Positions 1 through 45,494 of a stretch of DNA of 45,494 bases are shown piece by piece. This stretch comes from a virus. Both the position numbers and the translations under genes were made by a program. Position 1 is the stretch's first letter; each line of letters starts with the position of its first letter. The notes beneath the pieces were generated by a model. It worked only from the letters and a program-made list of their open reading frames with translations, made no database searches and was not told the origin of the DNA. The DNA is taken from positions 1-45,494 of the IMG/VR virus record IMGVR_UViG_3300042890_003113, one strand, 5' to 3'.

Positions 1-131
1 ACAGGAGGTACAGTTTGAATTCTGGAGTAAAGTTCTCCAAAATTGTTGTTTGTTTTGGTAAATGCGGTGCGTATGGGATCGCCTTGTCCGTCATTCGGAG
101 CCGCACCTACATTGATAATTTCACGAGCCAT
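1..131 (-). CDS. Tail-fibre-type virion protein, N-terminal fragment (3' end outside window)
   Basis: The reading frame starts at ATG 131 and runs off the left edge, so only about 43 residues are visible. They begin MAREIINVGAAPNDGQGDP and continue RTAFTKTNNNFGELY. This closely matches the N-terminus of the large fibre protein starting at 23576 (MAQQIINTGAAANDGTGDP), so both probably share a virion attachment domain. A TAAATA-type late promoter motif lies 21 nt upstream. The family is inferred from the paralogy and the typical N-terminus of T4-like fibre and virion proteins; the truncated remainder is unknown. Confidence 0.8.
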   Translation of the reverse strand, partial: MAREIINVGAAPNDGQGDPIRTAFTKTNNNFGELYSRIQTVPP

Positions 132-152
132 ATATTTGAGTCCTCTGGTAGT

Positions 153-160
153 GTATTTAC
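153..160 (-). promoter_or_regulatory. Candidate late promoter (GTAAATAC)
   Basis: On the minus strand GTAAATAC lies 21 nt before the ATG of the truncated fibre gene. It resembles the T4 late consensus TATAAATA and recurs before other virion-type genes in the window. No -35 is needed for T4-type late promoters. Confidence 0.4.
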
Positions 161-187
161 CAGATCACTCACGCTCGGTGTTTTGCG

Positions 188-511
188 TTAACCAGGACTA
201 AAACTGCTGCCGCACCCGCAAGTTGACACTGCTTGCGGGTTATTAATAGCAAAACTACTGCCCATTGGACCATCGTCATAGCGTATGCTGGAGCCTTGTA
301 GGTATTGCCAACTCATTGAGTCAACTAGCACTTTCACTGTGTCGTATTCAAAGTCCATGTCGTCTTCGTTTTGAGTTTCATCCAGTGTAAACCCGTAACT
401 GAATCCTGAGCATCCACCGCCCTGAACAAATACACGTAGTTTAATGTCAGGATTGTTTTCTTCTGCTAGTATGTCTTTGAGTTTTACAACTGCACTGGGT
501 TCTAATATCAT
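188..511 (-). CDS. erpA: A-type iron-sulfur carrier protein (ErpA/IscA family)
   Basis: This 107-aa protein would carry and insert Fe-S clusters into apoproteins in the cytoplasm. The family's three cluster-binding cysteines are all present: C34 in QGGGCSGFSYGF and C98/C100 in STCGCGSSFS. Length and C-terminal motif match ErpA better than IscA. It overlaps the upstream SGNH gene by 4 nt and is the last complete gene of an operon that also carries a radical SAM protein, itself a likely Fe-S enzyme, and a superoxide dismutase. A role in maturing the phage radical SAM enzymes is an inference from context. Family call is strong; the choice of erpA over iscA is less certain. Confidence 0.9.
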   Translation of the reverse strand: MILEPSAVVKLKDILAEENNPDIKLRVFVQGGGCSGFSYGFTLDETQNEDDMDFEYDTVKVLVDSMSWQYLQGSSIRYDDGPMGSSFAINNPQAVSTCGCGSSFSPG

Positions 512-1236
512 AGTTTTTCCTTAATTTTTTTGGCAAATTCTCTATGCCCGATTGCACCCGTATGTATCAAATCTCTTGCATTGGCATCTACAATGAGTTC
601 TAAGCAGTCAAGTGCAACTAATTGAATATTTCTGTCATTGCACAATTTTTCAATGGCCAATAAGTTTTTACGTCTATCAATATCCATATTCTCTTTTGAT
701 GATGCCCAAAGTTTATAAAAGTTTTCTAACATGTTATTGTTGATATCACTTTGCGGAACTAGTGTTGTTGGGTTTCCGTGATTGAATATTTCTACTCTGC
801 CAGCACTTGGAACACAGATAGCAATGAATTTAGGGGTAAAATGCGGCAACCAAAAATCTAACAATCTAAAAACAGTATCTAAACTGGAAGCACCGACCCC
901 AAAATTCCATACCCATGTATTGGTTAATTTACTTAATACTCTAGGCCAAGCATCTTCAACTGGTACCCCAACTCCTTCTGTATGACTACATCCAAATGCC
1001 ATGCCGCATGACCGATAATCAAACTCTTCGTCACGGAATCCATAGCAATTGTATTTGTAAGTGATGCTTGTTTCCAAAAATTCAAGACTAGTAAGAAGTT
1101 CTTTTGTTATGTTATTCTTACAATTAGTTTGAAATTGGTCTAGTGTATCACTACCGGACCAGCAAGCAGTTTTTCCAGACTGGTGGGAATTACGATGTTC
1201 CGGCACAGATGCGGCATCTATAATTGGAAATTGCAT
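508..1236 (-). CDS. SGNH/GDSL-like hydrolase
   Basis: This 242-aa protein looks like an SGNH-fold esterase or acyl hydrolase. Around residues 75-95 it has AFGCSHTEGVGV, a block I variant with Cys for the usual Asp next to the nucleophile Ser; NFGVGASSLD resembles block II; and near the C-terminus DLIHTGAIGHREFA supplies the Asp-x-x-His type block V. It has no signal peptide, so it probably acts in the cytoplasm or virion. Its ATG overlaps the SOD stop (TAATG). A second SGNH protein lies on the other side of SOD. The substrate is unknown; sugar deacetylation is one family activity but is not shown here. Confidence 0.7.
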   Translation of the reverse strand: MQFPIIDAASVPEHRNSHQSGKTACWSGSDTLDQFQTNCKNNITKELLTSLEFLETSITYKYNCYGFRDEEFDYRSCGMAFGCSHTEGVGVPVEDAWPRVLSKLTNTWVWNFGVGASSLDTVFRLLDFWLPHFTPKFIAICVPSAGRVEIFNHGNPTTLVPQSDINNNMLENFYKLWASSKENMDIDRRKNLLAIEKLCNDRNIQLVALDCLELIVDANARDLIHTGAIGHREFAKKIKEKL

Positions 1237-1778
1237 TATAGTCTTTCGTTACAAACATCCCAGTCAATGATCTTCCAAATATTGTCTAGGTATTTTTCTT
1301 TGTCCCATTGGTAGTCCAAGGCCCACACATGTTCCCACCAATCAATAAGTACGCATATATCTGTACGCACAGCATGATTGGGAATTGTTTTGATTGTGCC
1401 GGCGGTACTGAGATAAACCCATCCCGACCCTTGTATTTTCATAGCAGTTTCTTTCACTGCATCTTTAAAGTCTTCGTAAGTTTTAAAATGTTCTTCTATC
1501 AGTGCGAGTACTGCACCACGTGGTCTATTGGCACCCTTAGGAGCACGAAGTTGGGGGAAAAACTTATTGTGCAGGAAACTGCCAGCACGATTAAAATCTG
1601 CATTGCCTTCTCCTGCATTATACCGCTTGGCATAGCCTTTGGCCAAATGTCCATAATGGTATTCTAAACTTTCTTTGCTCAGTACAGGGTCAAGGTCTTT
1701 TTCGCCGTAAGGCAGTGGTGTAGTTTCCAATTTTGCTGGACGAGTGCTGGCTTCTATTAGATCAATTTGTTCACGCAT
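1236..1778 (-). CDS. sodB: Iron/manganese superoxide dismutase
   Basis: This 180-aa protein would dismutate superoxide to H2O2 and O2. All four metal ligands of the Fe/Mn-SOD family can be placed: His in LEYHYGHL, His in FLHNKFF, and Asp and His in IDWWEHVW. The gateway Tyr of the H-Y-G region is also kept. Gly four residues before the second His ligand, together with Asn-His (IPNHAV) where most enzymes have Asn-Gln, departs from typical E. coli SodB, so metal preference is uncertain. It is slightly shorter than bacterial enzymes (about 193 aa). It lies between two SGNH hydrolase genes with 1-8 nt spacing. A TATAAATA motif sits directly upstream. A phage-borne SOD is uncommon. Confidence 0.92.
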   Translation of the reverse strand: MREQIDLIEASTRPAKLETTPLPYGEKDLDPVLSKESLEYHYGHLAKGYAKRYNAGEGNADFNRAGSFLHNKFFPQLRAPKGANRPRGAVLALIEEHFKTYEDFKDAVKETAMKIQGSGWVYLSTAGTIKTIPNHAVRTDICVLIDWWEHVWALDYQWDKEKYLDNIWKIIDWDVCNERL

Positions 1779-1783
1779 AAGGA

Positions 1784-1791
1784 TATTTATA
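1784..1791 (-). promoter_or_regulatory. TATAAATA match upstream of sodB
   Basis: An exact minus-strand match to the T4 late consensus TATAAATA overlaps the stop codon of the upstream SGNH gene and lies 5 nt before the sodB ATG. If used, transcription would start at or inside the start codon, so this may be chance. Confidence 0.25.
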
Positions 1792-2482
1792 CATTTAAGG
1801 CTTGCTTATATCGATCTTGCCAAAGAGCGCATGCGGCCGAGTGAGCATCCTCAAGTGGATGTAACCCAGGATCGGTTACACTAAATCCATGTTTATAACT
1901 CCAATCTAAAAAAGTTAATCCTTCAAAGGTTTGCAAAGGATCTTTAGTAAGATCTTGTAAAGTTTTAATATAGTCCGGAGCATGCCAGGTTGTGTCCCAC
2001 ATTTCAGCATCCATATATGTTTGTATACTAGGAACATCGATGTGTTTTAAAAATTGTTGTGTAGAGTAAATGGTTTGTAGTGTTCTAAACTTGTCCCATA
2101 ATGTACTGTATCCAGGATACTTTCCGTAAAATTCTAAAATCTTTTCAGCATCTTCTGCCCCAACCAATGGCGCTAACTTTGACGGGACACAGGTTAATCC
2201 CAATGTAGTCCATGTTTCCTGCTGTGGAATATAAAAATCCCAACGAGCACCCCATGTCCAATTAATTACAGCCAGCACATTATCACTGGGATTATTTGAA
2301 AAATATGTTAAAATTTGACGACTAATATTTTCGTTACCACAGCCCGGCACTGCGGTAGTTTCATAATCAACACCTAATTTCCGTGCGGCCTGTCCAATCC
2401 AACTTTGTTGTCCATCATTATTATTGGCAAGTTCGCTGCCAAAGACAAAGCTATCTCCAAAGCCAACTATTTTTGTTTTCAT
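1787..2482 (-). CDS. SGNH hydrolase-like protein
   Basis: This 231-aa protein has the full SGNH layout: VGFGDSFVFGS at residues 6-16 (block I, nucleophile Ser), PGCGNENI (blocks II/III with Gly and Asn), and DPGLHPLEDAHSAAC near the C-terminus carrying candidate catalytic Asp/His residues. No signal peptide or membrane segment is visible. It overlaps the upstream radical SAM gene by 4 nt (ATGA), so the two are probably co-translated. The upstream radical SAM and downstream SOD/SGNH genes suggest a common modification module, but the substrate cannot be read from the sequence. Confidence 0.75.
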   Translation of the reverse strand: MKTKIVGFGDSFVFGSELANNNDGQQSWIGQAARKLGVDYETTAVPGCGNENISRQILTYFSNNPSDNVLAVINWTWGARWDFYIPQQETWTTLGLTCVPSKLAPLVGAEDAEKILEFYGKYPGYSTLWDKFRTLQTIYSTQQFLKHIDVPSIQTYMDAEMWDTTWHAPDYIKTLQDLTKDPLQTFEGLTFLDWSYKHGFSVTDPGLHPLEDAHSAACALWQDRYKQALNV

Positions 2483-3624
2483 GCCTGTGCCTTATATAAA
2501 GTTAAATGATTTTCCTGTCTAATTTGGTCCAACGTTTGATTGTAAGATTGGCTACGATCCCAAAGTATTGAATTAAATTTAGCAGATTTAATTTGATTAA
2601 TTAGACCTGTTAACATATTTCTTTGTTCATTATCTAAATCCAAACTCAAACAAGATTCTAAATAGTCCACAGCTTGCGGGCGTAGTTCTTCTGACAGATT
2701 ATCTGCGGCTAACAAATAAGGACGTTGACAAACAAAAAATTGGTGTCGACAACCAAGATCGCCATGTCGACCAACAGGTGTAATGCTGAGTTGTTGCATC
2801 CGACGACCAAACTCTAACAAGGGTTTTAGCCCAAATATTGTCAAATTAGATACAACAGAATTTATGTCTAGACTGTTAGCGTGTTGTGCCAACCAAGATA
2901 CATTGCGTTCAATAACTGGCCAGTCTGACCCGTGCCTGACAATTTCGGCTGCCGACCCTACTGCGTCAATACTTACTGTCCAATGTAAATTTGGTAACTG
3001 TTCTGTAATTTCATACCAGAACTCATCTTGAAAACTTGCATTTGATGTTATCAACACTGCAATATCTTTATGATCCTGTTTGATTGTTTTAATAAGATCT
3101 CGCACACCAGGAATTACGGTAGGCTCACCACCAGTGAACATAATTCTTTTTAGTGACCCTAGGTTACACATAATCCAATCTATATTTGAATCAGTTACTG
3201 ATAGAGTTTTACTAGCAGGCGGCGCTCCTAAAAACTTTTGCAATTCTGGGTAATGATTAATTTCCTGTGTTATGCCGTGACTGAATGTTGGGCTACAACT
3301 ACGACATTTAAAATTGCAAATATTAACAGATCTAAAATCTATGAAGTCAAGCTGTGTGTTGGTAAAAATTTGATTATCATAATCTTGATTACTATTAGTC
3401 CTTAAGCTGGTGCCGTATGCCTGTTCTTGTTTGACACACCCTCCGCACACCGCTGGGGTATTTCCATTAAGTAAATCTTGTTGTAATTCTATTAGTTTTG
3501 GATGTGTGGACCATTCATCAAGGGTCACTTGATATCTTGGAGTCTGACAACAAGCCGCAATGCCTGTACTATCAACATAAGCATGTCTAAACGGCAGTGG
3601 ACAATACCAGTCTGACATGGTCAT
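2479..3624 (-). CDS. Radical SAM protein with N-terminal twitch-like domain (paralogue 1 of 5)
   Basis: The N-terminal ~75 residues carry a cysteine pattern (WYCPLPF, ACCQT, CGGC) like auxiliary-cluster twitch/SPASM domains. The core follows, with CNFKCRSC for the SAM-bound 4Fe-4S cluster and FTGGEPT for SAM binding. Length is 381 aa. Radical SAM enzymes use the cluster to cleave S-adenosylmethionine and start radical chemistry, often on peptides or sugars; the substrate here is unknown. The ATG overlaps the IF-1 stop codon and the 3' end overlaps an SGNH hydrolase gene. Four further paralogues follow at 20700, 27400, 31498 and 34090. Family call is firm; function is not. Confidence 0.9.
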
Positions 3625-3839
3625 TTGCGTCGTGTAATTCGCCCGCGAGTTAGATCATAAGGGGTAAATTCAATTTCCACACGATCCCCTAGTAACACTT
3701 TGATATTGTTGGTTCGCATGCGCCCACTCAAGTGTCCTAGCACTGTGGTATCTACGTTGTCTAATTTAATTCTAAACATTGCGGCCGGTAAAATCTCCTC
3801 CACCCGGCCTTCCATATTGATTGTTTCTTCTTTTGCCAT
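3621..3839 (-). CDS. infA: Translation initiation factor IF-1
   Basis: This 72-aa protein is exactly the usual IF-1 length and follows the bacterial sequence end to end: [45 protein letters not shown], and the C-terminal [15 protein letters not shown]-1 is an OB-fold protein that binds the 30S A site during initiation. ATG 3839 is chosen because it gives the canonical MAKE start; the frame is open further upstream only from a TTG. The gene lies in an early-type operon from promoter 5404-5432, directly before a radical SAM gene with a 4-nt overlap. A phage copy suggests host translation is being adjusted during infection, which is an inference. Confidence 0.93.
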
Positions 3840-3849
3840 AAGCAATTAC

Positions 3850-4263
3850 TTATTCAAAACTCAGCTCTGCGCTAATCTTCTTCAGCCGGTCCATTCGGAA
3901 ACTGCGCCAGGCTCCAACATCCAAATCGTACACTTTGATCACAGCAGGATCGGGTTCTTTTGGTTGCTTTCGGGGTTTAGTGGATTCTGTTACAAGCCCG
4001 TCCACACGTCCCACAATGGAAGCACTGAGTGACATGGCCGCCATTGGGGGTTTTTCCGGAATCAAGTCCCAATGCAGTGTGCACCGCATGGTGCGATCTG
4101 TACCATCTGCCTTGACAAATGTCACTGTAATAGGTTGTTTTTCCAACAAACTCCTGACCCAGTCACGCATGACATGTCGGTTTGCGTCATCTGCTTCTTG
4201 ATACTGTGTGCCTGGTGCTCCTTTGAGCAGTCGTATCACTTCCTGTTGTTCCCATTTCATCAT
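3850..4263 (-). CDS. SH3-barrel/WYL-like phage protein
   Basis: This protein of about 137 aa has a central segment (ITVTFVKADGTDRTMRCTL) and a C-terminal segment (VYDLDVGAWRSFRMDRLKKI). Both resemble the small SH3-like barrel proteins of phages related to WYL/DUF2693 families, which are thought to bind nucleic acid or ligands. ATG 4263 is preferred because it overlaps the upstream stop as TGATG and has GGAG just upstream; an in-frame ATG at 4272 is possible. The middle is Pro/Lys-rich (KPRKQPKEPDP). It sits between a small unknown gene and infA in the same operon. Confidence 0.65.
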   Translation of the reverse strand: MMKWEQQEVIRLLKGAPGTQYQEADDANRHVMRDWVRSLLEKQPITVTFVKADGTDRTMRCTLHWDLIPEKPPMAAMSLSASIVGRVDGLVTESTKPRKQPKEPDPAVIKVYDLDVGAWRSFRMDRLKKISAELSFE

Positions 4264-4475
4264 CAACTCCATTTTAAATTAAACCACGTTGCCCACTTGT
4301 TGTCATAAAATCTAAACTCAACATAGCCCGGAACATCTCCTGTCATGTTGTCCCATCTAGGTTGATAATACGCAAAATCAAAATCTGTTCCTTGTTGTAG
4401 TCCTTGCCGCCTGAGATCATTGACAATCAACAACATTTCATCCACACGTTTGTTGTGTAGTTTTACTATGTTCAC
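4263..4475 (-). CDS. Small conserved-type phage protein
   Basis: This 70-aa ORF has the downstream stop shared as TGATG and a 4-nt overlap with the upstream gene. It is rich in aromatic residues and ends FNLKWS. The next gene upstream ends similarly (FKLTWS), which hints at distant paralogy. No known domain is recognised. Confidence 0.6.
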   Translation of the reverse strand: MNIVKLHNKRVDEMLLIVNDLRRQGLQQGTDFDFAYYQPRWDNMTGDVPGYVEFRFYDNKWATWFNLKWS

Positions 4476-4750
4476 GACCAGGTCAGCTTAAACACAGCTA
4501 AATCTTGTTCATCCTCAAAGCAAACTTTATACTTGTTAGATTTGGTAAGTTTATCATAGGCTAGGGTTTTGAAGTCTTCGTCATGCCCACCCCAGACCAT
4601 GTTCCATCTGCCTTCGGGATTGTTGAATGGTTCCCAGGCCTGGCCAAACTGTCGTTCACACCATTGCGAAACCTGCAGTCGGGTGTTCATGTCAATCAGG
4701 GTTTCATGCACCAAGTTGTTAAGTGATGCTGGATGTACAGATTGGACCAT
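4472..4750 (-). CDS. Small hypothetical phage protein
   Basis: This 92-aa ORF overlaps both neighbours (4 nt downstream, 1 nt upstream). The middle has EPFNNPEGRWNMVWGG, and the C-terminus FKLTWS resembles that of the neighbouring 70-aa protein. No function is recognised; tight coupling in the infA operon supports it as a real gene. Confidence 0.65.
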   Translation of the reverse strand: MVQSVHPASLNNLVHETLIDMNTRLQVSQWCERQFGQAWEPFNNPEGRWNMVWGGHDEDFKTLAYDKLTKSNKYKVCFEDEQDLAVFKLTWS

Positions 4751-5142
4751 TAGCCTCTCCTCATTGTGGCAATGTCATGTGCCTCTTCATTACTAAAGAT
4801 AGGCACTGCATTGCTCTTGTGCATTGTACCAATCCCAAGAACTTTTGTGCCGGTGTAGACCTTGTGAACAGGTGCAGTTGAAGAACCCGGGGTCACACGG
4901 CTGGGAATGTTGTGAGTGTTGCTACGGCCAACAGGTGTGCTCAATTTGTAGTTCAATGGTTCTGCCGCAAGCGCACGTTGGCGCCGCTTTTCGTCAGCAT
5001 CCAGTTCCCACTTGGCCTGTAGCTCTTTCCAGGACGCATCAAGCTCACGTGCTTTACGTGCTTCTTCTGCGTTGCGGAATTTGACTTTGCCCTTCTTCTT
5101 GCCGTTGTAGGAAAGTGCAGGATGTTCGAGATGCATGCTCAT
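4750..5142 (-). CDS. Hypothetical phage protein, Lys/Arg/Ala-rich helix
   Basis: This 130-aa protein begins MSMHLEHPALSYNGKKKG. It has a charged helical stretch around residues 20-60 (EEARKARELDASWKELQ) and a Ser/Thr/Pro-rich second half ending NEEAHDIATMRRG. A nucleic-acid or virion role is possible but not shown. It overlaps the upstream gene by 4 nt. ATG 5136 is an alternative start. Confidence 0.65.
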   Translation of the reverse strand: MSMHLEHPALSYNGKKKGKVKFRNAEEARKARELDASWKELQAKWELDADEKRRQRALAAEPLNYKLSTPVGRSNTHNIPSRVTPGSSTAPVHKVYTGTKVLGIGTMHKSNAVPIFSNEEAHDIATMRRG

Positions 5143-5378
5143 TGTAAGTTCCTTGGTTCATCATTGATTGCTCGTTCAAGTGCAACACGCTCTTCGTCAG
5201 TCAAGCTATCCCAATCTATAGGCCGGCTCTGTGCTTCAAGTTCTTCTGGCGTCATGTTGGCAAACATTTCTGTAATTTCTTTCATCACAGCATCCAGTTC
5301 GGCCTGATCCTCTACGTCAAGGCTGTCAAAGGCACCAGGCGCAAATTCTACCTTCATTGGTTTTTTAGGATCTGTCAT
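5139..5378 (-). CDS. Small acidic phage protein
   Basis: This 79-aa acidic protein begins MTDPKKPMKVEF and has the helical segments LDVEDQAELDAVMKEITEMF and SLTDEERVALERAI. It is the first gene after the promoter at 5404-5432, so it heads the infA, radical SAM, SOD and erpA operon. Being acidic and first in an early operon it could be an early takeover factor, but no family is recognised. Confidence 0.65.
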   Translation of the reverse strand: MTDPKKPMKVEFAPGAFDSLDVEDQAELDAVMKEITEMFANMTPEELEAQSRPIDWDSLTDEERVALERAINDEPRNLQ

Positions 5379-5403
5379 AGTTGAACTCTGTTAATCATGC
5401 TGT

Positions 5404-5432
5404 ATTATAGCACAAGAAGAATTAGCAGTCAA
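5404..5432 (-). promoter_or_regulatory. Sigma-70 promoter for the 5378-to-188 operon
   Basis: Minus strand: TTGACT (5427-5432), 17 bp, then TATAAT (5404-5409) preceded by TGC (extended -10). The -35 directly abuts the fkbM stop codon (TAG at 5433-5435). Start codon 5378 lies 26 nt downstream. Confidence 0.85.
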
Positions 5433-6158
5433 CTAGCATTCTGCTACGCCGGAGAACTTGATTTCGGGCAGGCGTTCTCTTGGTATGCACAGCATGTTTT
5501 GGTAATCCACTTGAAAAAAGGCATAATCTGGCACTCCAGCCAAACTAGCCTTGATTGGTTCCTTGCCGCTGATAAAAAACTCTACCCAAATATACGGACG
5601 GTGTTGTTGAATAGTTTTGAGTCCACCTGCTAGTGCGGCACATTCGTACCCTTCTACATCCAGTTTGATAAAGTCCACACGTTCCAATTCCAAGCTGTCA
5701 ATTGTTTTAACCATGACAGGTGTGCCTGTACCAGTGGCGCTGATCTGTACAGTTCCAAAGTCCTGCGGAGTTCCGTAATCAATGTCCGGCACAATTGCTG
5801 TGCCAGGTACAGCACCAAGCCCGGCATGTTGTAAATCACAAAAGTCAATGTCGTTTAGAGCCAAGCTGCCAGACAGTGCACGGAACAGAGTCAGTTGCGG
5901 TTCAAAACTGATGATGCGTTGACCACGTCCACGTATTCTATTGGCCACCGGAATGGTAAAGAACCCGGCATTGGCGCCGCCGTCAATGATCACCGCACCT
6001 TCTTTCAAGGTGTCTATCAGTGCAAAGATATTGTTGAGTTCACCTTCGATGTGTGTGGCACCTGTTTTGATCAGGGCCTCAGCTTGAAAAGCACAATGGC
6101 GATTTACAATAAACCGACCATGTATGCTGTCTATCACTACAAAATTTGGTATGCTCAT
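5433..6158 (-). CDS. FkbM-family methyltransferase
   Basis: This 241-aa class I SAM-dependent methyltransferase has IIDGGANAGFFT (motif I, about residues 57-68), ISFEPQ (motif II) and VDFIKLDVEGYE (about 160-171), the FkbM signature. FkbM enzymes O-methylate hydroxyls, often on sugars or polyketides. No signal peptide is seen. It overlaps the upstream membrane protein gene by 4 nt. With the heptose cassette and the glycosyltransferase-like gene elsewhere in the window, methylation of a surface or virion glycan is a reasonable guess. Confidence 0.9.
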   Translation of the reverse strand: MSIPNFVVIDSIHGRFIVNRHCAFQAEALIKTGATHIEGELNNIFALIDTLKEGAVIIDGGANAGFFTIPVANRIRGRGQRIISFEPQLTLFRALSGSLALNDIDFCDLQHAGLGAVPGTAIVPDIDYGTPQDFGTVQISATGTGTPVMVKTIDSLELERVDFIKLDVEGYECAALAGGLKTIQQHRPYIWVEFFISGKEPIKASLAGVPDYAFFQVDYQNMLCIPRERLPEIKFSGVAEC

Positions 6159-6451
6159 TTAAACAAGATCAATGCCATCAGCACAGCTTGAATAATAAAT
6201 CCTGTGCCAATGGTCACAATGTTTAAGATGTCTTTGAGAATCACAGCACGGAAAAACAACAGAACCAATCCTGCCCAGGCAAACAGCACAATGTCCAAGT
6301 TGGGTGTGCGGTCACTCAGCCCGGTCATTAATGCAAGTAGGGTAGGAATGGTTGCGGCATGTACCACAATGGCTGCCAACCAGCCCAGAGTTTCTGCAGA
6401 AATTTTGGTAAAGGTAGTTGAAAGAAAGTTACGAATTGCATCCAGGTTCAT
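6155..6451 (-). CDS. Small membrane protein with three TM segments
   Basis: This 98-aa protein has hydrophobic segments at about residues 20-42 (LGWLAAIVVHAATIPTLLAL), 53-72 and 78-97. It overlaps both fkbM and the SleB-like hydrolase gene by 4 nt. Sitting directly after a cell-wall hydrolase it could be a holin or an inner-membrane partner, but no family signature confirms this. Confidence 0.7.
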   Translation of the reverse strand: MNLDAIRNFLSTTFTKISAETLGWLAAIVVHAATIPTLLALMTGLSDRTPNLDIVLFAWAGLVLLFFRAVILKDILNIVTIGTGFIIQAVLMALILFK

Positions 6452-7026
6452 GTGCGTTCTCCATAGAAAATATGACGGCCGATTTTTTCAATTTTAGGAT
6501 GTTTCCATCCGGGGTTTACATAGTCAGCATGATAGTAAAGTGCATTATGCAGACTGGGTAATCTAAATCCTTCTAACAGAACCTTTTTGGCCACTTCTTC
6601 ACTTTCCAGCCACATGGGTTTGTGTATGGCTTTTACTTTGTGGTTGCCTTCGCAATACCAACTAAATTGGCAAACTACTCGTTCGTAAAACACATTCTTT
6701 TGGTGCACCACTCCGCAGACTGAATTGGCAAATTTGCCCGACTGCATGCGATTCAGTGTGACCTGGGCCACTGCTACTTTGCCCACAAACGGCTCCGAGG
6801 CAGCTTCCCAATAGATGTTGCGTGTTAGACATTCCAGTTGTTTGGTCTGTTCAGCGGCAGTGACATAGCCAGGCGGCATAAAGTTTTGTGCATTTCGTAG
6901 TCCGTCCAGGCGTGCATTGCAAACTGCTACCACTGCAACAGCCACTGCCACAAATCCCAGGGTCTTTACTGCTCGCGAGAGCCAGGGCACGAAGTCGATA
7001 TTTTTAAAAGTTAATATGGTGTTCAT
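6448..7026 (-). CDS. SleB-type cell-wall hydrolase with N-terminal membrane anchor
   Basis: This 192-aa protein has an N-terminal signal-anchor (about residues 22-40, LGFVAVAVAVVAV) followed by a Hydrolase_2/SleB domain: CLTRNIYWEAASEP with the candidate catalytic Glu, VAQVTLNRMQSG, QFSWYC, and ALYYHADYVNPGW with IGRHIFY. Members cut peptidoglycan glycan strands. In phages this domain appears in endolysins and virion lysins; the anchor suggests periplasmic action, perhaps as a signal-anchor-release endolysin. It is coupled to a three-TM protein and fkbM. Confidence 0.88.
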   Translation of the reverse strand: MNTILTFKNIDFVPWLSRAVKTLGFVAVAVAVVAVCNARLDGLRNAQNFMPPGYVTAAEQTKQLECLTRNIYWEAASEPFVGKVAVAQVTLNRMQSGKFANSVCGVVHQKNVFYERVVCQFSWYCEGNHKVKAIHKPMWLESEEVAKKVLLEGFRLPSLHNALYYHADYVNPGWKHPKIEKIGRHIFYGERT

Positions 7027-7093
7027 AGGCTTTTACTTACTCAGAAGGTTTGAGATCCCCGGAAGACCGGGCTGAAACAAAACATTTTTGCCG

Positions 7094-7564
7094 TTAACTG
7101 CGCGGTTTACTGGGTGTTTTAGTTTTTAGTGTTTTCCACATCGCCGACTTGGTTTTGAGATCTTGCTCAAGTTGTCGATAGCAGTCACCTAACTCTCGAA
7201 GTTGGTCCCACTCTGCTTCAAGTTCTTTGTTGACGTCTAATAGGTTAAGACGCTCGCCAATGGCGGTGATCTTGTCCATTAGGCTAACACCATTTACCAC
7301 AATGTCAGCATTGTCACCATCCAGTTGTAGTGTGCCCGATGTTCCTACTGACAGCGTTGGTGACCAAGTTGGGTCATTGTAGATGTATTTTCCAGCATGA
7401 GACTGACTTATAATAGTGTTTGATAAACTGCTGTAATCAATACCACCAGTCAAGTTTAGAGAACTCAAATCAATGGTATTGCTATCGTCGCCATTAACTC
7501 CGGTAATGGTAATTGTGTCAGTACCATAGTCCCAGAGATCTATTTGTTTTTTGTCAGAGTCCAT
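7094..7564 (-). CDS. Phage virion-type protein with C-terminal coiled module
   Basis: This 156-aa protein has a first half that is beta-rich with Gly/Ser/Asn repeats (TITITGVNGDDSNTIDLSS). A helical C-terminal module follows: NGVSLMDKITAIGERLNLL and then LEAEWDQLRELGDCYRQLEQ and KSAMWKTLK. That module is a familiar ending of T4-like virion proteins. It overlaps the upstream AbrB-like small gene by 25 nt with a good Shine-Dalgarno inside it. A baseplate, fibre or decoration role is possible. Confidence 0.7.
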   Translation of the reverse strand: MDSDKKQIDLWDYGTDTITITGVNGDDSNTIDLSSLNLTGGIDYSSLSNTIISQSHAGKYIYNDPTWSPTLSVGTSGTLQLDGDNADIVVNGVSLMDKITAIGERLNLLDVNKELEAEWDQLRELGDCYRQLEQDLKTKSAMWKTLKTKTPSKPRS

Positions 7565-7704
7565 GTGCCGTCCTTGTTGTCAGTCCATTCAAGCGTGTCG
7601 CCGACTTGCCATCCAAGTTCGGCACAGAATTCTTCTCCCAAATCCAGTAATAATTCTCCTGGATTTTCCGGATCTTCAATCACTTTCAAAGTCCGTGTGT
7701 TCAT
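7540..7704 (-). CDS. Small AbrB-like phage protein
   Basis: This 54-aa ORF begins MNTRTLKVIEDPENPG and continues FCAELGWQVGDTLEW and DGTWTLTK. The layout (short beta strands, then LGWxxGDTLxW) resembles swapped-hairpin SpoVT/AbrB domains in small phage regulators. The last 25 nt overlap the next gene. It lies between the virion protein and a histone-like small gene under the promoter at 7947-7975. Confidence 0.7.
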   Translation of the reverse strand: MNTRTLKVIEDPENPGELLLDLGEEFCAELGWQVGDTLEWTDNKDGTWTLTKNK

Positions 7705-7708
7705 TGTA

Positions 7709-7900
7709 TCACTTGGCAGCAGTGGCCAGGGCTTCTTTTTCTGCTGTGATTTCTTTGCGGCGTTCTTTGATGCCTTTGCTCATTTCCTGCAATGCTTTGC
7801 GGGCACGGGCGGCAGCGGCCTTAACACCCTTGGCAGTAAACTTCTCGTTTTCAGCGAGGTAAGATTCATAAGCGGCTACGATTTGTTCATGTTGTGTCAT
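7709..7900 (-). CDS. Small histone H1-like/Lys-Ala-rich helical protein
   Basis: This 63-aa, mostly helical, basic Ala/Lys/Glu-rich protein contains EKFTAKGVKAAAARARKALQ. It resembles short histone-like proteins common in T4-like phages, suggesting DNA or RNA binding. AAGGAA lies 6 nt upstream of the ATG. It is first gene after the promoter at 7947-7975. Confidence 0.65.
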   Translation of the reverse strand: MTQHEQIVAAYESYLAENEKFTAKGVKAAAARARKALQEMSKGIKERRKEITAEKEALATAAK

Positions 7901-7946
7901 ATTTGTTCCTTAAAAAGTTATAACGTGTTTACTTAACACTGTGTAC

Positions 7947-7975
7947 AGTATACAGCATTTTTTTCTGTGTGTCAA
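7947..7975 (-). promoter_or_regulatory. Sigma-70 promoter for 7900 operon
   Basis: Minus strand: TTGACA (7970-7975), 17 bp, TATACT (7947-7952). The -35 directly abuts the TAG stop (7976-7978) of the preceding gene, the same arrangement as at 5427-5435. Confidence 0.8.
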
Positions 7976-8221
7976 CTAATCTAAGTAGATATGTCGCCGA
8001 TTCCAGCAGTCCCAAACTGTAAGATTGCTCATGCTGTGAGTCCAAGAAACTACAAAAAGATTTAGTGTGTTTTGATCGTAAATTTGGAGACGATGCTCCT
8101 CAACTCGGGCACTCGCATTTGGTTTGGAGTTTACCCATTTGGTGAGTTTGCTTTTGGCATCATCATCTCTCAGTGCTATGATATAAAGTGCGGTATTGCT
8201 TTTGTAGGAAGTTACGGTCAT
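7976..8221 (-). CDS. Small hypothetical phage protein
   Basis: This 81-aa ORF starts at ATG 8221, coupled to the upstream stop as TGATG; the frame also opens at a TTG one codon earlier. It begins MTVTSYKSNTALYIIAL and ends NRRHIYLD, with predicted beta strands and several Trp. No family is recognised. Confidence 0.6.
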   Translation of the reverse strand: MTVTSYKSNTALYIIALRDDDAKSKLTKWVNSKPNASARVEEHRLQIYDQNTLNLFVVSWTHSMSNLTVWDCWNRRHIYLD

Positions 8222-8457
8222 CAATGTAGTGTTTGGCTCAAGTCTCTGCCCGACTGAATGTCGTTCATATACTTAGCAAAGTCAGCATCTAATCCCAATA
8301 CCTTGTCATCAAACCCCGACGCCACTGCATCCGGCACTCCCAGTATGCGCAACAGGCCTCCCATGTGAACGTCTCGTAATCCGTATTCATAAAGTACATA
8401 CATTAAACTCAGCACATGTGCTCGGATGTCTTCATCTAGTTTTTCGTCTTCTAGCAT
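8221..8457 (-). CDS. Small acidic helical phage protein
   Basis: This 78-aa acidic protein contains IRAHVLSLMYVLYEYGLRDV and VHMGGLLRILGV. It is probably all-helical and is coupled to the next gene by TGATG. No family is recognised; the segment GGLLRILG is typical of conserved T4-like small proteins. Confidence 0.6.
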   Translation of the reverse strand: MLEDEKLDEDIRAHVLSLMYVLYEYGLRDVHMGGLLRILGVPDAVASGFDDKVLGLDADFAKYMNDIQSGRDLSQTLH

Positions 8458-8478
8458 AGTATTAGTTATAACACTTAA

Positions 8479-8503
8479 TAAAAAAAGCGGCCGGAGCCGC
8501 TTT
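8479..8503 (-). terminator. Intrinsic terminator after 8522-8875
   Basis: Minus-strand hairpin AAGCGGC/GCCGCTT with loop TCCG, followed by seven T. It lies 19 nt after the stop of the 117-aa gene. The opposite strand also has a T-rich tail, so weak bidirectional action is possible. Confidence 0.85.
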
Positions 8504-8521
8504 GTTTTGTGCCCAAGTTGT

Positions 8522-8875
8522 TTAGACTTTGGCAGCTTCTACCAACTGCTCGGCAGTCACAGTGCTCTTGGCCTTGGAAGGTTTGGCACTCTTGGCAGAG
8601 ATCTTAACTTCGCCTTTTTTAGCGACTTTGGTTTTCTCGGCCAATTTGTTAGCCACAGCGTAACTGGCGTCACCTGTGTAGCCCTGTGTGTCCTGCAAGA
8701 ACTGCAGAGCCTGCAGTTTTGTCATGGGCGAGGGCAGTTCTACCAAGTTAATGGCAGTGCATTTGGCCTTGTTGAGGATCTTGATGCGAGCCACCAAGTC
8801 GTTAGCAAAACGAGCCTTTGTTGTACCATCAGCGTTAGTTGCGGTACCTGCTACTGTAAAGAGTTTTTCTGTCAT
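8522..8875 (-). CDS. Conserved-type phage protein, Lys/Ala-rich C-terminus
   Basis: This 117-aa protein has an ordered first part (LFTVAGTATNADGTTKARF, then DLVARIKILNKAKCTAINLV) and a basic Ala/Lys/Ser tail (KISAKSAKPSKAKSTV) like nucleic-acid-binding tails. Monocistronic, between the promoter at 8945-8973 and the terminator at 8479-8503, so probably highly expressed. No family is named. Confidence 0.7.
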   Translation of the reverse strand: MTEKLFTVAGTATNADGTTKARFANDLVARIKILNKAKCTAINLVELPSPMTKLQALQFLQDTQGYTGDASYAVANKLAEKTKVAKKGEVKISAKSAKPSKAKSTVTAEQLVEAAKV

Positions 8876-8944
8876 AATGTTGCCTTTTAAAGTTGCCTAT
8901 CTAAGTTTAAAAAAATGTTGTGCCTTACTGCTCAACATATACAT

Positions 8945-8973
8945 ATTGTAGTTGATCTTGTTTAGATTGTCAA
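8945..8973 (-). promoter_or_regulatory. Sigma-70 promoter for 8522-8875
   Basis: Minus strand: TTGACA (8968-8973), 17 bp, TACAAT (8945-8950). It gives a leader of about 65 nt before ATG 8875. The stop of the preceding small gene is 28 nt upstream. Confidence 0.8.
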
Positions 8974-9001
8974 CCACAAAGTGTATTCTGGTTTGCCAAA
9001 A

Positions 9002-9127
9002 TCACTTGGCCAATTCTTGACTTTGAGTTTGGATAGTTTGGACGCCACGGTCCAACATACGGGCAATGCCTGAGAAGCCCACACTGGCCACAACTAATCC
9101 CAATACAAATCCTATAATTAATTTCAT
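9002..9127 (-). CDS. Very small membrane protein (41 aa)
   Basis: The ORF encodes MKLIIGFVLGLVVASVGFSG followed by an amphipathic tail ending TIQTQSQELAK. The first 20 residues form one membrane segment or an uncleaved signal. It overlaps the upstream gene's stop as ATGA. Short single-TM proteins like this occur in many T4-like phages; function is unknown. Confidence 0.65.
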   Translation of the reverse strand: MKLIIGFVLGLVVASVGFSGIARMLDRGVQTIQTQSQELAK

Positions 9128-9372
9128 GATATTTTTACCTTTGTTTTGGGCAGAGACCTGGATGCAATGAACTCTTTGGAAACGTAATACGCCAACAGAG
9201 TTTTTTGGATAGTTGCTACCAAGTCACCCCCATGGCTGTCGCCTGGCACTGCAAAGCGAACTGGACACTTACCCCAGGTGCGATTTTTTTGGAACTCATT
9301 GAACCATCTACGATGGTTACGATCTGCGCAGTTGAAGCTCACCATGGGCCTCATGTTTAAGTCTAGAATCAT
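9124..9372 (-). CDS. Small conserved-type phage protein
   Basis: This 82-aa protein contains VSFNCADRNHRRWFNEFQ and CPVRFAVPGDSHGGDL, ending KTKVKIS. No domain is recognised. Coupled to the 41-aa membrane protein and driven by the promoter at 9402-9430. Shine-Dalgarno AAGGA is upstream. Confidence 0.65.
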   Translation of the reverse strand: MILDLNMRPMVSFNCADRNHRRWFNEFQKNRTWGKCPVRFAVPGDSHGGDLVATIQKTLLAYYVSKEFIASRSLPKTKVKIS

Positions 9373-9401
9373 TCGAAATCCTTTTTAATTTCTATACAAG
9401 T

Positions 9402-9430
9402 ATTGTAGCAAATTGGACTTTATTAGTCAA
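9402..9430 (-). promoter_or_regulatory. Sigma-70 promoter overlapping upstream stop codon
   Basis: Minus strand: TTGACT (9425-9430), 17 bp, TACAAT (9402-9407) with TGC before it (extended -10). The preceding gene ends GTT-GAC-TAA, so the -35 lies in its last codons. Confidence 0.85.
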
Positions 9431-9656
9431 CCAAACCCACACTCTTTTTAATCTCATAGCGAGCAATCTTCTCGTCAAAGTACATACGAGTACCTTCATT
9501 GAACGGACTTGCTACTACGATTTCGCCTAGCTCTGTGGCCAACTGTTGAGCAAAGCGAGCAAGAATACTCTGTGTGTCTTCCATCTGATCCAAGGGATCC
9601 CGGTCCAGAATTGCCTGATAATCGTTGATGAGTTTTTGTACGTTTTTGTGCATCAT
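9423..9656 (-). CDS. Small helical phage protein
   Basis: This 77-aa protein starts MMHKNVQKLINDYQAIL. ATG 9656 is chosen because GGAG lies 8 nt upstream and the preceding gene ends next to it; the frame is open further upstream but overlaps that gene. Its last codons form the -35 of the next promoter. No family is recognised. Confidence 0.6.
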   Translation of the reverse strand: MMHKNVQKLINDYQAILDRDPLDQMEDTQSILARFAQQLATELGEIVVASPFNEGTRMYFDEKIARYEIKKSVGLVD

Positions 9657-9657
9657 A

Positions 9658-9936
9658 TCAGTTGCTCCAAAATGCTTCGCTGTCAACTCGGCAAGCCCAC
9701 GGTGTGTCAGCATCAATTTCCACAGACTTGCCTGTCATCATGTTCTTCACAGTGATTTTAGGTGCAGTGTAGGTTGCACGAGCCACAATGTTCAGTTGGC
9801 TTTCGTTCCAACCTGCTTTGCGGCAGAGACGAGTGCGGGTGGCTTTAGCGGCACCAAAAGTTTTGTATGCACGGGTTTGGTTGGGACCGTCTGTGACGAT
9901 TAAACCAGTACCTTTGGCTACGATTACGTATGACAT
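9658..9936 (-). CDS. Conserved-type phage protein
   Basis: This 92-aa protein begins MSYVIVAKGTGLIVTDGP, then TRAYKTFGAAKATRTRLCRK and MMTGKSVEIDADTPW. The compact beta-alpha layout is typical of small T4-like early proteins. It is driven by the promoter at 9968-9996, has Shine-Dalgarno AGGAG, and is followed 1 nt later by the 77-aa gene. Confidence 0.65.
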   Translation of the reverse strand: MSYVIVAKGTGLIVTDGPNQTRAYKTFGAAKATRTRLCRKAGWNESQLNIVARATYTAPKITVKNMMTGKSVEIDADTPWACRVDSEAFWSN

Positions 9937-9967
9937 TTTTGAGCTCCTTTTTACTTACTATACTTCT

Positions 9968-9996
9968 ATTATAGCAAAATGGGAATATTTGGTCAA
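9968..9996 (-). promoter_or_regulatory. Sigma-70 promoter for 9936
   Basis: Minus strand: TTGACC (9991-9996), 17 bp, TATAAT (9968-9973) with TGC before it. The stop of the preceding gene (TAA, 10001-10003) is 4 nt upstream of the -35. Confidence 0.88.
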
Positions 9997-10000
9997 CCGT

Positions 10001-10201
10001 TTAGTCCACCTGGATTTCAGCGATTTTTCCAGCTCTAAACACGAAATATAAGTTAATACTTTGGTAGTACACCCAAATACACTCGTTTCCCGGTGCCATT
10101 GTGTAGTGTAAATCAGGGTGTTTTTGCTCCATGTAGTCTGCTACCTGGATTACTTCAAACTCATTCAGGAGTTCGGGACGGGATAATGTTGCATTTTTCA
10201 T
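10001..10201 (-). CDS. Small phage protein, probably leaderless mRNA
   Basis: This 66-aa protein begins MKNATLSRPELLNEFEVIQV. The ATG at 10201 lies only 6 nt after the TATAAT at 10208-10213, so transcription should begin at or next to it and no Shine-Dalgarno can be transcribed. The frame is open upstream, but that would place the start inside the promoter. No family is recognised. Confidence 0.65.
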   Translation of the reverse strand: MKNATLSRPELLNEFEVIQVADYMEQKHPDLHYTMAPGNECIWVYYQSINLYFVFRAGKIAEIQVD

Positions 10202-10207
10202 ACTGTA

Positions 10208-10236
10208 ATTATAGCAAAATGGCAATAATTGGTCAA
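10208..10236 (-). promoter_or_regulatory. Sigma-70 promoter, leaderless arrangement
   Basis: Minus strand: TTGACC (10231-10236), 17 bp, TATAAT (10208-10213) with TGC before it. The start codon of the next gene is 6 nt downstream of the -10. Confidence 0.87.
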
Positions 10237-10268
10237 CCGAAAACTGTCTATTTTTTTAAGCAATTTTA

Positions 10269-10288
10269 GTGTTGTTTTTATACAACAC
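10269..10288 (-). other. Hairpin with a stop codon in its loop
   Basis: Inverted repeat GTGTTGT/ACAACAC (7 bp) with a 6-nt loop that contains the TAA stop of the 10278-10649 gene. There is no T-run, so it is more likely an mRNA 3'-end stabiliser or weak terminator than a classical terminator. A similar hairpin is at 30591-30610. Confidence 0.5.
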
Positions 10289-10649
10289 TCAGTTTGACAA
10301 TGTCAGCAAAAGTGTTTTCAACTTCCCACTCAACCCAATTTTGTATGCTTTCAAATGGCACAGTTTCATCCACCCATTCGTAAACATAGTCATTGTGCCC
10401 AGCAAAAAGATAATCTCTAAATGCTGTTTTGAGACGATGCTCCAGTTCACGTATTTGACGCTCGGGCCCGGACCAAACTCCGGCCCACTTTATAGCATGA
10501 CCCACATGGCCTTCATACCCATTTTGTCTAGAATCCAAATTGGTAGTGATACCAAAACAGGTACGAGAAATCACAGCGTCAGTGTCATCATCCACATAGC
10601 GATGACGCCAAAGGTAGAAATGATACGGGTCAGAGAGATTTGTATTCAT
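10278..10649 (-). CDS. GIY-YIG/T5orf172-like nuclease-related protein
   Basis: This 123-aa protein reads MNTNLSDPYHFYLWRHRYVD, then SRTCFGITTNLDSRQNGYEG and ERQIRELEHRLKTAF. The pattern FYLWRH...CFGIT...R...E..LK resembles the divergent GIY-YIG fold of T5orf172-type proteins, but the Y-I-G triad is degenerate (F-G-I), so activity is uncertain. ATG 10649 is preferred because the frame upstream lies inside the preceding gene, which it overlaps by 20 nt. Ends in a hairpin. Confidence 0.55.
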   Translation of the reverse strand: MNTNLSDPYHFYLWRHRYVDDDTDAVISRTCFGITTNLDSRQNGYEGHVGHAIKWAGVWSGPERQIRELEHRLKTAFRDYLFAGHNDYVYEWVDETVPFESIQNWVEWEVENTFADIVKLSVV

Positions 10650-11757
10650 TGTAGTTCTTGATTGTCGGCAATGGCAAAGTTCCACCGCGTTTCATGTAAT
10701 CTTTATGCCAGATTGGCAGCAGACAAGCATCAGACCACCCGCCAAACATTCTTTTGTATCGTGTTTTGCAATCTTGGTGGAATGCCTTAGGGGAACCATA
10801 ACGTTTCATGTGTTGATAAAATTCAAGCTCATGTTCTTTGGTAATTTCTATGTCCTGTTCACGGCACAGTGTGGCAAACCTACCAAATGTAATTAGATAG
10901 CCGCCATCCACACCTTTTTCACTGGCATAGTATTTGTTGTGCCAGGCCAGCACCCAATCCAAGTCTGCTTTGGCCACGTCAAAATTATCTGTGCCATGTC
11001 CGGCCAGTTTCAACAAGCTACTGATGTGGGTGATCATACCCGGCTTGGCTTTTTGCCCTCTTGCTTCGAGACCCGGTGCCGCAAACATGTTATGGGCCTG
11101 CAATGTATTTTGTATTTCGTTGGCCTGTAAATCTTCAGTAAGGGTGCTGTTGTAAAGACGCACACCATTGACCATACTGCGGTAGATGTAAAATAAATCT
11201 GGTTCTTTACGTCCTTTGTAGTTGATACAACGGAAACCAAGATTGCCCACTGCTTCGCCTACCAAGTCAGACCCTGGCACTCGAAGGTCGTCATCCACAA
11301 CTTTACATTGTATCAGTGTATCAGGAGAGATCAATCCAAAGTGCATCATTAGTGCAAAGGCAGTACCACTTTGTTGACCCTCCCAGGCACTGTATCGACC
11401 AGTTTCTTTGATGTAAATTACATTGAGTGGTTGCATGATCCTGGGATCAAATAACTCAATGATATTTTTACCAATGTGTGGAATTTCCAACAGGCGTTGA
11501 ATGTCAATGTTGATGTCAACCAGGCTGGCAGGCTGTAGTTCAAGCCGGCCAAAATGTTCTTGTGTGTACTGTTCACCTTGCAGTCGTGCTCGAAGATTTG
11601 CTATGGCCTCTTGTATGTCATCTTCGTTGGCAATGGCCATGGCACGAGATACCAGTGGATCATAGATGTTGCCAGTTGACACCATTGGTGTTTGAACTGC
11701 CTTGGGTGCTGGTGCAAACGGATTCGCCATTAGATTAGACACAATGGGTCGAGTCAT
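10630..11757 (-). CDS. ParB/sulfiredoxin-like phage protein
   Basis: This 375-aa protein has a segment LELFDPRIMQPLNVIYI-like (IIELFDPRIMQPLNVIYIKE) followed by RYSAWEGQQSGTAFALMM at about residues 98-140. This resembles the ParB/Srx N-terminal fold, where a conserved G-x-x-R/Q pocket binds nucleotide. The C-terminal half is helical with many aromatics. ParB-like nucleases in phages bind or cut DNA; activity here is not shown. It is monocistronic behind the promoter at 11789-11817. Confidence 0.6.
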   Translation of the reverse strand: MTRPIVSNLMANPFAPAPKAVQTPMVSTGNIYDPLVSRAMAIANEDDIQEAIANLRARLQGEQYTQEHFGRLELQPASLVDINIDIQRLLEIPHIGKNIIELFDPRIMQPLNVIYIKETGRYSAWEGQQSGTAFALMMHFGLISPDTLIQCKVVDDDLRVPGSDLVGEAVGNLGFRCINYKGRKEPDLFYIYRSMVNGVRLYNSTLTEDLQANEIQNTLQAHNMFAAPGLEARGQKAKPGMITHISSLLKLAGHGTDNFDVAKADLDWVLAWHNKYYASEKGVDGGYLITFGRFATLCREQDIEITKEHELEFYQHMKRYGSPKAFHQDCKTRYKRMFGGWSDACLLPIWHKDYMKRGGTLPLPTIKNYNEYKSL

Positions 11758-11788
11758 AATTTTTACTCCAAAAAGTTAAAGACAAACA

Positions 11789-11817
11789 AGTATAACAGGT
11801 TATGGGTTATTGGTCAA
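11789..11817 (-). promoter_or_regulatory. Sigma-70 promoter inside the methyltransferase 3' end
   Basis: Minus strand: TTGACC (11812-11817), 17 bp, TATACT (11789-11794). The -35 is in the last codons of the upstream methyltransferase (TTT-GAC-CAA-TAA). ATG 11757 lies 32 nt downstream. Confidence 0.82.
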
Positions 11818-12760
11818 ACTCTAGCAAGTTTGGATTTGCCATTTGGATCATTTTAGATTTTTTTGGCTTTGCTATTTCCGGTGGCGGATTTAATGTCAAC
11901 TCCAAACGAGTTTTAATAATTTCAAAGTACTTTGGACTCATTTCAAATCCAATACTATTTCGTCCTGCCAGTTCGGCGGCTATCATAGTAGTGCCTGACC
12001 CCAAAAACGGATCTAAAATAGTAGCATTTGTTTGCGAAAACAATTTGATTAAATGAGAGCATAGCTCTACAGGTTTCACTGAAACATGATTATTAAACGT
12101 ACCTTTTTCTTTAACTGACGGTTTTGATACAGGAATAATATTCCCAGGAAATTGACTATCAAATTTTGTAGCAGTGTTCATTAGTCCTACACCCCATTTT
12201 TGCCAGTTGTCGATGTACTTTCCCTCAGTTGGTTTTTGTGCTAGACACATTGGTTCAATACATGGTCTTAGTTGCGGGGTTTTCCACCCTTCTAATTCTT
12301 TAATTAAAGCATCCTTTTCGGCGTCGGTCATATTTTTTTGTTTACGAATAATATGGTCTTGACTAAATGCTTTGGCCTGTCCACTATAGGTCCAACCTAG
12401 CATATCTCTAATTTCAAATCCAGACTCTTCGACTGCTATGGTCATTCTGTGGTATAAACGAGCTTGGCTAAAGGATATGAAGAAACCTCCGGGTTTTAGT
12501 ACCCTGATGATTTCGATTGATAACTTTGCCATGAATTCTTGAAAGCGAATCCCTTGTGCCGGATCAAATTTCATCCCTTTTGGGAGAGACTTAATTGTGC
12601 CATTTTTTGTGGGGAGACGCTTTTCAATATCGTCGGTATCCCACTCATCGCCGAGTCCGTCAATAAAATACGGAGGATCTGTTAGGCACATATCGATACT
12701 ATTGTCAGGAATTGTTTTTAGTTTTTCAAAACAATCTCCTAGCTCAAATCTATGATTCAT
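11807..12760 (-). CDS. DNA N6-adenine/N4-cytosine methyltransferase (beta-type order)
   Basis: This 317-aa enzyme has catalytic motif IV TDPPY at residues 27-31 and the SAM-binding motif DPFLGSGTTMIAAELAGR near residue 255, the order of beta-class DNA methyltransferases. VLKPGGFFISFSQARL lies between. It is expected to methylate adenine or cytosine in a short target. An insertion at about residues 140-215 (KNMTDAEKDALIKELEGW) is a likely recognition region. The 191-aa gene upstream has an ExK-type nuclease motif, so the pair may be restriction-modification. A GTAAATAC motif is 17 nt upstream. Confidence 0.93.
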   Translation of the reverse strand: MNHRFELGDCFEKLKTIPDNSIDMCLTDPPYFIDGLGDEWDTDDIEKRLPTKNGTIKSLPKGMKFDPAQGIRFQEFMAKLSIEIIRVLKPGGFFISFSQARLYHRMTIAVEESGFEIRDMLGWTYSGQAKAFSQDHIIRKQKNMTDAEKDALIKELEGWKTPQLRPCIEPMCLAQKPTEGKYIDNWQKWGVGLMNTATKFDSQFPGNIIPVSKPSVKEKGTFNNHVSVKPVELCSHLIKLFSQTNATILDPFLGSGTTMIAAELAGRNSIGFEMSPKYFEIIKTRLELTLNPPPEIAKPKKSKMIQMANPNLLEFDQ

Positions 12761-12777
12761 TTGTATTCCTTAAAATA

Positions 12778-12785
12778 GTATTTAC
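12778..12785 (-). promoter_or_regulatory. Candidate late promoter before methyltransferase
   Basis: Minus-strand GTAAATAC lies 17 nt before ATG 12760 and matches the window's recurring TAAATA-type motif. No TTGACA/TATAAT pair is seen here. Confidence 0.35.
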
Positions 12786-12802
12786 GTTAAATTAATTATT
12801 CT

Positions 12803-13378
12803 TTAAGATAAGCGAACATTAACGCCGCTAATAGTAATTTTTTTTATCAATGGCAACGATAGCAGTAATTTTTCCGGCAGCAAAATAACATCTCTCTTCT
12901 GATCCATTCCCTTATTACGCCATTTGTCGCGTTCGGCTTCTAAGTGTGTCTGAATTACTTTGCAACCGTGCTGACTGCTTACATCGTATATCCTCACAAT
13001 GTCTAAATTTTCTTTTCGTCTTGCTACTAATACATATCGTGAGTGTATAATATCTCCGTTTGCGTGAAATTGAAATTGTGCATCAGTGCCTGCATTCTTA
13101 CGAATTTTTCCAGTTTTAGTAAAATCATTATCAATTTTAGTAGCTTTTTGCTCCACTAGTACACCATTAGAAATAGCATCCTCGCCGTTCCTTGAGAAGT
13201 TAATGTTGTAATCAGAATCGTATTGTTTAACAATCTCATAGATTGACAATGAACTCATTGAGTCAGTATCTAATAGATCTATTCCGTATTTTTTGTAAAT
13301 TAATTCTCTTTCAACAAATATACGCTTACGAGCTTCGTTAAGATCTGATAATTCATCATTGTTAAAATATTTTGCCAT
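12803..13378 (-). CDS. Putative PD-(D/E)XK-type endonuclease next to DNA methyltransferase
   Basis: This 191-aa protein has a core segment YNINFSRNGEDAISNGVLVE followed by EQKATK, then KTGKIRKNAGTDAQFQFH. An acidic residue (GEDA) about 10 positions before an ExK triad (EQK) on a beta strand is the layout of PD-(D/E)XK nucleases, common in type II restriction enzymes. It ends 43 nt before the methyltransferase start on the same strand, so a restriction-modification pair is plausible. The motif is read by eye; a non-restriction DNA-binding role is possible. Confidence 0.5.
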   Translation of the reverse strand: MAKYFNNDELSDLNEARKRIFVERELIYKKYGIDLLDTDSMSSLSIYEIVKQYDSDYNINFSRNGEDAISNGVLVEQKATKIDNDFTKTGKIRKNAGTDAQFQFHANGDIIHSRYVLVARRKENLDIVRIYDVSSQHGCKVIQTHLEAERDKWRNKGMDQKRDVILLPEKLLLSLPLIKKITISGVNVRLS

Positions 13379-13411
13379 GTCTAAGGTCTCTTTTTTTATA
13401 CTATATTGTTA

Positions 13412-13576
13412 TCAAATCGATGCTGAGTCAATTTGTTCTTGCCAAAATCGTCGGGCGTCGATTTCGTTGAGAAACGTTTCTAACACGTTCATGCCTCCAA
13501 GCGGATGCGGAAACCAAACAAGCCATTCTTTAGTATTCGTGTCTTGTGTACAAAATAGTTCTATAGGATCTTTCAC
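13412..13576 (-). CDS. Small phage protein with GTG start
   Basis: This 54-aa ORF begins at GTG (VKDPIELFCTQDTNTKEWLV) and ends RRFWQEQIDSASI. AAGGA lies 7 nt upstream of the GTG and the sigma-70 promoter at 13606-13634 lies just before it, which decides the start; no in-frame ATG gives a comparable length. The product looks compact with a Trp/Phe-rich core. No family is recognised. Confidence 0.65.
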   Translation of the reverse strand: MKDPIELFCTQDTNTKEWLVWFPHPLGGMNVLETFLNEIDARRFWQEQIDSASI

Positions 13577-13605
13577 TTGGATTCCTTGTGCATTAAACAG
13601 TTATT

Positions 13606-13634
13606 ATTATAACAAATTGGAAATTAAAAGTCAA
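13606..13634 (-). promoter_or_regulatory. Sigma-70 promoter with embedded stop codon
   Basis: Minus strand: TTGACT (13629-13634), 17 bp, TATAAT (13606-13611) with TGT before it. The TGA stop of the preceding gene is inside the -35 hexamer (13631-13633). Confidence 0.87.
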
Positions 13635-13852
13635 ACAAAATCGTAAGCATATTCGCCGTTGATGGGGCCGTTGATTTGCACTTTTCCTAGTCCAAATTTA
13701 CGGCTCAATGTGTGGAAAATACTGCGAGCGGTTTCTTCTGAGCAAGCGGCAAACAACGTACCAGTATCACCAAAAAATCCTGCGTGTTCGTTGTCGTTCA
13801 ACAACGGACGCACCAGATAGCTAACGTCGCTTTCAAATTCTTGTTGGGTCAT
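13631..13852 (-). CDS. Small conserved-type phage protein
   Basis: This 73-aa protein begins MTQQEFESDVSYLVRPLLND and ends GPINGEYAYDFV. ATG 13852 is chosen from AAAGG upstream and the promoter at 13883-13911; the open frame further upstream crosses that promoter. The stop codon is part of the next promoter's -35. No family is recognised. Confidence 0.65.
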   Translation of the reverse strand: MTQQEFESDVSYLVRPLLNDNEHAGFFGDTGTLFAACSEETARSIFHTLSRKFGLGKVQINGPINGEYAYDFV

Positions 13853-13882
13853 TCGGGACACCTTTTTAATTACTATACAAGT

Positions 13883-13911
13883 ATTATAGCAAACGGGGAA
13901 TATTGAGTCAA
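13883..13911 (-). promoter_or_regulatory. Sigma-70 promoter for 13852
   Basis: Minus strand: TTGACT (13906-13911), 17 bp, TATAAT (13883-13888) with TGC before it. A hairpin terminator for the upstream gene ends just before the -35. Confidence 0.88.
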
Positions 13912-13914
13912 CCA

Positions 13915-13943
13915 AAAGAATGTGGCTAAAAAGCCACATTTTA
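13915..13943 (-). terminator. Terminator hairpin after 13969-14229
   Basis: Nine-bp stem AATGTGGCT/AGCCACATT with a 4-nt loop, followed on the minus strand by CTTTTGG. A second stem (TGCTTAA/TTAAGCA, 13945-13961) lies between it and the gene's stop, making two tandem hairpins. The T-tract is short, so efficiency is uncertain. Confidence 0.65.
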
Positions 13944-13968
13944 ATGCTTAATTTTTAAGCAATTTTGA

Positions 13969-14229
13969 CTACTTTTTGTCCCGTATCCGGTTAATCAAAT
14001 CCTTGGTAGTGTCATCTACTGGCACATCAGTTTCCATGTGTGGGGCTCGCATGATCCTGATGCCGACTCCTTTGGTTTTGATATTCTCTGCTGCCTCTCG
14101 ATCCATTCCTTCTGCTACAAGATCTTCAATGACCTCTTGAGGTAAACCAACAGGCGCAGTATTGCCACTACTCACAATAAAGACTCTGCCGTCTTCTTTT
14201 TCGACAATTCTTTCTATTTTGTTTTTCAT
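13969..14229 (-). CDS. Small charged phage protein
   Basis: This 86-aa protein begins MKNKIERIVEKEDGRVFIVS and contains VIEDLVAEGMDREAAENI, with a helical C-terminus TTKDLINRIRDKK. Overlaps the upstream gene by 4 nt and precedes tandem hairpins. No family is recognised. Confidence 0.6.
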   Translation of the reverse strand: MKNKIERIVEKEDGRVFIVSSGNTAPVGLPQEVIEDLVAEGMDREAAENIKTKGVGIRIMRAPHMETDVPVDDTTKDLINRIRDKK

Positions 14230-14432
14230 TCAGCACTCCACAAATCAATACAATACACCTTGGCCAGAGCCTTGGTCAGGGTCCTGTGTGCTTCTTGTGC
14301 GGCAAGGAATCCGTCATCGTACCCTTCCTTGTAGATGGGATGGTTGTCAAGTTTGGCTTGATCTTCTTTTAGGCTTTCAAGCAAAGCACGTAGCTTTCCC
14401 TGGCCGCCAGGCGGTTGGTTGTTGTAGTCCAT
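14226..14432 (-). CDS. Small phage protein behind a structured leader
   Basis: This 68-aa protein begins MDYNNQPPGGQGKLRALLES and contains YKEGYDDGFLAAQEAHRTL. ATG 14432 has AGGA 9 nt upstream; the frame continues to ATG 14495, which has no ribosome site and would lie in the structured leader, so the shorter form is preferred. A hairpin (14438-14455) covers the ribosome site. No family is recognised. Confidence 0.6.
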   Translation of the reverse strand: MDYNNQPPGGQGKLRALLESLKEDQAKLDNHPIYKEGYDDGFLAAQEAHRTLTKALAKVYCIDLWSAE

Positions 14433-14437
14433 TTTGT

Positions 14438-14455
14438 AATTTCCTAGTAGAAATT
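14438..14455 (-). promoter_or_regulatory. Hairpin covering the ribosome binding site of 14432
   Basis: Stem AATTTC/GAAATT (6 bp, 6-nt loop) includes the AGGA Shine-Dalgarno partly in its loop and 3' arm. This could limit translation unless unfolded. Confidence 0.4.
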
Positions 14456-14520
14456 GCTGATCTGCCGTTGCCAATGTACAGACCGATTCTGCCATTAGCT
14501 ACCATTGATACTATCGCTGG

Positions 14521-14586
14521 ACTCGCTGTGTGTTCGCTTCCAGCATTGCACTGGGGGCCGGCGAGTGACTCCGATCAACCTGGAGT
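14521..14586 (-). ncRNA. Structured 5' leader RNA (candidate)
   Basis: Transcripts from the promoter at 14593-14621 would carry a leader of about 155 nt. It can fold into ACTCC/GGAGT (14568-14572 with 14582-14586), then ACTCGC/GCGAGT (14521-14526 with 14561-14566) enclosing CCAG/CTGG (14540-14543 with 14551-14554). The rest down to ATG 14432 has no gene. No known riboswitch or tRNA is recognised; it could be a regulatory leader or a small RNA. Confidence 0.4.
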
Positions 14587-14592
14587 AAATTT

Positions 14593-14621
14593 ATTATACG
14601 CTATATGCCAAGAGCAGTCGA
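14593..14621 (-). promoter_or_regulatory. Sigma-70 promoter for structured leader and 14432
   Basis: Minus strand: TCGACT (14616-14621, one mismatch to the window's TTGACT), 17 bp, TATAAT (14593-14598). The preceding gene stops 19 nt upstream. Confidence 0.7.
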
Positions 14622-14639
14622 TGACTTTGGCAAAGTTGA

Positions 14640-14972
14640 CTAGACAATCGCTACCTTTTTTGTAGCACGGTCACTGTAGAACACCGTGCCCAGTCTGCGA
14701 ATGGTGTCGGCGGCCGTCTGCGGATCAGCTTCGAACATGTCGCGAATATCCGCCTCTGTGATGCCGTCAGTGGCTTCCACAATGTAAATCTCGTAGTGGC
14801 GTTGTGGATTGAACTGTGCTCTAAGTCGCAGATGGTACGGATTGGCCAAAGCACGACGTGGACTGTTGTTGCCTCGAAGGCTTTCCACAATCATTCGTTG
14901 ATCGTCTGCTGTGATGTCGCCAATGTATTCAAGACCGTTGCAGTCCCACATGATTACAAATTGATGGTTCAT
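14640..14972 (-). CDS. Conserved-type phage protein
   Basis: This 110-aa protein begins MNHQFVIMWDCNGLEYIGDI and contains DDQRMIVESLRGNNSPRRAL, with a Thr/Asp/Arg-rich C-terminal half. The alternating beta-alpha pattern suggests a small globular early protein. Coupled to the upstream gene by a 4-nt overlap. A frame-shifted ORF in the same region lacks these features. Confidence 0.68.
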   Translation of the reverse strand: MNHQFVIMWDCNGLEYIGDITADDQRMIVESLRGNNSPRRALANPYHLRLRAQFNPQRHYEIYIVEATDGITEADIRDMFEADPQTAADTIRRLGTVFYSDRATKKVAIV

Positions 14973-15184
14973 TTTACTCGATCAATCACTTCACGTGCTT
15001 GGTCAAGATTGTACACTTCGTCTAGTAGATCATACACCAGCATCAATTTTAACAGGTCTACTTCTTTCTGATCGTAGTGGTCGAGATTAAGGTACCATTC
15101 TTGAAATTCCTCAGGAGTATCAATTTCCCACATGCAGTCAAGCAGGTCTTTTTGGTAATATGTAAGTCCGTTAATGGATGGCAT
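14969..15184 (-). CDS. Small acidic helical phage protein
   Basis: This 71-aa protein begins MPSINGLTYYQKDLLDCMWE and contains EFQEWYLNLDHYDQKEVDLL. ATG 15184 follows AAAGG and lies 27 nt after the -10 at 15211-15216; the frame upstream would cross the promoter. Acidic, helical and near-monocistronic. No family is recognised. Confidence 0.65.
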   Translation of the reverse strand: MPSINGLTYYQKDLLDCMWEIDTPEEFQEWYLNLDHYDQKEVDLLKLMLVYDLLDEVYNLDQAREVIDRVK

Positions 15185-15210
15185 TCTAACACCTTTGTAA
15201 GATTGCTTGT

Positions 15211-15239
15211 AGTATAGCAAACTCTAAATTGTTTGTCAA
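15211..15239 (-). promoter_or_regulatory. Sigma-70 promoter for 15184
   Basis: Minus strand: TTGACA (15234-15239), 17 bp, TATACT (15211-15216) with TGC before it. It lies 4 nt after the stop of the preceding gene (15244). Confidence 0.85.
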
Positions 15240-15243
15240 CACA

Positions 15244-15498
15244 TCAGGCAAATTTCATTGTGAATGCCAAATAGTCCGATTCAGAATCAAAGTAAAATAC
15301 GTAGGTGCCTGGCATACGATCCGAACTGGTGCGTACCACTTGCCAGCGCCATTCTTCTGTGAGTTCGGTCTTGGCCCAGTCTATCACCGAATCAAGTGAT
15401 CCAAATGGTTTGGTTATTGAGATACTGTGCCCGAAACTGTCGGCGTCTCGAATTTCAAAACTAAAAGTCTTAGGCCGCTTGGTCAGCGTAGTTTTCAT
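15244..15498 (-). CDS. Small conserved-type phage protein
   Basis: This 84-aa protein begins MKTTLTKRPKTFSFEIRDAD and ends SDYLAFTMKFA. ATG 15498 has AAGGCGG 6 nt upstream; two more codons upstream would need a TTG start. It overlaps the GGCT-like gene by 29 nt and is the last gene of the heptose operon, before the next promoter. Beta-rich, unknown function. Confidence 0.62.
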   Translation of the reverse strand: MKTTLTKRPKTFSFEIRDADSFGHSISITKPFGSLDSVIDWAKTELTEEWRWQVVRTSSDRMPGTYVFYFDSESDYLAFTMKFA

Positions 15499-15889
15499 AT
15501 GCAACCGCCTTTAACACGTCGCTGGGTATATTCCAGTGTCGATAACTGTCAGCAATGTTGGCAACATAACTGCTGCCAGGTGATCCGGACCTGTTAGTTG
15601 GAGTCATTTCATAAAAGAAAAAATCCCTATCGCCTTGATACCAATCACGCTTGACATAGTAGGTTGGATAACCTTCGTACGCATCCAATGCGTATTCACA
15701 ATCTTCAGTGATTTCCCACAGCACACCTGGCACATAGCAACCGGCTTGGGGCACAATGGTGGCGTGGTTATAAAATTCCAATTTCCAATCTAGCAAATTG
15801 AATTGGCACAATGGAACTGCTGCCGGGCAACGCATCTTCATTGCGGTTGGGTGCATGTTGGCGCCATAGGCAAAGTACAGTGATTTCAT
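15470..15889 (-). CDS. Gamma-glutamylcyclotransferase-like (AIG2/GGCT fold) protein
   Basis: This 139-aa protein has the AIG2/GGCT signature: LYFAYGANMHPTAM at residues 4-17 (matching YGSNL), and ALDAYEGYPTYY around residues 68-79 with the catalytic-type Glu. The family breaks down gamma-glutamyl amines or peptides. It overlaps hldD by 4 nt, so it belongs to the sugar operon, though GGCT chemistry is not an obvious part of heptose synthesis. Phages and bacteria carry many such small proteins of unknown substrate. Confidence 0.82.
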   Translation of the reverse strand: MKSLYFAYGANMHPTAMKMRCPAAVPLCQFNLLDWKLEFYNHATIVPQAGCYVPGVLWEITEDCEYALDAYEGYPTYYVKRDWYQGDRDFFFYEMTPTNRSGSPGSSYVANIADSYRHWNIPSDVLKAVAYENYADQAA

Positions 15890-16653
15890 AGCGTACTCAC
15901 AGTGGTGTTGTATCGGGTCATGTCAGCACAGGTGTACTTTTGATAGGAATCTTTTAAAATTGCCGGCATAGGAACAGTTTCAATAGGAACTCCAAACTGT
16001 TCGGCCACGGCCATAAAACTTCGGGGCTGGCCTGTGCCCACATTCCATATACCGCTTTCTTTTACTGTTAAGAATTTCAAGTGTGTTTCGACAATTTTAC
16101 TCACAGGCACAAAGTCACGCAGGAATCGATCACTGCCTTCAAACACTTGTATTTTACCAGTTTCTTCTGCTTGACGTTTGAACTGTGCATATGGGCTGGC
16201 CTGTGTGCCTTTGTGTTCTTCACCTTCGGGTCCGTACGCATTAAAGTAACGAAATATCTGTGCTCTTGCACCCATTGGATGTCTCTGTATATAACGTTCG
16301 GTCAAGTACTTGCTCCAGGCATACGGAGTGCGTGGATCTAGTTCGGCATCTTCTCTGAATGTGCTGACCAATCCATACACACTGGCACTACTGGCATACT
16401 GAAAGTTCACGCCAAAAGTATGACATGCTTGATACAGTTGCTGAGTAAAGTCCACATTTTGTTGCATGACTTTTTCAATGTTTCGCTCAGTGGTTGAACT
16501 GATGGCGCCCATGTGGATCACCCAATCCTGTTCCATCACAGACGGCAGTATCTCGCCCCAGTCGTAAACAGAGACATGATGACCATGTGCCTCTAGTGCC
16601 CGAAACATGTGGCTGCCGATAAAGCCCTTATAACCTGTAAGTAGTATTTTCAT
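15886..16653 (-). CDS. hldD: ADP-glyceromanno-heptose 6-epimerase-like protein (HldD family)
   Basis: This 255-aa extended-SDR epimerase has the NAD(P) loop LLTGYKGFIGSH (residues 4-15), IHMGAISSTTE, SSASVYG, active-site YAWSK, and the HldD-type stretch RYFNAYGPEGEEHKG followed by RFLRDFVPVSKIVE and WNVGTGQPRSF. In bacteria HldD converts ADP-D-glycero-D-manno-heptose to the L-glycero form for LPS core. It lies with an HldE kinase and adenylyltransferase, which agrees. It is shorter than E. coli HldD (310 aa), mainly in the substrate-binding region. A different nucleotide-sugar substrate remains possible. Confidence 0.9.
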   Translation of the reverse strand: MKILLTGYKGFIGSHMFRALEAHGHHVSVYDWGEILPSVMEQDWVIHMGAISSTTERNIEKVMQQNVDFTQQLYQACHTFGVNFQYASSASVYGLVSTFREDAELDPRTPYAWSKYLTERYIQRHPMGARAQIFRYFNAYGPEGEEHKGTQASPYAQFKRQAEETGKIQVFEGSDRFLRDFVPVSKIVETHLKFLTVKESGIWNVGTGQPRSFMAVAEQFGVPIETVPMPAILKDSYQKYTCADMTRYNTTVSTL

Positions 16654-16655
16654 AG

Positions 16656-17303
16656 TTAGTGGTGGAAATTTTTAATTTTTCCATTTTGTTCATGATCCAT
16701 ATTCAATATATACCGATAGGTATTGTCAAATATATTTTTGTAAGTATCTGGATTGTCAAAATGTGGAGACACTGCTGTTGATATTGCTCCACGATCATTA
16801 TGGTTGGCAAACGCCAACATGAGAAAAGCCTGTGCGGCCTTGCCAGTGGCATAGCCAACACAATGAGTGTAGTAGTCTCGATCAAAATTGGTTGCCAGAC
16901 CTGACACCAAAAAAACCAATTTACTAGTGTTGGTCATTTTTTTCAATGCAGAAATGCTCAATAGATGTGGCAACACTGCATACCCGTCGATTGTTTTGTG
17001 CCATAGCCGAGGATTGCCACGGCTGTCTGATACAAAATCTCCGGGCTGTCCTGGAAATTCTTGCTCGGGCTTGGAGTTGTATATAAGAATATCTATGTGT
17101 TCCAATTCGGCTGTCAGTTGTTCAAATGCTGAGACTACATCTGCTACTACATCAAAGTTCACCCAGGTGTGTTGACTGTTGTTTTCTGCACTGGGGCGAT
17201 GACTCAGTACATACACAGTGTGTCCATCTTGTCGGGCACGATCGCAAAAATCTCTTCCAAACCGGCCTTCAGCACCGCCACCGCCCACAACACATATATT
17301 CAT
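16656..17303 (-). CDS. Short-chain dehydrogenase/reductase
   Basis: This 215-aa Rossmann protein begins MNICVVGGGGAEGRFGRDF (nucleotide-binding Gly-rich loop), has DILIYNSKPEQ in the NNAG-like position, SKLVFLVSG, and YTHCVGYATGKAAQ with the YxxxK active pair. Its operon position between hldD and the HldE kinase suggests oxidation, reduction or epimerisation of a sugar intermediate, but the substrate is unknown. It overlaps the kinase gene by 4 nt. Confidence 0.85.
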   Translation of the reverse strand: MNICVVGGGGAEGRFGRDFCDRARQDGHTVYVLSHRPSAENNSQHTWVNFDVVADVVSAFEQLTAELEHIDILIYNSKPEQEFPGQPGDFVSDSRGNPRLWHKTIDGYAVLPHLLSISALKKMTNTSKLVFLVSGLATNFDRDYYTHCVGYATGKAAQAFLMLAFANHNDRGAISTAVSPHFDNPDTYKNIFDNTYRYILNMDHEQNGKIKNFHH

Positions 17304-18052
17304 GCTATTTCCTTTGTTGTTGGGGCATAGTTGCCAATGTGTTGCACAGTAACAGCACTGGCTCGAATGGCAAAATTTATTGCCTGTGACATACTGCGGT
17401 CAACAAGATACTTGTAGGCCAGTGCAGCCAGAAAGGTGTCGCCTGCACCACACACATCCGCAACTTCCACACGCTTGGATGTGAAATGAATTTGGTTCCA
17501 TCTGGCACCTTGATCGCCTAGTGTCACAATTAAATCTGTACACGCACTAGTAATGCGATTGTATTCAAGTTGGTTGATTTTTACAATACACCCTTCTAGT
17601 CTAGCCAGGTCAGTTTTCTTTGTGTCAACAAAAATAGGACCTGCAAACTGTTTTCGTAATTGTTCAATGAGTTCATAGCTGACTGTGCCTTTGTTGTAGT
17701 CACTGATCACAATGGCATCATAATCTAGATCAGTGTTGACAGTGACAGGATGGCAATCTGCATCATCGTCAATGCGTACAATTTGTTGCTTGCTACGACT
17801 GTCGATCAATCGAGTCTTTTTTGATATTCTATCAAAAAGAAAATCCACAGCACAGCCCAGTGCTTCTAAATTATTCTTGACATTGCCAGCCATTCCGTCA
17901 CGTTGTTCTGTGTGGCCTGCCACAAACACCGGCACAGGAGCTTCGGGACTGATGCGATCCACAGTCCCAAATTGATACACGTCTCGGCAGTTATCCCCTA
18001 CGAGCAATATTTTGAATGGTGTTGGTTGTGGAGTAGTCACGGTATCTGTCAT
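17300..18052 (-). CDS. hldE: D-glycero-beta-D-manno-heptose-7-phosphate kinase-like protein (HldE domain I)
   Basis: PfkB-family kinase of 250 aa. KILLVGDNCRDVYQFGTVDR is the N-terminal strand, DRISPEAPVPVF the RfaE/HldE hallmark, GMAGNVKNNLEALG the substrate loop, and VCGAGDTFLAALA (about residues 205-217) the ATP/anion hole with catalytic Asp. ATG 18052 (MTDTVTTPQP) is preferred because the upstream frame lies inside the adenylyltransferase gene, which it already overlaps by 62 nt. Bacterial HldE fuses this kinase to the adenylyltransferase; here they are two genes with the adenylyltransferase first. Confidence 0.9.
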   Translation of the reverse strand: MTDTVTTPQPTPFKILLVGDNCRDVYQFGTVDRISPEAPVPVFVAGHTEQRDGMAGNVKNNLEALGCAVDFLFDRISKKTRLIDSRSKQQIVRIDDDADCHPVTVNTDLDYDAIVISDYNKGTVSYELIEQLRKQFAGPIFVDTKKTDLARLEGCIVKINQLEYNRITSACTDLIVTLGDQGARWNQIHFTSKRVEVADVCGAGDTFLAALAYKYLVDRSMSQAINFAIRASAVTVQHIGNYAPTTKEIA

Positions 18053-18395
18053 AAAAATGTATCTTCTTACAGTACTCTGCACCAATGATTGGCTGGTCTC
18101 TGTAGTCACTGCCCTTGACCATTACATCTGGATCAAAGTTTTTAATCAACTGTGTCAGTTCTTCATCGCTGTCAAATGTTTCCACACGGTCAACTGACTT
18201 CAGTGCAAACATCATGGTACAACGATCCAGTTCGTTGTGTATGGGCCTATTGGCACCTTTGAGTTCTCGTATGCGACGATCTGTGTCCAGTAGTACTAAC
18301 ACGTATGAGTTAGGGTATGACCTTGCAGTCTGGAGCAATCGTATATGTCCCACGTGCAATATATCAAATGTACCATTCACAACAACCCGGGTCAT
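17991..18395 (-). CDS. hldE: Heptose-1-phosphate adenylyltransferase-like protein (HldE domain II)
   Basis: This 134-aa nucleotidyltransferase has NGTFDILHVGHIRLL (residues 7-21) with the HxGH motif at 14-17, DRRIRELKGANRPIHNELDR, and near the end RDYSTTNTIQNI in place of the RSTS-type signature. It would join AMP (or CMP) to a sugar phosphate; with the HldE kinase and HldD beside it, ADP-heptose formation is the best guess. It overlaps the HAD gene by 4 nt upstream. Confidence 0.9.
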   Translation of the reverse strand: MTRVVVNGTFDILHVGHIRLLQTARSYPNSYVLVLLDTDRRIRELKGANRPIHNELDRCTMMFALKSVDRVETFDSDEELTQLIKNFDPDVMVKGSDYRDQPIIGAEYCKKIHFYDRYRDYSTTNTIQNIARRG

Positions 18396-18874
18396 AGTTT
18401 ATCTATTTCCGTTAATGTTTTGTCAAGATCTCCACGATGCTGAATAGCAACACCGCCGGCATGACGCCATTCTTCGCAGTTGCTGGTACGGTCATCAATC
18501 AGCACATCACCTAACTTACAATGAACATGCTTGTCATGACTGTAGGGTCCAAACATAACAGGAATATCCGGATAGTGTGTAGTAGCCCAATTTACCTTGT
18601 CATAAAATGCCCACTTGACATCGTTGCCTTTGGGCACAGCAGTCAGGAACATCAAGTTCCAGTTGTTGTTCTTACACTTTTCTCGACAGGCCACAACAAT
18701 GCTGTCGGCCTCGGTGGTTTTGTTAAGGTCTCTGTACAGCCTGGGATTGTCACGCAGTCTGGTCCATTCTTCATAGGCCCAACGTTCATCTTCAGATTTT
18801 TTGCGAAGCACACTGACAGCATAACCTTTGAAGTCTGCAATCACATCATCCATGTCTAAATACACTGTTCTCAT
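18392..18874 (-). CDS. HAD-family 5'(3')-nucleotidase-like phosphatase
   Basis: This 160-aa HAD protein begins MRTVYLDMDDVIADFKGYAV (DxD nucleophile and general acid at residues 6 and 8), has LMFLTAVP for motif II and GDVLIDDRTSNCEEWRHAGG for the metal-binding motif, as in NT5C-type deoxyribonucleotidases. In this operon it could replace GmhB, which removes the C7 phosphate of heptose bisphosphate before adenylylation; that is an inference. Nucleotide dephosphorylation is the alternative. Confidence 0.85.
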   Translation of the reverse strand: MRTVYLDMDDVIADFKGYAVSVLRKKSEDERWAYEEWTRLRDNPRLYRDLNKTTEADSIVVACREKCKNNNWNLMFLTAVPKGNDVKWAFYDKVNWATTHYPDIPVMFGPYSHDKHVHCKLGDVLIDDRTSNCEEWRHAGGVAIQHRGDLDKTLTEIDKL

Positions 18875-19230
18875 TGTTGACTGTCACCCTTGCCTACACG
18901 ATAATTATCTTCCACTGAATCAGGCGTTGAAACTTCTATAATGGTGCCGGCTTCCATGCATACCAGTTGATGCGGCACCAATGGCAGATTATGCCATGTG
19001 TCTCCGGGTGCTAGTGTTTCTAAATATTCTTCTGCTGTGGCAGTGTCAATAAATCTAACTTGGAAATGCCCACTGAGCACATACCACGATTCATCTTTTT
19101 CTGCGTGAAAGTGCATGCTGAATTTGGCACCAGTGCGGAAGTGCATCAGCTTGCCACAGTAGCGATCGTTGGTAGCCCAGATCTCCTCAGACCCCCAGCC
19201 TTTTTCCACTCGTCCTGTTAATCTTGTCAT
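18871..19230 (-). CDS. Cupin-fold sugar enzyme-like protein
   Basis: This 119-aa cupin contains KLMHFRTGAKFSMHFHAEKD, then ESWYVLSG and DTWHNLPLVPHQLVCMEAG, giving the metal-binding His/Glu set (HFH, E, H) of the double-stranded beta-helix. It resembles mannose-6-phosphate isomerase C-terminal cupins. In this cassette it may isomerise or bind a sugar phosphate. Overlaps the HAD gene by 4 nt. Confidence 0.85.
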   Translation of the reverse strand: MTRLTGRVEKGWGSEEIWATNDRYCGKLMHFRTGAKFSMHFHAEKDESWYVLSGHFQVRFIDTATAEEYLETLAPGDTWHNLPLVPHQLVCMEAGTIIEVSTPDSVEDNYRVGKGDSQQ

Positions 19231-19478
19231 TCTGTATGTAGTTTAATTAACCAGTCACGCTGTATTATTTCATCACAGCGTTGCCAGTCCGGCTCATAGT
19301 ATATTCTATGATCTTGGATTTTAAAGTGATTGCAAAAACTCTGACCGTAACGTTGATTTTTTAAGCCGTCAAAGGTGTATAGCTTTTTCCAATCAGCATA
19401 AGCGTCGGCAGCCACTGGCAAACTGACTGCTTTGGGAGTCTGTTGTGTAAGCAGTTCACGGATCATTGAATCAAACAT
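19227..19478 (-). CDS. Hypothetical first gene of the heptose operon
   Basis: This 83-aa protein begins MFDSMIRELLTQQTPKAVSL and ends RCDEIIQRDWLIKLHTE. ATG 19478 lies 27 nt after the promoter -10; the longer frame would need a TTG overlapping the -10 itself. Contains RYGQSFCNHFKIQDHRIYYE, aromatic-rich. No family is recognised. Confidence 0.6.
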   Translation of the reverse strand: MFDSMIRELLTQQTPKAVSLPVAADAYADWKKLYTFDGLKNQRYGQSFCNHFKIQDHRIYYEPDWQRCDEIIQRDWLIKLHTE

Positions 19479-19504
19479 TGACACTATCGTAGTTAAGGTC
19501 ACCA

Positions 19505-19533
19505 ATTATAACATATATGTTATTGTGTGTCAA
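19505..19533 (-). promoter_or_regulatory. Sigma-70 promoter for the heptose operon
   Basis: Minus strand: TTGACA (19528-19533), 17 bp, TATAAT (19505-19510). The TGA stop of the upstream gene lies inside the -35 (19530-19532). A perfect 16-bp palindrome overlaps the spacer and -10. Confidence 0.87.
19508..19523. promoter_or_regulatory. Perfect 16-bp palindrome (candidate operator)
   Basis: ATAACATATATGTTAT is its own reverse complement and covers the -10 and part of the spacer of the promoter at 19505-19533. A dimeric repressor bound here would block RNA polymerase. It could also be chance in AT-rich DNA. Confidence 0.4.
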
Positions 19534-20261
19534 TCCCAAAGTCCTTGGTAGTACTTGCCAAAAAGACGGAAACCATTTTGTATACGTGCTTCTACCACTC
19601 GCATGCCATCGTAATCGCATTTGTAGGTATTTTTAGGACCATCTTTCATTTGCCAAAACTTGTGTTCACCTTTGGGCACTTCGTTGTGGTCTTTGTCCAC
19701 AGGCACCCACACTGTATCGTGTTCTCCGGAACGGAACTGTTCTTCCCAAGAGTCATCCACTTTGCACTCAAACGCAAAGATCATTTCGTTCATGACCCAT
19801 TCCCAACGAAGATGCAGATTGTCATCAGTGTCCCACTCATTTTCTTTGGGCGGTGCTTCGGTACTGCGTAGACCAAGGCCTTCGGGCACATCCTCATCTT
19901 CCACCAAGGGGCTGCCATGTTTGGTAGCCTGCAGTTGTTTCAGCATGGGCAACACAATCTGAGCCAAGGTATGATCCATGCTCCAAGTGTCCCATTTGTC
20001 AATCTTCACATAGTCAATTTTAGGATGGATTCGATCCAGCACCCACATGATGCCTTTGCTGATGGGTTCAAGTCGGTCTGCCCAACGTTCGCACCAGTCC
20101 GGACGATCTACAAATGCAGACTTTTCTCGACTGTGATCTTCCAATGCCTGTTGAGTGCCCCAACGACCGCATTTTGACCAATCAGTCCAGAAAAACACAT
20201 GGTCAAACCAAGTGTATGGACTGAACCAATGATAGCGATACTTACCGATATAAACTTTCAT
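19530..20261 (-). CDS. Conserved-type phage protein of unknown function, Trp-rich
   Basis: This 243-aa protein begins MKVYIGKYRYHWFSPYTWFD and is very rich in Trp, Asp and Lys, with RWEWVMNEMIFAFECKVDDS and ending FRLFGKYYQGLWD. The density of WxxxW motifs is characteristic of a conserved T4-like phage protein, but its role is unknown. No signal peptide or TM. Its stop codon lies in the next promoter. Confidence 0.75.
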   Translation of the reverse strand: MKVYIGKYRYHWFSPYTWFDHVFFWTDWSKCGRWGTQQALEDHSREKSAFVDRPDWCERWADRLEPISKGIMWVLDRIHPKIDYVKIDKWDTWSMDHTLAQIVLPMLKQLQATKHGSPLVEDEDVPEGLGLRSTEAPPKENEWDTDDNLHLRWEWVMNEMIFAFECKVDDSWEEQFRSGEHDTVWVPVDKDHNEVPKGEHKFWQMKDGPKNTYKCDYDGMRVVEARIQNGFRLFGKYYQGLWD

Positions 20262-20270
20262 ACTATTCCT

Positions 20271-20468
20271 TTACCAAGTGTTGACATCAGTGATGTCCAT
20301 TTCGTGTTGCGGCACATTTCTATCATCATAAAAATACGCAGTAACATCTGGCCCAATACCAGATTTTGATTGTTCAACAAATCGAACAGAGTTGACTCTG
20401 GTGTTCAAAGACAACATTGTAAGAACTTGTTCCAACTGTCGTCGTGACAATTTCATCTGTGCTGCCAT
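20271..20468 (-). CDS. Small phage protein
   Basis: This 65-aa protein begins MAAQMKLSRRQLEQVLTMLS and ends HEMDITDVNTW. ATG 20468 overlaps the stop of the upstream gene (TAATG), which decides the start over the longer frame. N-terminal helix, then a short beta segment. No family is recognised. Confidence 0.6.
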   Translation of the reverse strand: MAAQMKLSRRQLEQVLTMLSLNTRVNSVRFVEQSKSGIGPDVTAYFYDDRNVPQHEMDITDVNTW

Positions 20469-20674
20469 TACCAATCTCCGTTGTCTATCCATGCTCGGAC
20501 AGTTAAAAATAACCACGACACCCGGTAGGTGTTTTCGTTAGGGCTGGGCCACTCTACACCACGTTCATGACGTGCTCGAGGAACCCAACGCCAGTGTAGC
20601 GGATTCAGTGTGACAATCACACTGGCACCACTGTATCGAATCCACTTTAAATATCTACTGTGATCTGTTGCCAT
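20468..20674 (-). CDS. Small Trp-rich phage protein
   Basis: This 68-aa protein begins MATDHSRYLKWIRYSGASVI and continues TLNPLHWRWVPRARHERGVE, ending RAWIDNGDW. AGGAG lies 11 nt upstream. Basic and aromatic, possibly membrane- or nucleic-acid-associated. It follows a radical SAM gene closely. Confidence 0.6.
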   Translation of the reverse strand: MATDHSRYLKWIRYSGASVIVTLNPLHWRWVPRARHERGVEWPSPNENTYRVSWLFLTVRAWIDNGDW

Positions 20675-20699
20675 CTGTCTGCCGACTCCTCATAGTTGA

Positions 20700-21809
20700 T
20701 CATGCGAATCTTTCAGTTAGCCATTTCCAATACTGCCCAAACAACTGGTTAGATGTTTGTGCAGGATCAATGTGTGTTCTTCGAAAATATTCTGTCAAGT
20801 AATTATACTGCTCAAACAATTTTATGTCAACCAATATGTCAGAAGGTTTTAAAATATCTTGTACCAAATCTGGCAATACTGTGGAATCAATTTGCTGTTT
20901 GAATTGGGCCGGAATCAACCGAGCATCCAAGCAATCAGGATTGTTAAGTGCATGACATTGTATTATGTGATGCTTGCGTTTGGCCCAACTGAAAAAATCG
21001 GGTAAATCAAATATATTCAACACACTGACTACACTTAGGAATCGGTACGACACTTGATATTTTTGAATCAACTCCAAGTTTTCTAAAAATTTATGTTGGT
21101 CAAACCCTGCTCTTGGCACATGGTTAAACTCTGGTGTGGCATCCAAACTTATGTCAAAATGCAGTCGATCTGATGGTACATGTTCCAATAACCATATTAG
21201 AAATTTGTTGTTAGGAGGATTGAGATTGGTATTGATGCGTAATTGTCTAATTCTATCGCTGTTAAATTCTACCAACTTTTGCAATTGTTTGATTTGCATC
21301 AATGGTTCGCCACCTAACAATTTTACAGCTACTGTATTGGCTGGTTGTTGTTGGATGTATTGGTGTATTTGATCTATCCAATACTGATGATCCACAGTGT
21401 TTAATTTGATTTCAAAATTTTGGTTGGTTGACTGACTGACTTTTGGAAACAATCCGTCTTTGATAATGCTGTTTTGCCACTCACTACTGAATTTTGGACT
21501 GCAATAACTGCACATGTGATTGCAGGTATTATCAAAGAACAATTCAATCTGATCGCCTTCATTATCAAGTTTTTTTAATTGCCGATAAGATTGATGTCCT
21601 TGTGCTTCGTGTTTCCAACACACATTGCAAGATGGTATTTGATTGCCTTGCTCTAGTTGATTTTTTTCTTTATTCCAGTGTGCAGTAAGTTGATCAAAAT
21701 CCTTGTATTGTGTCAATGGGTCACTATAGGCCTTGCAACATGATGCAGTAGTTCCTAGATGTAAGAAAAAAAGTTTTTGGCGACCTTTAAGGTCACATGA
21801 TTTAGTCAT
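20700..21809 (-). CDS. Radical SAM protein with N-terminal twitch-like domain (paralogue 2 of 5)
   Basis: This 369-aa protein has the twitch-like Cys set near the N-terminus (TTASCCKAY, CNVCWKHE), then CNHMCSYC for the 4Fe-4S cluster and KLLGGEPLMQI. DISLDATPEF marks a later barrel strand. It is the most divergent of the five at the N-terminus. Clustered with small phage genes and a tRNA, it has no visible peptide substrate partner; substrate unknown. Confidence 0.9.
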   Translation of the reverse strand: MTKSCDLKGRQKLFFLHLGTTASCCKAYSDPLTQYKDFDQLTAHWNKEKNQLEQGNQIPSCNVCWKHEAQGHQSYRQLKKLDNEGDQIELFFDNTCNHMCSYCSPKFSSEWQNSIIKDGLFPKVSQSTNQNFEIKLNTVDHQYWIDQIHQYIQQQPANTVAVKLLGGEPLMQIKQLQKLVEFNSDRIRQLRINTNLNPPNNKFLIWLLEHVPSDRLHFDISLDATPEFNHVPRAGFDQHKFLENLELIQKYQVSYRFLSVVSVLNIFDLPDFFSWAKRKHHIIQCHALNNPDCLDARLIPAQFKQQIDSTVLPDLVQDILKPSDILVDIKLFEQYNYLTEYFRRTHIDPAQTSNQLFGQYWKWLTERFA

Positions 21810-21841
21810 ATTAACGATTGCTCTTTGTTGAGTTCTTTCGA

Positions 21842-22156
21842 TTAATTTTTGAGAACTTTTACAGCTAACTCGTCGCCATTGTAAATTGCGGCACTTTTGC
21901 TAGGGAACCGTTCACAGAACCGTTTGCGTATTTCTTCCAAATCCCGGCCTTGACACACAAAATCTTTAGTTTGGGTATCGTAACAAAAGTACTGATTGTC
22001 AATGTGTTCTAGATCTAAAATCACATATTCGGATTGAACTGCGTGTTCAACATGCACAATTTGTTTTTCTAGCCGTTGGGCAATTAACCTAAATACAATG
22101 CGTACCAAAAAGTACACCACTGCAAAGTTGATTAGAAAATTAATTATTTCGTCCAT
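21842..22156 (-). CDS. Single-TM protein downstream of the tRNA
   Basis: This 104-aa protein begins MDEIINFLINFAVVYFLVRI, a membrane segment over residues 4-25, followed by a soluble domain with YVILDLEHIDNQYFCYDTQT and RFCERFPSKSAAIYNG. ATG 22156 is used because the longer frame runs through the tRNA. Probably membrane-anchored and cytoplasmic. No family is recognised. Confidence 0.68.
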   Translation of the reverse strand: MDEIINFLINFAVVYFLVRIVFRLIAQRLEKQIVHVEHAVQSEYVILDLEHIDNQYFCYDTQTKDFVCQGRDLEEIRKRFCERFPSKSAAIYNGDELAVKVLKN

Positions 22157-22170
22157 ACTGTTTTTAAAAT

Positions 22171-22246
22171 TGGTGCGCCCGGTTGGTTTTGAACCAACGA
22201 CCAAGGGTTTATGAGACCCCTGCTCTGACCCCTGAGCTACAGGCGC
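22171..22246 (-). tRNA. tRNA with CAU anticodon (elongator Met or Ile2 type), CCA encoded
   Basis: A full cloverleaf is present on the minus strand: acceptor GCGCCTG/CGGGCGC with discriminator A and encoded CCA; D arm GCTC/GAGC; anticodon stem GGGGT/ACCCT with loop CTCATAA (anticodon CAT); T arm GTTGG/CCAAC with loop TTCAAAA. It lacks the three G-C pairs and the 1-72 mismatch of initiator tRNA, so it is elongator Met, or Ile(CAU) if its C34 is lysidine-modified. The 5' end is about 11 nt after the promoter -10. Confidence 0.93.
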
Positions 22247-22256
22247 ATTATGTGTT

Positions 22257-22285
22257 ATTATATAGTGTATTGTGCCGGTTGTCAA
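22257..22285 (-). promoter_or_regulatory. Sigma-70 promoter for the tRNA
   Basis: Minus strand: TTGACA (22280-22285), 17 bp, TATAAT (22257-22262). The mature tRNA 5' end follows about 4 nt after the expected transcription start. Confidence 0.85.
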
Positions 22286-22300
22286 GTCTCTCATGCGTAT

Positions 22301-22600
22301 TTACATTCGCATTGATTCCAGTGTGATCATCTTGCCCAGTTCTTTGTCAAAATCCACGTCGTCTGATACCACATACAGTTTGTAGCTGGTACGATCCTGT
22401 TTATTATCGTAGTTGCGGAATGATACAATCTTGCCGCCAATGGCTTTTCGCACAGTGATGTTGAGCCCTTCGTCTGAGTCAATATCACCGCCACCGCTAC
22501 GTATAGCAAGTCTACCGGTCATTGGCTTTGAATTGCTGTACTCAAGCAGTTCTCGACCTTCCAGATTCCACTGCCAAATCAGTCGCTTTAACCACTTCAT
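22301..22600 (-). CDS. Small conserved-type phage protein
   Basis: This 99-aa protein begins MKWLKRLIWQWNLEGRELLE and contains LAIRSGGGDIDSDEGLNITV and TSYKLYVVSDDVDFDKEL. AAGGAAG lies upstream of ATG 22600, which overlaps the upstream cupin gene's stop. Basic Trp-rich N-terminal helix, then a beta domain. Function unknown. Confidence 0.7.
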   Translation of the reverse strand: MKWLKRLIWQWNLEGRELLEYSNSKPMTGRLAIRSGGGDIDSDEGLNITVRKAIGGKIVSFRNYDNKQDRTSYKLYVVSDDVDFDKELGKMITLESMRM

Positions 22601-23049
22601 ACTGACTTCCTTTGTTTTAGGTATTCTTCCCACTGTATCCATTGATTACGAACCAGAAATCCCCATTCACGTTGTTTGATGCCGGGCATGAACAAGGTCC
22701 AACAGGTCACACTAGGATCAAGTTCTATTCTATGATATGTATTGGCACTGGCCCAACGGAAACTTCCAGGTCCACACCAGCGCACAAGTTCTGTAATTTT
22801 ATTGCCCTTGTCATCAAATCGCGGAGTCCATTCCCAGTAGCCACCTTTTAGTACAAGTGTAGCATAGGGCCAGGGATGATCGTGTACATCATCCGGATCA
22901 GATTTCAAGAACTTGTGCAGAAATATGTTGAACGGAAAACGTTTGCGCTCTCGAAGAAACACATAGTAGCGTTCCAGATAAGGTTCATTTTCAACACGAT
23001 CCATCACAATGCGTTTGCGTCCCAAACGATCTAAAAGTTTTAAAAGCAT
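22597..23049 (-). CDS. Cupin-like phage protein
   Basis: This 150-aa protein has a cupin-like core: DPDDVHDHPWPYATLVLKGG with the HDH metal-type motif, YWEWTPRF, WCGPGSFRW and ANTYHRIEL. A basic N-terminal helix (LLKLLDRLGRKRIVMDRV) precedes it. The C-terminal RNQWIQWEEYLKQR is helical. Cupins bind metals or small ligands; a sugar or nucleotide ligand is unproven. Behind the promoter at 23071-23099. Confidence 0.7.
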   Translation of the reverse strand: MLLKLLDRLGRKRIVMDRVENEPYLERYYVFLRERKRFPFNIFLHKFLKSDPDDVHDHPWPYATLVLKGGYWEWTPRFDDKGNKITELVRWCGPGSFRWASANTYHRIELDPSVTCWTLFMPGIKQREWGFLVRNQWIQWEEYLKQRKSV

Positions 23050-23070
23050 TGGCTACTCCTTTACTGTGCA

Positions 23071-23099
23071 ATTATACTACAAGCAGAATAAAAAGTCAA
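23071..23099 (-). promoter_or_regulatory. Sigma-70 promoter for cupin gene
   Basis: Minus strand: TTGACT (23094-23099), 17 bp, TATAAT (23071-23076). The terminator of the preceding gene ends against the -35. Confidence 0.85.
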
Positions 23100-23100
23100 T

Positions 23101-23129
23101 AAAAAACCACCCGGGGCGAGTGGTTTTTT
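23101..23129 (-). terminator. Bidirectional intrinsic terminator
   Basis: Stem AACCAC/GTGGTT with a GC-rich loop and a T-run on both strands (TTTTTT on the minus strand). Its minus-strand side ends the HTH gene at 23167. Confidence 0.82.
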
Positions 23130-23166
23130 TGGTGTGGCTCTTGTGAACGAGCCAGCGAGTCTAGTA

Positions 23167-23433
23167 TTAGACCAAACCTAAAGCCATGGCCTTGTAACCA
23201 GCGGCAATCAACTTGCGTGATGGCTTGCCAATTGCGTATTCTGTAACAGTAACGCCGTTACCTGCCTTGCGTGAGTTTGCATACACTGCAAAACCGCTTT
23301 GACGGATACGTGACACTTCTGCAGAAATGTTCTTGATGCCAAAACGCTTGGCAGCTTGGCTGGCAGTCACTGTCTCACCGGAGTGAAGAGCAGAGAACAG
23401 TTTGTAAGTTTTGGTTTCAGTATTAAAACGCAT
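23167..23433 (-). CDS. Winged-helix/HTH DNA-binding protein
   Basis: This 88-aa protein shows an HTH pattern: TKTYKLFSALHSGETVTASQ, then AKRFGIKNISAEVSRIRQSG as helix-turn-helix and FAVYANSRK as wing. The rest is KAGNGVTVTEYAIGKPSRKL. The segment (ISAEVSRIRQ-G) is seen in small phage transcription regulators. An inverted repeat lies upstream in its leader (23468-23482). Monocistronic, ending at a terminator. Regulatory target unknown. Confidence 0.82.
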   Translation of the reverse strand: MRFNTETKTYKLFSALHSGETVTASQAAKRFGIKNISAEVSRIRQSGFAVYANSRKAGNGVTVTEYAIGKPSRKLIAAGYKAMALGLV

Positions 23434-23467
23434 AAAATGTTACCTTTCTTAAGTAATATAAACATTA

Positions 23468-23482
23468 GCTGTACCGTACAGC
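23468..23482. promoter_or_regulatory. Inverted repeat GCTGTAC-C-GTACAGC in the HTH gene leader
   Basis: Seven-bp perfect arms with a 1-nt centre, between the HTH start codon and its promoter. Candidate operator for autoregulation, or a short RNA hairpin. Confidence 0.45.
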
Positions 23483-23493
23483 ATGTATCTATT

Positions 23494-23522
23494 GTACTAC
23501 AAAAACGCAAGATGCACAAGCT
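23494..23522 (-). promoter_or_regulatory. Promoter for the HTH gene, TTGTGC type
   Basis: Minus strand: TTGTGC (23517-23522), 17 bp, TACAAT (23494-23499). The -35 and the first spacer bases (TTGTGCATCTTG) are the same as before the ClpP-like gene at 37564, suggesting a weaker or specific promoter subclass. Confidence 0.55.
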
Positions 23523-23542
23523 GTTTTGAATAGCAATGTTGC

Positions 23543-23550
23543 CATAAATA
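23543..23550 (+). promoter_or_regulatory. Candidate late promoter for the tail fibre
   Basis: CATAAATA, one mismatch to the T4 late TATAAATA, lies 25 nt before ATG 23576. Shine-Dalgarno AAGGA follows at 23566-23570. Confidence 0.55.
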
Positions 23551-23575
23551 ATAGAAAAGGCTAATAAGGATCCAA

Positions 23576-26254
23576 ATGGCTCAACAAATTATCAACACAG
23601 GTGCGGCAGCCAACGATGGTACCGGCGACCCACTACGCACTGCGTTTACCGAAACCAATAGCAATTTTACAGAAATCTACACAGCCGGACCGGTAGGTTC
23701 CAATGTTAGAATTGCCAACAACACTGTTTTAACAATAAACACCAATGGAAACTTGGTGTTGGCGCCCAATGGTGTGGGCGTGGTACAGAGCAATGTGAAC
23801 ATTGTGCCCAACCAAGCCAATGTGCGTAACCTGGGCAGTAGCACCCAACGCTGGAGCACTGTTTACACACAGTATCTAAATGTCACCAATGGCACCACTG
23901 TAGACGGCGATCTCACAGTGGGAGGCAATTTGACTGTGACCGGCAACACTGTGCAAATTGGTAACCTTGTGACAGATGCCAAAACCCTTCAGTTGGCCAA
24001 CACAGCCAACACAGCCAACGCTGCCACAGGATCTGGCATCACAGTTGGTGCTAGTGATAATATAGCCACATTACTATACAATAGCACCGGCAATGTCTGG
24101 ACCATGAACATTGGGCTAAGTGCTGTGGGCAACGTCACAGCCCCGTACTTCATTGGCAATGGATCACAACTAACCGGACTACCAGTACCATACGGCAACA
24201 GCAATGTGGTTGCCTTGTTGGCCGGATTTGGATCAAACACAATTGTAACCACTGGCAATATTTCGGGCGGATACTTCATTGGCAACGGATCCACATTGAC
24301 CAGCACAGCAGGTGCCAATGTAAGCGGTACAGTGGCCAATGCCACTTATGCCACGTCATCTGGGTCAGCCGCAACAGCCGGCACAGTGACCACAGCCGCA
24401 CAAGGCAACATTACCAGTGTTGGCGTGTTGACATCATTGAGTGCAACAGGCAACGTAACTGGTGGCAACTTGTTGACCAGTGCCCAAGTTGTGGCCAGTG
24501 GTGTGATACAAACTGGCACAGGATTCAGCACAGGTGGATACCTAAGTGTGAATGGCAGCAGCGACCTGCATGATACCAATATAATTGGCAACCTTTCAGT
24601 CAACGTGATCCGCAGTGACGACAGCACTGTTGTTCTAATACAAGATGGCGTAGAAATAGATGGCGATGCTGTGGTCAACGGCAACGTCACTGCTGATTAC
24701 TTCATTGGCAATGGATCACAACTAACTGGCATCTCAACTGCCAACACTGGTAATGTCACATTCAGTGATGTCAACATCATTGGCACAGGCAACCTAAACC
24801 TACAACCAAATGATCAAAGCAGTGAATATTTAAATATTTACTTGACTGGTGCCGCGGACATACATGTGGCAGCCGGCGGTGGTGGCGGCAATGTAATTTT
24901 GGGCACAGATGAAGAAGCCAATGTTGCTGTGTTACTGGATGGCAACGTGGCCATACAGGCCGGTAATGTGAGTGGCACAAAGACCTGGAACTTTGACACT
25001 GCCGGTAACTTGACCTTGCCAATGGGTGGTGTTGTTTATGAAACCAACATTCCGGACGGCGCACTTAGTGGCAGTGCCATTGCTTTGAAACCACCGGGTG
25101 GAACTACTGCCAATCAACAGTTATTAATATATCCAACAGCAAACGACGGTGATCACATTCACTTGACCAGTGGAAACTTGTATACAACTGAGTTGTTCTT
25201 GGGCAGTGATAACTTGTATGTGAAGTTGGCCAACACTGGCAACGTTGTGATCAACAGTAATAATGGTAATAGTAGTAATGCTATGTGGACATTTGGCACA
25301 GATGGTAACTTAACTACATCAAGTAACTTGGTAATTGGACCAGGGCCCGGTAGTGGTTCAAGTATATTTCAATATGATGCCGCTCTACAAATTCTAGGAG
25401 AAGGTGCTAACTCCGTTGTACAACTGGGTTGGACAGCAAATACAAGCTCACCCGATAGTGTTACAACAATAGCAATGAATTACCCAGGTGGTGGCGAAGG
25501 AAATGTATTGATTGCTGTAGGTAATAACGCAACTACAGTAAACTACTGGCTCTTTGACAATACCGGTAATTTAAGATTACCGGGCAATACTTTCGCAGTT
25601 AACTATGCTAATGGTACAGCAGTTAGTTTAGGTGGTAGTTATGGCAATGCCAATGTGGCCACATTCTTGGCCGCATATGGTAGCAATACAATCAGCACCT
25701 CGGGCAATGTTACAGCCGGTAACTTGATTGGCAACATTTCAATCACCGGCAATGTTGTGGGCACACAACCAAATGTGACCTTGGTGGCTGGCAGTTATTC
25801 AACTGTGTTTGACAACACAGGCAATCTTACACTACCTGGCAATACATTTGCTGTGAACTATGCCAACAACACACCAGTGGATGTTGTCACAAGGGCCGAA
25901 GGCACTTGGACGGTGACTGCAGGCAACAACAACTACAGTTTCACAGTGCCAATCAACAACACGTATCAACTATGGATCAACGGCAACATACCCAACGGTA
26001 TTATAGTCTACAATGCCACGGTCGGTGTGTCCAATACCAACGTGCCAGTGATAGGTCAACAGTTTGCCTGGAACTATGAAGGCGGTGGCAACATACTGAT
26101 GTTTACCAGCATCCCTGCTCAAATCATAGGCACAGCCGGTGCTATCAGCAATGCCTCTCCTGCTGTGGCCAATACCAATGTGTTCTCTTTTGGTATCAAC
26201 AACACTTCTGGATCAAATCAAACTGTGAGTTACGGTTGGATCCAAATTAGTTAA
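23576..26254 (+). CDS. Large tail-fibre/virion attachment protein
   Basis: This 892-aa protein begins MAQQIINTGAAANDGTGDPL, the virion N-terminal domain also seen at the left edge. After about residue 50 the sequence is low in charge and rich in Gly/Asn/Thr/Val with recurring units: FIGNGSQLTG (about residues 193 and 377), IGNGSTLTS, LPGNTFAVNYAN, and GNLxL/GNVT. These beta-solenoid-like repeats are typical of trimeric phage fibres. It is followed 10 nt later by a lectin-type gene on the same strand, so the pair probably forms the host-binding apparatus. Codon usage is Gly/Asn-driven but otherwise similar to the neighbours. Confidence 0.85.
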   Translation: MAQQIINTGAAANDGTGDPLRTAFTETNSNFTEIYTAGPVGSNVRIANNTVLTINTNGNLVLAPNGVGVVQSNVNIVPNQANVRNLGSSTQRWSTVYTQYLNVTNGTTVDGDLTVGGNLTVTGNTVQIGNLVTDAKTLQLANTANTANAATGSGITVGASDNIATLLYNSTGNVWTMNIGLSAVGNVTAPYFIGNGSQLTGLPVPYGNSNVVALLAGFGSNTIVTTGNISGGYFIGNGSTLTSTAGANVSGTVANATYATSSGSAATAGTVTTAAQGNITSVGVLTSLSATGNVTGGNLLTSAQVVASGVIQTGTGFSTGGYLSVNGSSDLHDTNIIGNLSVNVIRSDDSTVVLIQDGVEIDGDAVVNGNVTADYFIGNGSQLTGISTANTGNVTFSDVNIIGTGNLNLQPNDQSSEYLNIYLTGAADIHVAAGGGGGNVILGTDEEANVAVLLDGNVAIQAGNVSGTKTWNFDTAGNLTLPMGGVVYETNIPDGALSGSAIALKPPGGTTANQQLLIYPTANDGDHIHLTSGNLYTTELFLGSDNLYVKLANTGNVVINSNNGNSSNAMWTFGTDGNLTTSSNLVIGPGPGSGSSIFQYDAALQILGEGANSVVQLGWTANTSSPDSVTTIAMNYPGGGEGNVLIAVGNNATTVNYWLFDNTGNLRLPGNTFAVNYANGTAVSLGGSYGNANVATFLAAYGSNTISTSGNVTAGNLIGNISITGNVVGTQPNVTLVAGSYSTVFDNTGNLTLPGNTFAVNYANNTPVDVVTRAEGTWTVTAGNNNYSFTVPINNTYQLWINGNIPNGIIVYNATVGVSNTNVPVIGQQFAWNYEGGGNILMFTSIPAQIIGTAGAISNASPAVANTNVFSFGINNTSGSNQTVSYGWIQIS
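24146..24174 (+). repeat. 29-nt direct repeat copy 1 in tail fibre gene
   Basis: The same 29 nt recur exactly at 24698-24726, both coding for YFIGNGSQL. Reflects duplicated fibre units and a possible recombination site for fibre length change. Confidence 0.75.
24698..24726 (+). repeat. 29-nt direct repeat copy 2 in tail fibre gene
   Basis: Exact second copy of the repeat at 24146-24174, 552 nt apart and in the same reading frame. Recombination between them would delete 184 codons in frame. Confidence 0.75.
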
Positions 26255-26264
26255 TGAATCAACC

Positions 26265-26990
26265 ATGATCATATCGGGTGTAACAATAAAAGGATTTAAT
26301 GTGTATGACGCATCGTTTAATTCAACGGGTGCGCTACTGTATTTAGATCCAGGAAACACTGCCAGTTATCCTGGGTCTGGAACCACATGGACTGACCTGT
26401 CAGGCAACAACAACACAGCCACCTTGGTTGGTAGTCCAACTTGGACCAGTGCTGGCGCAGCCAGTTACTTCAGTCTCAACGGCACCGGGTCACAGTATGC
26501 GTCCACTGTCTCTAACAAATACAATCAAACCTACACTGGCAAAACTGTCATGGCGGCCATAAGAATCAATGCCAGTGCTTGGACTCCCGGAGTTGATTTT
26601 TACCGGGGGATATTTGGCACAAACACTGGCCTTAGAAATTTCAACACTTACATACATCACGATGTTTCGAACAATTTACAAATACATTACAGTTCAAACA
26701 CTTTCGGTGGACTCAGTAACAATGTGTCAATTCCCGCAGACACCTGGGCCATTGTTGCTGTGACACAGACCACTGGCGGTGTAGTGACTTTCTATCTCAA
26801 CGGACAAGCGGTAGGAACTGTGGCCGGACAGACATTTGCTCAGTATCAAAGTAGTTCAACTGAAAACGTAGGTCGACTCGACAACTTCTGGTATGGTGAC
26901 ATTGGTGTCACTGCGGTATATGGACGAGCATTAAATGCTGACCAAATAAAACAGAACTACAATGCTCTAGCACTTGACTACGGATTATAA
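26265..26990 (+). CDS. Concanavalin A/LamG-like lectin domain protein (putative receptor binding)
   Basis: This 241-aa protein has a LamG/ConA-like jelly-roll pattern: LDPGNTASYPGSGTTWTDLS, FSLNGTGSQYAS, VMAAIRINAS, DTWAIVAVTQTTGGVVTFYL, and GDIGVTAVYGRALNADQIKQ. These strands are typical of LamG_3 domains that bind glycans. It directly follows the fibre gene, so a fibre-tip adhesin or receptor-binding role is likely. The first ~20 residues (MIISGVTIKGFNVYDASFN) may bind the fibre. No catalytic residues recognised. Confidence 0.82.
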   Translation: MIISGVTIKGFNVYDASFNSTGALLYLDPGNTASYPGSGTTWTDLSGNNNTATLVGSPTWTSAGAASYFSLNGTGSQYASTVSNKYNQTYTGKTVMAAIRINASAWTPGVDFYRGIFGTNTGLRNFNTYIHHDVSNNLQIHYSSNTFGGLSNNVSIPADTWAIVAVTQTTGGVVTFYLNGQAVGTVAGQTFAQYQSSSTENVGRLDNFWYGDIGVTAVYGRALNADQIKQNYNALALDYGL

Positions 26991-26998
26991 GCCAAAAG

Positions 26999-27023
26999 AA
27001 AAGCCACTGTGAAGTGGCTTTCT
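26999..27023. terminator. Bidirectional terminator between convergent genes
   Basis: Hairpin AAGCCACT/AGTGGCTT with loop GTGA and T-rich tails on both strands. It ends the lectin gene (+) and the membrane protein gene (-). Confidence 0.8.
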
Positions 27024-27044
27024 ATTAGATAGACTCAGAGTCTA

Positions 27045-27275
27045 TTAGGCTTTGTTGAAACTCCAATACAGCACTGCCACTGCAACCAAGCCAACTAGGC
27101 CTTGACTACCAAGTGATGCAACTATTTTGGTAATGTTAGTGATCACATCCAATCCCAAGAATGGTACTGCGGCGCCAAATAAAATTTGGAGAACCACTGT
27201 GACTGCAATTAGTTTGATACCAATTGAAGTGATGTTACTAACAAGATTTCCTGCTACTGTGAATGCTTTGTCCAT
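27045..27275 (-). CDS. Small membrane protein with two TM segments
   Basis: This 76-aa protein has two hydrophobic spans (about residues 20-40 and 52-72) and a short cytoplasmic tail YWSFNKA. It faces the fibre genes across a terminator and is behind a TTAAATAA late-type motif, so it is probably expressed late. A class II holin fits by size and topology, but there is no specific signature. Confidence 0.65.
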   Translation of the reverse strand: MDKAFTVAGNLVSNITSIGIKLIAVTVVLQILFGAAVPFLGLDVITNITKIVASLGSQGLVGLVAVAVLYWSFNKA

Positions 27276-27317
27276 TTAATAGACTCCTTTAAGTTAACAA
27301 GCCTGACGGGCCCGTAC

Positions 27318-27327
27318 ATTTATTTAA
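27318..27327 (-). promoter_or_regulatory. Candidate late promoter (TTAAATAAAT)
   Basis: Minus-strand TTAAATAAAT lies 42 nt before ATG 27275, within CCTTAAATAAAT, the same 12-mer that precedes pstS at 43117-43126. The leader contains the palindrome CGGGCCCG. Confidence 0.4.
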
Positions 27328-27345
27328 GGAACGGTCAACAAAACA

Positions 27346-27360
27346 GGGCCAATTAGGCCC
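27346..27360 (-). terminator. Hairpin terminator after radical SAM gene
   Basis: GGGCC/GGCCC with loop TAATT, followed on the minus strand by TGTTTTGTT. It lies about 40 nt after the stop of the radical SAM gene and just after the first copy of the 33-bp element. Confidence 0.6.
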
Positions 27361-27366
27361 AGTAAT

Positions 27367-27399
27367 CGGTCACTTTTGTCATTATACAGGGTTATTTCG
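27367..27399 (-). repeat. 33-bp duplicated element, copy 1 (contains TATAAT)
   Basis: 31 of 33 bases match 28703-28735. It starts right after the stop codon of the radical SAM gene and contains TATAAT at 27381-27386 with no recognisable -35. Its repeated position after a gene end suggests a control element rather than coding. Confidence 0.6.
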
Positions 27400-28626
27400 T
27401 CACAAGTACACCCAGTGAGGTTCAAGTATGGTCCACCACTCGGGAAAAGTCTTACTAAAACTTTGATCCCGCAATTGATCTAGTTTTGTGGTAGCACGGC
27501 AAAACTTGGGCCACTCAACGTCGCAACCGGGAATGGTCTTTGATAGGAAACTTTTGATCTTTTGATCTTTTATACTATTGATTAACAGAGTCTTAACCGG
27601 GACAGGCAGGTGCCTAATATCATATTCAGGTGTGGTCACAATGTTTATGTTCACCGCAATGCCAAGGATTCGGTTAATGCTTTCCACAATTTGATCCACA
27701 TAAAATACATTGAGTGGGGTTATGGTCAATGAAATTCTAACAGTAACATTGCTATGTGGTCGGAACAATTCCACAAATCTTTTTGTATTTGCAATAGTCG
27801 ACTCAAAATCACCTTTGTGCCTGATGTATTCAAATTGCTCCGATTGCATGCTATCTATGCTGATGTTAAATCCCACCTGCTTGTAGTGTGTCAGTATTTT
27901 AACGTATTGCTCGTTGAGAATTGACGCATTGGTATGGAGATTCAAGGCCACATTCTTTGCCACGTCAGTGGTGACACCATGCTCTAGTACATCAAACATG
28001 GCCGGAACCAAGAAGGGCTCGCCACCGTAGATGTCGATGTATTCAAAATTTCCAATCCATTCTTTTAATGTGGGCCAAAATTCTTCATTGTTGCGACCAA
28101 AACTGTTGCGTATGGTTTCAAATGTCCGAGTGTATTCATTAAAAGTCAACGTGGTAGCCTGCCCAGTTTGATCTTCACTGTACCAACTGCTACTGCCAAG
28201 ATCCGATTTTTCTAATTCATGACCATCACTGTACCAACTGCTACTGGTCATGGGGTTACACATTCTGCAGGCAAAGTTACAGGTGTTGCCGGGTTTGATC
28301 ACCAACACACGAGGTTGTGTTTTTATTGCTTCCAAGTGACCAAACTTTCGGTTGTATTCCATTCTTGCCGATGTCCTACCAACGTCTTCTAAATCCCAAC
28401 ACGTCTGGCAACTGGCATGACGGATGCCGTGGTCCAGTGCCGTGGCAATCAATTTGCGGGTGTAACTTTTGAAGGCTGTTTTTAAAGGATGACTGTAAAC
28501 ACGTATAACTTCGTGGGAGTTATCTTTCCAACTTTCCTTGTTGAGATTACAACAACAATAATCTGCGTTGTTTTGCAACGCCATACCCATGTGAGTCATT
28601 ACGCAATAAGTGTTTGATTTTTCCAT
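27400..28626 (-). CDS. Radical SAM protein with N-terminal twitch-like domain (paralogue 3 of 5)
   Basis: This 408-aa protein has a twitch-like N-terminus with NADYCCCNLNKES and ASCQTCWDLED, then NTCNFACRMCNP (CxxxCxxC cluster site) and IDIYGGEPFLVP, with FNISIDSM in the barrel. It closely resembles the paralogue at 34090-35364 across the N-terminus (HASCQxCWD, GNTCNxxCRxCNP), so those two are recent duplicates. A TTAAATAC motif is 3 nt before ATG. Substrate unknown. Confidence 0.9.
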   Translation of the reverse strand: MEKSNTYCVMTHMGMALQNNADYCCCNLNKESWKDNSHEVIRVYSHPLKTAFKSYTRKLIATALDHGIRHASCQTCWDLEDVGRTSARMEYNRKFGHLEAIKTQPRVLVIKPGNTCNFACRMCNPMTSSSWYSDGHELEKSDLGSSSWYSEDQTGQATTLTFNEYTRTFETIRNSFGRNNEEFWPTLKEWIGNFEYIDIYGGEPFLVPAMFDVLEHGVTTDVAKNVALNLHTNASILNEQYVKILTHYKQVGFNISIDSMQSEQFEYIRHKGDFESTIANTKRFVELFRPHSNVTVRISLTITPLNVFYVDQIVESINRILGIAVNINIVTTPEYDIRHLPVPVKTLLINSIKDQKIKSFLSKTIPGCDVEWPKFCRATTKLDQLRDQSFSKTFPEWWTILEPHWVYL

Positions 28627-28645
28627 GCAGTATTTAACGAGAAAC

Positions 28646-28668
28646 CACCCGGTGGGGTGGTTTTATAC
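28646..28668 (-). other. Hairpin in the radical SAM gene leader
   Basis: ACCACCC/GGGTGGT with loop CACC, with short T-tracts nearby. It lies 20-40 nt before ATG 28626 and could be a terminator or attenuator between the 28728 gene and the radical SAM gene. Confidence 0.45.
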
Positions 28669-28702
28669 TAAACCTTTAGTGTGTCGACAATCACCACGGA
28701 AC

Positions 28703-28735
28703 CGGTGACTTTTGTCATTATACAGGATTATTTCG
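28703..28735 (-). repeat. 33-bp duplicated element, copy 2
   Basis: Second copy of the element at 27367-27399 (two mismatches), again at a gene end: it contains the TAA stop of the 28728-28934 gene and TATAAT at 28717-28722. A hairpin (CACC/GGTG) follows it. Confidence 0.6.
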
Positions 28736-28934
28736 GCATGCTGTTTATAAAAGCATTCATCATGGCAATGGCCTGTTTCACAGCATCCTCGGTCGACGGC
28801 TGTTGAACGCACCCGGCTTTGACACCCTGCACTTGCCATTCTTTGGCAGAGGTTTGGCAGGCCTGTTGTGTTGCGAATGTCCCAACCGGAGCAGGTGCGG
28901 TGTTGATTGCAGTGACCAATAGTAATGTCCACAT
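28728..28934 (-). CDS. Small secreted/periplasmic-type protein
   Basis: This 68-aa protein begins MWTLLLVTAINTAPAPVGTF, a short signal-like segment, and has two Cys (QACQ and AGCVQQ) that could form a disulfide in the periplasm. Helical C-terminus AIAMMNAFINSMPK. It overlaps the SWIM-type gene by 1 nt. Function unknown. Confidence 0.65.
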   Translation of the reverse strand: MWTLLLVTAINTAPAPVGTFATQQACQTSAKEWQVQGVKAGCVQQPSTEDAVKQAIAMMNAFINSMPK

Positions 28935-29287
28935 TATGCTGTTTCCTTGATGTGCTTACATGCGCCACGATATTTGTGCCCGGGACAGGAGCACGTGACC
29001 TGACCATTCAGTTCTGTCACAGTGTATTCAGCACCTTTTGACCCTGCTACAGTCCATGAGCGGCCTTCGGGTTCTGCCGCTTGGCCCGGCTCATATCCCC
29101 AGGAATTCGGCACTTCCCGAAACTTGCGGCCACGTGTGTAAAAACTGATTGGGTGGGCAAACTGTTTGATTCGAACAGAACCGTGTTGCAAGTATGCAAA
29201 CATCTTGTCGCGGCTGTCGTTTAAAAAGTACACATGATTGGGGCTGTCCGTGTTACCCCAATCTGTAGTTTCCTGCAGAACTTTCAT
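28934..29287 (-). CDS. SWIM zinc-finger-like small protein
   Basis: This 117-aa protein ends with VTCSCPGHKYRGACKHIKE, the CxCx(n)CxH pattern of SWIM zinc fingers, which bind DNA or protein. Before it is a beta-rich domain (VYFLNDSRDKMFAYLQHG, IKQFAHPISFYTRG). ATG 29287 overlaps the stop of the lipoprotein gene as ATGA; the longer upstream frame runs through that gene. Confidence 0.72.
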   Translation of the reverse strand: MKVLQETTDWGNTDSPNHVYFLNDSRDKMFAYLQHGSVRIKQFAHPISFYTRGRKFREVPNSWGYEPGQAAEPEGRSWTVAGSKGAEYTVTELNGQVTCSCPGHKYRGACKHIKETA

Positions 29288-29415
29288 CGTGACCGAATCC
29301 ACTCGCCTGCACGAGACAGGTCTTGACCTGCACCACTCACAGCGCCACCCATGGTGCCGCAACCTGACACAGTGATCAGCACCATGCTCAACAAAAGATA
29401 TTGCAGTTTAGTCAT
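29284..29415 (-). CDS. Entericidin-like small lipoprotein
   Basis: This 43-aa ORF reads MTKLQYLLLSMVLITVSGCG with lipobox VSGC, then GAVSGAGQDLSRAGEWIRSR. The lipobox at residues 16-19 followed by a Gly-rich helix with a GxGxDxxxAG pattern matches entericidin-type bacterial lipoproteins (EcnA/EcnB), which modulate cell death. It overlaps the SWIM gene by 4 nt. In a phage this could affect envelope stability or lysis; unproven. It is below usual ORF cutoffs. Confidence 0.78.
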   Translation of the reverse strand: MTKLQYLLLSMVLITVSGCGTMGGAVSGAGQDLSRAGEWIRSR

Positions 29416-29425
29416 TGTGTTCTCC

Positions 29426-29587
29426 TTAGGAATTCACAGTTTGGAAAGGGCTGTGTTCTTCTTCTGGGTCAGCAGTTTCGTAAACCCAGTTCACAGGAAT
29501 TTCCAACAGTCGAGCCACTGTCACAGGCAAGTAGCCTGCTTCCAGCATGTCAGAAATTTCCACAGTTAAATCGCTCATCTTGCTCAT
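29426..29587 (-). CDS. Small HTH-like phage protein
   Basis: This 53-aa protein reads MSKMSDLTVEISDMLEAGYL then PVTVARLLEIPVNWVYETAD, a possible helix-turn-helix (residues 8-35). ATG 29587 is used because the upstream frame overlaps the preceding gene; GGAA is 7 nt upstream. Function unknown; a DNA-binding role is a guess. Confidence 0.6.
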   Translation of the reverse strand: MSKMSDLTVEISDMLEAGYLPVTVARLLEIPVNWVYETADPEEEHSPFQTVNS

Positions 29588-29588
29588 A

Positions 29589-29813
29589 TCAGTTCCAATC
29601 TTTCTTATCACCAAACTGTTCATTATCGTTAAAGCCTGCGGTGTAGGCCGCAATCTCTTCTACTGTCATATCTTTTTTCTCAACACGCAGGCTAGTGCTG
29701 GTACCAGCCACATAGTAATGAGGGTTATGGCCTCGGCTATAGTACGAATCGGCTGAGCCACGGTCGTAAGCACCACCATGGCGTGTGTTGTGTTGTGTTT
29801 TTTCTGCAATCAT
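29589..29813 (-). CDS. Conserved-type phage protein with GGAYDRGSADxYY motif
   Basis: This 74-aa protein contains RHGGAYDRGSADSYYSRGHN and PHYYVAGTS, followed by EEIAAYTAGFNDNEQFGDKK. The GGAYDRGSAD-YY motif is a recognisable signature of a short, widespread T4-like phage protein of unknown function. AAGGACACAGAA precedes ATG 29813, which is chosen over the longer frame. Confidence 0.75.
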   Translation of the reverse strand: MIAEKTQHNTRHGGAYDRGSADSYYSRGHNPHYYVAGTSTSLRVEKKDMTVEEIAAYTAGFNDNEQFGDKKDWN

Positions 29814-29826
29814 TTCTGTGTCCTTG

Positions 29827-30192
29827 TTACGCAAAATATCTGTAGGGCAAGCCCAGGGTCCAAGCAAGGTAGTCTTCATCACCGTTTGTGTCTTCGGCTT
29901 CGTGGATCCAACGCATGGCCATTTCTAAATCTTTGGCACCCAGTGTCAGCATCTCTGCTACACGACGTTCAAAAGCTTCGGTGGCCTGAGCTTCGGCTGT
30001 TTTGCGTTCTTGTTCTGCCGAATCAATTGCTACACCGAGTCCTTCAAACTCTGCATCAAACTGCTCAAGAGTCCAGGTACTGGTATCAATACCACGGGGA
30101 CGGAAACCGTAGGCATCCTTGTACATGTCCCAGTAGGTGGCCTGCGCCTGTTCCAACTGTGTCAACTCTTCCCAACTTTTAAACTGTTCCAT
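29827..30192 (-). CDS. Conserved-type phage protein
   Basis: This 121-aa protein begins MEQFKSWEELTQLEQAQATY and contains WDMYKDAYGFRPRGIDTSTW, then a charged helical region and EMLTLGAKDLEMAMRWIHEA. ATG 30192 has AAGGAG upstream and lies 31 nt after the -10. The WxxYKDAYGFRPRG motif recurs in T4-like phage proteins; role unknown. Confidence 0.72.
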   Translation of the reverse strand: MEQFKSWEELTQLEQAQATYWDMYKDAYGFRPRGIDTSTWTLEQFDAEFEGLGVAIDSAEQERKTAEAQATEAFERRVAEMLTLGAKDLEMAMRWIHEAEDTNGDEDYLAWTLGLPYRYFA

Positions 30193-30222
30193 TTCCGTCT
30201 CCTTATTTCTTACTATGTTCAT

Positions 30223-30251
30223 ATTATAGCAAATCGGCAATTTCGAGTCAA
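30223..30251 (-). promoter_or_regulatory. Sigma-70 promoter with embedded stop codon
   Basis: Minus strand: TTGACT (30246-30251), 17 bp, TATAAT (30223-30228) with TGC before it. The TGA stop of the preceding gene (30248-30250) is inside the -35. Confidence 0.88.
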
Positions 30252-30523
30252 CCAAATTCGTACATGTGTTGAGCCATTGCGGGATCCAATTTAATCAAAT
30301 CCTTTGCGGCCGCAGTCAACTCACGATAGCGACGGTTGACCACTGCACGAGGCAGTTCACCATCACAGCTCAAGTTTTCGGGGCTCAAGTCCGAATCAAT
30401 CATGCCTGCCACACGCAGACGGCCTGCGGCAGTGGTAACTTCGTACAGGGCTTCTGTGCGTTGGCCGCGGAACAGGGCTTGGTATTTGTTCTTGTTGTCA
30501 ATGTAGGTTTGCAGTGCTTTCAT
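30248..30523 (-). CDS. Small conserved-type phage protein
   Basis: This 91-aa protein begins MKALQTYIDNKNKYQALFRG and contains LYEVTTAAGRLRVAGMIDSD and PRAVVNRRYRELTAAAKDLI. AAAGGAG lies upstream. Mixed alpha/beta, unknown function. Between the promoters at 30555-30583 and 30223-30251. Confidence 0.65.
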   Translation of the reverse strand: MKALQTYIDNKNKYQALFRGQRTEALYEVTTAAGRLRVAGMIDSDLSPENLSCDGELPRAVVNRRYRELTAAAKDLIKLDPAMAQHMYEFG

Positions 30524-30554
30524 TTACGACTCCTTTTTTGTTAAACTATGCTAT

Positions 30555-30583
30555 ATTATAGCAAATGGGGAATTTTTGGTCAA
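30555..30583 (-). promoter_or_regulatory. Sigma-70 promoter for 30523
   Basis: Minus strand: TTGACC (30578-30583), 17 bp, TATAAT (30555-30560) with TGC before it. A stop-codon hairpin lies directly upstream. Confidence 0.88.
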
Positions 30584-30590
30584 ATGCCAA

Positions 30591-30610
30591 GTGTTGCGTT
30601 TACGCAACAC
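30591..30610 (-). other. Hairpin with stop codon in loop (GIY-YIG gene end)
   Basis: GTGTTGCG/CGCAACAC (8 bp) with a 4-nt loop that contains the TAA stop of the 30600-30938 gene. A short T-rich tail (TTGG) follows, so terminator strength is doubtful. Similar to 10269-10288. Confidence 0.55.
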
Positions 30611-30938
30611 CACGTACATCAGTGTTAAGGTTGGGCTTCATAGTACGGATCAAATCACGTTCAAAATTGTGTGCTTCTGTTTTGCCACGCACCACAGCCA
30701 CAACACGAACAGTGAATGAATCAGTACCACGTTCACGCATGGTCTCATAAAGCATCCATGATTTGTCTTCCGAGCGCATGCGGTACATGTGCTTGTTGCA
30801 ACGAACCAACACGCTCTTCTTCACAGTGCTCATTGTCTTGGCAGTGACGCCAATGTAGAAGTCTGTGCCGCTTTCAATCATGTAAATGATGTGAGTACGG
30901 TCGGTGCGTTTTTTACGTGATTGCTTTTTTAAGTTCAT
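30600..30938 (-). CDS. GIY-YIG endonuclease-like protein, leaderless
   Basis: This 112-aa protein contains HIIYMIESGTDFYIGVTAKT with a Y-x(9-10)-YIG core, RCNKHMYRM, and HNFERDLIRTMKPNLNTDVR, the GIY-YIG nuclease pattern including an Arg and terminal Glu. Phage members act in recombination, repair or as homing enzymes. A basic N-terminus (MNLKKQSRKKRTDR) precedes. ATG 30938 is 5 nt after the -10, so the mRNA is probably leaderless. Ends in a hairpin. Confidence 0.78.
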   Translation of the reverse strand: MNLKKQSRKKRTDRTHIIYMIESGTDFYIGVTAKTMSTVKKSVLVRCNKHMYRMRSEDKSWMLYETMRERGTDSFTVRVVAVVRGKTEAHNFERDLIRTMKPNLNTDVRGVA

Positions 30939-30943
30939 AGTGT

Positions 30944-30972
30944 ATTATAGCAAATCGGGAATTTTGGGTCAA
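30944..30972 (-). promoter_or_regulatory. Sigma-70 promoter, leaderless arrangement
   Basis: Minus strand: TTGACC (30967-30972), 17 bp, TATAAT (30944-30949) with TGC before it. The next start codon is 5 nt downstream of the -10. Confidence 0.87.
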
Positions 30973-30998
30973 CTGGTATTTTGTGGTAAAAACGCCAC

Positions 30999-31025
30999 AA
31001 AAAAAGGTAATACTTGAGTATTACC
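30999..31025 (-). terminator. Strong intrinsic terminator
   Basis: GGTAATAC/GTATTACC (8 bp) with loop TCAA, followed on the minus strand by TTTTTTT. It ends the radical SAM-containing transcript (genes 32814-31086). A second hairpin (TGTGG/CCACA, 30983-30999) follows. Between it and the 31086 stop is an AT-rich stretch with a perfect 12-bp palindrome ATTATCGATAAT. Confidence 0.87.
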
Positions 31026-31085
31026 CGGGGATTATCGATAATATTATTGGTTATTTTTAATGATTATCTGTCATATTATATTTCT

Positions 31086-31508
31086 TTATTGATAAATCCA
31101 ACCTAAATTTAGTGTATTGTGCATCCATGTAAACACAGGCACAGAAAACTCCAATTGATAAACACCGTTCCACCCCAAGTAACCTTGCCCAGTCAATGGA
31201 GATGCTTTATTAGGGTAGTGTGGGGGATAATCGGGATAGTATATTCCTGCCCATATAAACTTCGGATCCGTTATTCCAAAGAAACCGATTTCTTTAACAA
31301 TCACCGCAGTAGAAATATCGTTGTCATCTTTTTTAAAGTGTTCAACTTTTAAACAACACTGGCCTGTTTTTGCAACAAAATCAAAATCAAAATCAGTTGT
31401 TTCTGTTAACTGTTGGATTCTTCCCCGGCCATCTACATCTACCTCAACCCAGGGCTCACCCACAGGTTCAAGTGTCACACGCATTGTTACCGGGTACTCA
31501 GTAGCCAT
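31086..31508 (-). CDS. Beta-rich protein coupled to radical SAM gene 4
   Basis: This 140-aa protein overlaps the upstream radical SAM gene by 11 nt. It begins [20 protein letters not shown] and contains CCLKVEHFKKDD, KFIWAGIYYPDYPPHYPNKA and LTGQGYLGWNGVYQLEFSVP, ending NLGWIYQ. It is beta-rich with many Trp/Tyr and two adjacent Cys. The strict pairing suggests it may be a partner or substrate of the enzyme, but this is inference from position. Confidence 0.7.
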   Translation of the reverse strand: MATEYPVTMRVTLEPVGEPWVEVDVDGRGRIQQLTETTDFDFDFVAKTGQCCLKVEHFKKDDNDISTAVIVKEIGFFGITDPKFIWAGIYYPDYPPHYPNKASPLTGQGYLGWNGVYQLEFSVPVFTWMHNTLNLGWIYQ

Positions 31509-32814
31509 GCAGATCCAATATATCAGTTAATTCTGGGTACAATGATCTAGCATCGTAACCGTATAGATTGTCCCAACGTCGGCACCAGGCAACCATGTCC
31601 TTTAAATGCTGTTCACTATTGGGCAACTGATCCTGTGTCAAAATGTTTAAGCATTGATCAATCTGACTTAAAATTGTGCGCGGCAATTGGTTGATGTCGC
31701 TTTCGTTATAGTCCACAGTATAGTCGTTGGTTAAGTTGTATTCGTGTATTAAGTTTTTATAATTGTCAATGTACAGATGCCGCACAGCCAATGGCAATAT
31801 CATTGGATTTAAAAAAATTGGATTTGTTACATTTAAATTTTTTACATTTATTTTATTGTCAAGGCAGTAACGCAACAAGGTATGATAAGAGCCAATGGTC
31901 AATGTACTGATAGCCGGTCTGGCTGTCACAGTTATATTTGATCTGTTGCAATGTGCAAGATATTGTTGTATATTTTTCAGTACCAACTGAGTATCAGTGC
32001 CCTGTCTCTGGTACGAGTTATGTTCGGTAATAGTTTCAATGCTTACTTCAATTCCCACACGGTTAAATTTCTTTAACTTGTTGATCAAACTTTCATTGAA
32101 TATGGTTCCGTTTGATACAAAACTAAAGTTTAAATCCGTGCGGCCATGTAGAATCATATGGTCAACAAACTCTTCAAATCTTGGTGTTAATAATGTCTCG
32201 CCGCCCATGAAATGAACATTATTGAGATCTTTTATATTGACCAGTTCGTTGAGCACACGAGTCCATACTGCTTTGTCACGAGTCCAGTCTGTTCCTACAT
32301 ATTGCTGTGCATTTGCATTTCCCCATTTAACTTCTTGCGCGGCAATAGTGCTACTGGCTTGAGGATGGCACATCTTACAAGCCAGGTTGCAATAGTTTCC
32401 CAAGTCAATGTGTAAGTCTATGGGCATTCCATCATAATCACCGTTGTTATTTTTACTAGATTCAAATTTATCGTAGCCAGGACTTTGCTCGTAACTGTTG
32501 GAGAAATTTGTTTTGGTAAAAATAACGCTCTTTTGATTGCATTTATGTCTGCGACTGGTGCCACTGATTCCTTGCTGATAGTAACAACGACTACAAAAAC
32601 TGACTGGTGAATCACTAAACATTGCCAGTCGAGCTTGCCGCATAGGTTCACTGTTAAACCATTCAGCAATGGTCATTTGAGAGACGTTATAAGTTTTGCC
32701 TAAATTGTCCGGGTACAGTTTGTGTGATTCTTGGCAACAAAAACCTAGACTACCATCCCAGTAGATCTGTAGTTCATACCAGGGACTAGTGCAAAAAATA
32801 TTTTTATTAGGCAC
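31498..32814 (-). CDS. Radical SAM protein with N-terminal twitch-like domain (paralogue 4 of 5)
   Basis: This 438-aa protein starts [20 protein letters not shown] from GTG 32814, which overlaps the end of clpP; a longer frame opens only at TTG 32850 inside clpP. Twitch-like Cys ([23 protein letters not shown]) precede CNLACKMC and [11 protein letters not shown], where Thr replaces Pro of GGEP. It is the longest paralogue, with an insertion around residues 95-140. Downstream overlap with a beta-rich 140-aa gene. Substrate unknown. Confidence 0.88.
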
Positions 32815-33430
32815 GTTTTTCAATAATTTTATCAGCAAGTCCAAAATCAACTGCTTGCTGTGCGCTTAAGAATGTATCAAACTTCATAGTTTCATACAGT
32901 TCTTCATAGGTCTTGTTGGCGGTGTTGTGCTTGACATACAGTTCGGTTAGACGTTTATTTATCCGTACGCTTTCTTCAAACGCACGTTTGCTATCTTCAA
33001 ACTGCAAGTCCTGCACATGTACAGATCCACGTGTGCCTGGGGTGCCGGAACTCACACGATGAATCATTGTACGTGCTTCTGGAAGTACCATGCGTTTGCC
33101 AACAGCGCCGGCCTGTGCCAACATTGATCCCATGCTGGCGGCCTGGCCCAATACAATGGTCTGCACATCGCATTTGATAAACTGCATGGTATCATAAATG
33201 GCCAGGCCTGCTGTAACAGCGCCACCAGGTGAGTTGATATAGAACGAAATATCTTTGTCAGGGTTTTCACTTTCCAAGAACAGCATCTGCGCCACAATCA
33301 AACTGGCTGAATGTTCGCTGACTTCTGTGTCCAACATGATCACACGGTCACGAAGCAAGCGGCTGTAGATATCGTAACTACGCTCGCCTTTGGCAGTTTG
33401 TTCTAGAACAATCGGTACTAAATTAGGCAT
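32807..33430 (-). CDS. clpP: ClpP-like serine protease
   Basis: This 207-aa S14-family protein aligns along its whole length: [50 protein letters not shown] with nucleophile Ser99, and [11 protein letters not shown] with His124. An insertion of about 12 residues lies before the third catalytic position. There [14 protein letters not shown] has Thr where E. coli ClpP has the catalytic Asp; Asp185 is nearby. ClpP forms a barrel protease with AAA+ unfoldases; the phage one may pair with host ClpX/ClpA or the second copy at 36989. Its promoter overlaps the divergent oxygenase start. Confidence 0.92.
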
Positions 33431-33460
33431 GGAATTTCCTTGTTATGCATGGGTGTGTAA

Positions 33461-33468
33461 TATAAGTA
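33461..33468 (+). promoter_or_regulatory. Candidate late promoter for oxygenase gene
   Basis: TATAAGTA lies 23 nt before ATG 33492 on the plus strand; one mismatch to TATAAATA. A similar GATAAGTA precedes the 35406 gene. Confidence 0.4.
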
Positions 33469-33497
33469 AGTATAACACATAAAGTGATTGTATGCAA
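33469..33497 (-). promoter_or_regulatory. Sigma-70 promoter for clpP, overlapping divergent start codon
   Basis: Minus strand: TTGCAT (33492-33497), 17 bp, TATACT (33469-33474). The -35 covers the start codon of the plus-strand gene at 33492. Confidence 0.65.
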
Positions 33498-34151
33498 GAT
33501 ATTAAGTTTGAAATTTTTCCAGAAGACTATGCCTATTCCCGGGTTCAGACAACTTTTCCGTGGAGCCGAACAGAGTTAATAGCAGACTTTGAACAGGAGG
33601 ATTGGAAACCATACGGAGCCGAAACTGCTGTTAAACACGACGCTTGGACTGGCAAACGGTTTAAAGTGCATCGTCCCCGAAGCTCTAAGTTGCAACAAAT
33701 TTCTCAATTCTTCAGGCAGGATTCTGTAAAAGATTACGTCATTGAATGCCTGTATCGAGACAAACCTATCTTACAAATAAACTGGCAAATGTATCCTTGG
33801 CGCATGAGCACCAATACTGTGTTACATGCAGAATTTACAAAAGATTTGCCAGGCTTTGAAAACGGTATTCACTGCGACATGCGACGACTAGTAGGAACTG
33901 GTATGATATATCTGGCCGAGGGTGACGATCCAGCCTCAGCCAGTTGCTTTTATGATCATCCAGATCGTCACAACCCTCGTCGTGTCACCACCGGCTACGG
34001 CGCAGGGTGGGTACACAGCAACGATTGGAATACCTGGCACGATGGTTGGAATCGCACTGACAAAACACGCTATAGTATCTTGTTGGCTCTTACTTTGAAA
34101 CTGGAGAATCAACCACAAGCAACTGATCAAGCGGTGCAAACCACGGTGTAA
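33492..34151 (+). CDS. 2-oxoglutarate/Fe(II) oxygenase-like protein
   Basis: This 219-aa protein has a candidate HxD facial pair (GIHCDMRRLVGTGMIYLAEG), followed by GWVHSNDWNTWHDGWNRTDK then RYSILLALT, giving a distal His and 2OG-binding Arg. This is the 2OG-Fe(II) dioxygenase order; these are common in T4-like phages. An N-terminal aromatic segment precedes the core. The 3' 62 nt overlap the convergent radical SAM gene on the other strand. Substrate unknown; alternatives are other jelly-roll fold enzymes. Confidence 0.62.
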   Translation: MQDIKFEIFPEDYAYSRVQTTFPWSRTELIADFEQEDWKPYGAETAVKHDAWTGKRFKVHRPRSSKLQQISQFFRQDSVKDYVIECLYRDKPILQINWQMYPWRMSTNTVLHAEFTKDLPGFENGIHCDMRRLVGTGMIYLAEGDDPASASCFYDHPDRHNPRRVTTGYGAGWVHSNDWNTWHDGWNRTDKTRYSILLALTLKLENQPQATDQAVQTTV

Positions 34152-35364
34152 TTAGTTCTGCAAATTCAGGCACGGCTGTTTCAAAAGTTTGTCCACGGCT
34201 ACGATCAAGGCCGCGAGTGTAACGATGAAATTCCCGGAAGTGATGCTGTTGTCCTTCCATTGGTGTATTCAAAAAGTTCAACACAATTTCACAATGGTCT
34301 TTCCAGTAGCGTTGATGCCACGGCCCAATATCATCCCCTGTCACATACTTTGACAATTTATCAGTAATTGCGATTTTAACAGCATCGGGCAAACTTTTCA
34401 CACACAGCTGATATGGTAAGTGCAACATGTTAAAGTTAGTGCCCAGCCCTTTCTTTGCAAAGAAATCAAATATCTCATCCAGATAATACACATTCAAACT
34501 GTTGACAGTGATACACACGCTAAATTGAAAGTTTTTGTTTGTGCGTTGTGCCTGTAGGAATCGTTCAAGATTGGCGGAAACCAGATCCCAGGTACTAGAA
34601 TAGCGAACATATCCACACCTATCTTCAATGTCATCAATGCTGAGATCAAAATAAACTCGTTTAAATTGCTTTAACAAATTTTCTAACTCATCATTCCAGA
34701 CAGTGCCATTGGTGCTAAAATGTAGGTCTATGTTTTTTGCAGTGCCTTGATCCACAGCAGCCTGTAGCACGTCAAAGTTCTTTTTGATCAGCATGGGCTC
34801 TGCACCGTAGTAGTCAATGTACACTGCATTAGGCACCCACTTGCTCATGGTGTTCCAGAGGTCTTGATTGTTGTCGCTGTAACTGGCAGGAATTCTGCGC
34901 CAGCGTTTGAGATACTCTGGGTAAGAAACGCCTTCTGCGGGCTGTGCTGCCAATTCCCAATCTTCACGATACCATTGACTGGACACTTCTGGGTTACAGG
35001 TTCTGCATTTCATGTTGCAGGTGTTGCCCATTTTTAGGTCCAGTATTTGCGGTTGATCATCACGGTCAGTCACTGGATGATTCATGCTGTTGTGCCACTG
35101 TCTGCGTGACTTTTTGCCGGCGTGTTCATCGTCCCAGCAGGCCTGACAACTGGCATGCTCTTGATTGTTTTCCAACGATTCTTGTATTTCTCTGCGTGTA
35201 GGGCTTGTCCATGCTTGTTCTAACGTGTGGGTGTCTAGATATATCTGCTCACCCTGTGCATCTTCCAGGTATTTTCTACTGTGACAGCACAGATATGTTC
35301 TTCCAGAATTGTGCAGGCCCAGGCCTTTGTCGGCTAAAATACAGTATAAATTACTTTGTTTCAT
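34090..35364 (-). CDS. Radical SAM protein with N-terminal twitch-like domain (paralogue 5 of 5)
   Basis: This 424-aa protein has twitch-like Cys (YLCCHSR, ASCQACWDDEHAG), CNMKCRTC, and DYYGAEPMLIK, where the usual GGEP is GAEP. YFDLSIDDI follows. Closest to paralogue 3 (27400). The 3' end overlaps the oxygenase-like gene on the opposite strand by 62 nt, so their mRNAs are antisense over that stretch. Substrate unknown; the GAEP change may weaken SAM binding. Confidence 0.88.
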   Translation of the reverse strand: MKQSNLYCILADKGLGLHNSGRTYLCCHSRKYLEDAQGEQIYLDTHTLEQAWTSPTRREIQESLENNQEHASCQACWDDEHAGKKSRRQWHNSMNHPVTDRDDQPQILDLKMGNTCNMKCRTCNPEVSSQWYREDWELAAQPAEGVSYPEYLKRWRRIPASYSDNNQDLWNTMSKWVPNAVYIDYYGAEPMLIKKNFDVLQAAVDQGTAKNIDLHFSTNGTVWNDELENLLKQFKRVYFDLSIDDIEDRCGYVRYSSTWDLVSANLERFLQAQRTNKNFQFSVCITVNSLNVYYLDEIFDFFAKKGLGTNFNMLHLPYQLCVKSLPDAVKIAITDKLSKYVTGDDIGPWHQRYWKDHCEIVLNFLNTPMEGQQHHFREFHRYTRGLDRSRGQTFETAVPEFAELITPWFAPLDQLLVVDSPVSK

Positions 35365-35376
35365 ATATTGATTTAT

Positions 35377-35384
35377 GATAAGTA
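35377..35384 (+). promoter_or_regulatory. Candidate late promoter for 35406
   Basis: GATAAGTA lies 21 nt before ATG 35406. Same form as TATAAGTA at 33461-33468. Confidence 0.35.
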
Positions 35385-35405
35385 AACAACAACGGAAAAA
35401 GAATC

Positions 35406-36992
35406 ATGCGTGACCTACTTAATTTACTTGACAATGTATTAACTGAAGAAAATCTAGCGGCTAAGGAAATACCCTCTAGAAAAATGTCTGCATTTATAGA
35501 TCCCAAAACTAAAAAACAATTGAACCGTTCAGAGTTATTCTTGTGGAAAGTTAAAAATGCATCACCTTTTGAACTGGTAGGTGGAGGAACAGTTACCATT
35601 AATCCCAAAGAGGCACAAAAAATTGCAACTTGGCTTGCTACCGGTCCTTCTGGTACTATAGCAATGGCCACGTCAGATGGCGGTACAGTAAAAAATACTC
35701 AACTACAAAAAACTGTAGAATTTGGCAGCAAGGAAGCAGAGAACATCAAAATCAAACCCAGTGATATTTTTCAAACAGATGAAAAAACTGAAATTGCTGA
35801 TTTAGGCAACAATATTGATGCACTATTACAGGCTGGCGGATTTCCAGCATCAGAGATGTATGACAAAATTGCCAATAATCCTGCTCTAGTAAAAATGGGA
35901 AAAATAGGAGATGCAGTAATTTACATGGCCAATCAGGCCAACAACGGTCAAGTGCCGACATTCCCAAACAATCTCAATCAAGATCAAATCAAAGCAATTG
36001 AACTGTATGCCAGTGAATATCTTGGTGCGCTAGGACTGGTCACTGGTGGAGTACCATTCATGCGTGGATCTCGAGAAGAGTTTGAAGGATTCGTGGGCGG
36101 TGATCTCAAAGACATGATTATGTTTTTCCCCAAAGCATCAAACAATCCCTTGGCCGACAGTTTTAGTGTAGTTAATGACGAAACTGGTCATGCTGTTAAA
36201 ATTTCTAGCAAAGCTGCCGGCAAAGGAGCACCCCCGAGCCTAGGCAGTATGAAATTCCCAGATGATATTAAGAAAAAATATCCGGAGGCTACACAATTTT
36301 TGAATAAAGCACAAGATGCATCTTTAAGTGCATTCACTCAACCATTTGCGTTGATGAACTATCTGTACGAAATCAACCCTAACAAAATTCCCAAAGCATA
36401 TCGCGGGTTAATGCCATTTACCCCAGCATTGGTCAGCCAACTTGAAAACAACATGAAAGGTGGCAAACCTATACCACGATCTATCATGAAACAGTTTGAA
36501 AAACAACTAAATCCCAAAGTTCGTGATGGCTCAGCCACTGACGGTGGCAAAGCATGGTATGCTGTGATTCAAGACATGATGCGAGCAGTTAACGCCGATC
36601 GTGCTGTGCCGGAACTACGTGCCGCATTGATTGAAAGTTTAGGTTACAACTTTGTTCAGTTATATACCAATGCCAAAGGTAACAAATTAGTAACACAAGC
36701 GTTTTGGCCTGCAAAAATTTCCGGGCAAGTTAAACTTAAATCTAAGGGATCTGCTGGAGAACTCAAAGGCAAAATGAGTGTGGAAATATCTCCCGGTGGC
36801 GAAGACTTGTACGATCCTTATAATCTTGACGACACACGTGGTGATCTTGGTGGCGTGACCTACACTGACGACACTGAAAAACTAGATGATATTGAAAATC
36901 AACGTTCCGGAGTCACTGCGGCAGCCGGCGGCATAGAAAAAACTAAACAATTAGGAAACGATAAAACGCTGGGACGCAAGCGCCAGCGTTAA
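35406..36992 (+). CDS. Large protein of unknown function, phage virion-type candidate
   Basis: This 528-aa protein begins MRDLLNLLDNVLTEENLAAK, an N-terminal helix style frequent in large T4-like phage proteins. It contains DAVIYMANQANNGQVPTFP, VNDETGHAVKISSKAAGKGA (Ser-Ser-Lys-rich) and YEINPNKIPKAYRGLMPFTP. The acidic end GGEDLYDPYNLDDTRGDLGG is followed by a basic tail GRKRQR. No TM or signal. The final hairpin (AACGCTGG/CCAGCGTT) spans the stop region. Plus-strand position and late-type motif suggest a virion component, but no family is named. Confidence 0.6.
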   Translation: MRDLLNLLDNVLTEENLAAKEIPSRKMSAFIDPKTKKQLNRSELFLWKVKNASPFELVGGGTVTINPKEAQKIATWLATGPSGTIAMATSDGGTVKNTQLQKTVEFGSKEAENIKIKPSDIFQTDEKTEIADLGNNIDALLQAGGFPASEMYDKIANNPALVKMGKIGDAVIYMANQANNGQVPTFPNNLNQDQIKAIELYASEYLGALGLVTGGVPFMRGSREEFEGFVGGDLKDMIMFFPKASNNPLADSFSVVNDETGHAVKISSKAAGKGAPPSLGSMKFPDDIKKKYPEATQFLNKAQDASLSAFTQPFALMNYLYEINPNKIPKAYRGLMPFTPALVSQLENNMKGGKPIPRSIMKQFEKQLNPKVRDGSATDGGKAWYAVIQDMMRAVNADRAVPELRAALIESLGYNFVQLYTNAKGNKLVTQAFWPAKISGQVKLKSKGSAGELKGKMSVEISPGGEDLYDPYNLDDTRGDLGGVTYTDDTEKLDDIENQRSGVTAAAGGIEKTKQLGNDKTLGRKRQR

Positions 36993-37564
36993 CGATTCAG
37001 TACGGAGATGTTGTCGCAGATGCCAAGCTTCAAGGCTTCTTCTGCACTGAGATACACATCGTGTGCCGGCAACAAGGTTCGTTTAATTTCTTCTTCTGAT
37101 AATCCTGTACACTGCACATAGTGTGCAACCATGCGCTTTTGTGTAAGATCAAACTCTTTCATTGTGGCCATCAACTCATGATGCTTGCCATCATTGCCCC
37201 AGGCATACTGATGACTCATGATACTAGTGTTGGGCGTTAGTGTTCTGCGTCCGGGTGATCCTGCCAAAAAGATCAACAATCCAGCACTGGCAATCTGACC
37301 CAGACCCACAGTCTTAATGAATATGTTGGAACTACGCATCACGTCAATTAGGGCAAAGGCCGCACTCATGTCCCCGCCCTCTGAACAGATCATCAACAAC
37401 AGTTCTTTGCGTTTTCTTTTTGTAACAAAGTTCTCGTGCAGAATCCATTCGATCGCAGGCTTTATACTTTCATGGTCTACTTCTCCCATGAAAACATACA
37501 TACCATTATCTGCCAACGCTTGTGTGTGGTCTTTTACGGTGTCAAAATCTTGCTGTGTGGCCAT
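36989..37564 (-). CDS. Second ClpP-like serine protease
   Basis: This 191-aa divergent ClpP-family protein has LLLMICSEGGDMSAAFALID (oxyanion-type loop), VGLGQIASAGLLIFLAGSPG with nucleophile Ser93, NTSIMSHQYAWG with His118, and LPAHDVYLSAEEALKLGI. The usual catalytic Asp site has Leu; the nearby Asp in AHD is kept. Its stop overlaps that of the plus-strand 528-aa gene. Two ClpP-type proteins could form a mixed ring or one could be a virion maturation protease. Confidence 0.88.
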   Translation of the reverse strand: MATQQDFDTVKDHTQALADNGMYVFMGEVDHESIKPAIEWILHENFVTKRKRKELLLMICSEGGDMSAAFALIDVMRSSNIFIKTVGLGQIASAGLLIFLAGSPGRRTLTPNTSIMSHQYAWGNDGKHHELMATMKEFDLTQKRMVAHYVQCTGLSEEEIKRTLLPAHDVYLSAEEALKLGICDNISVLNR

Positions 37565-37588
37565 GTTTAAATCAGTTAATTTGTGTGT

Positions 37589-37610
37589 GTTCAGTATTAT
37601 ACTACTGAAC
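37589..37610. promoter_or_regulatory. Inverted repeat flanking the -10 (candidate operator)
   Basis: GTTCAGTA and TACTGAAC (8-bp arms, 6-nt centre) enclose part of TATAAT at 37596-37601, before the ClpP-like gene. Binding here would block the promoter. Confidence 0.45.
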
Positions 37611-37625
37611 TGTCAAGATGCACAA
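37596..37625 (-). promoter_or_regulatory. Promoter for the second ClpP-like gene, TTGTGC type
   Basis: Minus strand: TTGTGC (37620-37625), 18 bp, TATAAT (37596-37601). The start TTGTGCATCTTG is shared with the promoter at 23494-23522. Confidence 0.55.
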
Positions 37626-37655
37626 TTACTTATGGCGCAATGTTGGCGCCAAAAA

Positions 37656-38723
37656 TTAACAATTTGGACCGCGAACTATGGCTATTTTAACCTGATCTAA
37701 GTTGGCTGTGGGCAAACGGCTGAGATCAATAAATGTATTAAATCTTTTGACTGCTCGGCCATTAATTGCCACTCGGTCATGGGTCTGATTTACATAGTAC
37801 CAAGCAGAATGATCGCGATGGTCCAGTTCTTTGGCATAAAAACACTGTTTGAATTGCTCAGTTCCTGCGGTGTCCACAATGGCAACTCGTATAGTAGGCT
37901 GGCTTTGGATCATCTCTTTACGTACCATTTGGTCAGCAACTGTATCGTTAAACCAAGTTTGGGTGGTTGAGCCAAACCCAGGGCGTACAACATCAATCTG
38001 GGATGACACACCTCTACATCCAAACAAGCCGCCACAATCGGAACGTTGGTTTATTGCAGTCAGTGCTTCGGCAACACTTTCAAGGTACTCTTTACTCCAT
38101 GATAACCAAAACGCCACTTCTAATTGTCCTGTCCTGTTGGCATCAAATAAGACTTGTGTTTTATCCAATTCGATTACAAACGCTCTTTTGGGATAGTCAG
38201 TCAAGACAGATTTAAGCAACCTATCTCCTGAGGTTCTTTCGTGCTGTAGTGTTTGTATCTGTGTGCCGATACGCCCACCTTCTACTACACCAACAGCGGC
38301 AGATCGATTTAGCAAACGGTTGGCAATTTTACTGGGACGCACCCATACCTTCATGTTGACCAGCACTCGATTACCTACTCTTTGCTGTTCAACAACTTCG
38401 AATCGATCCACATAGCCACTGGCATAGGTAATGATTTCATCTCGGGCAATACGATCGTTTCGTACTTCTGTTTCGGAAGCAACAACTGTGCCGACTGCAT
38501 GTTCAACTGCCAATCTGAAACCTTGCTGCCTAGCCTGGTCTATTGTGATGCCTTCGCCGATCACTTCAACATACAACACCTTTTCAGTGGAGGTTTCATA
38601 GATCCAACGGGCCACAGTTATGCCTGTGCCAATGGGACTGCGAAGTACATCTGCAATAGTGATACCTTGTGCGGCAGTCACGACCACAACAGTGCTGACT
38701 GCGACGAGTAAACGTTTTAGCAT
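37656..38723 (-). CDS. Secreted protein with FlgT/LPP20-like domain
   Basis: This 355-aa protein has signal peptide MLKRLLVAVSTVVVVTAAQG. After it, EGITIDQARQQGFRLAVEHA, then VGTVVASETEVRNDRIARDE and ITYASGYVDRFEVVEQQRVG, and VNMKVWVRPSKI form an A-x-R-x-A-x-x-A helix followed by a strand-rich part, as in FlgT/LPP20-type N-terminal domains. The C-terminal half (PKRAFVIELDKTQVLFDANR to the end) is unique. The upstream neighbour is a lipoprotein with a related helix (38725), 1 nt away. Periplasm or outer-membrane location is expected. A structural or exclusion role is possible. Confidence 0.7.
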   Translation of the reverse strand: MLKRLLVAVSTVVVVTAAQGITIADVLRSPIGTGITVARWIYETSTEKVLYVEVIGEGITIDQARQQGFRLAVEHAVGTVVASETEVRNDRIARDEIITYASGYVDRFEVVEQQRVGNRVLVNMKVWVRPSKIANRLLNRSAAVGVVEGGRIGTQIQTLQHERTSGDRLLKSVLTDYPKRAFVIELDKTQVLFDANRTGQLEVAFWLSWSKEYLESVAEALTAINQRSDCGGLFGCRGVSSQIDVVRPGFGSTTQTWFNDTVADQMVRKEMIQSQPTIRVAIVDTAGTEQFKQCFYAKELDHRDHSAWYYVNQTHDRVAINGRAVKRFNTFIDLSRLPTANLDQVKIAIVRGPNC

Positions 38724-38724
38724 G

Positions 38725-39417
38725 TTATTGCATCATTAGGCCACGTACCACTGGGCGAACTGCATTGGATTTTTTGTCCCAACGATACACCACCCGGACG
38801 TTTTTACCACTGTTGATCACCTCACCTTTGACCAGATACAAGCCTGACAAGATACCTGCATTTTGTGTGGTGATGGTGTTGTTGACTGTGCTGGCAATTC
38901 TCAACGCATCGTTGCGAACAGCAGTATTATCTTCTTTAGAAGTACTGCCGGTATTCCGTTGCGGATTTAAATCCGCGGCCACGTCTGTGTCATCTGTGGA
39001 CTTGATAGCATTGGTGGTAAAGTTGTTTTTCTTGTTGTCGTTGGCCTGCTCCAGGTTGCTACTGATCATACGCACAGATGTCCGACTTGTGATGTTTTCT
39101 CGATTGATAAAGTCGTTAAGACTTTTCTTGGCTTCAAGTTCAGCCACACGGAATGATTCACGTATGGCGTTTTGACTATTGCCCCACACAGGTGCATAGC
39201 CAATGACTTCAATGCTTTCAACGTTGCCCGAGAATGTGCCATACTTGATACTAACACCAAGACGAGTAAAGTCGTTAGTAGCTGTTTGCTCACTGATTGG
39301 TGCAGTGGCATTGGCACCAGGTGCAACGCCGGAATTCTGGCTCAGCGGATTAGAACTACATCCAGTCAACACTACCAACACTGCTACGGCTGTGGCAGAT
39401 AAAATACGATTCTTCAT
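38725..39417 (-). CDS. Lipoprotein with LPP20-like region
   Basis: This 230-aa protein has lipobox VLTGC at about residues 16-20, then a Ser/Asn/Ala-rich linker. ESIEVIGYAPVWGNSQNAIR and ESFRVAELEAKKSLNDFINR resemble the LPP20/FlgP core, followed by an Asn/Lys/Asp-rich low-complexity region (about 115-165) and TTQNAGILSGLYLVKGEVIN. Likely outer-membrane anchored, and perhaps partner of the 37656 protein. It has an own leader with a 24-aa upstream ORF. Confidence 0.72.
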   Translation of the reverse strand: MKNRILSATAVAVLVVLTGCSSNPLSQNSGVAPGANATAPISEQTATNDFTRLGVSIKYGTFSGNVESIEVIGYAPVWGNSQNAIRESFRVAELEAKKSLNDFINRENITSRTSVRMISSNLEQANDNKKNNFTTNAIKSTDDTDVAADLNPQRNTGSTSKEDNTAVRNDALRIASTVNNTITTQNAGILSGLYLVKGEVINSGKNVRVVYRWDKKSNAVRPVVRGLMMQ

Positions 39418-39488
39418 TTCGCTTCCTTTTGTGTCTTTTTCTGGTTAACCGATACGGTTTGTTTACACCCAAGAAAAATCCAGTTCAT
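39414..39488 (-). CDS. 24-aa upstream ORF in the lipoprotein leader (candidate)
   Basis: ATG 39488 lies 6 nt after the promoter -10, giving MNWIFLGCKQTVSVNQKKTQ then KEAK; its stop overlaps the lipoprotein ATG as ATGA. The leaderless layout and overlap suggest translational coupling. It may be a chance ORF. Confidence 0.35.
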   Translation of the reverse strand: MNWIFLGCKQTVSVNQKKTQKEAK

Positions 39489-39513
39489 GTGTGTATTGTA
39501 CACGAACTGGATT
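39477..39513 (-). terminator. Inverted repeat/terminator-like hairpin spanning a promoter -10
   Basis: AATCCAGTTC and GAACTGGATT (10-bp arms, 17-nt loop) followed on the minus strand by TTTC. The next promoter's -10 is in the loop, so the stem forms only in readthrough RNA from the phasin-like gene. Confidence 0.6.
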
Positions 39514-39523
39514 AATTGGTCAA
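39495..39523 (-). promoter_or_regulatory. Sigma-70 promoter inside a terminator loop (lipoprotein operon)
   Basis: Minus strand: TTGACC (39518-39523), 17 bp, TACAAT (39495-39500). The hairpin arms at 39477-39486 and 39504-39513 flank the -10. Confidence 0.82.
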
Positions 39524-39545
39524 TGCCTTTTGGGCCAAACGGATA

Positions 39546-39824
39546 TTATTTGGCTTTGGGCTGAGTAGTTTGGTAAGCCTTCATGATGCCTTCACCAAAC
39601 TTGGTGTAGTCAAATTTCATTGCTTCTTGCATGGCTTTGGTAGATTCGGAAACCAAAGTAGTTATGGTTTCGGAACCGACTTTGGCGGCTTTTTTGGTAT
39701 AATTGGCCTGCTCATCAATGAACGTGTTCATTGCGTCTGCTACCTTTTCATTTTGGACAAATGTCTTAACGAATTGTTTTTTGCTGTTTTGTACAGCGTC
39801 GATTGATGCGTCTAGTGTAAACAT
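39546..39824 (-). CDS. Phasin-like small helical protein
   Basis: This 92-aa all-helical protein begins MFTLDASIDAVQNSKKQFVK and contains TFVQNEKVADAMNTFIDEQA and NYTKKAAKVGSETITTLVSE. Amphipathic helices with scattered Lys, Thr and Gln resemble short phasins that coat polyhydroxybutyrate granules. If the host makes such granules, a phage phasin could affect host storage; otherwise it may be a generic helical virion protein. It has a good Shine-Dalgarno AGGAG and a promoter at 39885-39913. Confidence 0.5.
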   Translation of the reverse strand: MFTLDASIDAVQNSKKQFVKTFVQNEKVADAMNTFIDEQANYTKKAAKVGSETITTLVSESTKAMQEAMKFDYTKFGEGIMKAYQTTQPKAK

Positions 39825-39884
39825 AATTTTCTCCTATTAAGCGAGTTTACTATAAGGCCCGACCTATTCAGCACCTTATGTTCT

Positions 39885-39913
39885 ATTGTAACATTATTTA
39901 TGTTGCAACGCAA
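39885..39913 (-). promoter_or_regulatory. Sigma-70-like promoter for phasin-like gene
   Basis: Minus strand: TTGCGT (39908-39913), 17 bp, TACAAT (39885-39890). An inverted repeat (39900-39916) and CATAAATA (39895-39902) overlap it, so both early and late control are possible. Confidence 0.5.
39895..39902 (-). promoter_or_regulatory. CATAAATA late-promoter-like motif before the phasin-like gene
   Basis: One mismatch to the T4 late consensus, 70 nt upstream of ATG 39824, inside the early promoter spacer. Confidence 0.35.
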
Positions 39914-39916
39914 CAT
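39900..39916. promoter_or_regulatory. Inverted repeat ATGTTGC-AAC-GCAACAT
   Basis: Seven-bp arms with 3-nt centre overlapping the -35 of the phasin-like gene promoter. Possible operator. Confidence 0.35.
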
Positions 39917-39959
39917 CATTTGGTATTTTTATTAGTGAATGGTCACTAAATAGTATAAT

Positions 39960-41612
39960 ATGATTATTTTTACACCAACACGAGCAGACAATAGATCAAA
40001 TCCGTATCTTTTTCATGTCACATCAGAAATTGGAAAACTTCACGGATTAAAATTTTTACCCACAGTGACTTATCCAAATCAAGCATGGACGCAGAAGTCG
40101 GCCAAACGAGCCCTGGCTGATCCCAATTCTGTGATTGAATTTAAAGACTGGGCACACATTGATTTTTTTAAGCACAGCAAACGAAAAAAAATAATATTTT
40201 TAGATCAATTTTTTATACACAACTACTACAAAAGAGATGTTGGCGGCGTTCATGCATTAAATCCAGACCAATACTTTCCAAGACCACGTGATCATGCACC
40301 CAGCCCGGCAATTGATCGTTATCCCGATCGGATTGACTACAGCTGGGCCGATCTGATAATTTGTGTACAAGAAGAAAATCTATCAGGACCTGAATGGCTT
40401 GAGTTTTTCAACAATCCTGGAGCCTATTTTCACACCGACTCGGACCGTGTGATATCCATAGTGTCTGGCCTAAACTCTGACCTGTCATATCAAAATGTCT
40501 TTCCTCCCAACGTGTTACGTGTGCCGCTGAATTTCTGGTGTGCGTGGGTCACAGCCTGCAATACACCTGTAGAATACAATGCTGACTATGACAGACCTTA
40601 CAAATTTGAAGCCTTGTTGGGCGGGTCAAAAGAAAATAGACAATTTGTTTTTCACAAGCTGAAAAAACACAATCTGCTAGAGCACGGTCTGATCAGTATC
40701 AGTGCTCAGACATTCAGATCTCCTACTGACCGCCGTTATCACGATGATTTTTATCGCAGTCCGGATCTAGATAAGTATGACAACAAAGAAATGTTGGTCC
40801 TGCGAAAGGATAGTCGTAAAGGCAATTGGATAGCACACACCACTGGCGCCGCAAGAATTTATAACTTTCCACTGGGCAACGAAAAATCTACAACGCATGT
40901 TGGTCCGTATGCAAGTTTTTTTATACCACATCGCGTTTACCAAGAATCGTGGTTCAGCATTGTGGCCGAAAGTATTGTTACAAACTGTGACTTTTATACA
41001 GAAAAAACTGCCAAAGCCCTGTTGGGTCGTAGAGTCTTTATTACATTTGGGCCACAGCACAGCCTGAAAGTGCTCAGAGACAATGGGTTTAAAACTTTTG
41101 GTGCGTGGATAGACGAAAGCTATGACGACGAGCCCGACGACGAAATTAGATGGGGTCTGGCTTTTGAACAGGTTGTTCGATTGATTAATCACCCCAGTTT
41201 AAAATCATTACATGTTCAAGCACAAGCAGTGCTTGAACATAATTATCAGTTGGTATCTGATCAACGATCAATGCTAAAACCCATTGACGACTTTATTCAA
41301 TCGTTTTTAAATGGTACTGCGCCCAGCTGTGTTGGATCGGTGCCAATGAAACAAAACTGGACTCCTGCACAACAGCTGGCAGCAACAAAAAAACATCATC
41401 CTGTTCAAATTGAACAGGATTCTCCCGGTGCGGCATTTGCACCCTACTCGCCGGAGATACTGCAGGGAACTATTATACGTTCAAAAAATACCACTGTGGT
41501 GCAACCTATTGTTATTCAACCAACTCGACGGTTCAATGATCGTGCTATACTACAAGCTCTGGAGCAGGCACGAGCTGAAACAGCAAAAAAACGGCAAGGA
41601 TTGGGCCGTTAA
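39960..41612 (+). CDS. Glycosyltransferase-like phage protein (exostosin/fucosyltransferase-type)
   Basis: This 550-aa protein contains a GT-B-like pattern: PYKFEALLGGSKENRQFVFH, FFIPHRVYQESWFSIVAESI, then NCDFYTEKTAKALLGRRVFI and FGPQHSLKVLRDNGFKTFGA with WIDESYDD. The FYTEK..KAL..R..FI.FG....L..L...GFKTF order is found in exostosin/fucosyltransferase-like proteins of phages and bacteria. The N-terminal 120 residues (MIIFTPTRADNRSNPYLF) and the Lys/Gln-rich C-terminus are not assigned. It fits the window's surface-sugar theme. ACTAAATA is 8 nt before ATG. Confidence 0.68.
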   Translation: MIIFTPTRADNRSNPYLFHVTSEIGKLHGLKFLPTVTYPNQAWTQKSAKRALADPNSVIEFKDWAHIDFFKHSKRKKIIFLDQFFIHNYYKRDVGGVHALNPDQYFPRPRDHAPSPAIDRYPDRIDYSWADLIICVQEENLSGPEWLEFFNNPGAYFHTDSDRVISIVSGLNSDLSYQNVFPPNVLRVPLNFWCAWVTACNTPVEYNADYDRPYKFEALLGGSKENRQFVFHKLKKHNLLEHGLISISAQTFRSPTDRRYHDDFYRSPDLDKYDNKEMLVLRKDSRKGNWIAHTTGAARIYNFPLGNEKSTTHVGPYASFFIPHRVYQESWFSIVAESIVTNCDFYTEKTAKALLGRRVFITFGPQHSLKVLRDNGFKTFGAWIDESYDDEPDDEIRWGLAFEQVVRLINHPSLKSLHVQAQAVLEHNYQLVSDQRSMLKPIDDFIQSFLNGTAPSCVGSVPMKQNWTPAQQLAATKKHHPVQIEQDSPGAAFAPYSPEILQGTIIRSKNTTVVQPIVIQPTRRFNDRAILQALEQARAETAKKRQGLGR

Positions 41613-41619
41613 CTAAATA
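41612..41619 (+). promoter_or_regulatory. Candidate late promoter (ACTAAATA)
   Basis: 17 nt before ATG 41637, followed by Shine-Dalgarno AGGAG. ACTAAATA also precedes the 39960 gene. Confidence 0.4.
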
Positions 41620-41636
41620 CTTGATAGGAGAACATT

Positions 41637-41846
41637 ATGTTTACAAAAATCAAAGAATTCTTGTTTGGCAAACCTTCTGAATTAGAAGCACCATACAAGG
41701 TTGAGGCACCAGCACCTGCGGTAGAAACTAAACCTGCTCCTGTAGCAGAAACTAAGCCTGCTCCAGTTGCCAAGCCCAAGGCAACACCCAAGCCCAAACC
41801 GGCAGTCAGGCCAAAGGCACCTGCTAAACCTCGAGCACTAAAATAA
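41637..41846 (+). CDS. Pro/Ala/Lys-rich repeat protein
   Basis: This 69-aa protein begins MFTKIKEFLFGKPSELEAPY and continues with repeats of AVETKPAPVAETKPAPVAKP then KPKATPKPKPAVRPKA. Such P/A/K repeats form extended, basic, flexible chains. May be a virion DNA-binding or linker protein. Terminator follows directly. Confidence 0.65.
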   Translation: MFTKIKEFLFGKPSELEAPYKVEAPAPAVETKPAPVAETKPAPVAKPKATPKPKPAVRPKAPAKPRALK

Positions 41847-41869
41847 AAAGTCCCGAAAGGGACTTTTTT
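41846..41869. terminator. Bidirectional intrinsic terminator
   Basis: AAGTCCC/GGGACTT with loop GAAA and T-run TTTTTT on the plus strand and TTTTT on the minus strand. It ends the 41637 gene and the convergent 41868-42023 gene. Confidence 0.88.
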
Positions 41870-42023
41870 ATTGATGTGTTTTTTTGGGTAACTTTGGCCT
41901 GGCCTTTGGGCCAGTTTCTTTGGCCTTTTCTTGTGCATGTTCGGCAGCTGGACTAGTTTTATAAGGTGCTGGAACAGGTGCAACTGGTGGATGTCTGTGC
42001 GGTATTCGTTTAAACCAACTCAT
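41868..42023 (-). CDS. Small Pro-rich basic protein
   Basis: This 51-aa protein reads MSWFKRIPHRHPPVAPVPAP and YKTSPAAEHAQEKAKETGPK, ending KLPKKTHQ. Small Pro-rich basic proteins that start MSWFKR are seen in T4-like phages. Its stop overlaps the terminator T-run. A GTAAATAT motif is 4 nt before ATG. A longer ORF in another frame here lacks this pattern. Confidence 0.62.
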   Translation of the reverse strand: MSWFKRIPHRHPPVAPVPAPYKTSPAAEHAQEKAKETGPKARPKLPKKTHQ

Positions 42024-42064
42024 ACTGATATTTACGACCGTACGCAAATCATAATAGACAAATA

Positions 42065-42085
42065 GAAAGCCCCTTCCGGGGCTTG
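42065..42085 (-). terminator. Intrinsic terminator after pstS
   Basis: AAGCCCC/GGGGCTT with loop GGAA, followed on the minus strand by TCTATTT. It lies 8 nt after the pstS stop. Confidence 0.8.
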
Positions 42086-42092
42086 TTGTTGA

Positions 42093-43094
42093 TTACTTGA
42101 TCTGTGTCCAAACACGTTCACGAATCTGTTTTGTCAGTGCATCTGGCAATGGTACATAGTCCAAATCTACAGCATCTTTCTTGCCGTTCTTAAATGCCCA
42201 ATCAAAGAACTTTAGCACTTCATCACTGGTAGCTTTGTTGGCAGGGTTCTTGTACATGATGATGAAACTGGCTGAGCTTACTGGCCAAGCCGCAGGATTC
42301 TTTTGATCCACAATACTCAGGCCCATACCCGGAACACTGAACCAATCAGCACCATCTGCGGCAGCGGCAAATGTTAAGTCATCTGGACTGACATACCGGC
42401 CTGATTTATTTTGTAGTTGTAGGAATACCATGTTGTTCTTTTTAACATAAGCATACTCTACATAACCGATTGAACCTCGGATACGGTTCACATTGGCTGC
42501 AACACCTTCGTTGCCTTTGCCACCTACCGAGTTTGCCGCTGGCCATTTAACTGCGGCACCGCGACCCACACGCTGGAGCCACTCAGGACTAACAGTAGCA
42601 AGATAGTCTGTCCAGTTGAATGTTGTTCCTGATCCATCAGCACGGTGTACAATGGTGATAGGCTGATCTGGTAATTGTTTGCCTGGATTCAATGCTACAA
42701 GGCGAGGATCATTCCATTTAGAGATGTTGCCCATGAATACATCTGCCATAACAGGGCCAGTAATGCGTAGTTCACCTGGCTTAATGCCATCCAAGTTAAC
42801 AACAGGAACTGTGCCGCCAATGATGGCAGGGAATTGAACTTGAGCATTCTTATCTAAGTTCTCCCCGCTTACCGGAGCATCGGTTGCACCAAAGTCTACA
42901 GTCTTTGCGTTGATTTGTCTAATGCCACCTGAACTACCAATACTCTGATAGTTTAAGCTGACCCCTGTGGCTTTCTTATATCCTTCGGCCCATTTAGAAT
43001 AGATAGGCATTGGAAATGTAGCACCAGCACCTGTAATGTCTGCGTGTGCTGATACGGTTACCGCGGCTAATAAAATTGCTAATAGTTTGTTCAC
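42093..43094 (-). CDS. pstS: Phosphate-binding protein PstS
   Basis: This 333-aa periplasmic protein has signal peptide MNKLLAILLAAVTVSAHA, then ITGAGATFPMPIYSKWAEGY, YQSIGSSGGIRQINAKTVDF and GATDAPVS, IVHRADGSGTTFNWTDYL, the PstS phosphate-binding loops. PstS binds phosphate for the PstCAB ABC transporter. Start is GTG 43094 with AAGGAG upstream. A PHO box and a TTAAATAA late motif precede it. Such pstS genes are known in cyanophages, where PhoB control was shown; here this is inferred. Confidence 0.95.
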   Translation of the reverse strand: MNKLLAILLAAVTVSAHADITGAGATFPMPIYSKWAEGYKKATGVSLNYQSIGSSGGIRQINAKTVDFGATDAPVSGENLDKNAQVQFPAIIGGTVPVVNLDGIKPGELRITGPVMADVFMGNISKWNDPRLVALNPGKQLPDQPITIVHRADGSGTTFNWTDYLATVSPEWLQRVGRGAAVKWPAANSVGGKGNEGVAANVNRIRGSIGYVEYAYVKKNNMVFLQLQNKSGRYVSPDDLTFAAAADGADWFSVPGMGLSIVDQKNPAAWPVSSASFIIMYKNPANKATSDEVLKFFDWAFKNGKKDAVDLDYVPLPDALTKQIRERVWTQIK

Positions 43095-43116
43095 TGTGTT
43101 CTCCTTGTTGTGACAA

Positions 43117-43126
43117 ATTTATTTAA
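43117..43126 (-). promoter_or_regulatory. Late-promoter-like and -10-like motif before pstS
   Basis: Minus-strand TTAAATAAAT lies 22 nt before GTG 43094. TTAAAT also sits 10 bp after the PHO box, where a PhoB-activated -10 would be, so both modes are possible. Confidence 0.5.
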
Positions 43127-43136
43127 GGAGAATCAT

Positions 43137-43154
43137 GTTACAGTTTTGTTACAA
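43137..43154 (-). promoter_or_regulatory. PHO box (PhoB binding site) upstream of pstS
   Basis: Two 7-bp direct repeats on the minus strand, TTGTAAC and CTGTAAC, separated by AAAA, match the layout of the E. coli PHO box (CTGTCAT, 4 bp, CTGTCAY). The 11-bp period is exact. It overlaps the end of the upstream gene. TTAAAT lies 10 bp downstream as a -10. Confidence 0.65.
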
Positions 43155-43436
43155 AATCATGCGTAGCAAACCCACTGTGTCAATTGTGGTCAACAGTATA
43201 TAGTTAGCCAGCATGCCAAAAGATTTCCTAGTATAACTAGCCCAAGCATAGAGGGCGCAACCAAGGATCCAAATAGGATACAACGTAAGTAAAGGGGGGT
43301 TGGGGACGGTAACTGCCATACTAATACTACACCCAATACTAATAGCCCAAGCAAGCAACTCAATAGCAAAGCGAATCCTGTTAGACTTAAAATCATCTCG
43401 TATCCAGTCAAATGTGTTAAGCAATATATCGTTCAT
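43149..43436 (-). CDS. Conserved-type phage membrane protein
   Basis: This 95-aa protein has hydrophobic spans near residues 22-40, 47-65 and 73-92 and contains FDWIRDDFKSNRIRFAIELL, AWAISIGCSISMAVTVPNPP and LLTLYPIWILGCALYAWASY. The IRFxxELxAW ... PNPPLLxLYP pattern is strongly conserved-looking in T4-like phages. ATG 43436 overlaps the uvsE end by 20 nt; the longer frame runs into uvsE. Function unknown. Confidence 0.75.
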   Translation of the reverse strand: MNDILLNTFDWIRDDFKSNRIRFAIELLAWAISIGCSISMAVTVPNPPLLTLYPIWILGCALYAWASYTRKSFGMLANYILLTTIDTVGLLRMIL

Positions 43437-44430
43437 AAACCTGTTCACTGGCCAAATTTTTGCCTTTGGCTTCGCATTGGATATCAAATTGATCAGCAAA
43501 GGTCAATGCCCAATCAGTCACAGCGGAATTCCAATAAAAGTCACTGTGGGCTCGCAGTTTTTGTTTTTTAAAGCCCTGTGCCAACAATGCAGCCATGTCC
43601 GGCAACACCGTGGCGTCATGCCCCACCAGATAGTCTTCTCTACTGACTGAATAATGGAGTGCAGGCCTTACTCCACGCCAGGAATCAATCACACGCGAAA
43701 CTCTATCGTCGGAGGGTTGAATGTAGTCTCCTGTACGGATCCAGTGATGGTGTATATCAAGCACGAGGGCACAGTCTTTGGCAAGTTCAAGACTTGAGTC
43801 GATTCCCCAGGCATTTTCGTCGTTTTCGATGGTGATGCAGTTTCTTGCTTCGGGGCTAAGACGCTGGAGGGCAGAGCGAATACCCTCGGGGCCTTGTTTA
43901 CCCGAGATGTGTACATTGATTTTAAAGTCTTGAAAAGTTTTGCCGTAGCCCATCCACCTGACCATATCTGCATGATATTCAAACTCCTGTATGCTTCTAT
44001 TTACGATGCCAGGATTCTCACTGGCCAACACACAGAACTGTCCAGGGTGAAAACTCAATCTAACATCCAGTCTACGAGCAGTTTCACCAATGGGTGCAAA
44101 GATCTTGGCACAATGGTCTTGAATCTCCGGACGTTGCCACCAGTCAATCCAACTGGGCTCAGTGTAGCCTTGTAGCATTTCGCTACCTAATCGTACCATA
44201 CGTCGGCCTTCGGGCAAGGTAGCCACACGTTCAATCATCCGCACAGCCGCTGAGGTGTTGTGATTCATGATATCCCACTGGCGTTGTTCAGCTTCGTCAG
44301 CGTGTTCACGAAGCCATCGCATGGTGGTTGATCTGCCGTTTAGGTCACGGTCCACTGCATTGACTTTCATGCCGCCACATTCTGAGGGGTCATTAAGCCA
44401 CTTGCAACAAAAGCCAATTCGTTTATTCAT
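43417..44430 (-). CDS. uvsE: UV damage endonuclease UvsE/UVDE
   Basis: This 337-aa TIM-barrel repair enzyme contains RIGFCCKWL, LRLSFHPGQFC-like DVRLSFHPGQFCVLASENPG, NCITIENDENAWG, CALVLDIHHHWI, RPALHYSVSRED, and KLRAHSDFYWNSAV, with several His and Glu residues for Mn/Zn binding. UVDE nicks 5' of UV photoproducts. In phages it probably repairs sunlight damage. It is leaderless: ATG 44430 is 6 nt after TATAAT. Confidence 0.94.
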   Translation of the reverse strand: MNKRIGFCCKWLNDPSECGGMKVNAVDRDLNGRSTTMRWLREHADEAEQRQWDIMNHNTSAAVRMIERVATLPEGRRMVRLGSEMLQGYTEPSWIDWWQRPEIQDHCAKIFAPIGETARRLDVRLSFHPGQFCVLASENPGIVNRSIQEFEYHADMVRWMGYGKTFQDFKINVHISGKQGPEGIRSALQRLSPEARNCITIENDENAWGIDSSLELAKDCALVLDIHHHWIRTGDYIQPSDDRVSRVIDSWRGVRPALHYSVSREDYLVGHDATVLPDMAALLAQGFKKQKLRAHSDFYWNSAVTDWALTFADQFDIQCEAKGKNLASEQVYERYIA

Positions 44431-44436
44431 GCTAGT

Positions 44437-44465
44437 ATTATAGCAATAAATCTATTTGTTGTCAA
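44437..44465 (-). promoter_or_regulatory. Sigma-70 promoter for uvsE, leaderless with embedded stop
   Basis: Minus strand: TTGACA (44460-44465), 17 bp, TATAAT (44437-44442) with TGC before it. The preceding gene's TGA stop (44462-44464) is inside the -35, and the uvsE ATG is 6 nt after the -10. Confidence 0.88.
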
Positions 44466-45019
44466 GGCTTTAGCAGTTCGATTACATTTTCTAATGTGTC
44501 TTTGGTAAGATTTTCAAATTCAGCCAATTCGGGATGGACGTCACCTTCGTGATCAACCAACACCCATTGTACTGCCGGATTGCTTGAGATGGCATCTCGG
44601 ATAAAACGCTGGTAATTTGTTGCTCGATGTGCTGTTAACCGATCTGCACTCTTGGGTCTTTCGGTCCAGTTGAATCCCAATAGTAGCACAACATCGCTTT
44701 GTCCAGACACTAGGTGTATGCTGATCAATTCGTCTTTGTTGTCTATTTCAAAAGTAAAACTACCTTCATACAGTCGTACCCCTCGGGGGCGATCTAGCTC
44801 GGCATAGATTGATGCTGGAACATACATATTGCACATTTCATTCATTTTGCGTTTTAACAACTCACGTGCTTTGCCTGCATCATTGCAAACAACATTGTCA
44901 GTGCTACACCCACGCCAGGTGCGCCAGCCACCCCAGATGGCAGCAATGTCTTTGAGCACAGTGACATCAACGTCTGGTGGTAACGCAGTGGAGTCTGCTA
45001 CAACCCAATTGATTCTCAT
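44462..45019 (-). CDS. Conserved-type phage protein
   Basis: This 185-aa protein begins MRINWVVADSTALPPDVDVT and contains AAIWGGWRTWRGCSTDNVVC, then NDAGKARELLKRKMNEMCNM and FTFEIDNKDELISIHLVSGQ. The WGGWRTWRGCxTDNVVC motif is a recognisable T4-like phage marker; function unknown. It overlaps the virion protein gene by 4 nt. Confidence 0.78.
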   Translation of the reverse strand: MRINWVVADSTALPPDVDVTVLKDIAAIWGGWRTWRGCSTDNVVCNDAGKARELLKRKMNEMCNMYVPASIYAELDRPRGVRLYEGSFTFEIDNKDELISIHLVSGQSDVVLLLGFNWTERPKSADRLTAHRATNYQRFIRDAISSNPAVQWVLVDHEGDVHPELAEFENLTKDTLENVIELLKP

Positions 45020-45494
45020 TCAACAGCCTTTAGTGTTTTCCATTTGTAGTTGCCCAGACACACCCAGGCAAAGGCACCATTGGGCATAGGATCAGCATTG
45101 AACACAATGTCGCCCTTGGTTCCGGAATAGTTGGGAACTGTTGTTCCGTGTCCTATCATGTACTGTGCCACACGCAATTTTTTAACAGCAGTTATGCCAT
45201 CTGTTCCAATGGTCAGTTGAGGTAATTTATTAACACCAATGTTCAGTGCTTGGTCGCGACTGGTGCCAATGTAGGCTTCTTGATTTTTGTACTTGCCCGC
45301 AGATATACTAATTTCTTCGTCCCAGACATTCAGAGCAGAGTCTGGATGTTCTGTATTAATGCCCAGCCGCTTTTTAACCACCACGACAGTTTCGTTTAAA
45401 CTGGTTTCGCCTTCGACTATTAGGTCTCGAAGGCGACCTACTTTTTGCAAGTTAATTTGTGTGATAGTTCGTGCCAACTGATTGCCAGCAACCA
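45016..45494 (-). CDS. Virion/tail-fibre protein, C-terminal part (5' end outside window)
   Basis: The frame is open to the right edge, so the start is not visible; a TTG at 45477 is not needed. The visible 159 residues have GRLRDLIVEGETSLNETVVV, LGINTEHPDSALNVWDEEIS, AYIGTSRDQALNIGVNKLPQ and the end GDIVFNADPMPNGAFAWVCL then GNYKWKTLKAVE. The C-terminal GDIVFNxxPxxGxxxWVCLG is typical of T4-like phage fibre/virion proteins. Confidence 0.75.
   Translation of the reverse strand, partial: VAGNQLARTITQINLQKVGRLRDLIVEGETSLNETVVVVKKRLGINTEHPDSALNVWDEEISISAGKYKNQEAYIGTSRDQALNIGVNKLPQLTIGTDGITAVKKLRVAQYMIGHGTTVPNYSGTKGDIVFNADPMPNGAFAWVCLGNYKWKTLKAVE

Follow-up and report, generated by a model that had tools for sequence, protein, structure and literature searches.

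The minus strand of the window (the whole 45,494-nucleotide stretch of DNA analysed here, corresponding to positions 325-45818 within an 81,565-base viral contig) carries, at 15470-19505, a tightly coupled string of ADP-heptose-like genes in which a small barrel-shaped cupin, unrelated to GmhA, probably serves as the sedoheptulose-7-phosphate isomerase, and with which this virus, which infects bacteria, would make ADP-heptose from host sedoheptulose-7-phosphate. ADP-heptose is a precursor for seven-carbon sugars of the cell surface. GmhA, a drug target, is to our knowledge the only enzyme known to catalyse the committing first step in the making of heptose. It is the proposed role of the cupin that is new. 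The preliminary description had highlighted the splitting of HldE; the split is real, but cyanophages and many archaeal operons likewise use one gene for the kinase and another for the transferase, and the arrangement is an ordinary one.

Table 1 Genes of the ADP-heptose-like string (positions in the window).
Feature	Position	Strand	Length and evidence
92-aa protein	19227-19505	-	TTG start uncertain; 4-nt overlap with cupin; no family match; in 5/91 loci
Cupin, proposed sedoheptulose-7-phosphate isomerase in place of GmhA	18871-19230	-	119 aa; MannoseP_isomer, active-site residues, AF2, exclusivity with GmhA
HAD phosphatase, NT5C-like, proposed heptose 1,7-bisphosphate 7-phosphatase (GmhB slot)	18392-18874	-	160 aa; PF06941 36.9 bits, DMDD motif
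Heptose-1-phosphate adenylyltransferase, HldE domain II-like	17991-18395	-	134 aa; TIGR02199, phrog_7878, NGTFDILHVGH and STT motifs
Heptose-7-phosphate kinase, short HldE domain I/HldA-like	17300-18052	-	250 aa; TIGR02198, Foldseek, AF2
SDR-family protein	16656-17303	-	215 aa; weak adh_short, YATGK motif; in 4/91 loci
HldD-like ADP-heptose 6-epimerase	15886-16653	-	255 aa; TIGR02197; SSASVYG, YxxxK and HKGxxAS retained
Gamma-glutamyl cyclotransferase-like	15470-15889	-	PF06094 35.5 bits; 4-nt overlap with HldD; in 6/91 loci

The six genes from cupin to HldD-like (cupin, HAD, transferase, kinase, SDR and HldD-like) are open frames with zero internal stops, and adjacent genes share 4-nt overlaps, the exceptions being transferase and kinase, which overlap by 62 nt, and SDR and HldD, which are separated by a 2-nt gap. 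These frames and overlaps confirm the earlier proposal of one operon that includes the HldD-like, kinase and adenylyltransferase functions as separate overlapping genes, together with an SDR, a HAD protein and a cupin. The kinase start was placed at a conserved ATG (18052), the mechanical open reading frame beginning at GTG 18109. Coupling extends upstream to the 92-aa protein and downstream to the gamma-glutamyl cyclotransferase-like gene, whose membership of the pathway is doubtful, and the SDR is restricted to the nearest relatives of the window. A near-identity search of phage records with positions 1-25000 of the window returned zero matches.

Kinase, transferase and HldD-like protein are closest to heptose enzymes by profile, and the kinase also by fold. 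The HldD-like protein matches TIGR02197 with 194 bits (2.7e-57), the kinase TIGR02198 with 129 bits and the transferase TIGR02199 with 107 bits, each under its equivalog cut-off (NCBIfam; 274.6, 345 and 181.5, respectively), with the transferase match outscoring that to glycerol-3-P cytidylyltransferase (51.5). Searched against the PDB, the HldD family profile has E. coli HldD as its top match (1eq2, 6e-77), with non-HldD proteins appearing only from 3e-30, and the kinase family profile has B. cenocepacia HldA (4e84, 1e-32). The kinase is ~65 aa shorter than HldA; in a Foldseek search of the PDB with its AF2 model (pLDDT 93.7) the best seven matches are all HldA (E 1e-21 to 1e-19), the next standing at 1e-13. 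These TIGR profile and PDB profile and fold matches support the assignment to an ADP-heptose-like pathway, against which the shortness of the kinase and the scores under the cut-offs count. STTR5-type promiscuity of the transferase was considered and rejected, as the fifth residue of the motif is Tyr and not Arg.

GmhA, which has the SIS fold, had been described as absent, and this held more widely: a search of 36 viral records, including six complete cyanophage genomes, found it in none, and at 81 viral loci it was likewise missing from the surroundings of the kinase. A cyanophage protein annotated as ‘phosphoheptose isomerase’ was rejected as a GmhA candidate, being a HAD protein (DIDGTI motif). 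The cupin lies near the kinase in 70 of the 81 loci (in 6 of the 11 without it, the kinase is close to an end of the available sequence), the transferase in 77 and HldD in 57. Chance does not account for the linkage of kinase, transferase and cupin, which is kept in ~70 viral loci. At the window's locus, homologues of transferase, kinase, cupin and HldD co-occur as in the T4-GC 304/305/307/308 module. That such genes might be functionless passengers or ‘stuffer’ was once weighed for cyanophage LPS clusters, and Sullivan et al. 2010 were unable to exclude this reading (PMC3037559); it is very improbable here, given open frames, conserved coupling and active-site residues that are invariant across diverse phages.

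A Pfam search of the window found an NT5C-like HAD protein instead of GmhB. The earlier suggestion that a HAD protein could replace GmhB is supported by related phage loci, where the corresponding slot holds a GmhB-like protein in 17 cases and another small HAD in 8; a phosphatase was not recognised near the kinase in 45 of the 81 viral loci, and HldD was likewise absent nearby in 24, gaps that count against the pathway as read here.

The cupin matches MannoseP_isomer (PF01050) with 25.3 bits, above the cut-off of 23.6, and eight of its residues (K27, H40, H42, K45, E47, H87, E99 and D108) are invariant in 51/51 relatives. H40, H42, E47 and H87 form a His-His-Glu-His metal site. In the D-lyxose isomerase TsLI, the active site comprises K62, H75, H77, K86, E88, H143, E156 and D163 (PMC8378251); all eight of these D-lyxose/mannose aldose-ketose isomerase positions have invariant counterparts in the cupin, with the catalytic K27, K45, E99 and D108 corresponding to TsLI K62, K86, E156 and D163, although E99 and D108 are paired by approximate spacing only. 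The cupin also aligns with L-ribose isomerase (CDK...HFHxxKxE), whereas cupins of the quercetinase and oxalate-decarboxylase types are without the lysine. An AF2 model, built from an alignment that left out cyanophage rows, has a pLDDT of 94, and many cupins match it equally in Foldseek, isomerases not being set apart from others. Relatives of the cupin are also found apart from heptose genes, and the family may therefore include other isomerases.

The relationship between cupin and GmhA in cells was determined from two surveys covering 145 archaeal and 287 bacterial genomes, from which all cellular counts are drawn; MAG loci resembling misbinned phage contigs (L092, L093, L109, L110, L117 and L148) were left out of this evidence. 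A heptose kinase was present in 57 genomes, accompanied by the cupin only in 16, GmhA only in 35, both in 2 and neither in 4 (Fisher p = 1.05e-8, indicative only because survey genomes are mostly fragmented and mutually related). In the two genomes with both, the cupin lies elsewhere in the genome, and none of 58 kinase loci carries the pair. Apart from the swap, gene order matches (CUP-HldD-KIN-GmhB-NT versus GmhA-HldD-KIN-GmhB-NT), and both kinase-cupin and kinase-GmhA fusions were seen. GmhA-profile matches were all long-frame or very weak in 15 of the 16 cupin-only genomes, including one (G364) represented by a single 1.24 Mb contig for a genome of ~1.2 Mb; early GmhA-like SIS matches in cupin-type genomes G035, G038 and G042 are located in other operons. 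A kinase tree revealed ~10 changes between cupin and GmhA labels, at least five of them forced by supported branches, with the kinases of the two operon types interleaved, which suggests that the kinase substrate is probably unchanged.

These patterns bear on two further explanations. ADP-heptose could be the product while the cupin has a role at a later step (sugar epimerase or binding protein, for instance) and a host GmhA supplies the heptose 7-phosphate; such a role would be in keeping with the diversity of cupin functions, the non-specific fold match, the relatives unlinked to heptose genes and the second, divergent GmhA-like gene of G038. We consider this unlikely, as cupin and GmhA are mutually exclusive at the same locus, share a gene order, are each found fused to the kinase and have switched repeatedly, while the cupin carries aldose-ketose isomerase residues. 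In addition, cyanobacteria, among the hosts of phages that carry this module, reportedly have no heptose in their LPS (PMC4390846), which points to a use other than copying host LPS. Alternatively, the cupin could be a phosphomannose isomerase converting fructose 6-P to mannose 6-P, with kinase, phosphatase and transferase yielding an activated hexose or modified sugar. The PF01050 (mannose-6-P isomerase) match, the type II mannose-6-phosphate isomerase published for a cyanophage (PMC9602691), the loci missing HldD and the sub-equivalog scores are consistent with this, but HldD, retained at most viral loci, works at C6, which is not a stereocentre in hexose, and the interleaved kinases also argue against a hexose product, making it quite unlikely.

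In the sedoheptulose-7-phosphate isomerase reading, the cupin would take the place of GmhA in isomerising host sedoheptulose-7-phosphate. By homology, the short HldA/HldE-I-like kinase would then form the 1,7-bisphosphate; the NT5C-like HAD, substituting for GmhB, may remove the 7-phosphate; and, again judging from homology, the HldE-II-like transferase would form ADP-heptose and the HldD-like enzyme would epimerise C6''. The SDR may modify the product. The preliminary description envisaged either host sedoheptulose-7-phosphate or its isomerised product as the feed; the former is kept as the source, but with the cupin as the most likely GmhA replacement the phage need not depend on a host isomerase. 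The window holds no recognisable heptosyltransferase, the GT9-like family profile giving zero matches there, and 10630-11757 and 37656-38723 were rejected as glycosyltransferases, as they lack either a Pfam family or any match to glycosyltransferases. Cyanophages and a relative of 347 kb do encode a GT9-like transferase, which hints at possible heptosylation; transfer to a host surface glycan or virion protein by such an enzyme encoded elsewhere in the genome would be a guess.

The apparent replacement is seen again among archaea and among bacteria, so that a possible unrecognised enzyme family for this pathway is now directly testable. It is quite probable that these cupins, including T4-GC 307 of cyanophages and phrog_7851, are a hitherto unrecognised family of sedoheptulose-7-phosphate isomerases that has repeatedly taken the place of GmhA, in phages as well as in archaea and bacteria; the phages would then hold a complete heptose-nucleotide pathway even where hosts have none. 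If true, a second, unrelated enzyme for the GmhA step would alter the way in which genomes are judged to have a heptose pathway, put right long-standing cyanophage misannotations and make it testable why phages and archaea make heptose.

Compared with the GmhA/GmhB-type ADP-heptose pathway, the window has homologous kinase, adenylyltransferase and epimerase, a HAD protein in the phosphatase slot and a similarly tight operon, but a cupin instead of the SIS-fold GmhA, a kinase cut to 250 aa, an NT5C-like HAD for GmhB and an additional SDR. D-lyxose, L-ribose and phosphomannose cupin-fold isomerases share the metal triad and the catalytic lysine, glutamate and aspartate with the window cupin, which is smaller, has no close relative among solved structures and would act on a C7 ketose phosphate. 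Like the window, the T4-like cyanophage ‘LPS’ genes T4-GC 302-308 (P-SSM2, S-SSM7, S-SM2, S-CAM1/3; Sullivan et al. 2010) form an NT-kinase-HAD-cupin-HldD set of overlapping genes with GmhA absent; their proteins are ~35-47% identical to those of the window, the HAD differs, and several loci have an adjoining carbamoyltransferase and GT9-like gene. The cyanophage cupin and HAD, published as LPS genes, are mis-named: the HAD as phosphoheptose isomerase, the cupin as nucleotidyltransferase or cysteine dioxygenase. Finally, both viruses and archaea are reported to have functional enzymes of NDP-heptose synthesis (Tang et al., Science 2024, as summarised in commentaries PMC11461863 and PMC11573728). 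As far as these summaries go, they mention no cupin isomerase and describe the phosphatase as absent in viruses; by comparison with the enzymes so summarised, the window transferase is without the STTR5 arginine, and HAD candidates are present here, GmhB-like in 17 loci.

Within the window, which spans positions 325-45818 of an 81,565-base IMG/VR contig, the heptose genes belong to a coupled minus-strand string of eight genes encoding, in order, a 92-aa unknown protein, a cupin, a HAD, a nucleotidyltransferase, a kinase, an SDR, an HldD-like epimerase and a GGCT-like protein. At most junctions the adjacent genes share 4 nt, while the kinase start at ATG 18052, backed by homologues, gives a 62-nt overlap with the transferase; the same gene order recurs in a 346,856-base relative (L014, G003). 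The epimerase, kinase and transferase match TIGR02197, TIGR02198 and TIGR02199, respectively, each below the equivalog cut-off, as divergent phage proteins would be expected to score. Against the PDB, the epimerase family profile retrieved E. coli HldD (6e-77; first different enzyme, 3e-30), and the kinase profile B. cenocepacia HldA (1e-32). The kinase was also modelled with AlphaFold2 (pLDDT 93.7), and the seven best PDB matches of the model were all HldA (E 1e-21 to 1e-19; next match, 1e-13). The transferase lacks the STTR5 arginine; in 69/86 relatives an Arg instead lies five residues ahead of STT. The HAD is NT5C-like, and the cupin matches PF01050 (mannose-6-phosphate isomerase) with a score barely above cut-off.

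Kinase relatives were drawn from 80 viral contigs and 10 phage records. Across 81 viral loci, including the window, a transferase (77), cupin (70) or HldD (57) lay near the kinase, and a cell-type GmhA beside it in none. The phosphatase slot held a GmhB-like protein in 17 loci, the NT5C-like HAD of the window in 11 and another small HAD in eight, with nothing recognised in 45. The set also occurs in cyanophages P-SSM2, S-CAM1, S-CAM3, S-SSM7, Sf-FS3, S-SM2 and P-TIM68, where the annotated 'phosphoheptose isomerase' bears HAD motifs and a second 'nucleotidyltransferase' is the cupin. GmhA was not found in 36 viral records searched, six complete cyanophage genomes among them. Some module-bearing phage contigs appear misbinned in GTDB metagenome bins (L092, L093, L109, L110, L117, L148).

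Woesearchaeota and related genomes carry CUP-HldD-KIN-GmhB-NT operons. We surveyed 145 archaeal genomes from the order of these Woesearchaeota operons and 287 bacterial genomes from the phylum to which G043 belongs (thresholds: kinase at least 200 bits, cupin 100, GmhA 150). The 57 kinase-bearing genomes comprised 16 with cupin only, 35 with GmhA only, two with both and four with neither (Fisher p = 1.05e-8, an indicative value because the genomes are fragmented and share ancestry). In both genomes with the pair, cupin and kinase lie on different contigs; at the kinase locus proper the counts were cupin 17, GmhA 35, neither six and both zero. The order CUP, HldD, KIN, GmhB, NT in G031, G038 and G151 contrasts with GmhA, HldD, KIN, GmhB, NT in G090, and the kinase is fused to the cupin in G144, G148, G174, G364, G386 and G416 but to GmhA in G070, G117, G121, G161 and G322. 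The kinase tree shows 10 cupin/GmhA label changes, at least five forced by supported branches, and some close pairs differ in isomerase. Genome incompleteness does not explain the exclusion: in 15 of the 16 cupin-only genomes a GmhA search turned up nothing beyond SIS proteins in long frames or fragments with very weak scores, and these 15 include G364, with one 1.24 Mb contig for a genome of ~1.2 Mb. We infer from sequence evidence that the cupin replaces GmhA as the isomerase; cupin relatives outside heptose operons may use other substrates.

Regarding the use of heptose, the window yielded no glycosyltransferase. The heptosyltransferase family PF01075 has a match in a TPR-GT9 protein of the 347-kb relative and a weak one in cyanophage T4-GC 302, annotated 'hypothetical' and encoded just upstream of the carbamoyltransferase-heptose module. 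These GT9-like proteins are consistent with heptose transfer onto glycan or protein. Heptose is reportedly missing from cyanobacterial LPS (PMC4390846), and it is therefore unlikely that the cyanophage module simply raises host LPS core synthesis.

Elsewhere, the window encodes five radical SAM proteins and two distinct ClpP-like proteins less than 5 kb apart. By eye, its contig also appears to encode a phage protein-quality-control set.

Coordinates of features in the window and in related sequence records (L-numbers)
Feature	Location	Strand	Remark
Eight-gene string	window 19505-15470	-	
Nucleotidyltransferase	window 17991-18395	-	
Radical SAM	window 2479-3624	-	
Radical SAM	window 20700-21809	-	near twitch-domain family NF033640
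Radical SAM	window 27400-28626	-	
Radical SAM	window 31498-32850	-	
Radical SAM	window 34090-35364	-	
Head-maturation-protease/ClpP-like	window 32807-33430		
Head-maturation-protease/ClpP-like	window 36989-37564		
Fe/Mn superoxide dismutase	window 1236-1778		
PstS-like phosphate-binding protein	window 42093-43094		
'Cysteine dioxygenase' protein	window 22597-23049		phrog_4786
Apparent GroEL	L193:17260-18903	-	
Apparent small heat-shock protein	L193:16703-17161	-	
Apparent ClpX	L193 end/L194 start		
TPR + GT9 protein	L190:9874-11034	-	among virion structural genes
T4-GC 302	L003:2690-3802 (PSSM2_307)		resembles GT9 heptosyltransferases
T4-GC 302	L002:2831-3970		as above
T4-GC 302	L189:1300-2286		as above

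Co-occurrence of T4-GC 304, 305, 307 and 308 had been seen, and a functional link guessed, by Sullivan et al. 2010 (PMC3037559). According to two commentaries (PMC11461863, PMC11573728), Tang et al. 2024 found heptose-nucleotide enzymes of viruses and archaea functional; the commentaries make no mention of a cupin, and no earlier proposal linking a cupin with heptose or GmhA was found in openly licensed literature. The pathway and its occurrence in phages are therefore already known, and the new element is the putatively replaced isomerase, which would hence complete a phage pathway without GmhA.

Among 51 sequences from phages, archaea and bacteria, eight cupin residues (K27, H40, H42, K45, E47, H87, E99 and D108) never vary. 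They match in order the eight sugar-contacting residues of Thermofilum D-lyxose isomerase (K62, H75, H77, K86, E88, H143, E156 and D163; PMC8378251), with E99 and D108 paired to E156 and D163 by approximate spacing; mutating residues that correspond to K86, E156 and D163 abolishes activity (PMC8378251). The alignment with L-ribose isomerase shows CxK and HFHxxKxE; the lysine is missing from the alignments with quercetinase and oxalate-decarboxylase-type cupins.

Follow-up and report, generated by a model that had tools for sequence, protein, structure and literature searches.

A predicted PHO box in fixed register with a T4 late-type promoter motif ahead of phage pstS genes

The phage pstS gene in the stretch of viral DNA analyzed here (the window, whose 45,494 bases make up an entire IMG/VR virus record) is preceded by a well-conserved predicted PHO box, and this box belongs to an apparently new promoter variant in which it stands a fixed 11 nt ahead of the TAAATA core of an apparent T4-type late promoter. 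We consider it probable that the two elements form a hybrid promoter that would be read twice, by PhoB and sigma-70 under phosphate starvation and by a gp55-type phage polymerase late in infection. The comparative evidence for the composite promoter, drawn from the sequences of viral relatives, is strong.

The pstS promoter and its gene in the window

All features of this section lie on the minus strand. As the original prediction had described, two 7-bp repeats with a 4-bp spacer, TTGTAAC-AAAA-CTGTAAC, are present (43137 to 43154) and would occupy positions -40 to -23. TTAAAT, likewise confirmed, follows 10 nt after the box (43126 to 43121); it could alternatively act as a weak sigma-70 -10 element, one without the A at -11 that sigma-70 favors. 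Overlapping it is TAAATA (43120 to 43125), the core of a T4-late-type -10 motif that reads CTTAAATA at this site and lies 11 nt downstream of the box; the length of this spacer (43126 to 43136) is invariant among 72 pstS loci. Transcription is predicted to start at 43114, as deduced from the T at -7 in the register of T4 late promoters, which gives pstS a predicted leader of 20 nt with the Shine-Dalgarno sequence AAGGAG (43101 to 43106) ahead of a GTG start (43094). A hairpin with a T-rich tail, the putative intrinsic terminator AAGCCCCGGAAGGGGCTT-TCTATTTG (42067 to 42084; folding z-score -3.3), lies directly behind the gene, and pstS is therefore probably a single-gene unit.

The gene behind the box was correctly named as a phage pstS; it is intact (42093 to 43094) and encodes a periplasmic phosphate-binding protein of 333 amino acids that scores above the cutoffs of PstS family profiles (399 bits against 339 for the NCBIfam equivalog NF008171, and 370 bits against 205 for TIGR00975). 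It also matches PHROG 5385, a phosphate transporter subunit, and its best PDB match is the PstS structure 5wnn (E 6e-109), with E. coli 1ixh matched as well; by inspection, its N terminus, MNKLLAILLAAVTVSAHA-D, resembles a signal peptide. The protein is of Burkholderiales type, with 71 to 78% identity to Burkholderiales proteins, and its Limnohabitans-type sequence points to a freshwater life of the phage. Campylobacter phages A11a and A18a, considered as relatives by their PstS proteins (51%), were set aside, as these records are unannotated and possibly contain host DNA.

Upstream of the promoter, a small membrane protein reading frame (43149 to 43433) has its TAA stop within the first PHO half-site, and a gene for a UvdE-type UV endonuclease (43417 to 44430) lies just upstream of the pstS unit. 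A sigma-70-like sequence, TTGACA-16-CATGAT (43183 to 43156), was rejected as a promoter candidate; it lies within the upstream reading frame, and this flank is not conserved in relatives.

Taken alone, the PHO box of the window is weak evidence and does not exceed chance. It is the only match in the window to CTGTAACN4CTGTAAC with at most one mismatch, and with up to three mismatches there are 4 matches against 4.5 expected. Scored with a host-box matrix, the site comes second in the window, and an equal or better one occurs in 193 of 200 shuffled windows; we place little reliance on this ranking, as the matrix penalizes TGTAA because the host boxes were chosen with a pattern requiring TGTCA. 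The box fits the E. coli consensus at 15 of 18 positions; the E. coli PHO box is given as CTGTCAT-A(AT)A(TA)-CTGT(CA)A(CT), with A permitted in the second half-site (PMC3465305). One paper cautions against relying on Pho boxes predicted in phages unless their binding has been tested (PMC10976474). The full composite of half-sites, 11 nt and TAAATA occurs once in the window and in none of 40 shuffles, with an analytic expectation of 4e-5.

Conservation of the composite and its link to phosphate genes

A search of viral contigs yielded 80 loci with pstS genes 83 to 100% identical to that of the window, and 77 sequences, the window among them, had a full-length pstS match and sufficient upstream DNA for comparison. 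The box stands exactly 11 nt ahead of TAAATA in 72 of these 77 loci. An 81.6 kb twin contig has the same promoter and encodes a PstS identical to that of the window. Upstream of the box the relatives diverge, with different genes or terminators in this place. Among 27 upstream contexts (representatives in which no more than half of the 60 nt ahead of the box is shared), information per position rose from about 0.16 bit in the 60-nt flank to about 1.5 bits within the half-sites and 1.8 bits within TAAATA; part of this signal is fixed by the pattern used to recognize the box, and the unfiltered alignment of the relatives shows the same picture. The fifth base of the half-sites co-varies, so that a box tends to have either TGTAA or TGTCA twice (16 A/A, 7 C/C and 1 mixed among the distinct boxes).

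We also scanned viral contigs for the composite irrespective of the gene behind it, comparing spacings of 10, 11, 12 and 14 nt. At 11 nt, at least 127 matches were found in at least 120 stretches, and among the matches listed at least 97 of 127 precede phosphate genes. Again among the matches listed, the gene behind the composite is pstS in 54 cases, a member of another PstS family in 2, a metallophosphoesterase of the LpxH/PlcP kind in 40, a Na/Pi cotransporter in 1, a membrane protein whose resemblance to PiT transporters is by eye only in 4, and an uncharacterized coiled-coil protein in 6. Among the altered spacings, which served as controls, 10 nt gave 7 phosphate genes in 41 stretches, and 12 nt (0 of 53) and 14 nt (0 of 42) gave none of these families. 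A sigma-70 version, box-N10-TATAAT, was found in 105 stretches, again ahead of pstS, PlcP-like, PiT-like and Na/Pi genes and in other viruses; the phage group of the window pairs the box with TAAATA in place of TATAAT. The box is therefore a marker of phosphate genes across several kinds of virus. The T at -7 falls 16 nt past the box in the TAAATA composites, in the viral N10-TATAAT version and in host pstS promoters alike.

The metallophosphoesterase adjoins pstS in large relatives (L569, G006:278046-278921, minus strand; L568, G015:133892-134731, plus strand; and L570) and often has a PHO box and TAAATA of its own. It is related to LpxH, scores far under the LpxH cutoffs (45 against 134 bits) and is possibly a PlcP-type phospholipase of the lipid remodeling that accompanies phosphate starvation. 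Neither the window nor the 81.6 kb twin yielded such a gene.

The late-type motif, the large relatives and the host

The large relatives are T4-related jumbo phages, and two of them, G006 and G015, together encode homologues of T4 gp4, 13, 17, 18, 20, 21, 23, 43, 44, 46, 47 and 55. A gp55 homologue is present in all four searched records of about 250 kb or more, and that of one relative matches the PHROG late sigma models (PHROG 12791) with an E value of 1e-74. The window itself has no gp55, and T4 core virion genes were identified neither in it nor in its 81.6 kb twin; we place it in the jumbo group because the PstS proteins of these relatives are 84 to 92% identical to its own. In the contig G003 (341,990 bp), the start of pstS recurs at the opposite end, pointing to a complete genome that is either circular or terminally redundant.

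No hexamer is more strongly enriched before genes than TAAATA in the gp55-encoding relative G006 of 320 kb (40 against 3.2 expected). The motif occurs within about 60 nt ahead of 8 of 16 late T4 homologues as against 0 of 15 early ones (P 0.0016). These results support the late-motif half of the original reading, which had taken the -10-like sequence to be a T4 late-type motif as well. A second promoter class, TGCTATAATACTTGT, with an extended -10 and TATAAT, comes next and is also strongly enriched before genes in G006 (L168 to L183) and is probably its early promoter.

The PHO box is not a general part of these late-type promoters. Both half-sites are in register at only 3 of 112 TAAATA promoters of two relatives (two ahead of pstS and one ahead of the PlcP-like gene), and the remaining 109 have no PHO box. 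The sigma-70 base T at -12 is found in 44 of 81 composites compared with 15 of 112 other late promoters (P 2e-9, a significance inflated by shared ancestry, which the statistic ignores, and obtained with a control set from two genomes). This enrichment fits a promoter that is read in two ways.

Nine phage records yielded no OmpR/PhoB-type DNA-binding domain, which makes host PhoB the most likely regulator. In Burkholderiales, pstS promoters have TGTCAC half-sites followed by N10 and a TANAGT-type -10, with the T at -7 located 16 nt past the box in 69 of 75. A TGTAAY-type box followed by N10-TANANT was found only four times in about 540 bacterial genomes (one among 399 genomes of Burkholderiales, three among 143 from the wider class); one of the four lies ahead of a pstS-like and one ahead of a phoB-like gene, as read from translations. 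These four TGTAAY promoters did not single out a host for the phage, and the nearest pstS genes of cells have TGTCAC boxes. By this comparison, the TGTAAC half-sites of the phage do not match the host PhoB preference. The PHO box half of the original prediction is supported by the conservation in divergent contexts, the co-variation of the half-sites, the register shared with Burkholderiales, the phosphate genes recovered in unbiased scans and the existence of TGTAAY-type bacterial promoters.

How the promoter may be read

We propose that a host-type PHO box takes the place of the sigma-70 -35 region, with a late-type -10 that belongs to the phage family itself downstream of it. Under phosphate starvation, host PhoB in its phosphorylated form would bind the box and drive pstS through host RNA polymerase and sigma-70, for which TTAAAT would be a poor, activator-dependent -10. 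Later in infection, a gp55-type sigma factor would use the same TAAATA as a late promoter irrespective of the phosphate state. The PstS made in this way might supply the host Pst transporter with phosphate-binding protein when the demand of phage DNA synthesis for phosphate is at its peak. PhoB binding, the double reading, its timing and this benefit are what we infer from the computed features of the promoter.

The register of the box, equal to that of host promoters, would also suit a plain host-style PHO promoter, with PhoB and sigma-70 as its sole readers and TAAATA as an AT-rich -10 that has no late role, as would the T enriched at -12 and the box-N10-TATAAT promoters ahead of the same kinds of genes in other viruses. 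We think this unlikely, because TAAATA, including the A at -6, is present at all 72 loci (the search pattern required it, yet the unfiltered alignment agrees), as opposed to TANAGT in hosts, and because the hexamer leads the upstream motifs of a relative in frequency and stands ahead of late homologues; that genome also has early TATAAT promoters, a type not employed here. Alternatively, RNA polymerase in its gp55 form might be a direct target of PhoB, which would give the phage a late promoter under the control of a transcription factor; the constant spacing of 11 nt, phosphate genes being few or absent at 10, 12 and 14 nt, and the pairing of the box with TAAATA and not TATAAT in this phage group are in keeping with such a contact. 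However, PhoB is known to activate through region 4 of sigma-70, a region known to be missing from gp55, and double reading accounts for the same spacing, which makes direct action on the gp55 polymerase quite improbable in our estimation. That host PhoB acts on the late polymerase, so that a host nutrient signal switches a T4-type late promoter, and that these jumbo phages control their own small Pho regulon in this manner, with pstS, the PlcP-like gene and others as its members, is a speculation that we regard as doubtful.

A captured host pstS could have brought along its promoter, since the gene is of Burkholderiales type, 71 to 78% identical, and host genes carry such boxes; a mere leftover with no present role is nevertheless very improbable, given that box, spacing and TAAATA stayed the same as the flanks changed, that the half-sites co-vary, that the -10 has been swapped for a phage motif and that a separate gene, the PlcP-like one, has its own copy of the box. 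Still less credence is due to the idea that the match arose by chance or serves some other regulator; the single site is indeed unexceptional in the window, but its conservation, the association with phosphate genes and the bacterial TGTAAY-type promoters ahead of pstS-like and phoB-like genes all argue against it.

PHO control of phage pstS is already known from cyanophages, and the use of the host phosphate sensor by phages has been documented mainly for marine cyanophages. The pstS genes of cyanophages P-SSM2 and S-SM1 are known to respond to host PhoBR (Zeng and Chisholm 2012, as cited in PMC10976474), and promoters have been described on the flanks of pstS in cyanophages (Sullivan et al. 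2010, PMC3037559). Like the phage of the window, these are T4-related phages with pstS that are thought to exploit host PhoB in starved hosts. In contrast, their PstS proteins are only 36 to 39% identical to the Burkholderiales-type PstS of the window, cyanobacterial Pho boxes are PyTTAAPyPyT/A repeats whereas the window has a TGTMAY-type box locked 11 nt from a late-type motif, there is no TAAATA in the 130 nt ahead of three cyanophage pstS genes, and the likely host group is another one.

The pstS promoters of Burkholderiales hosts (Limnohabitans, Hydrogenophaga and Acidovorax) are similar in that their half-sites are 11 bp apart, the distance from box to T at -7 is the same and the box fronts a closely related pstS; they differ by TGTCAC, N10 and TANAGT, where the window has TGTAAC, N11 and TAAATA. 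The window site shares with PHO promoters its TGTMAY half-sites 4 bp apart, a box that replaces the -35 element at a fixed distance, and a phosphate gene downstream. With T4 late promoters (TATAAATA, gp55) it has in common a TAAATA core in the same place, a gp55 homologue in the large relatives of the phage group and a motif that precedes virion but not early genes. T4 late promoters do without a -35 element and rely on the sliding clamp instead (T4 gene 45), whereas the window has a PHO box in this position. The nearest isolated relatives by the G006 major capsid protein (65.6%) are Pseudomonas jumbo phages of the PA5oct/Paride type, and no Pseudomonas phage is among the 92 phage records that match the window PstS.

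What appears to be new is that such control extends to non-cyanobacterial phages, that the box is joined to a late-type promoter at a constant distance and that further phosphate genes share the arrangement; within the collection searched, no paper joining phage, plcP and auxiliary metabolic gene was found. A large group of non-cyanobacterial jumbo phages would thus follow what is apparently the same strategy with a different molecular solution, a composite that occurs almost exclusively ahead of phosphate genes, and the tie of a T4-type late promoter to host nutrition becomes testable. The composite motif may further be used as a probe for unknown phosphate genes in viruses.

Several protein families were noted behind these promoters. 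The coiled-coil family, which has no Pfam, NCBIfam or PHROG match, has a PHO box and TAAATA promoter in six contigs (L242:2530, plus strand; L271, L296, L259, L221 and L229). The membrane protein IANDSVQTLGTWIASN, with no family match and the look of a PiT phosphate transporter by eye, occurs behind PHO boxes at L236, L245, L253 and L312 and also at L483, L514 and L537. In other viruses, small secreted-looking proteins (PYVEYKYKS..., about 95 amino acids, resembling outer membrane barrels) recur behind PHO box-N10-TATAAT (L458, L466, L502, L542, L554 and others). The window also encodes, within its 45 kb, five radical SAM proteins, all on the minus strand (2479 to 3624, 20700 to 21809, 27400 to 28626, 31498 to 32850 and 34090 to 35364), two of them with SPASM-domain matches.
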